Of a stretch of DNA of 64,000 nt, positions 1-64,000 are shown in pieces. The stretch comes from Lampris incognitus. Its lineage: Eukaryota; Chordata; Actinopteri; Lampriformes; Lampridae. Made by a program: the position numbers and the translations under genes. Numbering within the stretch: position 1 is the first letter of the stretch; each line of letters opens with the position of its first letter. Under the pieces are notes generated by a model. It was not told where the DNA came from, made no database searches, and saw only the letters and a program-made list of their open reading frames with translations. The stretch is taken from positions 87,127,427-87,191,426 of the forward strand of contig NC_079212.1 of NCBI RefSeq assembly GCF_029633865.1. The letters are read 5' to 3'.

Positions 1-11
1 TGTAGCCGTAT

Positions 12-902
12 TAGGGGTGTAACGGTACACAAAAACCATGGTTCGGTACATACCTCGGGTTTGAAGTCATGGTTCAGTATATTTTCAGTACAGCGAGAAG
101 ACAAGAAAACAACAAACTAGGGTATGGCTCTGTCTTTCTTAAATAAAAAGTCTGCCAATACTGCTGCAACTGGCTGCAACCTACTAATAAAAAAAGTAAA
201 AATTTACTTGAAAGTAAATCAACATAAATATTCTCTCAAATAAATAAAAAATATAATAAAATAAACATCCACTAAGTTGCAGCATTTAGAAAATTAACTG
301 TACTTGAATTGTACTGTACTTAAATTCACATTAGCAGCTTTAAGCTTCCATTAGGACTGTGCAACATATATATATATATATATGTTCTCTCAAATAAATA
401 AACAAGCATGAAACCCTCCAGACCCACAGTGCACCTGCTGAGAGTTGCGAGCGCATCCTACTAAACGTCCCTCTCAGGTCATTCATGAGTGACCACAATT
501 TGCGACACACAGCCCACGGCGGCAGTTGCATGGCGCCGTGGGAAAAACAATAAGATATATACCCATTAAGGCACAGCATTTAGAAAATTAACTGTACTGA
601 TCCTTCAAACTCTGGTTTATCTGTGTTCGCCATAACTACGAGGCTGCGCTGTGCTGTGCTTAACTACCGGCAATCTCTCTGTGGCGTGCACCTGTGCACA
701 CATGCACGCTTAGTGGGGTGGCTGAACGTACAACATCCGGCCCTTTGTGAAAGTTGCTCAGGGGGAAATTCGGAGTTTTAAATCAAATTCTGCATATGTG
801 CAGTGGATAAAACAATGATGCGTTCATGCAGTACACATGTGCCGAACCGAAAGAATCATACCGAACATTTTCAGTACAAATACGTGTACTGTTACACCCC
901 TA
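12..902. mobile_element. hAT-like non-autonomous DNA transposon
   Basis: The segment opens with TAGGGGTGTAACGGTACAC and closes with the near-perfect inverse (one mismatch), giving terminal inverted repeats of about 19 bp. The interior is AT-rich and has no transposase ORF. Flanking 8-mers (4-11 and 903-910) match at 5 of 8 positions, which would fit a decayed 8-bp hAT target duplication. Superfamily assignment is by inference from the termini. Confidence 0.65.
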
Positions 903-1036
903 AGTGGTACCATTAAAAGTCATGAGGTCAAATCAATGAAGATTTTGTGCAAGATACAAAACATTTATATGGACAAGAGAAGCTTTAATGTAACCTCATT
1001 ACAACTGTAAAAACCAACTTTGTTCTATACACTGAC

Positions 1037-4000
1037 CTTGGTCAATGCCTTCAGTCATTGCAGCAGAGGAGGTGGAGTCCTGCAGCCACGTGGAGCCCTC
1101 CGTCCCCTCTGGGACACTGTTCTGGGAGGTAGGGATCTCCTGCCACACTTTGGCATTGGGGTTCAGGCCAGCTCCCTTTGTGGTGACCTACATAATTAAA
1201 AGACACAATGGCTGCAACTGCTGTGTACTTCAAACACATATTGCTGAATAAAATTAAAGGACACAACGAAGAAGCTTGGTTAGAGCATTTTTTTTCTACT
1301 TCAAGGGGTGCAGAGGGCCTCCTCTAAAGGCTTGGGTAATAATGCCATCAGTGTGGAGGGCTTTGCATTGGTATTTTTTAAAATTTAGATCACATATATG
1401 CTTGTAACAAACAGGAATATGGGTACCCGATGACTCAAGCTTGATTAAAAGGTAATAATGCCATGAGGATCGTCAATACCTAACACAGAAAATACACAAT
1501 ATATTCATTACAGGGAAGTCACATTAAGGCCCTGCTGGTCAGAAAGAAAAGACAGCTTGTTGTAGGAATATGTATAAGCAGCTGGGGTTGAACTGGGGCA
1601 TTAAAAGTTACCAGAAATTGGTGGCATTTAAACAAGGACTGTCAATAAATTACATCTCAGCTCAATAAAACAGCTCTGCTGGATGTCTGATCTCAACAAT
1701 GCTTTTCATGACCTGTTTTACCAAAAGCAAAGTTGAAAATAGGCCTTTCCAAGAGATTATCTGATTAGTATCAGACAGTTAAAGAATAGAAACTAGAGCG
1801 CTGGGACATTTTCTTTCTTATATGTAAATTAAAAAAGAAAGCCAATTAATTTCCTTCATAGTCTCTCTTTACTCACATTGAATGGGGTTCAACATGGGCA
1901 TTTATGTTATTCCAAGTAATCAGCGATGAGTCTAACTTGCACAAAGCAGTCAATGCCAAATGGCATACATGACTAACAGACAGTTATTGATTAACAGATA
2001 TATGATATGAATGCAACTACAGAATGCCACAAGTCAAAGAAATCTCACCCAAGCAGTCATGCTTGACAGATAATTTCATTTTCATTATCATCTGTTCCGC
2101 TCATGGTAACGCACAGCTCCAGAGAGGAACAAGCAATTCATGAGCAAACAGAACTCAATTCACACACCCCACGACTGAAAGGAGCAGCGAGAAGAGACTC
2201 TTGTTCTGCCTGCCCCTCACTCACACACAAATACACAACAGACGAGATGGTCTGTCAGTCAGTTACTCAACAACTGATCCTGACAGCATCATGAGAAATG
2301 GAAAACAACCAAAAAGCCACCCACACTAATTCACCACCAACTGAAAACCCATTACCTGACGACTCCGTATCGTCTACTTTTTCTTCCCTTATACATGTTC
2401 TTGAACTGAACGATATTTATACAACCCTTTAGATGGCTCTCATACTGAGCTACACATCTGCTTTAAAGTAGTACATGCATACTGATGTTTAGAACCAAAT
2501 GTCCTTCTGTGGTCCTCGTCCTCTGAACCAAAAACAAAGAATTTTTGCAAAATGTCCGGTAATACTCTGCTTCTTGCTCTGTAACAATGTCTGTAACTCA
2601 ACTAAATCTTCATTAATCCTGACTTAATGAACAGTTGGTATGTTCTCTTGGATCCACCTCATGAGTAATTGTTACTGCTCTTAATGATAACACTACAATA
2701 GCAGCGTTGCACTCTTGACAAGCCAATAAATCACCCGCAGAGCCAAGCTCCTCCTCCCGGGGCTCGCGAACAGTCAAATAAGGCTTTAAGGAACTGCACG
2801 TGACTAGAAGCCCTCCACCCGCGGAACGTTCGCCGGTTACGTCACAACCCGACCCCGCCTCTCGGGAGTCACATGCACCGGCACGCCATGTGCGGAGACG
2901 AATCGAACGTCACCCTTTCGACTTTCGCCGCACAATGAAGAAAATTCAACATCCCCGCGGCCGATTCGAAATACAACAGCGGTATTACGCACATTTAGAC
3001 ATATTCCGAACCCCCCCAGCCCCTTCTGCGGACCCTGACGTCAGATAACCACGGCTCTGCTTCGGCCATGTGTCGTCACTCCTCTTGTCCTTTACAGCGC
3101 GAGCTACCGACTTTGTGGGTCATGGGGAAGAAGCACGTGGCGGTCGGGCTCGCCTTCCAAGTACCGACACCGCCGCGCTAGTAGAAGCCCCAACATGACT
3201 TTATAACTGTTCGACGGGAGTCGGGGTGGAAACCACGTCAGATCCAACTCCTGTCTCAATTTCACTTGCGCGATTCGCGACCGGCGAAGCTCGCAAGACT
3301 CGAGCTTTAGCGCAAACGTCAAAACAAACGCTAATAGCCATTAGCGGACGCCAACATAGACGTTACGCAACACGTGGCTTTCTGAAGAGCGTGCCCATTT
3401 ACTGGTGCGAGGGATCAATGGGCAAGCAGAGATCGACGAGCCAAAGGCCCTTCAAAGCTAGGCGGTCACAGGAGTTCGCGTTGCGTTTGAATTAAGACAC
3501 AATGATAATTAAAGGAGCCATCCACGACTCTCCATATGCAACGCTAAAACAACGGCGAAGTGTGCAGCCGACGCCGCTGCAGACAACACGCGTCTCAACA
3601 AACGAGCGGATATTTTGTAACCATTGTGCAGCGGCTAATCTCGGAACCGATGTGCAGCGCTGTCAAACGAAAAGCGTGACGCGGAACCACGTGGTTGGGC
3701 TTTTCGTAAAAAAAAGAACACTTTTCGTAAGTTTTAGCGACGCTTAAGGGGACGTTAGCTCGCTAGCTAGCGTCCCCTTAACGTGGACCGGGTGGAACCG
3801 GTCCCAGCTGACAGCTAACGCGAACCGAAGGTGTAACTGGCTGATTTAAAAACGGCATAAAACAACGATTTCAACGTGTACGTGTATATGTGCAGCGGGG
3901 ACACCAAACAATATTCAGCCCAATAACGCGAGCGTAACGCCGGATGACAGGCTTGGACGGCTAACCCGGGGCTAGCAGCCACACGAGGAGGAGCGCGCCC

Positions 4001-4225
4001 GTGCGGGCGGGAGTTGCCCGCACACGAGCGGGTTGCCAAGCTATAGTTAGCGCGAAGCTAACTAGCTTGTTCGCTAAGCCCCCCAGCTAGCGCGGCCACC
4101 GGAGCCCCGGAGCTTACCATGGCGCTTCGATTCTCGCCGTGTTCCGGTGACGGCGTCTCCTCGGTGGCGTGAAACGCCGCGCGGTCCCCCTTCCGCGTCT
4201 GCTCCGAACTCTGATTGAAATTCAT
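1037..4225 (-). CDS. larp4: La-related protein 4, N-terminal two coding exons (partial)
   Basis: Exon 2 (1037-1187) encodes GLNPNAKVWQEI. This is the atypical PAM2w motif, with tryptophan in place of phenylalanine, that LARP4 proteins use to bind the MLLE domain of poly(A)-binding protein. It is bounded by an AG acceptor and a GTCAGT donor and ends in phase 1; later exons (La module, RRM) lie left of the window. Exon 1 (4118-4225) sits in a CpG-rich region and ends ...GCCATG|GTAAGC. An open frame starts at an ATG at 4223-4225, with an in-frame TAG two codons upstream, and runs 36 codons to that junction. The last codon, ATG at 4118-4120, has a much stronger Kozak context (G at -3, G at +4 after splicing) and could be the real start, so the N-terminus is either 35 residues longer or begins right at the splice site. 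LARP4 is a cytoplasmic mRNA-stabilising factor. The gene name is firm; the start is open. Confidence 0.86.
1190..2740. other. larp4 intron 1, no recognisable element
   Basis: This AT-rich stretch lies between larp4 exon 2 and the CpG-rich promoter region. I see no conserved protein frame, repeat family or structured RNA in it; short open frames on both strands look random. Confidence 0.6.
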
Positions 4226-4800
4226 CGGCTACGGTCGATCCCCGTCGTCTCCGTCTCCACGTTGTGCCGCGCGCACACACACGCACGCGGACGCACGTCT
4301 GCGCCCTCCCGGACAGCGCGTCACAAGCCGCTTTGCTAGCTAGCGAGCCCGGAGTTGACCCTTGTTCACTTCGGCGTTTCTCACGCCTCACTTCGCGGAT
4401 TTTAACATTTCGTAGAAAGACACACAAAAAAAAAGAAAAAGTAACGCGTCCAAACGATCCAACCCTCGTGGCCCGAAATGTGGTTAAAACTTGTACTCTG
4501 GCGTCGTTTTCTGCAACCCCTGACGGCTTCGTCCTTCGCCGTCTTCGGAAGAAGTTACCGCCTCCATCTCTCCTTCCCTGGCAACAAGCGCGACGCTCCC
4601 AGCGACGCATAGCAACCAGTCCACACGGTACCCGGGGCCTCCGGCTACCGGGTGGACCCGTGGCGACTGCGCGGCCGCCGTTGCTGCGTCCCGCTCGTCC
4701 CTGTCCGCAACCCCACCCCGGGGAGCTCGCTGGGTCAACATAACGCCCGATAACTGCTTCCGGTCTGCCGACCATCTTGCAGCAAAGCTCTAACGGGCGA
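2740..4800. promoter_or_regulatory. CpG-rich promoter region of larp4
   Basis: CG dinucleotides become frequent from about 2740 and peak around 4080-4740, flanking larp4 exon 1 on the minus strand. No TATA box is evident upstream of exon 1, so a dispersed CpG-island promoter is the likely type. A perfect 11-bp inverted repeat (TTAAGGGGACG at 3744-3754, complement at 3771-3781) lies in intron 1. The transcription start cannot be placed from sequence alone. Confidence 0.6.
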
Positions 4801-4825
4801 GAGGAGAACGTCGCCACGGCAACGG

Positions 4826-4966
4826 CGCCATCCATCCCTCCATTATCCCAACCGCTTATGCTGCTCTCGGGGTGGCGGGGATGCTGGAGCCTAGCCCAGC
4901 AGCCACCGGGCGGCAGGCGGGTAGACACCCTGGACAGGCCGCCAGGCCATCACAGGCCCCCCCATT
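4826..4966 (-). repeat. SINE family A fragment (3' part)
   Basis: It holds the tail half of SINE family A in reverse: the CATCC-rich tail, CCGCTTATGCTGCTCTC and the CCCTGGACAGGCCGCCAG block. The tRNA-like head is missing. Confidence 0.75.
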
Positions 4967-5313
4967 TCACTTAAAATACCAAAATTGTTGCTGCGATTCT
5001 TTATTTTGAACATTTCTCATTTCATACCCAAGCACGGAAGAATGAAAGACGTCACGAGAATAAGCAAATGCACAAAACAGTTCCTTTACTGTGGCAAAAT
5101 GTTGGTAGAAGACACAGTAGATGCTTACAACACTGGAGACCCATTTAATGTCAACACGTTCTGAAGTAAGCAAGCGTTTGATTACATTGCTTTTAAGCAT
5201 GAGAACGCCTAAGTTCCCTGCAGAGCAACCATCATTTACCTCAAACACAAGCCTACACCTTAGCGACCAGCTTTATGCACTTTTTACAGATGAGCAGCAA
5301 CTACATTATGGTC

Positions 5314-5319
5314 TTTATT
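5314..5319 (-). terminator. pfdn5 polyadenylation signal
   Basis: AATAAA on the minus strand, 70 nt past the pfdn5 stop codon, is the first canonical poly(A) hexamer downstream. Confidence 0.65.
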
Positions 5320-5388
5320 CCTTGGTAATAGTGACTATGCACATGAAGCCAGACAGCCCCACATTAAGAAATGAAGCAGGTGGTCTCA

Positions 5389-8300
5389 TTAAGCCTTGGT
5401 AGTCCCTGCCGACTGCGATGCCTGCTGGCTCTGTTGCAGCTGATGGATCTTTATGTTCATGACTTCAATCACAGCTGGGAGAGAAAAACACATTGTATTG
5501 AGTGCATTAACATCGTGCCCCATTACAACAGATGAGCCAATAGTCTGCCATCAACTTTGACGTTATTTCAGTATCGCTGTTGGCGGGGTGACTTCTAAAA
5601 ATGAGCTGCATTTTAAGACGCCATCGACAGCTGAACTGATCGGAGTAGGACGGTGTAGTTTTTAACCCAGGCTGCTTGCAGCGACAAGGTTCGACCCAAA
5701 TTATGGTCCTGCACCATAATTTGCAGAGCCATCTCACTTCAGAATCAGCCAGTTGGTAATGGTTACTGAAGCAGCGTTATCGCTTGACATGAAAATGTCT
5801 GTGTATCACCTTGCCATGTTATCATTCACATTCATATCGTTTCACATCGTTCATATTATTCAGTGACTTCAAATATCTTTAAGGTTACATTTTTAGACAT
5901 TTTCTAAAATCTTCCTAATCTGATAACGTAAACCAAACACTGCATATCGAGTTACTCGGAGGAATTTTGCATAATTACAGTACAGGCCTGTTTCCTCCAA
6001 CCTTACCATGGGGCAGTGATGAGGGGATGGTTGAAATGCAAAGATTCAGTGCCTCCCTGGTTCTTATTTTTGTTTAATCAGATCCAAGACTAGATTTAAA
6101 CTACTTTTATAAAACGTGACAGCTCTATACAAGTGAACGCCTAAGAAAATCCTGTTTAAGGTAACTACTTTTGTCTCCTAAGAAACAGGACACACTATAA
6201 ATCAATATTAAATGATTAAACTTAGCAAGACTGTTTTTCATGATGATTAAAACATTACCCCCCCTTTCTCCCCATTTCCATGCGGCCAGTTACCCCACTC
6301 TTCTGAGCCGACCCAGTCTCTGCTCCACCCCCTCTGCTGATCCGGGGAGGGCTGCAGACTACCACATGCCTCCTCCCATACATGTGGAGTCACCAGCCGC
6401 TTCTTTTCACCTGACAGTGAGGAGTTTCACCAGGGGGACGCAGCGTGTGGGAGGATCATGGTATTCCCCCCCAGCCCCCCCCCCCCCCCACGAACAGGCA
6501 CCCCGACCGACCAGAGGAGGCGCTAGTGCAGCGACCAGGACACATACCCACATCCGGCTTCCCACCCATAGCCACGGCCAATTGTGTGTGTAGGATGCCC
6601 GACCAAGCTGGAGGTAACACGGGGATTCGATCTGGCGATCCCATGTTGGTAGGCAACAGAACAGACCACCACACTACCCGGACGCCCATGATGATTAAAA
6701 CATGTTTATGTACTCCTAAATGACCTTCTATAACAGTGGTACTGAGTAAGTTTCAAAACCTGTTTAAAACCTTGGCATGGGCATCCGGGTAGTGTAGTTG
6801 CCCACCAACACGGGATCACCGGTTTGCATCCCCATGTTACCTTTGGCTTGGTTGGGCGTCTGCACAGACACAATTGGCCGTGTCTACGGGTGGGAAGCCG
6901 AATGTGGGTATGTGTCCTGGTTGCTGGATTAGCACCTCCTCTGGTCGGTCGCGGCACCTGTTGGAATAGTGTGATCCTCCCACATGCTATGTCCCCCTGG
7001 TGAAACTCACTGTCAGGTGAAAAGAAGTGGCTGGCGACTCCACATGTATCAGAGGAGGCATATGGTAGTCTGCAGCCCTCCCCGGATCAGCAGAGGGGGT
7101 GGAGCAGAGACCGGGACGGCTCGGAAGAGTGGGGTAATTGGCCCAAGGATAAAACTGGGGAGAAGAAGGGAGAAAAAAAATCCAAATGAATGTACGACAT
7201 GGCGGCCAGCTTGCCTTGTTTCATGGCGTGTTTTTCCTGCAGGGCCGGCTGAATCTTCTCTATTTGCTTTGTGAGGAAGTCTATTTTGCGTTTGAAGAAC
7301 GTCTTGGAATCTTCTGCATTCTGTAGTCAGAGTAAAACAAAACAAAACGTGGACATTAGGTTTTCACTTGTTACGGAGAGAGTGAAAGGTAGGGGCTGAG
7401 TTCTTTACAGGATTTCTACCGACAAAATGTCCGCTTACCTTTTCAACGAAGTATCCTGTCCCCACGTCCACCAACACATGCTCCAAGTCGTTTAGTGTTC
7501 CGGGAACATACATCTGAGAAGAGATGCTGCTAAGGACAAGTTGAACCCACGAGGCAGACACACAAAACCACACTGACACACAAAACATCCGGACACACAG
7601 CAGGTGGAGGTGGAGGTGATGCTACTGAACAGTCAGACAGGTATATCTTAATGAGGACTTCACTAAAAAGGAATATTTGCTGCATCTTTCAGACGCCTTG
7701 GGTGGACGAGGGGTTCGTGGTGCTGCTGAGGACACCGTCACGGCTAAAATACTAAACAAGATGCTGTTGATCAAAAAGGTCATTTGCATGATGACATCAT
7801 TAAACACTGCATCGTTAACAGCAGTTTTCCTGAGTAAACAACCTCCATCGACTCCCTGAACACAGGAGAGCGACATGAGAGAGGGCTGACGTGACCCACA
7901 GCCGCCCCCGTCACAGCAGCAGGATACAGAGCTGGTCAGAGGCACGAGCAACTCCTTCCCTGTGAAGGACAGCAGAAAAGGAAACATCAACAGACTTGGC
8001 TGCCACGCCACATTCTGTGGTCAGCGTTTCAATTACTGAGCAAACAGAGTCCTGAGACTGAGCTGACGGTGCAGTGAGTGCTCCAGCTGGATGAGGATGT
8101 GATGAAGACCCCTTCCATGCTTTGTTCTGATGTCTACTAGAACCTTCTGTTCCTGACAAAGGGGATTTAAACATGATTGATGGTTTCTAAAAAAAAAAAA
8201 AAACCAAAAACCCCCGGTTGCTATAATATATATAATCCATCCATCCATTATCCAAACCACTTATCCTGCTCTCAGGGTCGCGGGGATGCTACAGCCTATT

Positions 8301-11300
8301 CCAGCAGTCATTGGGCAGCAGGAGAGGAGACACCCTGGACAGGCCACCAGGCCATCACAGGGCCCACGCACACACATTCATACATAGGGACAATTTAGTA
8401 CGGCCGATTCACCTGACCTACATGTCTTTGGACTGTGGGGGGAAACCAGAGCCCCCGGAGGAAACCCGCACAGACACGGGGAGGACATGCAAACTCCACA
8501 CAGAGGACGACCCCCAAGGTTGGACTACCCTGGGGCTCGAACCCAGGACCTTCTTGCTGTGAGGCGACCGCGCTAACCACTGTGCCCCCATGCCACCTAT
8601 CATGTTATATATTTTATATATCTATCTATATCTATATCTATATACGTGTAATGGGAACCAAGCCCAAACTTTTGAGGAATAAACCTCATAATTTTAAGAT
8701 AATTGTTTTTGTCTTATTTTATAATAATAATAAAGAGGACCCTGCACTACTGTTCCAGCCCAGTGTGATGTCTGACTCCAAACACAGAGCTACGCGGGTG
8801 TGATCGCAACACAAAACAGCCTATTAACTTAAAGCTTCTACGCTTAAATACAAAACAGTCAAGTCCATTTTTAAAAAGAACATTTATTAAACAAACCAAG
8901 TCAAGGTGAGGACAGTTTGGGCTACATGAAAATCCTATTACAGAAATGGGCTTAGAGGGCGTCCAGGTAGTGTGGCGGTCTCGTCAGATCGAATCCCCGT
9001 GTTACCTCCAGCTTGGTCGGGTGTCCCCACAGATACAATTGGCTGTGTCTTAGGGTGGGAAGCCAGATGTGGGTGTGTGTCCTGGTTGCTTCACTAGCGC
9101 CTCTTTTGGTTGGTCGGGGTGCCTGTTAAGGGGGGAGGGGGACCTGGGGGGATTAGCGTGATCCTCTCACACGCTACGTCCCCCTGGTGAAACTCCTCAC
9201 TGTCAGGTGAAAAGAAGTGGCTGGCGACTGCACATGTATGGGAGGAGGCATGTGGCAGTCTGCAGCCCTCCCCGGATCAGCAGAGGGGGTGGAGCAGCAA
9301 CCGGGATGGCTCGGAAGAGTGGGGTAATTGGCCAAATACAACTGGGGAGAAAAAGGAGTAAAAAAGCCACAAAAAAAAAAAAAGGCCAGTATTCTGGGGC
9401 CTCCGGTTTAGCTGCTTACTTCCATTTCCTAGGAAGACTTCCTCTTCCGTGAACCCATAATTGTCTATGGTTGGATTAGCAACTTGAGATGCGAGAATGG
9501 AATCGAGAGACAACATCTACGACTGTACTGCTTCATAACAGCATATAAGTAGATCCTGTGTCATTACATATATGTTGTGTAATTACATATACGTATATCC
9601 TGTGTCATTACATATATGTATATCCTGTGTCATTACATATATGTTGTGTAATTACATATACATATATCCTGTGTCATTACATATATGTACACTACCGTTC
9701 AAAAGTTTGGGATCACCCAAACAATTTTGTGTTTTCCATGAAAAGTCACACTTATTCACCACCATATGTTGTGAAATGAATAGAAAATAGAGTCAAGACA
9801 TTGACAAGGTTAGAAATAATGATTTGTATTTGAAATAAGATTTTTTTTACATCAAACTTTGCTTTCGTCAAAGAATCCTCCATTTGCAGCAATTACAGCA
9901 TTGCAGACCTTTGGCATTCTAGCTGTTAATTTGTTGAGGTAATCTGGAGAAATTGCACCCCACGCTTCCAGAAGCAGCTCCCACAAGTTGGATTGGTTGG
10001 ATGGGCACTTCTTGCGTACCATACGGTCAAGCTGCTCCCACAACAGCTCAATGGGGTTCAGATCTGGTGACTGCGCTGGCCACTCCATTACCGATAGAAT
10101 ACCAGCTGCCTGCTTCTGCTCTAAATAGTTCTTGCACAATTTGGAGGTGTGTTTAGGGTCATTGTCCTGTTGTAGGATGAAATTGGCTCCAATCAAGCGC
10201 TGTCCACTGGGTATGGCATGGCGTTGCAAAATGGAGTGATAGCCTTCCTTATTCAGAATCCCTTTTACCCTGTACAAATCTCCCACCTTACCAGCACCAA
10301 AGCAACCCCAGACCATCACATTACCTCCACCATGCTTAACAGATGGCGTCAGGCATTCTTCCAGCATCTTTTCATTTGTTCTGCGTCTCACAAACGTTCT
10401 TCTTTGTGATCCAAACACCTCAAACTTGGATTCATCCGTCCACAACACTTTTTTCCAGTCTTCCTCTGTCCAATGTCTGTGTTCTTTTGCCCATCTTAAT
10501 CTTTTTCTTTTATTGGTCAGTCTCAGATATGGCTTTTTCTTTGCCACTCTGCCCTGAAGCCCAGAATCCCGCAGCCGCCTCTTCACTGTAGATGTTGACA
10601 CTGGTGTTTTGCGGGTACTATTTAATGAAGATGCCAGTTGGGGACCTGTGAGGCGTCTGTTTCTCAAACTAGAGACTCTAATGTACTTATCTTCTTGCTC
10701 AGTTGTGCAACGCGGCCTCCCACTTCTTTTTCTACTCTGGTTAGAGCCTGTTTGTGCTGTCCTCTGAAGGGAGTAGTACACACCGGTGTAGGAAATCTTC
10801 AATTTCTTAGCAATTTCTCGCATGGAATAGCCTTCATTTCTAAGAACAAGAATAGACTGTCGAGTTTCAGAGGAAAGTTCTCTTTTTCTGGCCATTTTGA
10901 GCGTTTAATTGACCCCACAAATGTGATGCTCCAGAAACTCAATCTGCTCAAAGGAAGGTCAGTTTTGTAGCTTCTGTAACGAGCTAAACTGTTTTCAGAT
11001 GTGTGAACATGATTGCACAAGGGTTTTCTAATCATCAATTAGCCTTCTGAGCCAATGAGCAAACACATTGTACCATTAGAACACTGGAGTGATAGTTGCT
11101 TGAAATGGGCCTCTATACACCTATGTAGATATTGCACCAAAAACCAGACATTTGCAGCTAGAATAGTCATTTACCACATTAGCAATGTATAGAGTGTATT
11201 TCTTTAAAGTTAAGACTAGTTTAAAGTTATCTTCATTGAAAAGTACAGTGCTTTTCCTTCAAAAATATGGACATTTCAATGTGATCCCAAACTTTTGAAC

Positions 11301-14238
11301 GGTAGTGTATATCCGGTGTCATTACATATATGTAGATCCTGTGTAATTACATATGTGTATCCTGTGTAATTACATATATGCACATCCTGTGTCATTACAT
11401 ATATGTATATCCTGTGTCATTACATGTTATGTAATTACATATATGTATATCCTGTGTAATTACATATATGTATATCCTGTCATTAAATATATGCATATCC
11501 TGTGTAATTACATATACGTATATCCTGTGTCATTACATATATGTTGTGTAATTACATATACATATATCCTGTGTCATTACACATATGTATATCCTGTGTC
11601 ATTACATATATGTTGTGTCATTACATATATGTATATACTGTGTAATTACATATACGTATATCCTATGTCATTACATATATGTTGTGTAATTACATATACA
11701 TATATCCTGGGTCATTACATATATGTATATATCCTGTGTCATTACATATATGTACATCCTGTCATTAAATGTATGCATATCCTGTGTCATTACATATATG
11801 TCGTGTCATTACATATATGTATATCCTGTGTAATTACATATATGTATATCGTGTGTAGTTGCATACATGTTGTGTAATTACATATATGTATATCCTGTGT
11901 AGTTACATACATGTTGTGTAATTACATATATGTATATCCTGTGTAGTTACATGGGCAGCAGTGGAGGGAAGGGAGTCTTATTCCTTGTATGTGTAGGTCT
12001 ACACATACATGGCCAAATACACCGATTCGGATTGCAGTTCTGCCTGATGAAGTCGCAGTAAATTTGCTGCACATGCTCTACTACCATGTCCTAACCACAA
12101 GCTGTCCAACCTTCACAAATGAGCTGTGAGACCAACCGAGTCCACCATAATGATATAGTAGTTTGTTATTTTGAATATCGGTAAATGCATTTTTTCCCTT
12201 AAGGCCTTTTTTACTCATGACCTCTTGTAGAGTGTGAACTGGTCATCTACATCCACACCTGTTGTCTAATTCACACCAGACCTGATGCGAGTATTCCCCG
12301 GTAGCATCTGTACATGTATGCCAAGGACTACATAAGTCCAGCATGTAGCATGAGAGTATCTATGTAAACACACTTCTGACCAGCTGTACCCAACAATCAC
12401 TACCAACGCTGCTGGTCAGTGACTTTCAGACTGGGCACGTCTTATCAGTGGCCCATACTCCTTGACCTATCACTTCCAGAACACTCCGACATGTTTATCA
12501 AAGAAAACATGTATTTTAATTTGTGTTACCTCTTTTATCTGCATTTAACTTGCATGTAACTAGCGGCATTTCCTAGAAAGTCACAAAACACGTTGTATTT
12601 CTGTGTTTAGCGATATCAGATGCTATATTTGTGCATATGTAAAGTAGCTAATGGAAATCTAGCTCCTCGGAAGCTAGTTATCCCCAACAGCTGGTTTCCC
12701 TGAGTCGTTAAACAGCATCTTTTTCAAGATTGTGCAGCCCTTTTGCTAACACAACAGAAAACTGTGGTTAAATGCTTCATTTGATGTATTGAATAATGCA
12801 GATCCTACACACATTTGAATGGAGTAACATTATTTTCCTGAGCTAATGTATGAGTGCATGCTCACAGAGGAAAACCAGTCACTTGTGGAGTTCTTAAGTC
12901 ACGAACAGGTCAGACGTCCTCATTTGATGTGAACACTTACCTTCATTGCTTTTATTCAGAACGTTCAAACAATGTTTGGCTTCAACGTACTTGGTCGCGA
13001 CAACCTTGAGTTGACCTATTGAGGACGTCAAGAACTCAATTTCCTGCAAGACAAGGACAACAACAACAACCAGTATGTATTAAGCATCTCTGAGTACTCT
13101 GAAAAGCGCTCTATCAATAAAATATATTGTTGTTAGCGCGGTCGCCTAACAGCAAGAAGGTACTGGGTTCGAGCCTCGGGGTAGTCCAACCTTGGGGTTC
13201 GTCCCGGGTCATCCTGTGTGGAGTTTGCATGTTCTCCCCATGTCTGCGTGGGTTTCCTCTCACAGTCCAAAGACATGTAGGTCAGGTGAATCGGCCGTAC
13301 TAAATTGTCCCTAGCTGAGAATGTGTGTTTGTGTGTGTCGGCCCTGTGTTATGGACTGGCGGCCTGTCCAGGGTGTCTCCCCACCTGCCGCCCAATGACT
13401 GCTGGGATAGACTCCAGCATCCCCGCGACCCTGAGAGCAGGATAAGTGGTTGGGATAATGGATGGATGGATGGGACTATTAAAGCCGCTTTATTTGTCCT
13501 TGTATTGTTACAACGTATTGTGTCCTCTGCATGTAACCCATCCTATCGTATAGGAGCAGTGGGCAGCTGCAGCACCCGGGGACCAACTCCAGTTCTTCTT
13601 TCCATTGCTTTGCTCAGGGGCACAGGCAGGGGTATTAACCCTAACGTGCATGTCTTTTTGATGGTGGGAGGAAACCGGAGCGCCCGGAGGAAACTCACGC
13701 AGACACGGGGAGAACGCGCAAACGCCACACAGAAAGGACCTGGGACGGCCCGGGGTTCGAACCCAGGACCTTCTCGCTGTGACGCAACAGTGCTAATCAC
13801 TGGGCCACCATATTATTATCGTCTCACAACATTAAGAGCAGCAAGTGAACAATCCGCAGCCATAAAACATCCCGTTCCGCACCCTCGACATCGACTGTGC
13901 AAAATATAGTCACTGAGCAACTCCGGGAACTCTGGGAACTCCGGCCCAGAGCGTGTTCCAGTGACTGCGCTGAGACAATGCGGGCAGACATGTTGCCACA
14001 CAGTGGGTGTGTGCCGGGTGCCTCGCTAGCGCTAGCTAGCATTAGCAGCTAGGTTAGCTAACTAAGTTTACAGATGCTTGCTACCCCCCCCCCCCCAACA
14101 CATTTCATCTGGACTGTCACGCTCATAACGACAACAACTGGACCACACGCGCCCGTTTGAGACAACTCTCACCTGATCGAGCTGCGTTTTGAGCCCCTCT
14201 AACTGCGGGAGGGCCAGCTCTGCCAGGTTCACCGCCAT
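5389..14238 (-). CDS. pfdn5: Prefoldin subunit 5 (complete, 6 coding exons)
   Basis: Coding exons in transcript order: 14173-14238, 12941-13043, 7928-7959, 7439-7513, 7215-7320 and 5389-5474. They total 468 nt and 155 codons, against 154 aa in human. Recognisable stretches include [63 protein letters not shown] and [20 protein letters not shown]: the coiled-coil / beta-hairpin / coiled-coil layout of an alpha-class prefoldin subunit. The product is one of six subunits of the cytosolic prefoldin hexamer, which passes unfolded actin and tubulin to the CCT chaperonin. The start ATG has A at -3 and G at +4. The last intron uses a GC donor (CAAG|GCAAGC), and only this choice restores the phase and the Gln-Ala junction. 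Intron 2 carries a DD38E Tc1 transposon and SINEs; intron 5 carries two SINE-B copies, one ending about 30 bp from the GC donor. The coding sequence is intact. Confidence 0.97.
6256..6686 (-). mobile_element. SINE family B copy with 17-bp target duplication
   Basis: This is a full copy in reverse: A-rich tail complement on the left and tRNA-like head (GGATTCGATC, B-box-like) on the right. CATGATGATTAAAACAT is duplicated exactly at 6239-6255 and 6687-6703, which proves insertion by retrotransposition. It lies in pfdn5 intron 5. A poly-C run near 6478-6489 marks the central variable part. Confidence 0.92.
6781..7182 (+). mobile_element. SINE family B copy
   Basis: Forward copy starting GGGCATCCGGGTAGTG and ending in an A-rich GGAGAAGAAGGGAGAAAA tail. 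It lies 95 bp from the reverse copy at 6256-6686 and ends about 30 bp short of pfdn5 exon 5. Several substitutions in the tRNA-like head suggest an older copy. Confidence 0.88.
8228..8601 (-). mobile_element. SINE family A copy (pfdn5 intron 2)
   Basis: Near-full reverse copy. The (CATC)n tail is at the left; the right end carries the tRNA-like head whose complement reads GTGGTTAGCGCGGTCGCC and contains the pol III B box GGTTCGA. It lies just upstream (transcript sense) of pfdn5 exon 3. Confidence 0.9.
8956..9385 (+). mobile_element. SINE family B copy (pfdn5 intron 2)
   Basis: Forward copy starting GGGCGTCCAGGTAGTGTGGCG and ending with a 13-A run after GGAGAAAAAGGAGTAAAAAAG. The head has a deletion between the A-box region and the B-box. 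Confidence 0.88.
9545..9689. repeat. AT-rich minisatellite, left part
   Basis: Imperfect tandem repeats of the form CATTACATATATGTATATCCTGTGT. The array continues at 11308 after the Tc1-family insertion, so the two parts were once one array. Confidence 0.85.
9690..11307 (-). mobile_element. Tc1/mariner transposon, DD38E type, complete
   Basis: The element is 1618 bp and is flanked by TA on both sides (9688-9689 and 11308-11309). Its termini are perfect inverted repeats of 27 bp starting CACTACCGTTCAAAAGTTTG. It carries one intact transposase gene on the minus strand. The TA duplication, perfect ends and unbroken ORF point to recent insertion, here into the AT-rich minisatellite of pfdn5 intron 2. 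Confidence 0.96.
9852..10895 (-). CDS. Tc1-family transposase, DD38E, 347 aa, intact
   Basis: This is the DNA-cutting and joining enzyme of the surrounding transposon. The N-terminal part (about 1-115) is the paired-type double helix-turn-helix DNA-binding region, with a GRPR AT-hook-like motif near residues 59-62. The catalytic domain has WTDESKF (D154), [10 protein letters not shown] (D244) and [11 protein letters not shown] (E283). I count 38 residues between the second Asp and the Glu, where Sleeping Beauty-type Tc1 proteins have 34; the extra residues fall in the [13 protein letters not shown] segment. All three catalytic residues and the glycine-rich [14 protein letters not shown] box are present. 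There is no stop or frameshift, so the protein may be active. Family (Tc1/mariner) is certain; the DD38E subgroup rests on the count. Confidence 0.96.
   Translation of the reverse strand: MARKRELSSETRQSILVLRNEGYSMREIAKKLKISYTGVYYSLQRTAQTGSNQSRKRSGRPRCTTEQEDKYIRVSSLRNRRLTGPQLASSLNSTRKTPVSTSTVKRRLRDSGLQGRVAKKKPYLRLTNKRKRLRWAKEHRHWTEEDWKKVLWTDESKFEVFGSQRRTFVRRRTNEKMLEECLTPSVKHGGGNVMVWGCFGAGKVGDLYRVKGILNKEGYHSILQRHAIPSGQRLIGANFILQQDNDPKHTSKLCKNYLEQKQAAGILSVMEWPAQSPDLNPIELLWEQLDRMVRKKCPSNQSNLWELLLEAWGAISPDYLNKLTARMPKVCNAVIAANGGFFDESKV
11308..11955. repeat. AT-rich minisatellite, right part
   Basis: Continuation of the array at 9545-9689, with units of roughly 20-27 bp built from CATTACATATATGTATATCCTGTGT. 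Unit length varies, with occasional short TGTTGTG variants. The long open frames across it are a by-product of periodicity. Confidence 0.88.
11960..12935. other. pfdn5 intron 2, unique sequence
   Basis: Between the minisatellite and pfdn5 exon 2 I see no conserved frame or known repeat. Confidence 0.5.
13048..13131 (+). repeat. Short retroelement tail fragment
   Basis: The segment with GAAAAGCGCTCTATCAATAAA resembles the 3' end common to L2-type LINEs and their SINEs (AAGCGCTATATAA). It is too short to classify further and abuts the next SINE. Confidence 0.35.
13132..13471 (+). mobile_element. SINE family A copy (pfdn5 intron 1)
   Basis: Forward copy with tRNA-like head (TTAGCGCGGTCGCC, then GGGTTCGAGCC as B box), the TACATGTC/CTGTCCAGG core blocks and a GGATGGATGG tail. 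It lies about 90 bp upstream, in transcript sense, of pfdn5 exon 2. Confidence 0.9.
13500..13812 (-). repeat. Repeat related to SINE family A, reverse
   Basis: The right part (13660-13812) shares the GGAGGAAACCGGAGCGCCCG core and a tRNA-like head (GGGTTCGAACCC) with SINE-A. The left part is a different body (GGGCAGCTGCAGCACC), also echoed at about 16770-16800, so this looks like a second, related SINE family. Confidence 0.6.
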
Positions 14239-14399
14239 GTTGAAAGCCGAACAGGAAGTAGCCGGCGCACAACCTGCTATGCTTCCGGGTTAAAAGCGCT
14301 GCCCGGAGCGGTTTCAGGATCGGACCGGGTACCCAGAAATATACCCCAAAATATTCGCTACCCGTGTGGGGCAACGACACTTTTATTGGGACGTCTTTA

Positions 14400-14960
14400 C
14401 TGACAGTAAAATTCCCATACAAACATGAAAGTTATTAATACGGACAAAACATCAGAGAACACAAATAAGACAGTCTTTGCAGCTTTCTTATTTTTAGAGT
14501 TAACAACGGTTTTAATGTACTGTTTGGTTTCATTCTCGAATACTATAAATAAGGGCTTAGAATGGCTAAACGTTGACTTACGAATATAATAGTTTGCTAA
14601 AATAATCATCAAATTGATTATGCAGAATTCTTTAAGTTTATTACTATTGTGATTATGGAAACCAGAACAGTTCATTTTCCCAATAAAGAGAAGTCAGTCA
14701 ATACTGTGACACGGCTTCCCAAAATGTGGGACCTTGCCAGAACAGGTGCAGCATTGTTTCTGGATAGTTCACACAATGAACAGTCAACACAAATGTCTTT
14801 CTAAACCTTAAGAAGATGATGACTTGCAGGATAATACCTATGTATGATTTTGAAAGAAACTTCCCTTACTTCATTGGTAAGGAGATATTTGTATGGAAGA
14901 TTCCAGATACTTTTCCAATTCAAGATAGGGTACAACAGAAGGGACTGGGCAACGACACCC
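14400..14960 (-). mobile_element. L1-like LINE, 3' ORF2 fragment (degenerate)
   Basis: Minus-strand frames hold NWKSIWNLPYKYLLTN and VREVSFKIIHRYYPA, then a cysteine-bearing CVDCSLCELS region and a long hydrophobic tail frame. This order resembles the C-terminal region of fish L1-clade ORF2 proteins. Stops and frame changes break it. Assignment is from pattern recognition of these motifs. Confidence 0.5.
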
Positions 14961-15009
14961 TTTACAATGGATTTCCCAGTCCACATACCTGCAGTTGCAT
15001 TGCAGAACT

Positions 15010-15930
15010 ACTGGGGAAACCCATTCAGAATATGGACTCACAACTGACACTATTGTGGCTACTGTAAGTGACAATGCATCGAACTTCTCAACAGCAATTC
15101 GAGAGTTCAGCATCACAGACATTCAGAGGAACAGGACGAGACAGATGAGCAGGAACAGGATCTTTCATTTGTAATAATAGATCCAGAGGGAGAACAAGTG
15201 TCAGTGTGCTGTCATTCTACCTCCTCACGTCAGGCGTTCCACCCACACACTGAGTTTGGGTTCAACCACTGATGCCAAAAGGGTAATTAAAGACAATTCA
15301 ACTCTCTCCAGGCTGAATCATTTACCCATGGCAAAGTGTTCAGCCCTCTGGAAGACCAAAATATGTGGAAATACTCATGACTTGACCAACCAGCAACTGA
15401 AGACACCCTGCGTTTGTAGGTGGAATTCTCTTTATGACCGTTTGAGTCAGCTGACATTTCTTTGGGGGAAGCTTCCTGAGACCATGGCTGCTTTGCCACA
15501 CCCGCCGTTCAAAGAGGTAGAACTTAATTTCCTTTAGGAATACTAAAGGGTCCTCAAGGCCATTGCCATTGTAATTGCCCGCCTTCCAGGTCAGACCTCA
15601 TGCTACTATGGTGAGCTCATACCGACCCTCTCTGCTGCTCAGGCTAAAAAACTTCATGACCTGCAAGCTTCAAACGTGCGGTACTGCTCACGTATCTTGC
15701 AAGCCACCATAGCTGGCTTTGAAAAAAGGTTCAGTAGCTTCTTACCGCTGGAGGCTGATGTCAATGAAGCCATCCTGGCTACAGAAACCCACCTGTTTTT
15801 CAAGATGAGGTGGTTGCCTCCCAAACTAGCTGCAGAGGAGAGGATACATCACCTGTTTCTGCACGCAGCTAAAAAGCTTGGCCTTGTGTCAGGAAGTGAG
15901 ACCGCCTCATCAAACACCACTGGAGAGTGA
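15010..15930 (+). pseudogene. hAT-superfamily transposase remnant
   Basis: Plus-strand pieces in several frames read TIVATVSDNASNFSTAIREF (catalytic-domain Asp region), then RWNSLYDRLSQLTFLWGKLP and later FKMRWLPPKLAAEERIHHLF (dimerisation region side). The order matches a hAT transposase. Frameshifts and an in-frame stop near 15537 break it, and no terminal repeats were found, so it is dead. Confidence 0.75.
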
Positions 15931-16506
15931 AGACGAGTTCATCTTCTCTGACCGTTCTTCATCTTCTCTGGGTACGGGTAAACTTCTCTCACTTCAGTGT
16001 CTTAAGGTTAAACTGCAATGTCATGAACTAACCATTAAAAAGGAATATTCATCAATTGAAAAATAAATGAGCAGCTAGTTTCATGTCATGTTTTTAAATA
16101 TTTTTGTGATATTAAAAAACCTTGAATTTAATGTAAATTCATAACAACTTTGTTTCCTTGTTTCGCTCTACTGTTTCCAATCCCAACAGCAGGAAGTGAG
16201 AGCCAGTTGCCCAGCCACAGGAAGGACTCAGCCAGACATTTCTCCATTCTCAGCTGAGATGGATGGTGTAGCGGTGCAACATGTCTTTCGATTTAATAAA
16301 AGGCATTAATTGTCAGGAATGCCGTCGTTCTACAGTATGGTTGTTTGTATTATTTGTTAGTAAAAACAGACATGTTCCATAAAGGTTTGTTGTATTTGAT
16401 GCATGTTTGTAATCCTGAGGGAGTTGGTTGAACGAGGCCCTATCGATGCACTTCTTGTGACATCATAAAAGCTTGTGACTTTTTTTTCTTATCATGGATA
16501 AATAGA

Positions 16507-16632
16507 CCTACACTAATGCTCAGACCTACACTAAGGCTCAGACCTACACTAAGGCTCAGACCTGCACTAAGGCTCAGACCTGCACTAAGGCTCAGACCTA
16601 CACTAATGCTCAGACCTACACTAAGGCTCATC
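16507..16632. repeat. 18-bp minisatellite
   Basis: About seven tandem copies of CAGACCTACACTAAGGCT with single-base variants (CTGCACTAAGG, CACTAATG). The 6-residue periodic frames on either strand are by-products. Confidence 0.92.
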
Positions 16633-17127
16633 ATAAGAGGCTTCGAATGCCCGACAAAGCGCAAGAAATCACATAATCACTCCAAGAAATTTAAGATTTA
16701 TCTTTATAATTTCTTTATCGTCATTTCTCAGTGCTCGCAAATTTTATCCTCTGTATTTGACCTTGCCTATACGCTGGGAGCAGCGGGCAGGGCCAACGCC
16801 AGTTCCAACACTGTTTCACAACCTGAACCCAACAAGAGTCAGAGATACAGAACACCCATATTCCTGTTACAACCATACTTTTAATGAGAGTCATAACAAC
16901 AGGCTCATCAGTGTGATACTGTGTGTAAAACATTGTAACACAGTGTAACACATTTTTCTGTAATAAATAGAACAAGCAGCGCATCTATAATAAAAGCAGC
17001 ACAGCTGAGCTCTTTCGGCATTTTGTCTTCCCTTTAACGGCCAACGTGAACTGAAGCGTGATGTCACTGCTGTGACAGAGGGATGTCACGCACCCAAGCT
17101 GAGGTGGTTTATAGTTCTACATTTTTT

Positions 17128-17553
17128 TACCCTTTGTTTCTCCTCAGTTGTACTTGGCCAATTACCCCAATCTTCCGAGCTGTCCCTGTCGCTGCTCCAC
17201 CCCCTCTGCCGATCCGGGGAGGGTAGAAGACTACCACATGCCTCCTCCCATACATGTGGAGTCACCAGCGCTTCTTTTCACCTGACAGTGAGGAGATTTA
17301 CCAGGGGGACGTAGCGCATGGGAGGATCACGCCATTCCCCCCAGTTCCCCCTCCCACCCCCTGAACAGGCGTCCCGACAGACCAAAGGAGGCACTAGTGC
17401 AGCGACCAGGGCACACACCCACATCCGGCTTCCGCAGACACGGCCAATTGTGTCTGTAGGGACGCCCGACCAAGCTGGAGGTAACACGGGGATTCGAACC
17501 GGAGATCCCTGTGTTGGTAAGCAACGGAATAGACCGCTACGCCACCTGGAAGT
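17128..17553 (-). mobile_element. SINE family B copy (pfdn5-espl1 intergenic)
   Basis: Reverse copy with the ATTACCCCAATCTTCCGAGC tail block on the left and a head with GGATTCGAACCGG on the right. It lies between the espl1 3' end and the pfdn5 promoter. Confidence 0.9.
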
Positions 17554-17599
17554 CCATATTTCTACATTTTAACAGTGCAGTTTAAAAGCATAAATATAG

Positions 17600-18330
17600 T
17601 ACAATGTGCAGTTCACCATTATTAATAACCTACATTTAGAGGAAGGGAAAAAAAGAAGAAGAAAAAAACGTCCGAATGCCAGAATCTGAAAACTGAATAC
17701 ATACCCAACAAACAAATATCCGGTTAGCCGAATATTCGGGTCCGGCCCTTGTAACAAGATACTTTTTGACGTATTTGTGCCCCTCTCTGCAGCTTGCTAA
17801 TGTGCTAGGTGGGCCTGCTTGCTTTTGAGTATCACATTCCAGTCTGGTGTACAAGAGGAGAACCCAACGCACATTTCGGGTGCAGCGTTCAGTCCATTTC
17901 TGGCGGAAACGGAACCTGGTAGACATACCCACAAGCTCCCTCATGTGGCTTAAAGGTGTATTGCAGATATAAATCAAAACGTATGGAAGAAATTCTGCAA
18001 ATTTATTTGGCGACCCAAATAATATCTCCTGCGACCCACTTGTGGGTCCCGACCCACCCAGTCTCTGGGAATGACTGAACTAGCCAATCAGATCAGTGAA
18101 ATCAAACTACACACAGCTGGCGTATTGGTCACATCATCAAGTGTAAAATTTAATATCTGAAAAACTATAAATGGTATTTTGCTTAGAGTCTTACATTGTC
18201 ACGGAAAGCAGGAGCAGCAACATTGTTTCGTATGCAATATGTGTGTATAGCGTACAGACTGTAGCGGTAGCAGTTAAAAATGTGTGACAAAGTTCGATTT
18301 TCAGACAACAGGAACGTACATACTCAAATC
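17600..18330. other. espl1 3' flank
   Basis: This covers the espl1 3' untranslated region and downstream flank. AATAAA on the minus strand at 18002-18007, about 330 nt past the stop, is a plausible poly(A) signal. Near 18020-18060 is a short CGACCCACTTGTGGG dispersed-repeat motif. I see nothing coding. Confidence 0.5.
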
Positions 18331-18335
18331 AAATC

Positions 18336-21300
18336 TTACTGCAAGTGGATTGGTAAACCATAGACCACAGGTGCGGCCCCTATGAGGTGTTTGAGGTGTG
18401 TGGCATGACGGGATGGACCGATATGGTTCAGAAGGGGAGATCCGGGTCCAGCGGAGAGCCAGGATTTAAGCAAGGCTTTAGTGAAGCGGTCCATGTCTCG
18501 GTCCGTCACATCCCACAGATTTCCTAAAACCAAGGGGCTGGGGGATGGGGGGCAAAGAGGAGATAGATAGTTAGTTAGATACACATCAGCACTTCCTGGT
18601 CTCGCACTCTTCAACCCGTTCCGAACATTTGGTGTGTGTCCTCCAAGTGGCAACTAAAAATAATTAACTTGAGTCGTCGATCATATAATTAATTCTTACT
18701 CGGGCACTCATTTAAAAAGTTTGGTTACTTAAGAAAAATACCTATAGCTTAATTCATAATTAAAAAACAGCTGGCTTGCCGTGCAGTGCCACCTCTTTAT
18801 TCGACAGCGGCCCTACAGGAAGCTCACCTACGGTTCCCCAACTTATTCGTGCTAAGATCTTATGGAGATATTTGAAACAGCTGCTGCTGGGATGTTGTTT
18901 AAGACTGAACGTCTCTAAGAAGTGGGCCGGGCTCAAACTACAGGAGAAGAGCCATTAAGAAAACAAAACTTAACACTGGCTGATAATTACAAACCACATG
19001 GGAGATGGAAAAAATTAGGAATCCATTCCACACCATACTGACCACGAGGTTTGCAGGCTACATTAATGTGAGTCTCAATTTTTAAATCTTTTACTGAGGC
19101 TGCTATAGAGTTTGATAATATTGCCAAACATGTCAACATATAGCGTACTGTATATGAGAATTACTACTACTACCACTACTACTACTACTACTACTACTAT
19201 TACTTTCAGCTGCTCCCGTTAGGGGGCGCCACAGCAGATCATCCGTTTCCATCTGTTCCTGTTCTCTGCATCTTCCTCTGCCACACCAGCCACCTGCATG
19301 TCCTCCCTCACCACATCCATAAACCTCCTCTTTAGCCTTCCTCTTCTCCTCTTCCCTGGCAGCTCCATATTCAGCATCCTTCTCCCAATATACCCAGCAC
19401 CTCTCCTCCACCCATGTCCACACCATCTCAATCTTGTCTCTCTTGCTCTGTCTCCAAACCGTCCAACCTGAGCTGTCCCTCTAATATACTCGTTCCTAAT
19501 CCTGTCCTTCTTCATCACTCCCAAAGAAAATCTTATCATCTTCAACTCTGCCACCTCCAGCTCCACCTCCTGTCTTTTCATCAGTGCCACTGTCTCTAGA
19601 CCATATAACATAGCTGGTCTCACAACCATCTTGTAAACCTTCCCTTTAACTCTTGCTGGTACCTTTCTGTCACAAATCAGTCCTGATACTCTTCTCCACC
19701 CACTCCACCCTGCCTGCACTCTCTTCTTCACCTCCCTTCTGCACTCCCCATTACTTTGGACTGTTGACCCAAAGTATTTAAACTCATCTACCTTCATCAC
19801 CTCTCCTCCTTGCACCCTCATCATTCCACTGTCCTCCCTCTCATTCATGCATAGGTATTCGGTCTTGCTCCTACTGACTTTCACTCCTCTTCTCTCCAGT
19901 GCATACCTCCACCTCTCCAGGCTCTCCTCCACCTGCTCCCTACTCTCGCTACAGATCACAATGTCATCCACAAACATCATAGTCCACAGAGACTCCTGCC
20001 TGATCTCATCCGTCAACCTGTCCATCACCACTGCTAATCCCACCTCTATCTTGAACCCATCCGTCACTCCTACGGCACACCTGACCACTGTCACACTGCC
20101 CTCATACATATCCTGCACCACTCCTACATACTTCTCTGCAACTCCCGACTTCCTCAAACAATACTACACTTCCTCTCTTGGCACGTATATGAGAATTTAC
20201 CAAAGTTCAAAAAGCAGTCATCCTATAAAAAAAAAAAAAAAAAAAAGCAGTATTAAACACTTACATAATTATCTTTATGCATGCTCAATAACCCAGGGAA
20301 GGAAATCACAGAAAGTTGAATTAGTTCATCTGGACACAAGGTTTATTGACTGAAGAGGTCACTTAGATGAGTGAGGAGACATTTCTGTTAATGAACCTTG
20401 TGTCGAGATGAACTGATTCAACTTTCTTTGACAGTGGCATAAAGACCGAAAACAACGATCAGTTTCATATGCGAATTACCGTGACCATTAACTACAGTTT
20501 CAATGGCCATGTAGACTATTCAGAGGATTGGGGAATAATTGCAATCACAGCATTGTAAGATGGCGACAGATGTACTCCAGGTAGACCGTATGAAATTACA
20601 GGAAGTCCCCACCCTTTGCAATAGAACCACCCTGAACACTGACCAAGTGTGTCTGCTCCTGAAGCTGTGTCTTCAGTCCACGTACTTCACATACAGGGGG
20701 CAGTACTATAGGCAGAGGCATGGGTGTGCTATGGGTTCCCCAGTCTCACCTGTAGTGGCCAACTTGTATGTGGAGGAAGTGGAAAAGAGGCTCTGATGTC
20801 CTATCCAGGGACACCACCTAGCCATTGGTTCAGATTTGTGGACGACACCTGGGTTAAAATTAAATCTCAGGACATACCACATTTCACCGACCACATTAAC
20901 TCTGTTGACAAGTTCAGGCCATCAAGTTCACCGGGGAAGATGTGGAACATGACAGGTTAGCCTTCTTACACTGTCAGATTGCAGTTGGTGATGAGGGACG
21001 TTTGATTGTTGATGTTTACATAAACCAACACATACTGATCATTACTTAAGGTTTGACTCTCATCATCCACTGGAGCACAATCTAGGAGTTATCAGGACGT
21101 TGCACCACTGAGCTGACAACGTCCTCACCAACACGGTGGCCGGGGAAGAAAAAAAATCCCACATTAAACAGGCCCTGGTTAAGTGTGGTTATCCTAACTG
21201 GGTGTTTGTCAAAGCCAGGAAGACAACCAAACAGTGAACCAGCCAATCAGAGAGAGTAGAAGGGCCACAGCTGTCTAAGTGTAAACCAGTGGTGATTCTG

Positions 21301-24300
21301 TATGTGGTGGGAGTGTTTGAAAAGTTGATACGCGTATTTTCCAAACACCATGTCTCAGTTGCTTTCAAACCCCAAAACATGCTGCACCAGAAGTTGGTCC
21401 ACCCCAAGGATCAGGTCCCCCGACACAAACAGAACAATATAGTGTAGCTGTTAAGTGCCAGGAGGGTTGCCGTGACTTGTACATCGGGGAAACTAAACAG
21501 ATGCTGGCCAAGAGGATGGTGCAGCACAGGAGAGCTAACACGCCAGACCAGGACTCCACAGTCTACACCATCTACACAGTCTGCACCATCTACACAGTCT
21601 ACACCATCTACAGGCCAGTGGCCACTCTTTCATGGATAAGGATGTGCACCTCCTTGACAGGGAGGAACGCTGGTTTGAATGGGGAGTCAAAGAGGCCATA
21701 TATGTGAAGAGGGAACGACCATCCCTGAACCGGAGGGGGGTTAAGAGTACATCTGTCACCATCTTACAATGCTGTGATTGCAACTAAGGGTGGGGGTACC
21801 TCGAGTCACTGTATTGTTTATAAGGGTGGGGATACCCGCAGTACCTGCAGTCACTGTATTGTTTATAAGGGTGGGAGTACCTGCATTCACTGTATTGTTT
21901 ATAAGGGTGCGGATACCTGCAGTCACTGTATTGTTTATAAGGTTGGGGGTACCTGCAGTCACTGTATTGTTTGTAAGCGTGGGGGTACCTGCAGTCACTG
22001 TATTGTTTATAAGGGTGGGGATACCTCGAGTCACTGTATTGTTTATAAGGGTGGGGATACCTGCAGTCACTGTATTGTTGATAAGGGTGGGGACACTTGC
22101 AGTCACTGTATTGTTTATAAGGGTGGGGGTACCTGCAGTCACTATATTGTTGATAAGGGTGGGGACACCTGCAGTCACTATATTGTTTATAAGGGTGGGG
22201 ATACCTGCAGTCACTATATTGTTTATAAGGGTGGGGACACCTGCAGTCACTATGTTGTTTATAAGGGTGGGGACACCTGCAGTCACTATATTGTTTATAA
22301 GGGTGGGTGTACCTGCAGTCACTGTATTGTTTATACGGGTGGGGATACCTGCAGTCACTGTATTGTTTATAAGGGTGGGGATACCTGCAGTCACTGTATT
22401 GTTTATAAGGGTGGGGATCCCTGCAGTCACTGTATTGTTTATAAGGGTGGGGTACCTGCAGTCACTGTATTGTTTATAAGGGTTGGGATACCTGCAGTCA
22501 CTGTATTGTTTATAAGGGTGGGGATACCTGCAGTCACTGTATTGTTTATAAGGGTGGGGGTACCTGCAGTCACTGTATTGTTTATAAGGGTGGGGATACC
22601 TCGAGTCACTGTATTGTTTATAAGGGTGGGGATACCTGCAGTCACTATATTGTTGATAAGGGTGGGGATACCTGCAGTCACTATATTGTTTATAAGGGTG
22701 GGGGTACCTGCAGTCACTGTATTGTTTATAAGGGTGGGGACACCTGCAGTCACTGTATTGTTTATAAGGGTGGGGATACCTGCAATCACTGTATTGTTTA
22801 TAAGGGTGGGGATACCTGGAGTCACTGTATTGTTTATAAGGGTGGGGTACCTGCAGTCACTGTATTGTTTATAAGGGTTGGGATACCTGCAGTCACTGTA
22901 TTGTTTATAAGGGTGGGGGTACCTGCAGTCACTGTATTGTTTATAAGGGTGGGGATACCTCGAGTCACTGTATTGTTTATAAGGGTGGGGATACCTGCAG
23001 TCACTGTATTGTTGATAAGGGTGGGAACACTTGCAGTCACTGTATTGTTTATAAGGGTGGGGACACCTGCAGCCACTATATTGTTTATAAGGGTGGGGGT
23101 ACCTGCAGTCACTATATTGTTGATAAGGGTGGGGACACCTGCAGTCACTATATTGTTTATAAGGGTGGGGATACCTGCAGTCACTATATTGTTTATAAGG
23201 GTGGGGGTACCTGCAGTCACTATATTGTTTATAAGGGTGGGGACACCTGCAGTCACTATATTGTTTATAAGGGTGGGTGTACCTGCAGTCACTGTATTGT
23301 TTATACGGGTGGGGATACCTGCAGTCACTGTATTGTTTATAAGGGTGAGGATACCTGCAGTCACTGTATTGTTTATAAGGGTGGGGATACCTGCGGTCAG
23401 GTGAGACTGAAGAGGTCACTTGTGCCCCTTTTCCACTGCATGGTACCGGCTCAACTCAACTCTACTCGATTTTTGGTTTTCCATTGGGCAAAAGTTAGGG
23501 ATAGTACCTGGTACCAGCTAGTTTTTTTGGTACCACCTCTGTCGAGGTTCCAAGTGAGCTGAGCTGATACTAAAAGGTGACATGAAAATACCACTATAAA
23601 TAAACAAAAAAATAAAATATATGTATATTTATTTAAATATAAATAAAATATTATAAAAATAAAAAAATATTTACATTTAAATATAAACACAAATAAATAA
23701 ATAAAAGATAAACAATTATGAATAAAATGTATTTATATTCATTCAAATATAAATAAAATCTGACCACTGATTGGTCAGAGAGAAATTGAACAGCTGTTTA
23801 TAACCAGGAAATGCCAAAGCGAGTCTTATGAAACTTGTATTATAGTTGATAATCTATCAATGTAAAAATTGTGTTGTCAGTGAATCTCTTAGTTACAGTA
23901 ATATTGTTCATGTGAAGCACACATTTAGAGTTGGTTTTGTTGATTGATTTGAAAACAAAACACTGGTGTGGGGTGCTGGTAGAGAAGGGAGGAAAAACTA
24001 GTCAACACGCCCACAAACGACCAGCGGGGCTTCGCCATGAGAGGATGCTATCTGCAGTGGAAGACCACATCCCAAAAAATAAAGCCAGTAGAGTCGAATA
24101 GAGTCAAGTTGAGCCAGTACCATGCAGTGGAAAAGGGGCATTGGATGATTGATGAAACGTTTCTCTCTCAACAAACATTGTGTCCAGATGAACTGACTCA
24201 ACTTTCTGTGATTTATATAATTAGCTGACTTTACCATCTTCACTTTGTGCATCTGAAACTTGTGGCCCAATACAGAAATGCAATGGCAACAAAAGTGGGT

Positions 24301-27300
24301 GTTCCAGAAGGACATGAAAAGATATGGGTACACCCTTTAAATTCATCCATGTTGAATGGTTACACATTAATCTGCCTCCACAGCTAACTTTGTGAATATA
24401 TTGGGACAAGACAGCTTACCAGCCTGCCATGAGGTAGTTGAGGATGATTCCTTCCCCCTCCAGATCCCCACGCACTGCCAGGGCGGCACTACTGCAGCCG
24501 AAGAGCAGCGAGGCAGCTCTCATCTCCTGCTTCAGGAGCTTCTGCACATTCAGGAACCGTGCCCCGGCACCGTGACCCACATAACTACAGAACAAAAGGC
24601 AAAAGAGACAGAGAGAGAGGATAAACGCTCTAATCTGGATTCTTCACGGGCAGAACAAGAAATTGAATGTAGGACTAAAAACCTGACAAGTGAAATAATA
24701 ACGGGAGGGCAGTAATTCCACATTATATTTCTTGCCACTTTTTTCTACAGAAAAAAAGTGACAGTATGAAATATGAATTGCAGGTGTAACTAGTTATTGC
24801 AAATAGTACTTATGAAATTGTTAACATGTTATCTCTATGCATCCCTATTTAGTTAATGGAATGGAGGACAGCTCCCCTTCTGGTCAGGTTATGCATGTGC
24901 AGGGTATTGCCCCTTCTAGGTGGGAGTCTCTTGTCATGCGCAGTTGTGATGGTGCTCATGCTGAGAGCACGTTGCTGGTCGCTTGGGATCGTGAAGAAAT
25001 GGAGTGAATAAAGTCGGTTTCACTGAAGATAAACGTCGTGTTTATTCAGAACAAGCTTAGTAGTCAACATTGGTAGCAGTCGATGGTTAGCAGAAAATGG
25101 CTTCTGCTAGCTACAAAGTTCCACCGAAGTTCGATGAGTCCCGACCGTACGAGAGTTGGAAAAATGAAGTTGCTGTGTGGAAGCTCGTTACTGAGCTGGA
25201 TAAGAAGAAACAGGCCCTTGCTGTCGTCCTGGGGCTTGAAGGAAGGGCAAGGGATATCGCCATGGAAATACCCGCTGCAGACTTGAATACAGATGGGGGT
25301 ATGGACGTTTTAATTGCAAAACTAGATGGAATGTTTCTCAAAGAAGAGAGGGACCGCGCTTACGATGCTTATTCGTATTTTGACTGTATCAAGAAGGACA
25401 GTTCTGTGTCCATGGCGGACTATGTGATTGACTTTGAGCAGCGATACAATAGAATGAAAAAGTATGATATGACTCTTCCCGATGCCGTATTGGCTTTTAA
25501 ACTTTTGGATACGGCTTGTCTAGACGAGAGGAGTAGGCAAATGGCGCTGACAGCGTGTACGGATCTAACGTTTGCGGCAATGAAGTCCGCGCTCAGGAGG
25601 ATTTTTGGAGGGAAAATACAAGTCGACGCGACTAATGGCATACAAGTAAAAGATGAAGTGTTCTACACAGAGCAGCGCTCGCGAGGAAGATTTAAACGAA
25701 CAAGTAACGTTGTGCAGCAAGCTGGACAAGAGTCACAGACAACACAGGTTGGACAACAAAAGCCACCGTTACAAGGTACTAACCCACTGGATAGGTTCGG
25801 TAGGCGATCAAAATGTGCTGTATGTCAGAGCACGTTCCATTGGGCCAAGGACTGTCCCCACAAGAATAGCGAGCAAGTAAAGCTAACTGAAGAGCCAGCA
25901 AAAGTAGAGGACACATTGCTTACCAAAGCCTCGCTGTCTGAATCAGCATCAGAGATCTTTCTGACTGAGTCGTTAGGGACAGCTATCATTGATACTGCAT
26001 GTACCCGCACAGTATGCGGAGAAAAGTGGTTGGAAAATTTTGTCGCAGACCTCAGTCAAAGCCAAGTGAACCAGATAGCGCAGAGTGAAATTCCAAGCAG
26101 CAGACCATTTCGCTTTGGAGATGGGAATATAGTACATTCCTCTAAAATACTGAAACTGCCTGCAAAAATAGGACATACAAAATGTCAAGTGGAAACTGAA
26201 GTAGTTAAAACTGATATCCCACTGCTTCTGAGTAAGACTTCACTGAAAAGGGCAGGGACCATTTTGGATATGGAGAATGATAGTGCTGTGATGTTTAATC
26301 AAAATATCCCTCTTGAATTAACCAGCTCGGGACACTATTGTATAGATGTGCACTGACACTTTTCAGACCCTGAAAAGTGTCAGTGCACAAGATGTTATAG
26401 CCAAAGCAGCCATCAAATTGAGAGCAGACATTAAAAGTCAAGATGTTCCTCAAACCTGGCCGCCTGAAGTCAAACCAGAAGCAGAATGTCCTACCATTCC
26501 AGAGTCGCTCATTATCTTCCTGTACTCTCTACTCACAGGCTCAAATGATCCTGATCATGCATCCCAGAGAGTGCAGTGCCTTCTGCAGTCATTTGGCCAT
26601 GACATAGTATATGCAGTGACATGTGGAAATACCAAGCCTTCCAAGCACATTGTTCTGCCATTCAGTGTCAAATCGTTGACAGGAAATGTAGAGTTGATAA
26701 ACGTCCTCAACCAACTTGGTCACAGTGTGTCCTATTCACAGATGGAAGAGATCAACACTGCCCTGTGTCTCCAGAAACTCTCATCATCAGGGAGTGGCAT
26801 TGCCCTTCCAGCTAACATCCATCCTGGCATATTCACAACTTTAGCCTGGGACAATATCGACCGTCTTGAAGAAACTGTCAGTGGTGAGGGAACATCTCAC
26901 AGAGTCAATGGGATTGCTGTGCAAGCAAAGCCAGTCAACCCACTTCCTGTCCAACCCATGCCCACTGTTCCCAAAACAAAGAAGAGAAGCATTGATGGAC
27001 CCCCACCAATGTTACCAACTTACAATGCTGGACAACGGGTAGGGCCACCACAAAGCAAAAAGTCAGATGCCAATACTGCAGCCAATACTAAGCTTGCCAG
27101 AGAGAAAAACCTTCTTTGGGTCCTAGCACGCATGTCACAACAAGAAGAACAGTCAGTCAGCAGCTGGACAGGCTTCAACATCCTGACTCGAGGAGAGATG
27201 ACGGTCATCCCCGACAATATAGGCTATCTGCCTACCATCAATGCTCCAGCGACACAAATGTCTACTGTCAACGAGGTGCTTAACCAGTCACTGAGCATCA

Positions 27301-30300
27301 TGCAGTGCTTAGGCCTGAGGAAGATTGTCTGTGTCTTTGACCAAGCCCTGTATGCGAAGGCTGTCGAGATCACATGGAAACCCCATGACAAGTTCCATGA
27401 TATCATCGTTAGGCTTGGGGTATTCCACACCATCTGCACACTGCTGGCAATAATAGGAAAGCGTTTCCAAGATGCTGGACTCAAAGACCTCTGCATTGAG
27501 TCTGGCATGATTGCAGAAGGCTCAATTGCTGGTGTTATGGATGGCCGCAAGTACAACAGGGCAGTGCGACTACACAAGCTCCTGTATGAGGCTCTCATGC
27601 GACTGACCTTGAATGGTTTCCTGTCCTGGTTGGAAGAAACTCACAGGAATGACATGGTTCACCTGAATGAGACACTGAAGACCATTGACAGCCTTGGGAA
27701 AGAAGTCTCACAACATGCTTTGAAGGAGGTCCTCGAGAACAGCTCTTGTACACGCATCATGGATCTATTTGAAGTCTACCGTGAGTTCCTTAGAGGTGGA
27801 AACGGCAGCCTCTCGAACTTCTGGATGTCCTATTTGGACATGGTTGAAATCTTGTTGGGGCTCATCCGAGCATCCAGAGAGGGAGACTGGATGCTACACT
27901 TGGCTAGCATTCGAGCAATGATCCCATGGTGCTTTGCTTATGACAGGATGAATTATGCACGCTACCTCCCCTACTACTACGCCCAGATGTCTGAGCTGCC
28001 CATCACACACCCAGATGTGTACACAGAATTCATGGAAGGAGGCTTCTCAGTCCAACTGGGCTCCACCAATCCCTTTGGCCGAATCCCTGTTGACCAAGCT
28101 ATAGAAGAAACGGTGAACAAAGACACCCAAACAGCTGGAGGGACAAAGGGATTCAGCTTGAAGCCAGGAGCTGTGACCAAATATTATCTCACAGCTGAGT
28201 ATAGAAGCATGTACCTCAGACAGCTGAGAGACCTGACAGGTCAAGGCAGGTGCAAATGGTCTCATCCAGATCTACAGGAGTCCAAGGATCAAGAGAGATG
28301 AAGCAGATGTCCAGTCTCTCATCGACCTTATGGAGAATAACTGGCTCAATCCTATGTCCCCTGATGAGATTGATTTGGTTAGCCTCTCCACTGGCAACAT
28401 GGCTCCACCTGATGTGACCATAGATCTCTTGAGAGCTCTTGAGAAAGGAGAAGAGGCCTACCAAGCATTCCAGCAAACAAGGTTAGATGCAGACCCACCA
28501 CCTGTGAAATTCCACGACAAGATGACCAAGCAAAGTCTGAAAACATTCTCCAATGTCAGCACAAAACAAGCTCATGGAAAGAAAGCACAGGATGTGGTTC
28601 TGAAGGCAGATAGAAACCTTTTCAGTCACATGATCCTGGTGGCTGAAAGCAGGAAGGTGAATCTGAAGGATGTCCTTGCCTACCCATTGGGCCCACTACC
28701 ATGGGCACTGGCAAATGCTGATGGGTCCTTACGAAAAACAAACAAGGCTGCACTTGCCAGAGAGCTTGAAAAGAATGTATCTCCTGCAGAAGACATCCCA
28801 ATCCCATCTACTTCCATCATTGATGGGATGAGCCTGGTCCAAAAAATGAATGGCAACAACAAAACCTTTACACAGGTGGCAGAGTCAGCCTTGACCCAGG
28901 TCCTCCATGAGGGAGCACAGAGTGGGAGGATTGATGTTGTTTTTGATGTCTATCACCAGACTTCGATCAAAGATGCTGAACGACTGAACCGGGGTGGAGA
29001 CATCACTCTCCAGTACAAGAATCTTGCAGCGGGACACCACGTCCAGCAGTGGAGAAAATTTCTGTGCAGTTCCTCCAACAAGACCAGTCTCATCAAGTTT
29101 CTGGTGGAAGAGTGGAAACTCCCACGATACAGAGCTATGCTGCATGGCAAGGTGTTGTACATGACCTGTGAGGAAACCTGCTACAAGTTGACAGAAGATG
29201 GGTGTGAGGAAGCAGCAGAACTGCACTCCACACATGAAGAAGCTGACACCCGTCTGCTCCTGCATGCATTGCATGCAGCAAATGCGGGCTCAAAGTCAGT
29301 TATCATCACAGCTGAGGACACTGATGTCATGGTGCTTTGTCTTGGCTTCCAGAAGGACATCACCTGTCCCATCTACCAGAAGTGTGGGACTCAGAACCGC
29401 GCACGGTTTGTCGACATCACCAAACTGGCAAGTTCACTTGGAGACAGCATCTGTGACAGCCTAATTGGCTTACATGCCTTCACAGGCTGCGACACTGTCA
29501 GTGCATTCGCTGGTCGAGGGAAGCTGAATGCCCTGAAGATAGTGAGAAAGCACACTTCCTGCCAAGAGACTTTTAGTCAACTGGGACAGACATGGAATGT
29601 GAGTGATGAGCTGTTCCAGAAAATTGAGCAGTTCACCTGTCGGATGTATGTTGCTAATAGCAGCACTGCTGAGGTGAACAAACTGCGTTACCAGCTCTTC
29701 TGCACCAAAAGGGGAGAGGTTGAGTCCAGCCAGCTGCCACCATGTAGAGACTGTCTCTTTATGCATGTTCAACGAGCCAACTATCAGGCAGCAATATGGA
29801 AGTGCTGTCTGCAGGCTAACTCTGTGGTGCCAAGCCCTACTGAGGATGGATGGACAGACGATGAAGGCAAGCTGGCCATTTACTGGATGCGCTCCCCACC
29901 TGCACCAGATGTGGTCTTGGAAATGCTAACATGCAAGTGTGTGCATTCATGCAAAATGCCAAGCTGCATGTGCCTGTCAAATGGACTTCCATGCACAGAC
30001 ATGTGCAGGTTACAGACCTGCAGTAACCAAAAACAGCAGGATGGTCCAGAACTGGACTTTGAACTTGGGGAGTCAGATGAGAGAAACGAGCAGTTTGATG
30101 AATGACAGTGTGATGATTCTGATGGTATTACTGTGGTAGTAGTCTATTGATGCACAGGATGTTGATTCTGGACTTGGTTACCCAGAGCTTGATAACAATA
30201 TTGTAACCATATTCACATATACCCATTACCCTACCCATTACCATTACATATACCCACTAATGATATGGGATTACATGTATCATTGACTAAGTATATGTAA

Positions 30301-33300
30301 ATGTCAATGTTGTTTAAAATATTAAAATAGTTCATTACCTCACTATGGTATTCCTTTTTATCATGTATTTTGATTGTGTATTTAAACAAATGTATAGAGA
30401 CCAGTTTGTGACCTAACTGGCTTTGGTCTAGTTCTCATTTAAGGCTCACAATCACCTCACACAATGAAATAGTATGGGTATATTATACATTTCCTGAATC
30501 TTTACAGTCCTGTGAGTATTCCAGTTTTTGTGTTTTGTGTCCCTGATATTCCTAGATGCCACAGGGCTAAAAGAAAGTATATAGTTTAGGCGAACATTGC
30601 AGAAAGATGTGTGTTATTGACGGGTTGAAGAGCTCAAGTGACCTCTATATTTGTGAGAAATATCCACAACAGGGCTTGAATGAAAGCTAAGAAGGTCCCC
30701 TTTAAAATGATACCAAAGACAATATTATAGAACATTGAAAAATGTCCTGACCATGAGGCTAAACCAGGATATGCACCAGCGTCTAAAATGCAATTTAGTT
30801 TAGCGGGTGGTTAACTTCATGAGCTGATAACTGTGATACAGCTGCCACTCAGGAATGGTTATCATACCAAAATATCATCTACAGACATTGATCCTTTCAA
30901 AAATTATAAGTAAGTTTTGCCACCTTGAGTGTACCGAAATATCGTATGGCCCATGGACTAGATTGGTTGTCTTCTTGGTTTAGACAAACGCCCAGTTAGG
31001 ATAACCAAATTTAACCAGGGCCTGTTTACTGTGGGAATTCTCCCCTTCCCCGGCCGCTGTGTCGGTGGGGGAGTTGTCAGCTCAGTGGTACAGCATCCTG
31101 ATGACTCCTAGTTTGTGCTCCAGTAGATGATGAGAGTCAAACCTTAAGTACTGATCAGTATGTGTTGGTTTACGGTAAACATCAACAATCAAATGTTCCC
31201 CACCACCAACTGCAATCTCACAGTGTAAGAAGGCTAACCTGTCATGTACCACATCCTCCCTGGTGAACTTGATGTGGTTGTCCAAAGAGTTAATGTGGTC
31301 AGTGAAATGTGCTACATCCTGAGATTTAATTTTAACCCAGGTGTCGTCCACAAATCTGAACCAATGGCTAGGTGGTGTCCCTGGATAGGACATCAGAGCC
31401 TCTTTTCCACTTTCCTCCATATACAAGTTGGTCACTACAGGTGAGACTGGGGAACCCATAGCACACCCATGCCTCTGCTTATAGTACTGCCCCCTGTATG
31501 TGAAGTACGTGGACTGAAGACAGTTTCAGGAGCAAACACACTTGGTCAGTGTTAAGGGTGGTTCTATTTCTAAGGGTGGGGTCATTTTGTAATTTCATAT
31601 GGACTACCTCCACTGCTTCATCAACAGGAACGCACGTGAGGACAGACTTGACATCATAAGCGACCATTGTTTCATCCCTCTCCATAATGATGTCCCTCAC
31701 CTTATCCACAATCTAGTTAACGGTCACACCATATTTGCATATGAAACTGGTCATTGGTTCAGTCCTTATGCATCTGTATTGTACTGTATTGTTTATAAGA
31801 GGGTGGGGATACCTGCAGTCAGTTCAGACTGAAGAGGTCACTTAGTTGAGTGATGAAACAGATTTATCTGTCAATAAACGTTGTGTCCAGATGAACTGAT
31901 TCAACCTTCTTTGATTCTGAGAAACATCTTCATTCTTTTGTTTCTTTCGTGTTGTATTTTTGACGCCAATTGTGGAATCAGATCAACACGAGTTTTAAAT
32001 GTCTTCTGTTCTTGTAAACACATGTAAAGCACTCTTTTGTGCCTATATGTGCGCCTGCCCCAAACTCACATGTAGAGATCTTTGGCTGCCACGGCATCTT
32101 GCAGTTGATCAGAATCAGGGGCGATGCCACACACACCTTGCCATTCCGGCTTACTGGAAAGAATGGAATGGAGAGAAAGAAATTCCAATCAAAGGTTCAA
32201 GAGAAAAGACCAATCAATATGACAAATCCACACAAGTCAAAGGCACAAAGAAAAGCAAACGCTCCTCTTTAATTGTGCTATTAGCAGCTGCCTCACCTGC
32301 TAAACCATTCTTTGAATTGCTGTTCTGTGTCTCCTAAATTACCGTCGGGGTTAAGTACATAGTACACCTGCTTGGTATCCACACCTTTCTTCAGGATGCA
32401 TTGAGGATCAGACTGAGGGGAGAGAATTCAATAATGACAATTATTTGCAATGAAACAGAAATATCTAAATTACAATGACTGGAAAAATGTGTGCGAGAGA
32501 TGTGGCACCCCACCTCTTTTCGAACGCAATGACCCAATAATGACTGAAGAGAGGGCATGCGACTAACAGAACAGGGCTTTAAGCAAGAGATGCTCTCCCA
32601 TGGCAGCTTCTGAAGATACTGAACAGGGAACGGGGTAGAAGTCGTTACTTTAGCGTCACACATATCCCACTTCAACATTGGTCACATAGTGCTGGGCTCT
32701 GAATTCTCAGGCTAGCTTATCGTTTGTCCTGAAGAGCCTTTATGGAATTGCAGAGTATGCCAGAATTAAAGAGACAGACCTTGTCCAGGATGAGAACCAC
32801 ATGACCCTGAGGTTCCTCCCTGTTGGACAGCCGAGACACAGCCGTCTGTAGCAGAGTATCACACACCCCCTCCCTTTCTGGAAAAATGCCCAGAGAAAAC
32901 CTCTGAAGTTCTTCTTGGGAGAGTAAAGGAGATGCAGACAGCACGGCCTGAAACACAAGTCAGAGTTTTTAATGATGGTAGTGATTGTCCCCTTGATATT
33001 TATCTGTTCAGTCAACTTGGGGGTGTCCTGGGATATGCCCAATAGCAAGACGACGTGGAAAGCAAGATGTTAAAGGTTGATGCTCTATGGCGCATGCAAA
33101 AATCCAAAAAGAGAATAGCAGGCAATACTTACCTTCAACATCTCCTCGGCAGCCATCATACCCCGGGTAGATAAGGCCTTGTGCACGTTTTTGGCCTGGA
33201 TGGAAAGCTCTGGGTCTGATGTCAGTGGGAGAAGAAAGCTCCGCCAGCAACCCAGCAAACCCTCCATTTCCTCCAGCAGTTGCTGAAAAGAAAGATGGGC

Positions 33301-36300
33301 GTGTTAATGGATGAGGGAGATTGAAACTCAATTTGCCAGCATTTGGTCTTCTAAAGCTTTCACACAGCAGTGAGGCAGGAGAGGGATGCACTTCCTTGTT
33401 TCTTCTCACTTACCTCAACACGAGTGTCAAGTGCCCTGCGGCCTTCCCACCACTTGGCCTTCTCAGAGACAGAGCTCACAACCTTCTGTTCAGTCAGGAT
33501 ACTGTCCATCTCCTGAACCAGCCAGCTAATGGGGTGCTTCACATTACAAGGGGAGAACAACAAAGAGAGACAGGTTGCCAACTGGGACATTAACAAAAAA
33601 CTACCCCGTGCTTGTCTGGATGCATGCTTACAAGAATAACAGCTCGTTTCAGTGTGAGTTTGGTAATTTCCTGGAGGCAGCAAAAGTGCTTTTCCTACTG
33701 TTACCTGAGTATTTTCTCCCTTCAATATGATGTATCATGAAACACTGTCTTGGTGTGACATTTCTTTAAGTTTCTCACCTGCTGTTGGGAGGTGGGGATG
33801 TGAACAGTGACAGGGGCAGATCCCTTCTCAAGGCGGGACAGTAGGATGGTGTCTCCCATCTCACCAGGTTTAACTCCAAGCACAGACAGCACACATACAG
33901 TCACCCCTGTTAAAAAAACAAAAACAAAAACGAATGACTAGGAAAAAAAATAAAAACTTCAGTACGGGAGTTTGTTAAGTCGGGCGTTCGTAACCCAGGG
34001 ACTACCTGTAGTTAACCTTAGACTGGACAAAGAGTGAAACTCACATTAGTCAAGTTGCCAGTTTGAATGAAAGATAAAATGATTAGGAAAGGTTTGTTCC
34101 TTTGTTAATGGCGGTTTCAGATTAGGTATTAACTGAAACATCCATATGATGTATGACCTCTAACATTCCAGAGGTGTCGACTTGATTAAGTTAATTAATG
34201 CATTGCAACAGACTTTGCAATAGAAACCAATCACATACTTGTCATGCAAACCTTGTTGAGGTCACAAAAAGACAATATTTTACCTGAGGGAAGGTCCTTA
34301 ATTTGTTGCATGAACTCTTGGTGGTGCTGCTTAGGGAAGGTGGAGGGATCAGCAGAAGGAAAGGCGAAGATGGTCTCCAACTGTGATAGTCTCTTTTCAA
34401 GACGGTTCCCAGACTCGGCTGCGAGCTCATCTAAGCTCAAGGAACCCATTCTCTCTGACAACTCACTGGAAGTCTTCCTCAGCTTCCTATTGGGAGTGCC
34501 ATGGAAAAGTAATGAGATCAAACTTTCGTACAACATAATCAATCAGTGATACTCAAGGCTCAGCGTTTTCGGTTTTTATTTTTCAAAGCCATCCAGCATG
34601 CCAAATTTCGCCACAAGAGGACACGGTTACATAACCTCACATGAACAGGAACAACTTTTGGATCCATGGAAACATAAAATCCGGGTGAAAATCAGTTTAA
34701 AAATCTGGGTATTTTTCGGTGAAAATCGGTAAAAACCCTAAACGCTGAGCCTTGGTGATACTGTAAGGACCTAAAAGTTCCCCATAAAACTTTCAGATGT
34801 AAAGGGGGCAACTGTTTGGGAGAAAAACTGAGATAGACAGGTGTTTACTTAAGGTGGGTGGCAAGATGTCTGATCACGTGATGGCGGCTGGTGACACCCA
34901 TGGATTGGGTATGAAGCATCGCAGTGGTTATGGGGTCCTGTTGACCTGAGGCTAAGGCCAGAAGAGCACAGAGGGTGGAATAGAGGTTGGGAGGTGGGAA
35001 GTGCTGAATTGCCAACCAGGCAGAGTGCAGCAGAGACTGAACAGCTTCCACAGAAAGGCTGTCTGCAAATAAGAAGCAGAGAAGAAAACTCAATATGTGA
35101 TAGGTGATGAGTTACAAGTAAGAGCCCAGTACACAGTGAATAGAGAGTACATGTGAACTGATGTGCCGGAGAAGGTAGTGTCACGTCTACAAAACCAAAT
35201 AACAAAGGGAGCAAAACCATGGGTGCATCTCCACTTTTTGTTGTGCTGTGTCGTCAGCTCCTTTGGTCAAGCTATCGTTAAGGTGTCATGTTGATGTCCC
35301 GCTAAAAGATATCATTACCCACTCAAAGTAACCAGCATTGGCATTTCACAGAGCCTTGCAGATACAGAACACTCTGCTGAGATTTAGGTCTGCACAGCTG
35401 CTTCTCTGTCAGCCAGACTTCAAAACCCCTTTCTGCCATATTTCGCGGAGACATTTATGCAGCATGGGGGCCCAGTGGTTAGCATGGTCGCCTCACAGCA
35501 AGAAGGTCCCGAGTTTGAACCCCGGGGTTGTCCAACCTGTGTCTGTGTGGGTTTCCTCCGGGTGCTCCGGTTTCCTCCCACAATCCAAAGACATGTAGGT
35601 TAGGTGAATCGGCTGTACTAAATTGTCCCAAGATGTGAATGTGTCGGTCCTGTGATGGACTGGTGGCCTGTCCAGAGTGTCTCCCTGCCTGCCACCCAAT
35701 GACTGCTGGGATAGGCTCCAGCATCCCACGACCCGAATTCGGATAAGCGGCTTGGATAATGGATGGATTTATGCATACCTACGCAGTAACATGTCCCAGT
35801 TTTTAGAGCTCACCTGGCCTGGTGTCTGAATGAGCAAGGTGGGCTTGTAGAATTTCTCCTGGATGACCACCACACAGATCCTTCCGCAGCACCTCAAAAC
35901 CCGAGTCTAAACAGTCAAGGGAGTGTTAAGTCTAGTGAAGGTAGTTTTAACAGCACCAACTCAAAAACTAAACATGGGGCAGCAGTTATGGCAAAAATTA
36001 TCATCCTTATTATTAAAAAAATATTGTGTTGATTATTAGTCGTGATTAATAGCCCAGATTATCTGCAGATTTTACAGCGCCAAAATTCTTACTTAAGGTA
36101 GCGTTGTCCTCATTGTCAGCATCCAATGTCCTCAGCCGCTCAATGCTTAGGTCCATAATTCCATCCATCTCCTCTGTGATGGTCCTCATTTTCTCCACAT
36201 CCTCTTCTGAAACTGGCTTTGTTCCAGCCAGCTGTGCCCTGGATTTACCTCTCCTTACTGGAGCGGGACCCTCATCCTCAGAGGATATAGGCTGAGAGAC

Positions 36301-39300
36301 AGCAGTGCTTTTCCTGCCCCTGACGCGCCTCTTAGGAGGGGCCCTCCCTACGGTTGCCTCTGGGGCAGTTTTGAGGTTGCGAGTACTCCTCGTGGCAGCA
36401 GTATGTTTTTTGGAGCTGTCTGGTTTTTCTTTGAGCTCTGCTTGGGGGCAAGTCTCGGAGTCACTCTCATCACTAAACTCCACCTGCAACAAGAGACACA
36501 AAAACTCAGTGCAAATCAAAACTTTTGTTTTGCTTTATGCAAATTCAACATAAAAACAATAAAATTAGAAGGTCTTTTCAAGCAATAAATGCTCTCCTCT
36601 GGCAGACTTATCTTGTATACCTTGAAAAGTGATTTCTTTGTGCGTTTGGGAGCGGCAGGAACAGGTTGGGCTTTGTCCTGATCTGGAGACAGGTCCTGGT
36701 AAACCTGGAACTGCCCTCTGCGGCCACTAGTTTCTGCCAATGTCCGCACTCCTGGAGGGCCTCTGGCCCTCTGAACTGGAGTACAGGCCACAGTGGGCAC
36801 TTCTGTGTCAAAGTCAAAACAGCCAAGTTCCCGATCAGAAAACTTGGTTTTGTTTGGTTTTACCATCACTGGTGTCATAGGGACCAGGCTCTTTGTTTTG
36901 AAGGATGAGCTTGGCAGGTTGATCTTGGGAACCACAGTCTTAACCTTCTTAGCTTCTTTTGCCTTGTGAGGATGGGACAGGTCTTTGACAGTGATGACTG
37001 GGTCTTTGATCTTCTTTAATGAGGTTGGGGGAGGGACCGTTTTGGGTTTTGACTCCTGCTCTTTGACCCTTTTTGGTGGGTTCCAGATCCACGCGTTGGA
37101 AAAGAGTTCCTCTATGGTGCAGTTCCTTTGGGCAGTGAGGGCAAGCAACAAGGCAATGGCTTTGGTTGCCATTAGGCCTGCTCTTAAGGGCTTCAGCTCT
37201 GGAGAGGGCATGGAATCCACAAAAGCCAAGCCAGCCTCCAGGACATTCCATATACCCTGGACTTTGTCAAGCCTTGTTTTCAGCCCAGACAGAGCCATGT
37301 GCAGGTACACACGGCCAACCACATCCTGCATCAGGGAACACTTGGTGGAAACATTTGCAGGGCCACAGAGAGGGAAGAGATTAGCCAGTTTTACTTCCAG
37401 TTTGGCTGTGACCCCTTTACAGTGATTTAGTGCAGCCTGGTAAAGTTTCCAGCCAACTCTGGTTTCGGTGGGACACAGCTGCAGTGCCAGATCAGCTTGT
37501 GTAGCAGCCCACCGGGCAGTGGTGAGGCCCATATTGGGCTCAGAGCAACAGGGGCACTTGCAGTCAGTTTCATGGGCCAGGGAGGACAGCCAGGGACGAG
37601 GCTTGGCTTTGAGAGGAGGGGAGCTGGTTGGATCCCTCTCTACAGGTTCCTTAAAAAACCACCTAGTGCTCAATAAGCCTTCACAGTCATCCTCTGGGCT
37701 AGGAAGGGGAGACTGTGGTTTCTGTGTTGGACGACCTTTCCTTGGTTTAATTTTCACCCCTGCCTTCTGCTCCTGACTAGAAAAATCTAGAAACAAAGAA
37801 AGAAAGAACACAAAAAAAAAAATCACATTCATTGTTGGACTTCATTGGGCACATTGAAACAAATACCCAGATTACAGAGTAATCTGTCAAAGTCAATAAT
37901 TTCATTTGATGATTTATATGGTTTCATTAATGGGATTTTTCTAAAACCTGGGTTTACACTGGTCCTTTTAGTTATCAATCTGTGTGTGTAACATTCTTGT
38001 GTAAGAAGTGGGGTTGTTGTGAAGTGTCTAGTGTGTTGGTGTGGTGTTCTGTGCCTGTCACGTCTCGCTCTCAACCTTCACCGCTGGCTAGCAGAAATGC
38101 GACAGGAGAGCTGAGCACATAAGTCTCTCCAACAACAAGCTCTATGTAGTGCCTCCTCGTGGCAACACACGATAAAGGGGTACACACCTTGGACCCTGGC
38201 TGAACTACAAGGGACCTGGCCCCTAGATGTGCGGTACAAAGGCTCACCGGTGTGTGGATATCCCCTGATGCCCACGAACCAGCCCAAGTTATGGGTTAAA
38301 TAGTGCCACTGCCTAGTGGATACCTCGGGAGAGGAATAGGCTACAGGAGTAAACCCCTACACAACATCAACGTCTACAGTGCTGTTTTTTGTTTTTCTTG
38401 CCCTTTTGTATCTGTTTAAGTGGGAGAGTACTGCTGGCATCGTGTGTGGCTGCCGCTTCTCCCTCTCGTAGCCCCCCTTCCCATCCACCCCTGTATGTCT
38501 GTGTTATGTTTATCTGTTGTCTTGTTTCACTCCGTTTATTGTAAAGCCACCTTGAGTGTTAGAAAAGCGCTATATAAGATGGATTTATTATTATTATTAT
38601 TATCTATGGTACGTCGGCTCTTCCAATACCTCCCATTGCACCTGCTCAATTGTGGCAGTAACAGTCGTGTCAAGCAAGCATGTCACCATTTTCTTTGCCT
38701 GTCTGAATTTATTTACTGTTTTTTGCACATTACTTCAGAACACTACATTAGCTCGTTGCCATCCAGTCTGAGTATGCAGTGACACAGAGCATGCTACTGC
38801 AAGCTGTGTCAAATTGTACTCACTGTGTTTCAAGTCAGCACCCATAATTTAAACAGTGAACAACTGAATGACCTAACCAGCTTTTATCACAAATGAAGAA
38901 TGGAAAAGGGTCAAATGGAGAGATTAGTATTAATAAGATGCCCATATTTCGAAGTGAAACCTAACAGATTTTTTGGAAATTGTGCAAGGTTGATGGGGAG
39001 TGTCAAGTCATCTTGGATATCTTTCCATGAAAACTATGAAAGGAAGTCCCTGCCTCTTTCAAGCCATGGCTTTTCACTATTTGTGATAAAAGCTGAACAC
39101 TAAGTTGCAGTTTTTGCTGTGCGGCTTGTCGACACTGCAATGATGTAAAATTGAATGTAATGATTACAGTTTACAATGCTGATTGAGACGGTCAGCTGTC
39201 TGCTTCACTGCACACGGTCATGACTGGTTACCAATGCTAATGATACTGTAACCTACAAAAGACTCGCTGGCCGACCGCCAGGGGGTCAGCCCCCTTTAGT

Positions 39301-42300
39301 CGAATGGTTAGCGATGTCGCCTCGTGGTGCTGTACAACCCCGGATCGAATCCCGTAGCGTGCGGAAATAGGCTTGGTTTCATTGGTGGCAGCGGTGGGAT
39401 TCGATCCGGGGTTGTACTGCACCACAAGGCGACGTCGCTAACCACTCGACCAAAGGGGCCGACCCCCTGGCGATTGGCCAGCGAGTCTTCTTGTAGGTTA
39501 CAGTAGTCACCCTCTCCCGGAAGCGCGCCCTTGTGCTTTGTTATTCCCGCACTCCGAAGAGACCTGAAGATCTGCACGCTTCTGGACACTTCCAGACCAG
39601 CAATCGGCCAGTGTGTCTTTTTGTAGGTTACAATTACTAGGGATGTCCCAGTCCGATCCACGGCATCGGTATCAGGTCGATACTGGCCTAGAATGCTGGA
39701 TTGGATGTCAGAGGGGAGAAAAAAAATATGATCCGATACAAACCACGGGGAAATCTAGCTTAAACCATCGCCTAAATGTTTTTATATTATATCGTCTTCT
39801 TCATCTTTTTCTTCTTCGTCTTCTTTCTGTCTTTCTTCTTCATATTAGCCCTTCTTGTGCCGCGTATCTCCGACTAAGCGGCGCAGCGTGTCACATGATA
39901 ATAACAGTAGCAGCCAGTTAGTGGCATGTGTATGAGCGTTAATAACTACCTGTGAAATAGTCATGTCAGTGGTGTGGAACTACTCAACCTTAAAGAGGAA
40001 AAAAATTCAAATGCAAAATTTGCAATGCAAATGTTTCGAGGAGTGGCTTAAAGAGGAAAAAAAATCCAAATGCAAAATTTGCAATGCAAATGTTTCGAGG
40101 CGTGGCAGTGCTGTTGGTCTGTTTAACACCACAAACTTAATTAAGCATTTGGAAAAAACACAACACGGAGCAACACCAGGAATTTCTGCATGCAACGGCT
40201 ACAAAGAAAAGCAGAACACCCCAACAGCAGACACCGATGGAAAAAAAAAAAAAAAAAAAAGGCGCGAGAAACTGCCCCCAGACAGCAACAAGGCGAAATT
40301 GATAACGGAGAAACTAGTTCAGTTAATTGTCCAGGACGACCAACTCCTTTCGGTGATAGAAAATGTGGGGTTTCGACACTTAATTGAGCACTTAACTGCC
40401 CAGTCGCCATTATATAATGGTAAAGGCCATCCCTCATATGCACAACGAAGTTTACAATTTTGTCTCCAAACTCTTGGAGAAACCGACATTCTTTTTGGAG
40501 TTTGGAGAAAAACCTGTAGGTCTCTCCAAACTCTTGGAGAATGTAGGCATGGTTAGTTTCACAACAGACATCTGGAGCTCAGACGTGAGTCCAATGTCCT
40601 TGTTGAGTCTGACCGCACATTGGATAGACTCGGATTTTACCTTTAAAAAAGCGGTGTTGTATGCCCGAGCGTTTCGTGAATCACACACACAGGGGATTCC
40701 ATTACGGCAGCCATTGAGGAAATGCTGTGTGAATGGAAGATTGATAAGAACAAAGGACATGTAGTTTTAAGGGATACTGCACAAAATATGAAGAAGGCTA
40801 TGGATCAACTTGGCGTGGCAAGTTTAGGATGCTTCGTGCACACTGCAGCTAACTGTGCATGAGGGACTGTTGTCGCAGTGCAGTGTAAGTGACGCACTGG
40901 CCAACGGGAGAAAAATAGTAGGCCACATCAAACCCTTGTCCCTTGCCTATTCACGGTTAGAAGACATCCATCCATTATCCAAACCACTTATCCCAATAAG
41001 GGTTGCGGGATGCAGGAGCCTAACTCAGCAGTCACTGGGCGGCAGGTGGGGAAACATCCTGGACAGGCCACCAGTCCAGCACAGGGCCGACACAAACACA
41101 CCTAGGGACAATTTAATATGACCGATTCACCTGACCTACATGTCTTTGGACTGTGGAAGGAAACCGGAGCACCCGGAGGAAACCCACACGGACAGGGGGA
41201 GAACATGTAAACTCCACACAGAGGACACCCCCCAAGGATGGACAACCCCGGAGTTTGAACCCAGGACCTTCTTGCTTTGAGGTGACTGCACTAACCACTG
41301 CGCCGCCAGAAGAGATCCAAGTAGAGCTAAATATGCAACCTAAGCGTCTGCAGTAGGACGTCCAAACTAGGTGGAGCAGCACCTGGTACATGACTTAAAC
41401 CTCATTGCACAGAAACGGGCACTGTCTGCATGTATGGCTGAAAATGTCCTGCCAGCCACACTAACAGCAAACCAGCGGGGCCTATTGGAGAAGGCTTCCA
41501 TGGTTCTGGTACCTTTTGAGGAGATGCCAAGGGAGGTGAGTGCCTCCTCCGCATCTGTAGCTGATGTCATCCCCATTGTGTGTGTCCTGAAACGTGTTCT
41601 CAGTCAGGAACACGAGGTTGACCAGGGGATTAAGACAATATAAAGTACCCTCCCTGACGCAGCCAACAGGCGTTTTGGCGACGTGGAATCTGAGCCATTA
41701 TACTCGGTTGCAACCCTGCTGGATCAAATGTTACAAAGATAGGTAAGGGAATTCCTGTTAGCCTAATCTGATTCAATGCTGAGTGTGTGTGTGTGAGAAT
41801 GAGCATAACAAATTCCTCACACCTCTGCATGGAATTTCCACTACCATTTCATTATTTTCACAAATCACATATCAAGTATAAGAGCAGACAAATAACTTGA
41901 CATGAAAGGGGGCAGTGTCTCATAACCAACTGTTGTTGTGGACTATACACTAGGGACGTAGTTGTTTGTTCTCCATCTGAGTGAGATGTTTTTAGGTGGG
42001 TAATTGGCTATCATAAGCAAGTGCTTCCATATATTTTATTATTATTATTTGTACATGCAAGCGGCTGGTGTGACAGAGGAAGATGCAGAGGACAGGAAGA
42101 GATGGAAATGGATGATCCGCTGTGGCGACCCCTAACAGGTGCAGCTGAAGGTAGTGTTAGTAATAGTAGAAGTAGTTAGTACTACCTACAAGAATAAAAT
42201 AAAACATCAGCTTGATATCGGTATTGGCAGATAGCCAAAGCTGTGGTATCGCTATCAGGAGTAAAAACGTGGTATCAGGTATAGGGATAAGGTCAAAATC

Positions 42301-45300
42301 AGAGTAATCAATGATTACCTGATTTTGACCTTATCCCAGTTAAAGACTGTTATTAGACACTTACATTACTATTTCTAAAGTCAGAGTAACGGCTTTATTA
42401 AGAGTATGGTTGCGCTGTTAGTCTTCAGGCAAAACATGTTCTAAGGAAAATATTCTTAAAAGTAACATCTGAATTGGCAGTGCTGACTGACCTGTGCAAA
42501 CTTCTAGAAGATTCCTGACATAATCCAAATCAAATCTACTTTTTTCCGTCTCCCCCTTCATCAGTTCCAGCTCGGCCTTCACCACCAGCAACTCGGCACA
42601 TCTAAACAACGATACAAAATATGCCCAAAATTGAATAAGAAACACAAATCTGTCAATGCACGTACCCAGTTTAACAAAAGCTCAAATGACTCAAATAACA
42701 GGAATTTGAAATCATCATACCACTGACCAAATGAAACTGAGGTGTAAAAAAATCTGACACTTCTGTCATATGGACTGACACATTCACAATTTTTAGGTTT
42801 AGCAACACCAGTGTCAATGAGGGAAGAAACTGAACAGAACTAGTTATGTTGATTTATGTAAGGTTATCAAAGCATCATGTGACTACATACAACAATCAGC
42901 CAGTATGGTTATAGCAAGGTTCCCACATATAGGAATTCAGTGACACACCAGCAAAGAACAGAATTCAGTAAGTAATTCCCATACCACACAATACTATGCA
43001 CTGCAAACTAAAATCCTCATCTGTGTACTAACCGGCTGAGTGCTTGCAGTTTAATGGCTAGGTTAAGAGCTTCCAGGCACTGCAACCTGGCATTCTGGAC
43101 AGCCCCTGTACTGCTCCTTACAGCCACCAGCTTCAGGGAACAGCTGAGCACCTCTGACAGCAGCTGCCACTTCAGCACCAAGTTATCGCCTGCTGTCAGG
43201 TTAGGGGGTGGAGAAAAGGGAACATAAGGACACAGTGCCAAAACTAGAGGTGAAAATATAATGGCAGATTTTCATTAATAACCCACCACGTGTGTGTGAC
43301 AAACCTACCTTGGTCGATGACGCACGTGTCCGAATTACTGCTCACAGTTCCATACAGGCCACTCCCCACGAAGGTGACCACCAGGCTTCTCAGAAGCCTC
43401 AGGCTCTCATACAGGGCAGTATCTGGACTACTCATGCCTGAAATGCGTACACAACATTCAACATATTAGTAGTTAGGTGTAGTCAGAATCCTCAGCAGTG
43501 AATCTGAAAGTTAAAATGCCAAAACATAAAGACTGCAAGCTCCACCAGGTTGAATTAAACATGCTAAATGAGAGTCAGATTTAAATACGCCTTATTTTGC
43601 AATCAAAACAAAATTGAAACAGAAACTACTGTGGACCTGCCCAAGTACAGGCGTGCATGTGTTAATGGGCGGATTTTTCCTGAAAGAAACAAACCTAAAT
43701 CTAATTTGCAGGCAACACGCTAGACAACTATTCTTTGAGTATAAATAATGACAACACAACTCTGCCAACCATGCTGGAGGATAGTGTGGCGGAGACTCCG
43801 TGGCAGTTCGGTTGTGTCCAGACTCAGGTAGGAACTATAGGTCTGAAGAGCCAGGACACGCAGCAGGTAGCAGCTCAGGTACCGTCTCTGCTCGTTGACT
43901 TTTTTAAGCCCCTCACACAGGTAAGACACCCCACGCTCCACCTGTGATGTGACCCAAATGAACAAGGGGAGTTATTAAGCATCAGTATTTCCCAAATACA
44001 AATTCCAGCTGCCTCCGAAATGCTATCCATCATCTATGAGACGTATTATTTGAGACACTCTATTTGAAGAAGGATCAAGCTGTTTAAAGAAAAACAAGGG
44101 GCGTCCGGGTAGTGTGGCGGTCTATTCCGTTGCCTACCAACATGGGGACTGCCAGTTTGAATCCCCATGTTACATCGGGCTTGGTCAGGCGTCCCTACAG
44201 ACACAATTGGCCGCGTCTGCAGGTGGGAAGCCGGATGTGGGTATGTGTCCTAGTCACTGCACTAGCGCACCATCTGGTTGGTTGGGGCGCCTGTTTAGGG
44301 GGGAGGGGGAACTGGGGGGGGGGGGAAATAGTGTGATCCTCCCACGCGCTACGTCCCCCTGGTGAAACTCTTCACTGTCAGGTGAAAAGAAGCTGCTGGC
44401 GACTCCACATGTATGGGAGGAGGCATGTGGTAGTCTGCAGCCCTCCCTGGATCAGCAGAGGGGGGGGAGCAGCGACTGAGATGGCTCGGAAGAGTGGGGT
44501 AATTGGCCAAGTACAATTGGGGAGAAAAAGGGAGAAAAAAAAAGACAATTAAAAACATTTCGCAAGCAGGTCAGTTATGCTGTGTACACACGTACACACA
44601 CACGTACACACACACTTTATGAACCCTACCTGTCCTGTGCAGTAGCAGTACTGAGCTCTCAGCAACACTGCCAGGATTGAGGTTGGGTTGGTGTTGGAGG
44701 TAAGAAACTGTTCTGCTTGTGCCAGCTGAGCCTACAACAAGTTGTTTAGACTTAAAATATAAAAACTTCACAACATTTTATTGACATGATAGCAAACATC
44801 TGACACTCACAGTTGTACAAAACCATTACCTGAGCCAGTTCTGGGGCACCCAGATCCAGAAGGAGCCTTGCGGATTGACAGAGGGAGCTGGCACATCCTT
44901 GGTGATCACCAAGCTGGCGGGAGAGGTCAAAAGCCAGCTGGTAAGCTTCCAACACCTTCAAAGGCTAGGAAAGAGAATAAGGACGTAAGACTTCGGAGCA
45001 TATCTACTAACATTTTGCACCAGCGCAAACCCTCGTTCTTTCCCTCTTAAAATCTATGGTTGAGGTTTACCATCAGGACAGTTGGCATTTTGTGTGAATG
45101 AGAGGAGGGAACGGGTGGGTCGAACCTTTTTGTACCTCAGCTTCACTGCATATGCATTTATAGGAGCCCTGAATACGATTTATCAAGGCAGTTAGTATAA
45201 AAAGGTCTTGGCACAATTTAACACAAACGTGTCTTAACTCTTGTGCCACTGACATGGTTGTGATCATTTTGACTCACAGGATACAAAGAAAGTGTGTCAG

Positions 45301-48300
45301 AAAGTCCATCCATCCATTATCCAAACCGCTTACCCTGATCTCAGGGTCGCGGGGATGCTGGAGCCTATCCCAGCAGTCATTGGGCGGCAGGAGGGGAGAC
45401 ACCCTGGACAGGCCGCCAGACCATCATAGGGCCGACATACACACCTAGGGACAATTTAGTACGGCCGATTCACCTGACCTACATGTCTTTGGACTGTGGA
45501 AGGAAACCAGAGCACCCGGAGGAAACCCACGCAGACATGGGGAGAACATGCAAACTCCACACAAAGGGCGACCCCCAAGGTTGGACTACCCCAGGGCTCG
45601 AACCCAGGACTTTCTTGTTGTGAGGCGACCGCGCTAACCACTGCGCCACTGTGCCGCCCTATATTGGATCCAATGTTGTAATGATCAATTTAAAACAAGA
45701 ATATTGAACTGATAAGGGTTACAGACCATTATCAGTGGCGCTTGAAATTAAAACAGCAGAAAAGAACCAAATTAAAACCAAGAAGGAGATTTTAATAGCA
45801 GCCCTTGTAATTACTTTTCCCATGAGTCTGAAGAGGGCAGCAGTGAGGACAATAGAACTGCAGGTCCGTTTGGGGTTCCTGACAGATGGAACGACTTGGC
45901 ACTGCAAAAGCGAAGACCACAACTCCAGGGCCCTTTCAAGAGGCTGGCAAAACTCTGAGGGAATAAAAACACGAATGTCAAAGAAATGGAACCTTAAAGG
46001 CTTAAAGTTGATTTCAACAGGAGAATAAAGGTACAGTGGCATCAAACAGTACATTATAACATAGGGCGGAGATGCTTCGTGGAGCAGCCAGTTCATCAAG
46101 ATATCAATTACTGCTTTAATTTGGGACTACTAATAACATCTGGATGGTTCAGCATGTGACATGAGGAGTTGGTACCTGTCTCAGAGGCCAGATTGAAATT
46201 CAGGCCCTCGTACACAGAGGTGCTGTCCTGCTGCTTTTGCTTGTCTTCATAGTCCAGATCATTGGTCCCTATAGAACTGAACACACACCTCATCTGCTCA
46301 CTCACGTCCTGCTGTCCCTTCTCCTTCTCAATGGCCTGGTCACAGGGGAAGAAATCAGATCCAGCATAAAGAGTCTAAAGACAAGATGCAGTGATTCCAG
46401 ATTGGGGTTGCTTCTAGGGATTTCAATTTTGCCCGTGACATGTCCCTAAAATTTCTATATTCTATGGAGGAAATTTTTTTTCTATGCAAATATTTTGTTT
46501 TTATTCACTTCATGTCTGATCTTCTTTTGGCTTATTCCCTGTTTCTCAGGGGTCACCACAGCGGATTTTACAGATTCCATCGGTACCCTGTGACGGAACA
46601 GCACCAATGGCGGCCGTTGTTAACCTGGGCCTTGACCGATCCAGTATGGAGCCTCGACCGATCTGGTATGGTCTTGTCAATCTGCATACTCTACTACTAC
46701 TACTTTCAGCTTCTCCCGTAAGGGGTCACCACAGCAGATCATCCGTTTACATCTCTTCCTGTCCTCTGCATCTTCCTCCGTCACACCAGCCACCTGCATG
46801 TCCTCCCTCACCACATCCATAAACCTCCTCTTTGGCCTTCCTCTTCTCCTCTTCCCTGACAGCTCAGCATCCTTCTCCCACATGTCCAAGCCATCTCAAT
46901 CTTGTCTTTCTTGCGTTGTCTCCAAACCGTCCAATCTGAGCTATCCCTCTAATATACTCGTTCCTAATCCTGTCCTCCTTCATCACTCCCAATGAAAATC
47001 TTGTCATCTTCAACTCTGCCACCTCCAGCTCCACCTCCTGTCTTTTCATCAGTGCCACTGACTCCAAATCATACAACATAGCTGGTCTCACAACCTTCCC
47101 TTTAACTCTTGCTGGTACCCTTCTGTCGCAAATCATTCCTGACACTTTTCTCCACCCACTCCACCCTGCCTGCACTCTCTTCTTCACCTCTCTTCTGTAC
47201 TCCCTGTTACTTTGGACAGTTGAGCCCAAGTATTTAAACTCATATGCCTTCGTCACCTCTCCTCCTTGCATCCTCATCATTCCACTGTCCTCCCTCTCAT
47301 TCTCGCATATGTATTCTGTCTTGCTCCTACTGACTTTCATTCCTCTTCTCTCCAGTGCATACCTCCACCTCTCCAGGCTCTCCTCAACCTGCACCCTACT
47401 CTCACTACAGATCACAATGTCATCAGCAAACATCATAGTCCACAGAGACTCCTGCCTGATCTTGTCTGTCAACCCGTCCATCACCATTGCAAACAAGAAA
47501 GGGCTCAGAGCCGATCCTTGATGTAATCCCACCTCCACCTGGAACCCATCTGTCATTCCAACCACACACCTCACCACTGACACACTGCCCTTATACATAT
47601 CCTGCACCACTCCTACATACTTCTCTGCAACTCCCGACTTCCTCATACAATACCACACCTCCTCGCTTTGCACCCTGTCATATGCTTTCTCTAAATCCAC
47701 AAAGACACAATGTAACTCCTTCTGGCCTTCTCTATACTTCTCCATCAACATTTTCAAAGCAAACATCACATCTGCAGTACTCTTTGCATGAAACCATACT
47801 GCTGCTCGCTAATCGTCACCTCTCCTTTAACCTAGCTTCTATTACTCTTTCCCATATCTTCATGCTGTAGCTGATCAACTTTATACCTCTGTAGTTGCTA
47901 CAGTTCTGCACATCACCCTTGATCTTGAAAATCGGTACCAGTATGCTTCTTCTCCACTTCTCAGGTATTCTCTCACTTTCCAGATTGTGTTAAACAATCT
48001 AGTTAAAAACCCCACTGCCATCTCTCCTAAACACCTCCATGCCTCCACAGGTATATCATCAGGACCAACTGCCTTTCCACTCTTCATCCTCTTCATAGTT
48101 GCCCTCACTTCCTCCTTGCTAATCCACTGAACTTCCTGATTCACTACCCCCACATCATCCAACCTTCTCTCTCTCTCTTTCTTCATTCATCAGCCCTTCA
48201 AAGTACTCCTTCCACCTTCTCAACACACTTTCCTTACTTGTCAGCACATTTCCATCTCTAACCTTGATCACCCTAACCTACTGCACATCCTTCCCCGCTC

Positions 48301-51300
48301 AGTCCTTCTGTTTAGCCAATCGGTACAAGTCCTTTTCTCCTTCCTTAGTGTCTAACCTCTCATACAGCTCACCATACGGCTTTTCTTTTCCCTTGCTTTA
48401 CGCTGCGTCTCCTTGTACTCCTGTCTACTCTCTTCATCTCTCTGACTATCCCACTTCTTCTTTGCCAACCTTTCTCTGTATACTTAGCTGTACTTCCTCG
48501 TTCCACCACCAGGTCTCCTTGTCTTCCTTCCTGTCCTGATGACACACCAAGTACCTTTCTAGCTGTCTCCCTCACTATTTATTATTTCAATCCTCACTAC
48601 CTATTATTTCAATCCGCATACTGATTTGGCAAAATGCTACGTTGGATGCCTTTTCCGACACAACCGCTAACCCTATGGACGGGGGCACAGGTAAAGTGCT
48701 GGACGCCATCCCAGTATTCATGGACTTGCGCCCATGCCTGTCGCCACATGGGTATATTCACTTCATGTCTGATGTAATGTGAAAACTTAAAGTACAATGT
48801 TACTCTTACATAGAGTAGTTCTAAAAGTGACCCACAAAAATCTGTTAAAACAATACACTTAATTCGCTTTTGCTTTAAAACCCGAGGACTAGTAATTTTT
48901 GGCTGTACGTAGCTAAATGAGAATGGAAATGGGCATCTCTGGTGCTTGTTGATAGTGGCAAATGTTTATTACTCAATTACTTGAAATGTCTATTACTTAC
49001 CAATTCTGAAATGAATGTAGTTGAGTTTTGGCTCCGATTCCAGTAGTGAATGGTAAATATTCACATACAAAATAAAAACCAAGCATATAAAAATGTGACC
49101 ATAATGTCCCGACAAAGATTCAGCAAGCCTACCTCTTGGATGTTTTTCTCCAAATTGCAGACGTAGAGCCAAAGTAAAGAGTAGGCCTTGTCATCTTTCA
49201 ACCGCTCAGCATTCTCTGCAGTCTCTGGCTCCTCTTCCAGTAGCTGCAACGCTTGACGGGTGAAGTCAACTGCCATGCTGATTGGTTATGAACGCAGATA
49301 CAGAACACAAGAGACAGTAGGCTGTTAGCCACAACAGCTGATAAAGTGTGTGCTGGGCAAATAAAATGGCACAAGAGTTGATGTCCAAGCAGTGATCCAA
49401 GTTAAAGCTCCTACCAATCAGTCTGTTTGCTGAAATCCTGGAAACACACGACTTGGGCCATTTCACACAGGTAGACAGCTCGCAGGTGTGTGTGGGTGCT
49501 CTCCTCATGGCAGATATCCAGCAGCTGGCAGAGGGTGCTATAACGCTCCTGGGTGGTGTCCCCTGCAACCTCCTTGTAGGCATACAGTTCTTCCTCCAAA
49601 AGGCAAAGCATTATTCTCTTGTCAGGAACATCAGGACCAAATCCATCTCGCAATGTCCTGGTGATGGGACCAGGATAGGACATTTAACAACCAGATAAGC
49701 ATTTCTGTTACATTATGCCACACTCATCCTTTGAAACGCATTACATTCTGACATCAGTGTAATTTAAAGTGGTGCACTTCTACCTGAGCCGGATGTCCTT
49801 TTCACCAACGAGGGCTGCATCAGCCTTCGTTTTCACCCACAAAGAGACAGGTTCAGCCATGTGAGATGTAATCTTCTCTCCCAAAGCCTTCAGCCACAGG
49901 ATGACCCAGTCAAGAGCTCGCTCCATTTGCCCACCCCGGCGAGAACTCTGCACTGCCAGCATGAAGGGATGGTTGAACTAAAAGGATGAAGGCACAAGCA
50001 TTAGAATTACAACCAGTTAAATTAATGATATCTTTTGGAAAAAAAAAAAAGTTACGGCGCTCACCCTATCCATAGAGACAGAAGTAGGGCAGTTCTTGCA
50101 TAGCTCCCGACAGACGATCTCAGTTAGTGTGAAGGCTTGGTCATAAAGTTTCCGGTTGTACAACCAACACGCCAAGTTGTTCACAGCAGTCACTAAGGAG
50201 GACATGTTAAAAATGAAAAAAGCTACCATAATGTGTCTTTTAAAATTCAAATCAAAACAATGACCTGGGGTTACTGTACATTCAGGGAGCATTTAAGAAA
50301 GACATGAAGTTATCAGATATTCAAGTAAATAAATTTGCATACAAAGCCAGCCATATGTTGGGGAGAGCTAGCATCCAGATACCTGCTTTGACAAAAATAT
50401 TATCGCTGGACAACTTGTGTAATTCAGTCATCATCAGTCCAGCAGTGGCCTGGCAGTACAACAGCACTCTATCCAGTGTTTCTCCATCCTCCAGCTATGA
50501 GAGGCAAACCACATTAGCACCTACTTCACCATGACCTAAATACAGGTCCACGTATTTTTGGGAGAGCTGTGGCAACATGCTTAACTTTGTCTTCATCTCA
50601 TCCACTTCATTATGAAATAACTGATAATAATAATAATAATTCTGTTGAGTTTCTTGTTCCCTTACCTGTGAGGCCAGCATGCTCTCATAAGTGAACACAA
50701 AGCGCTGGTACATCTTGAAGCACAGGGACTGTTGGAGTCTACTGACCTCAGTTTGCGACGCCAAATTCTGTCAAGTATTAACACACTATGGATGCATTTA
50801 AACAACAAGGCAAAACACAAAACATGTGCATGTAGAAGCTACTATATTTCAAAGAAAAAAAGTGTCGAAATGTGGTGCCATATGTCAGTCATACAGCCAA
50901 TGATATTGAAAAACCTCTTTTTTGCCATAATCAAAGTAATTTGGACATATTCTCCAAAGCAAATAATCTGATCAACATATACACTCATATTCATACATGA
51001 CGCCATCCATGAGACTATACCTTACTTTGCAATGAGATTGAGCTGTGTTTTTTTCCAGGTTAAAGAGGACACTAACCTTCTTCAACCTTTTTACGATTTG
51101 CTCTTGGTGCTCTACAAAAGAAAACCAAGCCGGGAGCACAATGTCACTTGACCCCTTCTTCCGTCCATCTTCCACAGCCCACATCATTAAACTGCACCCC
51201 TCCAGGACTACATGGGCTAGACGCTCCTCCGGGTCAGTCGGAAGAGACCTCAGGGCCCTGTCGCACTCTCTAAAAACCTGACCAGTCTTCTCTCCCATGC

Positions 51301-52766
51301 ACATGGAACGGTGGATTTTTACTGCCAACCTGCCCAACACCAGAGCTGCACTGTGACAGTCACCACCACGTTTGAGATTGCTCTCCATGTCGTCCATCAA
51401 ACTGAAAGTCAGATCCCAGTACTGGGCTTTGCAAAGCAGCTTAACTGTAATCAGCACCACCTCAAAAAGCGTAAATAAACAAGACTGCCTGCTTCCTTGG
51501 CCAAATTGTCCATCACTCCAACAGGAGCGGAGGAGAGCACTGGCTTCCTGGAGGAGAAAGGAAGCATCCTCCTGGGTCAATGTTCGGCAGCCCTTCTCAA
51601 ACTCAATCAAGGCATCTTCTGTGTACGTGGGGACTTTGGAGCAGGGATACATGGTACTATCCCTGTCCAACAAGAGGAAACGTAGAGCAAGCATCCGGCC
51701 TTGAAGCTTGTCCTTGGGGTTAGGGGTTGCTCCTTTGGCAGCAGATAGTCCATTCCAGAATAGTGCAAAGCAGTTTTGCACAATAACACAGTAGTCCTTG
51801 ATCTAAAAACATATGACACAATGTTACTGTTGGCACCACAGAACTGACTGCATTGTAAAATGCTGGTTATCAATATGTTCTCTTCTATACATACCTGTTG
51901 TGGTGGTGTAAGCCTGCTGTAAAGCAAACATCCTAAGCGATGACAGATACTAGGAACTCGCAGAGATTTTAATTTCTTGACGATGTGGAAGATGATCTTC
52001 TCCATGTACAGAGGACTGGTTTTATTAGCATACTCCCCGGAGATGTTGTAGCCATGCAGGGCAAGCTCTACGAGCTTAACCAACTGACTTATATGTTCAA
52101 AATCAAGGGGTTCAACTCCTAATTGGTGGTTGCAGGCCCTGATAACTCTGTCGCATATTACATGCCCATGAAGCCTGGACCCACTCGTCATATAATTCTG
52201 TTATAAAGGAAACCAAATTAGTTTAGAGACATTTCAAGTAGATCGTTTCAGACACATCATATGTGCTTTGTAACTGCAATACTAAAAGCTCTACCTAATG
52301 GTGTTTCAGAATCAGTTTGTGTGTAGGCCTACACATACAAGGTATTTGACACCAGTTCCTCCATTGCGCTCCGCGTACTTACACAGAAAAAGTACCAGAC
52401 AGCGCAGAACCAAGGCTGCCTTCTGTGGCACAATCTTGGTGTATTATCAGAATCACAATCGTGTTTATTGCCAATGTAGGTTTGCATACACACGGAATTT
52501 GACTCCGGTTCCGTGGCTGTCAGATAACAGCGTACGTTACAGGCTTAAAAGGGTAACCAATTCAACATAGCATGCATGAGACACAGAATAAGACAAGGAT
52601 AAGTAATAAACAACCAGTGCTTTTCTCCATCCATCCATTATCCGAACCGCGTATCCTGCTCTCAGGGATGCTGGAGCCTATCCCAGCAGTCATTGGGCGG
52701 CAGGCGGGGAGACACCCTGGACAGGCCGCCAGACCATCACAGGGCCGAGAGAGAGAGAGAGAGAGA

Positions 52767-52815
<49 letters not shown>

Positions 52816-54181
52816 TCATACCTAGGGACAATTTAGTACAGCCAATTTTCCCAACCTACATGTCTTTGGACTATGGGAGGAAACCGGAGCACCCGGAGGA
52901 AACCCACGCAGACACGGGGAGAACATGCAAACTCCACACAGAGGACGACCCAGGGCGACCCCCAAGGTTGGACTACCCCGGGGCTCGAACCCGGGACCTT
53001 CTTGCTGTGGGGCGACTGCGCTAACCACTGCGCCACCGTGCCACTCCAGTGCTTTTTCGTATTCTAGTGCAGTGGTTCTCAACCTTTTTGGGGTCCTGGA
53101 CCCCCCTGCGTATTTTTGATCTACCCTGAGGACCCCTCCACCTGATCTTGGGGGAGGGGGGTTGCAATTTGATAGAAACAGTAGAAACTGCATTTTAAAT
53201 TGCATTATAGCATTTATTCACTCTTTGGGGCAAAAATAAGAGCTTTCAGTTGTAACTTAGATATATGTAACAAAACAGAATTCTTATGCAGTAACTTTAA
53301 GATATATATGTAACAAAACAGAATATGTATTCAGTAACTTTCAGATATATGTAACAACAGAATTTTTATGCAGTAACTTTTAACAATGCAAACGGGAGCG
53401 AGATCTCTTATTAAAATACAATAAATTACACTTGTGAAACAGATGTAATTAGAGAAAAAAGTCCTGTTACCCTTTATAGTTTAGGTAGATAAAGGTCTCA
53501 GTCACATTTGAGTAAAATAATCCTATTTCTATAAATGTCATAGGATCTTTTTTTAAACATATTTTATTTTCACGGACCCCTTGCAATTACACCACGGACG
53601 ACTAGGGGTCCGCGGACCCCCGGTTGAGAAACACTGCTCTAGTGCACGCTAAATAAATCCAGGCCAGACAATCACAGAAGGTTGCATCGTTTCATCCCCC
53701 CAGTCACGCTGGTTTGAACGGGGAGTTTAACGGTTCCGTTTTCCGTAACTGGAAAGTACCGGCGTTTCGGTAACGGTCACCCCTTTTCTGGTACCGCCTC
53801 TGTCGAGGTTCCGGAAACACTGGAGCGGGCACCAGAATCAGCACAGACCAGCTACACCGCGGGGGGCGCTGTTACGGTAATGGAAAACGACACCGTGAGT
53901 CGAGCCGGCACCACGTAGCGGAAAACGGGGCATTGAATGGGCGAGGGAACGGTTCCGTCTCGGTAACCGCCGTGTCCGGGTGAACCCATTCCACTTCGGA
54001 ACCGGCTCGTAACGTAAACCTGGCAGCGTCGCACGTACACGCGACTCGAGCGCGAAACCGGCTGGCGACAGAGACGCTCGCCTGACAACATTATGCTCAC
54101 CCCCAGCTCCTCCAGGAGAAGACCGGTTCCTTCGGGAGAGGCTATCCGCTCGACGTACTCGTCCACCTTCAAATATCTCAT
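18336..54181 (-). CDS. espl1: Separase (separin), complete, 32 coding exons
   Basis: Separase is the CD-clan cysteine protease that cuts the cohesin kleisin at anaphase. Exons: 54101-54181, 51895-52197, 51077-51802, 50666-50767, 50525-50620, 50383-50494, 50065-50192, 49784-49977, 49415-49657, 49133-49277, 46176-46335, 45815-45954, 44830-44964, 44630-44731, 43770-43941, 43309-43437, 43033-43192, 42492-42601, 36621-37786, 36093-36483, 35814-35906, 34849-35062, 34284-34486, 33779-33906, 33414-33536, 33133-33282, 32780-32947, 32514-32618, 32297-32412, 32070-32153, 24420-24584, 18336-18537. Phases close throughout; the sum is 6546 nt, about 2181 aa (human about 2120). Exon 3 may instead end at 51026, also in phase. 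The N-terminal two thirds is helical repeat. The C-terminal protease has [27 protein letters not shown] (His2064), FGCSSAAL (Cys2090) and [11 protein letters not shown]. The start MRYLK lines up with human MRSFK, although an in-frame ATG lies 41 codons upstream. Introns hold most of the window's transposons. Confidence 0.97.
19150..20165 (-). mobile_element. RTE-type LINE, 5'-truncated, espl1 intron 31
   Basis: The minus strand carries reverse transcriptase sequence with [32 protein letters not shown] and [13 protein letters not shown]-like blocks, then the RTE C-terminal region ending in [20 protein letters not shown]. The catalytic box reads FVDD instead of FADD, so this copy carries a substitution next to the active-site aspartates. 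The 3' end is the short GCTGAAAGTAATAGTAG tail, expanded to a (TAG)n microsatellite at about 19158-19205. Confidence 0.88.
21786..23396. repeat. 36-bp minisatellite, about 45 units
   Basis: The unit is GGGTGGGGATACCTGCAGTC followed by ACTGTATTGTTTATAA. Variants include CTCGAG for CTGCAG, TGTTGATAAG for TGTTTATAAG, and 1-bp shorter GGGTGGGGTACC units at about 22446 and 22841. The variant order is repeated: the CTCGAG/TGTTGATAAG/ACTTGCAG run near 22026-22110 recurs near 22960-23040, an offset of about 934 bp. A single unit occurs in the other Penelope-like copy near 31789-31822, so the array is an expansion of an element-internal unit. As 36 is a multiple of 3, long open frames appear on both strands without being genes. 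Confidence 0.95.
23423..24140. mobile_element. MITE with 46-bp inverted termini, TTG duplication
   Basis: The ends are inverted repeats starting TGCCCCTTTTCCACTGCATG, with about 46 bp matching save a few transitions. The interior is AT-rich without coding capacity. The Penelope-like 3' end is interrupted here: removing the element and one copy of TTG restores its sequence, so the target duplication is 3 bp. A 3-bp duplication fits PIF/Harbinger; that assignment is inference. Confidence 0.8.
24420..24584 (-). other. espl1: espl1 exon 31, separase catalytic dyad exon
   Basis: This 165-bp exon encodes both catalytic residues. The His codon is at 24572-24574 within GHGAGARF, and the Cys codon is at 24494-24496 within FGCSSAAL. 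They are 26 residues apart, the same spacing as human H2003 and C2029. The exon is isolated between introns of about 7.5 kb (upstream) and 5.9 kb (downstream), both filled with transposons. Confidence 0.96.
24785..25069 (+). mobile_element. 5' LTR of copia-like retroelement
   Basis: The segment begins TGTAACTAG, ends GTAGTCAACA (TG...CA) and has an AATAAA at 25007-25012. It is followed directly by TTGGTAGCAGTCGATGG, which looks like the TGGTANCAG primer-binding site of copia-type elements (internal part of initiator tRNA-Met). No matching 3' LTR occurs in the window. Confidence 0.7.
25097..26356 (+). CDS. Copia-like Gag-protease ORF, 419 aa, truncated
   Basis: The first about 200 residues resemble a copia-type Gag ([17 protein letters not shown], then helical sequence to RRIFGGKI). 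A CCHC zinc knuckle follows: [14 protein letters not shown], about C240, C243, H248, C253. Next is a retropepsin-like active site, [15 protein letters not shown], with the catalytic Asp at about 299. The frame is unbroken from 25097 but ends right after the protease domain. Integrase, reverse transcriptase and RNase H, expected next in a copia polyprotein, are absent. The stop codon lies inside a 20-bp palindrome that marks the junction with an unrelated ORF. Codons and residues look little decayed. Copia assignment is from Gag/knuckle/protease style and the primer-binding site; no polymerase is present to confirm it. Confidence 0.78.
   Translation: MASASYKVPPKFDESRPYESWKNEVAVWKLVTELDKKKQALAVVLGLEGRARDIAMEIPAADLNTDGGMDVLIAKLDGMFLKEERDRAYDAYSYFDCIKKDSSVSMADYVIDFEQRYNRMKKYDMTLPDAVLAFKLLDTACLDERSRQMALTACTDLTFAAMKSALRRIFGGKIQVDATNGIQVKDEVFYTEQRSRGRFKRTSNVVQQAGQESQTTQVGQQKPPLQGTNPLDRFGRRSKCAVCQSTFHWAKDCPHKNSEQVKLTEEPAKVEDTLLTKASLSESASEIFLTESLGTAIIDTACTRTVCGEKWLENFVADLSQSQVNQIAQSEIPSSRPFRFGDGNIVHSSKILKLPAKIGHTKCQVETEVVKTDIPLLLSKTSLKRAGTILDMENDSAVMFNQNIPLELTSSGHYCIDVH
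26349..26391. repeat. Perfect 20-bp palindrome at element junction
   Basis: TGTGCACTGACACTTTTCAG, three bases (ACC), then its exact complement. The left arm contains the stop codon of the Gag-protease ORF; the right arm is the opening of the next coding segment. The arms would form a near-perfect hairpin. Confidence 0.95.
26373..28301 (+). CDS. Unknown long ORF, first part (about 640 codons)
   Basis: The frame is open from the palindrome; an ATG at 26346 lies in the left arm, so the true start is unclear and the coding region is probably 5'-truncated. I do not recognise a named family. Visible features are an N-terminal region with [18 protein letters not shown], a proline-rich lysine-containing linker ([14 protein letters not shown], about 26967-27015), and a globular region with [34 protein letters not shown] and [18 protein letters not shown]. 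The last of these is a block I associate with uncharacterised proteins repeated in fish and cnidarian genomes. It has no introns, in contrast to the host gene around it. It ends by a frameshift near 28240-28250; the conserved-looking frame continues in the next entry. Probably the ORF of a mobile element or a retrocopied multicopy gene. Confidence 0.6.
   Translation, partial: KSVSAQDVIAKAAIKLRADIKSQDVPQTWPPEVKPEAECPTIPESLIIFLYSLLTGSNDPDHASQRVQCLLQSFGHDIVYAVTCGNTKPSKHIVLPFSVKSLTGNVELINVLNQLGHSVSYSQMEEINTALCLQKLSSSGSGIALPANIHPGIFTTLAWDNIDRLEETVSGEGTSHRVNGIAVQAKPVNPLPVQPMPTVPKTKKRSIDGPPPMLPTYNAGQRVGPPQSKKSDANTAANTKLAREKNLLWVLARMSQQEEQSVSSWTGFNILTRGEMTVIPDNIGYLPTINAPATQMSTVNEVLNQSLSIMQCLGLRKIVCVFDQALYAKAVEITWKPHDKFHDIIVRLGVFHTICTLLAIIGKRFQDAGLKDLCIESGMIAEGSIAGVMDGRKYNRAVRLHKLLYEALMRLTLNGFLSWLEETHRNDMVHLNETLKTIDSLGKEVSQHALKEVLENSSCTRIMDLFEVYREFLRGGNGSLSNFWMSYLDMVEILLGLIRASREGDWMLHLASIRAMIPWCFAYDRMNYARYLPYYYAQMSELPITHPDVYTEFMEGGFSVQLGSTNPFGRIPVDQAIEETVNKDTQTAGGTKGFSLKPGAVTKYYLTAEYRSMYLRQLRDLTGQGRCKWSHPDLQESKDQER
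28248..30105 (+). CDS. Unknown ORF, second part: FEN/XPG-like nuclease motifs and CXC-type tail
   Basis: Continues the previous ORF in another frame (about 620 codons; first ATG at 28330). The middle part carries acidic motifs in FEN1/XPG order: [18 protein letters not shown] (28930s), [13 protein letters not shown] (about 29235-29275), [13 protein letters not shown] (about 29305-29343) and [20 protein letters not shown] (about 29479-29540). They resemble FEN1's VFDG, EAEA, EDMDxL and the GSDYxxxIxGIGxKxA helix-hairpin-helix. The C-terminus is cysteine-rich ([20 protein letters not shown], about 29932-29991), like a tesmin/TSO1 CXC repeat. This suggests a metal-dependent structure-specific nuclease with a DNA-binding tail, which is inference from motifs. 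All four acidic clusters are present and the frame is unbroken. No function should be taken as established. Confidence 0.6.
30110..30980. other. Flank of the unknown ORF, no recognisable element
   Basis: AT-rich sequence after the stop codon of the nuclease-like ORF. I found no second LTR, no poly(A) tail and no inverted repeat that would mark the 3' end of the insertion. It ends at the second Penelope-like copy. Confidence 0.5.
30985..31765 (-). mobile_element. Penelope-like element, reverse transcriptase fragment
   Basis: Minus-strand frames give [56 protein letters not shown] and [20 protein letters not shown], then [19 protein letters not shown]. This is the RT core of the same family as the copy at 20303-24215. 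The GIY-YIG part is missing. A one-base change joins or breaks frames near 31480. Confidence 0.88.
31775..31925 (+). mobile_element. Penelope-like 3' end, inverted relative to neighbouring RT
   Basis: It contains one 36-bp-type unit (CTGTATTGTTTATAAG...GGGTGGGGATACCTGCAG), then GACTGAAGAGGTCACTTAG and GATGAACTGATTCAACCTTC, the 3' end of the element on the plus strand. It abuts the minus-strand RT fragment, so the two halves are inverted. Confidence 0.82.
34554..34754. mobile_element. 201-bp hAT-type MITE with perfect 8-bp duplication
   Basis: The termini are CAAGGCTCAGCGTTT and its exact complement. GTGATACT is duplicated at 34546-34553 and 34755-34762. It has no coding capacity and lies in espl1 intron 22. 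Confidence 0.9.
35463..35768 (+). mobile_element. SINE family A copy (espl1 intron 21)
   Basis: Forward copy with head GTGGTTAGCATGGTCGCC and a tail ending ATAATGGATGG. The tract corresponding to the GACGACCCCCAAGG block is shortened. Confidence 0.88.
35884..36195 (-). other. espl1: espl1 autocleavage region, three ExxR sites
   Basis: Three separase-type ExxR sites lie in order: EKMR (36184-36195, about residues 1565-1568), ERLR (36130-36141, about 1583-1586) and EVLR (35884-35895, about 1603-1606). They align with the three human autocleavage sites EIMR, EILR and ELLR; flanking matches such as MRTI and LR followed by acidic residues support this. The third site is in the next exon. Cleavage itself is inferred from homology. 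Confidence 0.8.
37830..38605 (+). repeat. Possible L2-type retroelement 3' region
   Basis: The right end reads CTTGAGTGTTAGAAAAGCGC then TATATAAGATGGATT followed by (ATT)n at 38588-38602, the typical tail of L2-type LINEs and their SINEs. The upstream GC-richer segment (38040-38380) may be its body, but no protein frame could be identified. Confidence 0.4.
38606..39240. other. espl1 intron 18 stretch, nothing recognised
   Basis: I see no coding frame, known repeat or structure here. Confidence 0.45.
39246..39508. repeat. Inverted pair of tRNA-like repeat units
   Basis: The left arm (39246-39353) and right arm (about 39400-39508) are complementary over about 108 bp at roughly 90 percent. Each arm contains a tRNA-like piece (GGTTAGCGATGTCGCC, then CGGATCGAATCCC). 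The spacer is about 45 bp. A further partial unit follows at about 39590-39635. Confidence 0.85.
39640..41760 (+). pseudogene. BED-finger hAT transposase remnant
   Basis: The left end starts AGGGATGTCCCAGTCCGATC, a hAT-like terminus. The plus strand then encodes a BED-type zinc finger ([18 protein letters not shown], then [11 protein letters not shown]), a lysine-rich linker over a poly-A run, [20 protein letters not shown] of the catalytic domain, and, after an inserted SINE-A (40967-41311), [20 protein letters not shown]. Frameshifts, a duplicated [15 protein letters not shown] segment and stops disable it. A 58-bp tandem duplication of the finger start lies at about 39990-40108. The right terminus was not found. 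Confidence 0.78.
40967..41311 (-). mobile_element. SINE family A copy inside hAT remnant
   Basis: Reverse copy from ATCCATCCATTATCCAAACC to the head complement CTAACCACTGCGCCGCC. It splits the hAT transposase remnant, so it arrived later. Confidence 0.9.
42059..42190 (+). repeat. RTE LINE 3'-end fragment
   Basis: Plus-strand sequence encoding the [18 protein letters not shown] end of the RTE ORF, then GACCCCTAACAGGTGCAGCTGAAG and a short TAG-rich tail. This is a heavily 5'-truncated insertion. Confidence 0.82.
44099..44549 (+). mobile_element. SINE family B copy (espl1 intron 14)
   Basis: Forward copy from GGGCGTCCGGGTAGTGTGGC to an A-rich tail (GGGAGAAAAAAAAAG). The central poly-G run is extended. 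The head reads GTTTGAATCCCC at the B-box position. Confidence 0.92.
45306..45658 (-). mobile_element. SINE family A copy (espl1 intron 12)
   Basis: Near-consensus reverse copy from (CATC)n ATTATCCAAACCGC to CGCTAACCACTGCGCCACTG. The complement carries the A box TGGCGCAGTGG and B box GGTTCGAGCCC. Confidence 0.93.
46521..48754. mobile_element. Repeat with 19-bp target duplication, interrupted by RTE LINE
   Basis: TATTCACTTCATGTCTGAT occurs exactly at 46502-46520 and 48755-48773, so everything between arrived as an insertion. The outer element is the sum of 46521-46677 (with GGGGTCACCACAGCGGATTT) and 48623-48754 (with TTGGCAAAATGCTACG and a GGCACAGGTAAAGTGCTGG block); its family is not known to me. 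The inner 46691-48609 is the LINE. It lies in espl1 intron 10. Confidence 0.82.
46691..48609 (-). mobile_element. RTE-type LINE, 5'-truncated, nested
   Basis: Minus-strand frames run from [20 protein letters not shown] through [50 protein letters not shown] (intact FADD box) and [14 protein letters not shown] to [16 protein letters not shown], with a GCTGAAAGTAGTAGTAGTAG tail. It is flanked by CAATCYGCATACT at 46678-46690 and 48610-48622 (one mismatch), its own target duplication. Several frameshifts and stops, for example near 47770-47880, disable it. The endonuclease domain is missing. Confidence 0.9.
48775..49130. other. espl1 intron 10 remainder
   Basis: Between the nested insertion and exon 10 I see nothing recognisable. 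Confidence 0.45.
52296..52560 (+). repeat. Dispersed repeat, two related segments
   Basis: The motif GGCCTACACATACAAGG...TTTGACACCAG (52327-52355) recurs as GGTTTGCATACACACGG...TTTGACTCCGG (52480-52510), preceded by TTTATTGCCAATGTAG. This resembles a common fish dispersed repeat present here as two partial copies. Confidence 0.5.
52627..53046 (-). mobile_element. SINE family A copy with internal (GA)n(CA)n expansion
   Basis: Reverse copy in espl1 intron 1. The short CACACA spot of the consensus is expanded into (GA)n and (CA)n at about 52747-52813. The head complement ends CGCTAACCACTGCGCCACCG. Confidence 0.92.
53070..53636. mobile_element. hAT-type MITE, copy 1
   Basis: 567 bp with inverted termini CAGTGGTTCTCAACC and its near-complement (GGTTGAGAAACACTG). 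Flanks TTCTAGTG and CTCTAGTG match at 7 of 8 positions. Short internal repeats of about 48 bp (GATATATGTAACAAAACAGA) occur three times. A longer inverted copy lies at 56936-57527. Confidence 0.9.
53720..53935. repeat. Fragment related to the 23423-24140 MITE
   Basis: It shares TGGTACCGCCTCTGTCGAGG and the terminal GGAAAACGGGGCA with the MITE in espl1 intron 31, but is far more GC-rich and shorter. It lies just inside espl1 intron 1 next to exon 1. Confidence 0.65.
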
Positions 54182-54420
54182 TTTCGGAAGTTGCGAGAGA
54201 AACGAACCCACGAACGGGCAACTTGAAGAAAGGCCGACCCGGGCGCCTGGCGTCGCTCGCCTGCACTTTAAACTTAACGCCCGAGCGCGCTCCCCGAGCC
54301 TCAACCACCGTCACCCACACTGCGCGCGCGGAGTTTTTGAAAGAGCATTAATAACCAATCAGATTGCACAGCCTTGTGCTTCCGGGTCCTGGGTAATGTA
54401 GTTTATATTACCCGGCCAGA
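54182..54420 (-). promoter_or_regulatory. espl1: espl1 promoter with CCAAT and CHR-like motifs
   Basis: CpG-rich sequence upstream of the separase start codon. A CCAAT box (54355-54359, within AACCAATCAG) and TTTGAA (54336-54341), which matches the cell-cycle homology region (CHR), lie about 155-180 bp upstream of the ATG. CCAAT plus CHR is the usual arrangement in G2/M genes controlled by NF-Y and MuvB. The motifs are seen; regulation is inferred. Confidence 0.5.
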
Positions 54421-54600
54421 ACAACGCATGTTATTCCCCCCCCCCATCCGTTAACAGAAATGAGATTACGTTTGGAATTATAATGGAGGACTAGAAGAAG
54501 CCCGCTACAATGTAGCGGTTTAGTTATCCACCCGTCTAAATCTCCCTCCTCTTCACCCTGCCAGCTAACCGCCCCCCCCACTCCAACTCCCTCCCCCAAA

Positions 54601-55040
54601 TGCTCAGAATCATCTGAAATGTCGAGAAAAGTGGTTTTTAGCCATTTTCAGAAAATGCATACTTTGCATAATTATGCATAATTATTATAATTATTTTAAT
54701 TTCCTGCTATTTTTCTGGTCCTCTCTGGAACAATACCTACCACCTCCAAAAAAAAAAATTAGGATAAGTGCATTTCTGTCCCAGAAATTTTTTTTATATA
54801 GGTGAAAAAAAAATCAAAGATGCTCAGAACCACCTGAAATGCCGAGAAAAGTGGTTTTTTTTAGCCATTTTTAGAAAAATGCATATTTTCCATATTTATG
54901 TATAATTATGCATAATTTTAATTTTCTGGGATTTTCCCCTTACTCTCTGAGACAATACCTACCACCTCCAAAAAAGAATTAGGATCATAAGTGCTTTAGT
55001 TTTCGGTCCCGCTATCTACACTAACTAACACACACACTAA
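54601..55040. repeat. 220-bp tandem duplication, AT-rich
   Basis: Two units starting TGCTCAGAA at 54601 and 54821 share GAGAAAAGTGGTTTTTAGCC, ATAATTATGCATAATT and CAATACCTACCACCTCCAAA. Divergence between them is moderate. Confidence 0.85.
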
Positions 55041-55435
55041 CACCACACACACACACACATTACAGAAATATGGGAGTTGATACTGAAATTGAACTTTTGT
55101 TAAATACTTTATTTTAGGTAAACGTTTTATTCATAAATGCAAATGCATTAAGACACAACCCTTATTAGTGGTCTTTACGAGAGAACTAAAACTGTGAAAT
55201 TATGCTGCTGCAAACTAATTTCCCTGTAAGAGACAATAAAGACACGTTGACCTGACTTTGTATTGCAAATCACTGAAATTTATGGAACAGAAAATCGCAA
55301 AGAAATTAATAATGAATATTCTTAATGCCTTACACTTATTAGAAGAGACCCCCTTGGCCTATTTTTTGTTTATTGTGTTTACTTCTTATTTTGCTTAAAT
55401 CGTAATTGTGTTTGCACTGTGTGCTCAGTTCTCCA

Positions 55436-55491
55436 CGATGTATCTACTACTGCTACTTTCGGCTGCTCCCGTTAGGGGTCGCCACAGCATC
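55436..55491 (-). repeat. RTE LINE 3'-tail fragment
   Basis: TACTACTGCTACTTTCGGCT, then CCCGTTAGGGGTCGCCACAGC, is the complement of the RTE 3' end seen at 19150 and 46691. Confidence 0.75.
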
Positions 55492-56160
55492 CTTTTGGGG
55501 GGGGGGGAAATTATAAAAAAAATAAAAATAAAAAAAATTCCCATCTGCATTTTGCAAACACCCCTTCTTGTTAACACCATTCTTGGAAAACCTTGGAAAG
55601 GTTTAGATACACAAGTCAAAGTATATGAAAGGGAAACCCAAGTTTTGTGTGTTTCATAATGAGTTTCTTTCGCACACAAAAGCTTTGAAATTCACGAAAA
55701 AGAAGAATGCAATGACACTTTCTGGTATAACAGAAGAATATGATTTACAAAACAAGCCCTAGCCCTTTAAGATACTGTTTTCTGTTTTATTTGATGCAGC
55801 ATCACTTCAATCTGTAATCTGTGACGTTTTTTTCTCTTTCATTACATTTTCATGCACCTGTTCCCTTTTGTGTAATGTAAACGTCTCAAAGCCAAGCTGT
55901 TTGCGTATTATGCGGGTGTTCAATTTAAAAAGACAACAACCCCCCCCGATCCCTTACTGACACCCATTTGTTTTACGCATGCGCGAAAATGCGTCTGCGT
56001 CCTGTCGGCGCCTGGGATTTAAATAAAATAATGTTTTCTTTTTTATTCTTCATTTTGAAATAGATTATAATGTTTTTCACGTAAATACGCAGTTTTATTG
56101 TTTTTGAGAGAACGTAAATAAATACGCGTTTTTTTCTTGTTTTTCTTGTTCTTGTTAAAA
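55492..56160. other. itgb7-espl1 intergenic AT-rich stretch
   Basis: No genes recognised. It contains a 35-bp block (55754-55788) identical to part of the MITE copy at 57190-57224. Confidence 0.5.
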
Positions 56161-56179
56161 AAAAAATCGCCAAGATCCG

Positions 56180-56340
56180 CCCCTATCCTGCCTCTGGTTG
56201 GTTCACCCCGCTGAAGAGGCAACGAGTATTAGCCAATCAGACGCGAAGTGGGGCGGGGATAAAACCAGCACTGGTCTTCGCGCATCCTCAGTAAGCCAAG
56301 TTCTGGTTCTCATTTCGTGTACAGATATTGATTCGCGTCA
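56180..56340 (+). promoter_or_regulatory. Orphan promoter-like module
   Basis: In order on the plus strand: CTGGTTGGTTC (inverted CCAAT, about 56189), AGCCAATCAG (CCAAT at 56233-56237), GGGGCGGGG (GC box, about 56250-56258) and GATAAAAC (TATA-like, about 56259). The sequence downstream is GC-balanced but no known protein follows. The layout is that of a strong TATA promoter; no gene was recognised. Confidence 0.4.
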
Positions 56341-56833
56341 CGTACCGCGGGTATCTGAGTGAAAGGTCGTGTCCTACTTTTGTACACTCGCCACGGAGGT
56401 GCCCTGAAGTCACAATATGTTTGGCCATTTCTCAATGTGTGTGTGTATAACAAAAATGAGTCCAGTCCTGTCGCGTTCTGCAAAGCCTTTGCAGTCTACG
56501 TAAATAAGACTACTTCGCGGCTTCGCTCAAACAGGCCTACTTCCGCTGCTGGATTTGCAAAAATCTGCAACACCATTTCAGCGCAATTCAGGGGAGCATT
56601 TTGCGCCGTTCCGCTTAGTCAGTGTTTTTGTGGACTGTGCCACACACACACACAACACACACACACACACACACATGAATGAGAGGCGCAAAAGACAAAT
56701 GTAGATTTATTTTCAGTAATAAAAATCTGTCTTTTTTTTAAAGCATTTCCATGGTCAGACTCTACATTTAGATTACACAGGAACAGCAACAAAGTTGCAT
56801 TTATGATAACAATAATAATAACAATAGATTTAA

Positions 56834-57747
56834 TTCCATCCATCCATCCATCATCCCAACCGCTTATCCTGCTCTCAGGGATGCTGGAGCCTATCCCAGC
56901 AGCCATTGGGCGGCAGGCGAGGAGACATCCTAGACCAGTGTTTCTCAACCGGGAGTCCGCGGACCCCTAGTGGTCGGTGGTGTAATTGCAAGGGGTCCGT
57001 GAAAATAAAATATCTTTAAAAAAAAGATCCTATGACATTTATAGAAATAGGATTATTTTACTCAAATGTGACTGAGACCTTTATCTACCTAAACTATAAA
57101 GGGTAACAGGACTTATTTCTCTAATTACATCTGTTTCACAAGTGTAATTTATTGTATTTTAATGAGATCTCGCTCCCGTTTGCATTGTTAAGCCCTAGCC
57201 CTTTAAGATACTGTTTTCTGTTTTTCTGCATAAAAATTCTGTTTTGTTACATATATCTGAAAGTTACTGAATACATATTCTGTTTTGTTACATATATCTG
57301 AAAGTTACTGCATAAGAATTATGTTTTGTTAACTATATCTGTTACAACTGAAAGCTCTTATTTTTGCCCCAAAGAGTGAATAAATGCTATAATGCCATTT
57401 AAAATGCAGTTTCTACTGTTTCTATCAAATTGCAACCCCCCTCCCCCAAGATCAGGTGGAGGGGTCCTCAGGGTAGATCAAAAATACGCAGGGGGATCCA
57501 GGACCCCAAAAAGGTTGAGAACCACTGCACTAGACAGGCCATATCACACACACACCTAGGGACAATTTAGTACGGCCGAGTCACCTGACCTACATGTCTT
57601 TGGGAGAACCCACACAGACAACATGCAAACTCCATACAGAGGACGACCCGGGACGGCCCCCAAGGTTGGACCACCCCAGGGGCTCAAATCCAGGATCTCG
57701 TTGCTGAGAGGCGAGCGCGCTAACTGCTGCACCACCGTGCCGCCTAT
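56834..57747 (-). mobile_element. SINE family A copy split by hAT MITE
   Basis: The tail half is 56834-56935 and the head half 57528-57747; together they form one reverse copy. The MITE (56936-57527) inserted in the CCCTGGACAGGCC block, duplicating about 8 bp. Confidence 0.88.
56936..57527. mobile_element. hAT-type MITE, copy 2 (inverted relative to copy 1)
   Basis: 592 bp with termini CAGTGTTTCTCAACC and GGTTGAGAACCACTG. It is the reverse of the copy at 53070-53636 over its length. Flanks TCCTAGAC and CACTAGAC match at 6 of 8. It carries an extra block at 57190-57224 not found in copy 1. Confidence 0.9.
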
Positions 57748-57811
57748 AAATTTAATCATGCACTCATTATAATGCAACACAACAATGTAGGAGAACTGGG
57801 AAATCACAGCA

Positions 57812-57906
<95 letters not shown>
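57812..57906. repeat. (AAAG)n microsatellite
   Basis: About 95 bp of uninterrupted AAAG units, downstream of itgb7. Confidence 0.98.
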
Positions 57907-58025
57907 CAATACATCTTGGAAAACAAAGGAACAAGTGAAATGTGTGAGAGTTTGATGTAAAATCTGTGGTACAAAGGGGAAAATATGTTTTTGTCAGCGT
58001 TTGATTGACAACTCCATCTTTTGAA

Positions 58026-58515
58026 TTAGTCATCACTAATGTGCATGGGGTTCATAGTTGTGGTGACGGCATCTCGGAACAGGGGATTGGGTGTCTGAAA
58101 GAAAAAGAAAAACAGAGCAGGGTGAAGGGATTACGAACAAGAAGTTATTTAATTCAATAAATGAATATGAATCTTGAAATGATCGACTGCTTCAGCTGTC
58201 AGCATGAAAACCACGTCGTCACTGCAGGGAGAGGCTGATACGTAGTGTGGCATACATACATCGTCCCAGACAGCCTGTTTCTGCGATTTGACAAAACTTC
58301 TGTATTCTCTGCGGTAGTGCAGCTCCAGCAAGAGCCGACTGACTATGATCCCCAGCAGACCAATGAAGATGATCGCGGACACCGAGCTAAGGATGATCAT
58401 GTAGGTCTTGTCGATAGAGCCTAGCAGACAGGTGGACAGGAAGACGTTCAGCCAGGACATAATCCCGACAATATGTATTCACAAAGCTATAGAATCTATA
58501 ATCCTTATTATTATT

Positions 58516-58604
<89 letters not shown>

Positions 58605-60644
58605 CATACACACACACATTCTGAAATGGCAAAACTTATCCTGACTTCACCCAAAGGAATTGAATCAAGTGCAACTGGACTTGGTATATATCCGTGAAGA
58701 CGTTTCGCCTCTCATCCAAGAGGCTTCATCAGTTCGTGCCTTTCTGACTAGACCTCTTGGATGAGAGGCGAAACGTCTTCACGGATATATATCAAGTCCA
58801 GTTGCACTTGATTCAACTCCTTTGGATAACCATGACCTGGATGAATGAGAACATTCACAGACACTATCCTGACTTCAGGGTTTAGGCCCAGTGGCGGCTG
58901 GCCAGTAGAGGGCGCTAGGGCACCGCCCCCTTCAAATATCAAGAGATGAAAATCTACTTAGACGTGTTAAATATAATTTAGTTGAAAATGCAAATAATGA
59001 TTAAATAAAAGTGTTGTCAGTCTGTGAGCGCCTGTCAGCAGCATTAAATACTGGTTCAAATGGTATTTGGTTGGTTCCTGTCTGAATCATATACTTCCTG
59101 TCTGAATACATACACTTCCTGTCTGAATACATATACTTCCTGTCTGAATACATACACTTCCTGTCTGAATACATACACTTCCTGTCTGAATACATACACT
59201 TCCTGGGTGAGGGGCGCCGGCCAAACCATACCTTATGTAAGCCCTCAGACTTGTGGCGAGCGGGTGACCTGAGGCTGCTGTCTGATTGGTTTCTTCAGAT
59301 TTTCCACCCACTTTTATTGGCAGTGAACTGGTATTGTTTTAATGTTTTTTGATCTAATGTGATCGGACGACTCTCGTGGCTGTCAATCATGTTCACACCC
59401 ACCACGCCGCCTCGTCTCGACTGTCAATCATCCACCGTCTACCAACCCTGATAAAATCTATAGGCCACATCGTCCTTCTGAATAACTCTGTGACTGTGTG
59501 GACATTAAAGCAGCTGTCAGGTGTGCTGCACCAAGGTACATTGCCCCCCCCCCAAATTGTTTAGCACCAGCCGCCACTGTAATGTGTACAGAAGTAGGAC
59601 CCGTGTTATTGGATGTGGATTGTATCTGCAACAGAAATAAGAAGTGGAGGAGGATTTCTCACGGGGCTGATCGGTGTAGGTGATCAAGATGGTGCCGTCA
59701 GGAAGGGGCTTCACTTCATACATGAAAGCAGGCGTGTTACACGGCAGGTCCTTCAGTTCGTTCATGCGGTGCACTTTAGCCGAGCCACACGGCACGGAAC
59801 AGTTCTTCATGTCGCCATTTTCCTGCTGTGATGTGCAATGCATACAATCCCTAGTGGAGGAGCAGCAGGAAAGCACTTTAGTCGTCCGTGTTCCACAAAC
59901 ACACACCATCTTGGTTCTGACTTGCAACAAGGCGTTTTGGATTTTTGTTGACTTTGTGCCATGATGTGGAGAAAAGTGGTAATGTTTGGAGGGAGAACAA
60001 CATCTTTGTCACAAAGATCTACATTCACACTGGTGCATTTGTTTTGAGGAGATGTCCGTGTTCTGTACCACAATTTGTTGGATTTTGCCGGGAATCGGAC
60101 CCAGACAAAAATATTTGGAATAATTACATAGTGATATCTAATCTCCCAGGCGGCACGTTGGTGCGGCACGTTGGTGCGGTCGCCTCACAACAAAAATATT
60201 CTGAGTTCGAGCCCCGGGGTAGTCCAACCTTGGGGGTCGGCCTCTGTGGGGAGTTTGCATGTTCTCCCTGTGTCTGTGTGGGTTTCCTCCAGGGGCTCTG
60301 GTTTCCTCCCACAGTCCAAAGACATGTAGGTCAGGTGACTCGGCCGTACTAAATTGTCCCTGGATGTGTGTGGGCCCTGTGTGATGGCCTGGCGGCCTGT
60401 CCAGGGTGTCTCCCCACCTGCCTCCCAGTGACTGCTGGGATAGGCTCCAGCATCCCCGTGACCCAGAGAGCAGGATAAGGGGTTCGGATAATGGATGGAT
60501 GGATCTACTCTTCCTGCTGATGGTCTCCAGCCATCCATCACCCAAACCGCTTATCCTGCTCTCTGCGTCACAGGGATGCTGGAGCCTATCCCAGCAGTCA
60601 TTGGGTTGCAGGCGGGAAGACGCCCTGGACAGGCCGCCAGACCA

Positions 60645-60734
<90 letters not shown>

Positions 60735-63425
60735 CTAGGGACAATCTAGTACGGCCGAGTCACCTGACCTACATGTCTTTGGACTGTGGGGGGAAACTGG
60801 AGCACCCGGAGGAAACCCACGCAGACACGGGGAGAACATGCAGACTCCCCACAGAGGACAACCCGGGACGACCCCCAAGGTTGGACTACCCCGGGGCTCA
60901 AACCCAGGACCTTCTTGCTGTGGGGCGACCCTGCTAACCACTGTGCCACCGTGCCGTCCCTTATTTGATTATTTCAGTCAAAATCAACTCAAGACTGGCA
61001 ATCAGTCCAAAACGTCTCACAGCAGCTTTAATACAGCCTGTTGGTTGAAATGATGTGTTTTTACTCACTTGTAATTTGAACAAGCGTTCAGAATTGCAGA
61101 ACAGTGCTTGCCAGTAAAAAGTTGATTGCATTTGCACTGGTTGCACTGGCATTTTCCATGCCCGCTGCATATGCTGTTGTCCTCTGTTCTGCACTGGTCT
61201 GTGAGAGCCGAACAGCCACATACAGGCCCGGTGTAGTTGGCGTTGCACACACAACGTCCACAGTTACATTCCCCATTTCCTGAAGAAGGGAATCGGTGGC
61301 AGGTGTAAAATCTGCATGCTTACAAAGCACAAGCTAAAGCATGTTGAACTCTAGTGATGGCTGTCAGTTAGTGCAGTAATTCCATGTCTGTTGCCCTCAC
61401 TTACCACCACATAGCACGTTATTGTGTTTGGCACAGCTGTGGTTGTCACAGTCACAGAAATGGCCAACGTAGGTCCCGCTGCAGGTGCATTTTCCACATT
61501 CACAGCTGCCGTGCCCACTGCAGGGCAGCGAGGAGTTTTCCTGGTGACACCTCCTGTCCATGGAGTCCACGCCTTCTGTCTGCACACAGTTACACCTCTG
61601 CCCCATAGCGCCAGCGTCACAGCTTAGGGTCAAATGACACAGTTTAAGGTCAAATCACACAGTTGACAGAATAATTTCACTAAACTAGAAACACCAGAGG
61701 GACTGGAACATCCCTGGTCTGATCTGTGAGAATTTTATTTCTCACAGAATACCATTTTCTGTTTCCCCCCAATTATATTTGGCCAATTACCCCACTCTTC
61801 TGAGTCCCGGTCGCTGCTCCACCCCCTCAGCTCCACCTACCACATGCCTCCTCCCATACATGTGGAGTCGCCAGCCGCTCCTTTTCCCCTGACAGTGAGG
61901 AGTTTCACCAGGGGGACGTAGCGCATGGGAGGATCACGCTATTCCCCCCAGTCCCCCCACCCTCACCCTCACCCTCGAACAGGTGCTTCGACCGACCAGA
62001 GGAGGCGCTAGTGCAGCGACCAGGACACATACCCACATCCGGTTTCCCACCCGCAGACATGGCCAATTGTGTCTGTAGGGACGCCTGACCAAGCCGGAGG
62101 TAACACGGGGATTCGAACCGCCGATCCCCGTGTTGGCAGGCAACGGAATAGACCGCCACGGCACCCGGACGCCTTCACAGAATACGTTTAACTAATGAGG
62201 TCCTCACTATGGTGACATTTGTGGCAGACGTGTTGGTGGGTTTGCTCAGCCGGTTGGAGGAGGTGCAGGTTTGAGGACTTGCCTGCAGATGCCACAGTAG
62301 AGTGTGCCCCTGTTGTTGCAGTGTGTCGACGACTCTTCTCTGTCTTGACAGTTGCAGTCACACAGAGTCTCTACGTTTATCTTCAAGCTCTCACTGATGC
62401 CCTGAACTTTGATGTAAAACACTTGTGGCTCCGTCAGACACTCGGAGATGTTCAGCCGGACGGTGAAGTCAACCTGATCGGTGGAGACACGACCAGTTTC
62501 AAAAACATCCAAATCACAGTGTTCTGGAATTTCTTGAACTCTAACCAAAATAACCCATCTGGCTAAACTATTTTCCGCCTAGTGCATGGCAGAGCATTTG
62601 AAATAAGTACATCACGTGATACATCTAGACACGTGCCCTCATTGTCCCTCTTTAGTGTACTGTACAGCCCAACCTGCTGATTAATTCTGACGTTCATGCA
62701 CTCGCCCCGCTGCTTCCAGGCAGTGCCGGCCTGGCTGGAGGTGCAGTGGGACTGGTAGGAAACTTGTAGGTTTTGAGGGGCCCCTTGGTGCTCCAAGAAT
62801 ATGGTGGAAGACAGGTTCTGTAAATGAAAGACCTTGATTGTGCAATGTTGCTTCTTTCTGTCAATACTTCCTTTTCTTCTGCATGGGAAAAAAGGAACTA
62901 TTGATAAGGGTCTGTTTTGAGCTGCCTAACGGCACATTCTCAACCACTAACAGCTAGCTGAGTACACTTGAGAGTCTATCTTAATGCAGTGTTAATGGGC
63001 TTTCATGGCTATGGCCGCACCGCTGCAGAAACTTCAAAAGCATGTTGTGTTTACTGGGTCCTTCTGAATGCTACGCAACAACGCTAGACACACTTCACCT
63101 TCCGTTAAAGAGGTGTTTTTGCGGACTGGGTGTTAATGAACTTACATTGTAGGCCTCCGAGATAAGCTGTACCACATTGCTTGAGTCGGTCTGCAGAACT
63201 CCTACCACCGACTGGGGTATTAGCATACTTAGAGCCTGTAGAGGAAGAATGTTTGGGTGAACCTGATTAAAGAGGAGCCGATAAACATCCGTTGTAAATC
63301 TCATCTAGAAGGGTACGTTTGATACAGACTTGGTATGCTGGGAGAATGTCCTCAGTGACAGCAAAAATAAGCTGGATATTGTTGGCTGTGAGAACCCTGG
63401 CAAGATGGCCGACAGAGGGGTAATC
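58026..63425 (-). CDS. itgb7: Integrin beta subunit, beta-7-like (3' nine coding exons, partial)
   Basis: Exons in transcript order: 63330-63425, 63146-63235, 62674-62817, 62283-62473, 61405-61622, 61069-61279, 59663-59850, 58260-58420 and 58026-58094; 455 codons, phases closing throughout. The sequence starts in the beta-I domain (DYPSVGHLARVL, SSNVVQLISEAYN), then hybrid domain, cysteine-rich I-EGF repeats (CSGHGSCECGKC, CGGNGECNCGRC, CSGHGKCQCNQC), beta tail, one membrane helix and a short tail with RREYRSF, NPLF and TTTMNP. It is a cell-surface adhesion receptor subunit. CGIC-S-C, RINQ and LCDCNC match beta-7 better than beta-1 or beta-2, and espl1/pfdn5 neighbours agree with ITGB7. Oddities: a GC donor at 62277-62282; two cysteines of the CxxCxxC beta-tail entry seem absent; the distal motif is NPMH, not NPxY/F; and the cysteine just before the membrane is missing. 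A donor (63995-64000) at the window edge marks the next exon outside. The MIDAS is not in view. Confidence 0.86.
58518..58602. repeat. (CT)n microsatellite
   Basis: About 84 bp of CT units followed by short CA units, in itgb7 intron sequence next to the transmembrane exon. Confidence 0.98.
58650..58864. mobile_element. Penelope-like foldback remnant with 13-bp target duplication
   Basis: Arms 58651-58723 and 58753-58825 are complementary over 73 bp with two mismatches, around a 29-bp loop. Sequence such as GACGTTTCGCCTCTCATCC is typical of fish Penelope-like ends. TATCCTGACTTCA is duplicated at 58637-58649 and 58865-58877. Confidence 0.8.
59085..59205. repeat. 21-bp minisatellite
   Basis: About six units of ACTTCCTGTCTGAATACATAC in itgb7 intron sequence. 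Confidence 0.93.
60148..60507 (+). mobile_element. SINE family A copy, forward member of inverted pair
   Basis: It runs from the duplicated head (GGCACGTTGGTGCGG twice) to the GATAATGGATGGATGG tail. The partner copy in reverse starts about 24 bp later. Confidence 0.9.
60531..60958 (-). mobile_element. SINE family A copy, reverse member, with long (CA)n
   Basis: It runs from CCATCCATCACCCAAACCGC to CTAACCACTGTGCCACCGTG. The internal CA spot is expanded to about 86 bp (60647-60732). Confidence 0.92.
61753..62174 (-). mobile_element. SINE family B copy with 11-bp target duplication
   Basis: Reverse copy in the itgb7 intron between the exons at 61405 and 62283. TCACAGAATAC flanks it at 61742-61752 and 62175-62185. 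Confidence 0.92.
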
Positions 63426-63545
63426 CTAAAACACAAACACAGGGTAATACACATCCAAATGATAAAACAATAGCGGCAAAGACACAAGATTTAATTTCTC
63501 TACAATCCAGAACATTTCCACATATTGAATTGTTAGTGATCATCT

Positions 63546-63942
63546 GGGCGCGTGGGTGGCGTAGCGGTCTATTCCGTTGCCTACCAACACGGGGATCGGC
63601 GGTTCGAATCCCCGTGGTACCTCCGGCTTGGTCGGACGTCCCTACAGACACATTTGTCTGTCTGCGGGTGGGAAGCCGGTTTGGATGTGTCCTGTTCAGT
63701 GCAATAGCGCCCCCTCTGGTCGATTGGGGCGCCTGTTCGGGGGTGGGGGAACTGGGGGAAATAGCGTGATCCTCGCACGCGCTACGTCGCCCTGGTGAAA
63801 CTCCTCACTCTCAGGTGAAAAGAAGCTGCTGGCGACTCCACGTGTATGGGAGGAGGCATGTGGTAGTCTGCAGCCCTCCCCGGCTCGGTAGAGTGGTGGT
63901 AAGTGGCCAAGTACAATTGGGGAGAAAAATTAAAAATAAATA
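63546..63942 (+). mobile_element. SINE family B copy with 18-bp target duplication
   Basis: Forward copy with a clear head (GGTTCGAATCCCCG B box). AATTGTTAGTGAWCATCT flanks it at 63528-63545 and 63943-63960 with one mismatch. Confidence 0.93.
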
Positions 63943-64000
63943 AATTGTTAGTGAACATCTTAACCGCATGTAAAAACCATGAACTCTGGCGATCACTTAC

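Follow-up and report, generated by a model that had tools for sequence, protein, structure and literature searches.

The window analyzed here is a 64,000-nucleotide stretch of Lampris incognitus contig NC_079212.1, and parts of two mobile elements meet within it (Table 1). In the stretch at 24785-30105, for which a composite element had been considered, the front end of a copia retrotransposon appears to be fused to the last two-thirds of an unrelated DNA transposon, with a scar resembling that of a repair event between them. To the right of the transposon lies a reverse-transcriptase fragment, which we take to be Penelope-like. It has an inverted partner at 20579-21230 (90% identical), and its RVT_1 match (E 1.1e-5) is under the curated cut-off. 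The window contained no tRNA and no match to an Rfam family at gathering score.

Table 1. Features of the copia and DNA transposon halves and their flanks (window positions)
Feature	Position	Strand	Basis
Host DNA upstream of the copia LTR, outside both elements	24216..24818		One genome match, the window itself
5' LTR, copia-type, TG...CA, 251 bp	24819..25069	+	Match starts of copies; sibling 3' LTRs
Primer-binding-site-like segment TTGGTAGCAG, right behind the LTR	25070..25083	+	Read by eye from sequence
Gag-protease frame	25097..26356	+	Open; copia to 26347, then stop from junction sequence
Middle-part frame of transposon protein, putative transposase-like part	26346..28301	+	Open frame; no Pfam family
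Fold-back palindrome, 19-nt arms and 3-nt spacer	26348..26388		Left arm repeats, inverted, the DNA transposon start there
3' part of ~6.8-kb terminal-inverted-repeat DNA transposon	26364..30960	+	20/20 fetched copies match
C-terminal-part frame, XPG/FEN-like motifs and cysteine-rich tail	28237..30105	+	Profile tests not significant
One-base frameshift of this copy	~28277	+	Missing from 5/5 copies compared
3' terminal inverted repeat	30432..30960	-	Inverted partners in fetched copies; outer end by comparison
GAT, expected right half of 3-bp target duplication (left half lost)	30961..30963		Inferred from 18/18 complete copies and sequence
Penelope-like reverse-transcriptase fragment, apparent transposon target	30963..31609	-	Inverted partner; RVT_1

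The left half belongs to a copia family. An LTR had been placed at 24785; the LTR is there, but this start is 34 bases too early. In most of the other scored copia copies, 24819 or the adjoining base is the start of the match, and the 3' LTRs of the two siblings traced so far align over bases 1-251 of the window LTR with 99.6% identity. The Gag-protease frame read originally is open, and its Pfam support is a zinc knuckle alone (E 0.022, under the curated cut-off; E 0.022 to 0.5 across the window copy and siblings). Neither integrase nor reverse transcriptase follows it in the window, again as read; the copia sequence of this copy ends at 26347, and integrase, reverse transcriptase, RNase H, and the 3' LTR are missing from it. 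The frame runs on to 919 codons in 3/3 siblings. It leads into an integrase core in the one sibling tested for this (L034; rve, E 2.9e-9), and a copia-type reverse transcriptase was detected in the one sibling tested for that (L038; RVT_2, E 5.3e-32). Further coding sequence and then a 3' LTR were present in both of the siblings traced beyond, these being the only two copia copies followed to the 3' end. The copia siblings thus have an integrase, reverse transcriptase, and 3' LTR of their own, which speaks against a composite element that relies on a second ORF for a nuclease.

The right half comes from a DNA transposon that is complete elsewhere, with its own ends, and the second ORF belongs to it. 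All 20 fetched copies match from 26364 onward without any copia part, at 98.7-99.5% identity (L029 and L031 align as two pieces). In a wider family search, 103 of 2885 first-look candidates were scored, and the 102 besides the window were at 98-99% identity. The inverted repeats pair over 510-511 bp in 18 of the 20 fetched copies and over 322 bp in L014, and L024 has no such pair; the outer ends, TAGTCCATG..., are likewise present in 18/20. Both ends are kept by 18 copies, every one of which is flanked by target duplications of exactly 3 bp and varied sequence, with more than 3 bp common to the flanks in 0/18. Because three copies have the same flanks, these 18 duplications represent 16 independent insertions. 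When flanks were paired wrongly, a 3-bp match was seen in 16 of 306 pairs, 6 of them from the three same-flank copies. The window copy is without the 5' inverted repeat, the leader, and codons 1-311. No further pieces of the transposon were found: when compared with 20000-36000, the 20 copies matched nothing but 26364-30960 and its inverted repeat, as did five of them when compared with the whole window. Matches covering 29629-30962 were considered as a short deletion derivative. This was rejected, since some of them sit in copies with the 1560-codon frame (for example, C3 near 28.78 Mb) and are therefore alignment pieces.

Both halves are young, as their low decay had suggested; the copia part (24819-26347) is 99.8-99.9% identical to 3/3 fetched copies. 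The 1560-codon frame of the transposon is unbroken in 2/20 fetched copies, and a frame of this kind, with no stop in its aligned part, is listed for 25 of the 103 scored rows. The dN/dS ratio among 21 copies is 0.92, which reflects neutral decay after insertion and is uninformative on earlier selection. The transposon was probably active recently.

The full-length protein elsewhere is a single product of ~1558 amino acids. In the window, the long second coding stretch was confirmed as two overlapping frames, and the frameshift between them, predicted near 28245, is real (one extra base) but lies further downstream. Acidic motifs in FEN1/XPG order had also been reported. By eye they can be followed in 17 to 20 of 20 copies: IIDGM at 28816 (18 copies), VVFDV at 28936 (18), EEADTR at 29236 (20), EDTDV at 29314 (20), and GCDTV at 29485 (17), with GRGK in 20. 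L018, one of the two full-frame copies, is without the aspartate of the VVFDV motif. A cysteine-rich tail is present as described, but its CXC type is less certain, the tesmin/CXC Pfam model giving only E 0.66.

Profile searches did not establish these motifs. No XPG/FEN-type family was found in Pfam (E up to 10) or NCBIfam and no such sequence in PDB; four weak matches came from one database search, the best being SLX1 at E 0.39. A search of the genome with PF00867 gave nine places, the window not among them. Neither a known family profile along the whole 1558-aa protein nor a Pfam transposase was matched. PHROGs returned two chance-level rows (E 0.28 and 0.88), and no relatives were confirmed in viral contigs or found in phages. 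An hhalign comparison with an archaeal FEN1 profile of six sequences scored 19.8, which was exceeded by 9/100 shuffles, with the aligned residues (23-44) off the motifs and the middle ORF at 19.4. With its filters switched off, HMMER scored 2.7 bits against this profile, the best domain (0.7 bits) lying at the place expected. An ordered-block test scored 5.8 against a shuffle mean of -11.4, and 8/1000 shuffles reached 5.8; the controls scored 4.9 (middle ORF), -11.3 (reversed), and -18.2 (gag). Of the six blocks, the last three coincided in register with the motifs. The third was close to its motif but out of register, and the first two (IIDG, VVFD) were placed away from theirs. Single-sequence structure models were unusable, with pLDDT of 31.6 for the C-terminal frame and 34.6 for the nuclease part alone. 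With no PIN/XPG-type match, the nuclease reading is unproven by the measure set in the original prediction. A FEN/XPG nuclease in the second ORF is plausible from the motif order and the analogy with AcademX, although unproven by Pfam, PDB, profile, or structure. The protein is presumably a transposase that begins with zinc-finger-like modules and ends with an XPG/FEN-like nuclease part.

The two halves meet at a 19-nt fold-back of transposon sequence, as in break repair. The 41-nt palindrome occurs once in the genome with up to three mismatches allowed. Comparison with the flanking originals showed that CAG is shared at the join inside the fold-back and one T at the join on the copia side. 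In a search with the junction sequence, 40 of the candidates were scored (66 in the first look) and the window alone spanned the junction; 38 others matched only bases 1-98, on the copia side, and one matched only bases 113-211, on the transposon side. A search with the copia half (40 scored of 185 first-look candidates, window included) gave 39 other candidates; the match stopped at query base 1563, which corresponds to window 26347, in 38 of them and at 1417 in the remaining one. These genome searches are capped in number of candidates and leave out very common words, and the lack of a second junction is therefore not absolute. The original prediction had called for copies with the same junction, and the 40 scored candidates held none besides the window.

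A composite mobile element would carry the LTR, Gag-protease, and nuclease ORF as a single unit. The halves are co-oriented, both young and open, and an ATG stands exactly at the junction, which supplies it to the middle frame at 26346. This possibility is nevertheless extremely improbable: the scored candidates showed no second junction, the DNA transposon's own inverted repeat stands at the right end in place of an LTR, and the two frames differ, the second being without its first 311 codons. The other option raised originally, a collision of two insertions, is in essence correct, as the halves occur separately at many places. A chance junction of two separate young multi-copy host families, by whatever route and whatever label the transposon receives, is highly probable. 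Since the halves come from two different common elements and are joined by a repair-like scar, the locus looks like an ordinary one-off wreck and not a new hybrid element. A false hybrid element can be struck from the list, and the locus offers a clear case of two mobile elements joined through a fold-back scar.

The following history would account for the locus. A copia retrotransposon would have inserted at 24818/24819 into single-copy DNA, near a place where the ~6.8-kb DNA transposon had inserted into the Penelope-like fragment. Subsequently, a break and its repair may have deleted the 3' part of copia, the intervening DNA, and ~2.2 kb from the start of the DNA transposon, the ends being sealed by the 19-nt fold-back. 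Another possible explanation, itself a form of the chance junction, is a nested insertion, in which copia jumped into a transposon copy and subsequently lost its 3' part. At locus L036, a copia copy does lie beside second-element coding sequence, at another place than in the window and with the orientation reversed. The DNA preceding the window LTR is, however, single-copy host sequence and not transposon, and a nested insertion therefore needs an additional deletion, leaving this route unlikely. A chimera made during assembly or library preparation, with the fold-back as an artefact of the join, is very unlikely. The junction occurs once in the genome and palindromic joins are a known type of chimera, but it lies within a 152-Mb contig, and bases shared at both joins are normal in genuine repair too. 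Break and repair between two neighboring insertions is preferred.

The second element is probably AcademX-like, judged by analogy. The AcademX nuclease is of the XPG type, Kolobok elements target TTAA, and other DNA transposon superfamilies also make 3-bp duplications. AcademX elements are described as making 3 or 4 bp target duplications and encoding a nuclease (PMC10045372), and Academ has been reported in zebrafish, medaka, and stickleback (PMC4746887). The 3-bp duplications (18/18 copies, 16 independent by flank) and the 510-511-bp inverted repeats (18/20) agree with AcademX, while the 9- or 10-bp duplications of AcademH were not seen in the 18 copies; a significant profile match over XPG-N/XPG-I, the mark of the FEN1/XPG family, was not obtained. 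The element might instead belong to another or a new superfamily, which would change its label and not the junction. No known family profile matches across the 1558-aa protein and 3-bp duplications are not exclusive to AcademX, but their combination with an XPG-like motif order is that of AcademX, and this alternative is possible without being likely. It is similarly doubtful that the family represents an undescribed lineage of vertebrate DNA transposon that is currently active, with many intact copies and a single giant protein in which a transposase is coupled to a divergent FEN/XPG-like nuclease. As a young family with full-length open frames, it is a candidate for testing the activity of an Academ-type transposase-nuclease fusion in vertebrates.

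Compared with known systems, the left half has the 251-bp LTR and zinc knuckle of Copia (Ty1/copia), and its siblings complete the pattern with an integrase core before a copia-type reverse transcriptase and a 3' LTR; unlike Copia, the truncated window copy stops short of all these. With the AcademX lineage of the Academ superfamily, the transposon shares inverted repeats, 3-bp duplications, one large protein, and, by eye, the XPG-like motif order. Its movement would presumably be cut-and-paste with 3-bp staggered target cuts, the mode reported for AcademX. In contrast to AcademX, the family here is young and multi-copy, its nuclease part is unconfirmed by profile or structure, and its kinship with known Academ transposases is putative. 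A pairing of transposase and nuclease is also described in the DNA transposons KolobokP, KolobokE, and KolobokD (PMC9587614), but those lineages have other nuclease types, and the duplications here are 3 bp and of varied sequence.

The stretch in which a copia LTR-Gag-protease segment adjoins a long second ORF is a single accident in which two ordinary, young elements collided. The LTR, the Gag-protease frame and the long second coding stretch are all present in the window as described. The host genome (1.48 Gb) was searched by a method that skips very common words and scores only the best candidates. With the copia half (24819-26347), 38 of the 39 non-window matches ended at window position 26347 and the remaining one stopped before it (best 40 of 185 candidates scored). 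Positions 26500-28000 of the second element (26364-30960) returned 38 matches, the window among them. With 211 bases around the junction, 41 matches were found (best 40 of 66 candidates scored): the window, which matched throughout, 38 confined to the copia side, one confined to the transposon side, and the junction palindrome's own reverse match. The 41-nt junction pattern occurs once in the genome, with up to three mismatches allowed. Both halves were found together in 4 of 47 fetched loci, and three of these are the window locus itself. In the fourth, L036, a copia copy directly borders coding sequence of the second element and runs the other way (1501-4529 of that locus); it looks like a nested insertion at a different site. 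The halves are members of different families. The original prediction had allowed for either two collided insertions or a composite element; the former is upheld and the latter is not, as each half occurs separately and the genome searches gave no second junction.

Features of the stretch and its surroundings (window positions unless stated)
Feature	Position	Remark
Copia LTR	24819-25069	
Gag-protease frame	25097-26356	
Second coding stretch, frame 1	26346-28301	overlaps frame 2
Second coding stretch, frame 2	28237-30105	
C-x2 or 3-C ... H-x2-C modules	residues 19-76 and 122-185 of L018 protein	by eye
Tc1-type transposase frame	9852-10904, minus	open, 350 codons; DDE_3 E 1.5e-11
Reverse-transcriptase frames of similar look	46864-47808; 19219-20163, minus	RVT_1 E 2.5e-26 for the first; the second by look only
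Penelope-like reverse-transcriptase fragments	20579-21230; 30963-31609	inverted pair, 90% identical, ~9.7 kb apart
36-bp minisatellite	21785-23400	~45 copies, adjoining Penelope-like sequence; short piece again at 31783-31843
Exon-like frame	36516-37841, minus	matches separase chains in PDB (Separin, E 7.4e-16)
Frame	50972-51802	PDB sequence search without a match

The junction is a 41-nt fold-back palindrome (26348..26388; 19-nt arms, 3-nt spacer). Copia sequence stops at TATAGAT and is followed by 19 bases of the second element, inverted, which pass by way of a shared CAG into the second element in direct orientation. Fold-back, microhomology-based repair is expected to leave a junction of this form. 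To the left of the LTR, a genome search returned one match, the window itself. The second element's right end is 30960, the last base of its inverted repeat, after which come GAT and a Penelope-like fragment. The simplest history would be two insertions near each other and one deletion, in an order that we infer.

The window copia copy has lost everything that its siblings, the other copies of the element, carry beyond Gag-protease. Gag-protease runs on in a single 919-codon frame in all three siblings read. An integrase core was found in L034 and a copia-type reverse transcriptase in L038 (RVT_2 E 5.3e-32), each the sole sibling tested, and the two siblings followed farther both have further coding sequence and a 3' LTR, which is 99.6% identical to the window LTR. 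The window copy has no integrase, reverse transcriptase or 3' LTR.

The second element is the 3' part of a ~6.8-kb DNA transposon, probably a new family of known kind. A 510-511-bp inverted partner of its 3' end sits upstream in 18 of 20 fetched copies; L014 has a 322-bp inverted pair and L024 no inverted partner, and both are truncated at the 5' side, at places other than the window copy's. The 18 complete copies have termini TAGTCCATG... and measure 6.7-8.0 kb, the longest (L031) containing an extra 1.2-kb inverted-repeat insert. All 18 show a 3-bp target duplication, compared to 16 of 306 mismatched flank pairs, 6 of which come from L015, L026 and L027, copies with identical flanks. The common flanks of these three (contigs C7 and C6) suggest that either host DNA or pieces of the assembly were duplicated.

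The frame is unbroken over 1560 codons in L018 and L030 and over 1557 in L021. A protein search (best 103 of 2885 candidates scored) gave 102 non-window matches at 98-99% identity; 25 of the 103 have a 1560-codon frame free of stops in the aligned part, a share biased upwards because these are the best-scoring rows. Codons 1-311, which carry two cysteine-histidine modules, are missing from the window copy. The predicted single frame break is real, placed not near 28245 but near 28277, where the window copy has one extra base that all five copies compared lack. The low decay taken as a sign of youth was borne out, with the second half 98.7-99.5% identical to 20 of 20 copies and the copia half 99.8-99.9% identical to three of three. 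Pooled dN and dS among 21 second-element copies, including the window, were 0.0063 and 0.0069, which puts each copy about 0.3% from a common source. At neutral rates for fish, this distance would put the age at roughly a million years or less. Copy numbers and intact frames give the transposon modest interest.

By eye, the motifs in frame 2 follow an order like that of FEN1/XPG, and each of them occurs in 17 to 20 of the 20 copies. Searches of the protein against Pfam, NCBIfam and PDB sequences gave nothing significant for a FEN1/XPG nuclease. The hhalign score of an archaeal FEN1 profile against the ORF was exceeded by 9 of 100 shuffles, and an ordered-block score of 5.8 was reached by 8 of 1000 (control ORF, 4.9); neither is significant. 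Two single-sequence structure models gave no support for the nuclease fold at significance. These tests were run without the diverged relatives that they need. The original prediction made the nuclease depend on a profile hit; by that measure it is unproven. The nuclease of AcademX, a lineage of the Academ superfamily and proposed kin of the second element, is of XPG type. By analogy, the predicted nuclease reading of the second ORF still seems likely, because AcademX is described with 3-4-bp duplications and an encoded nuclease (PMC10045372). In length, the 3-bp duplications in 18 of 18 complete copies agree with that description.
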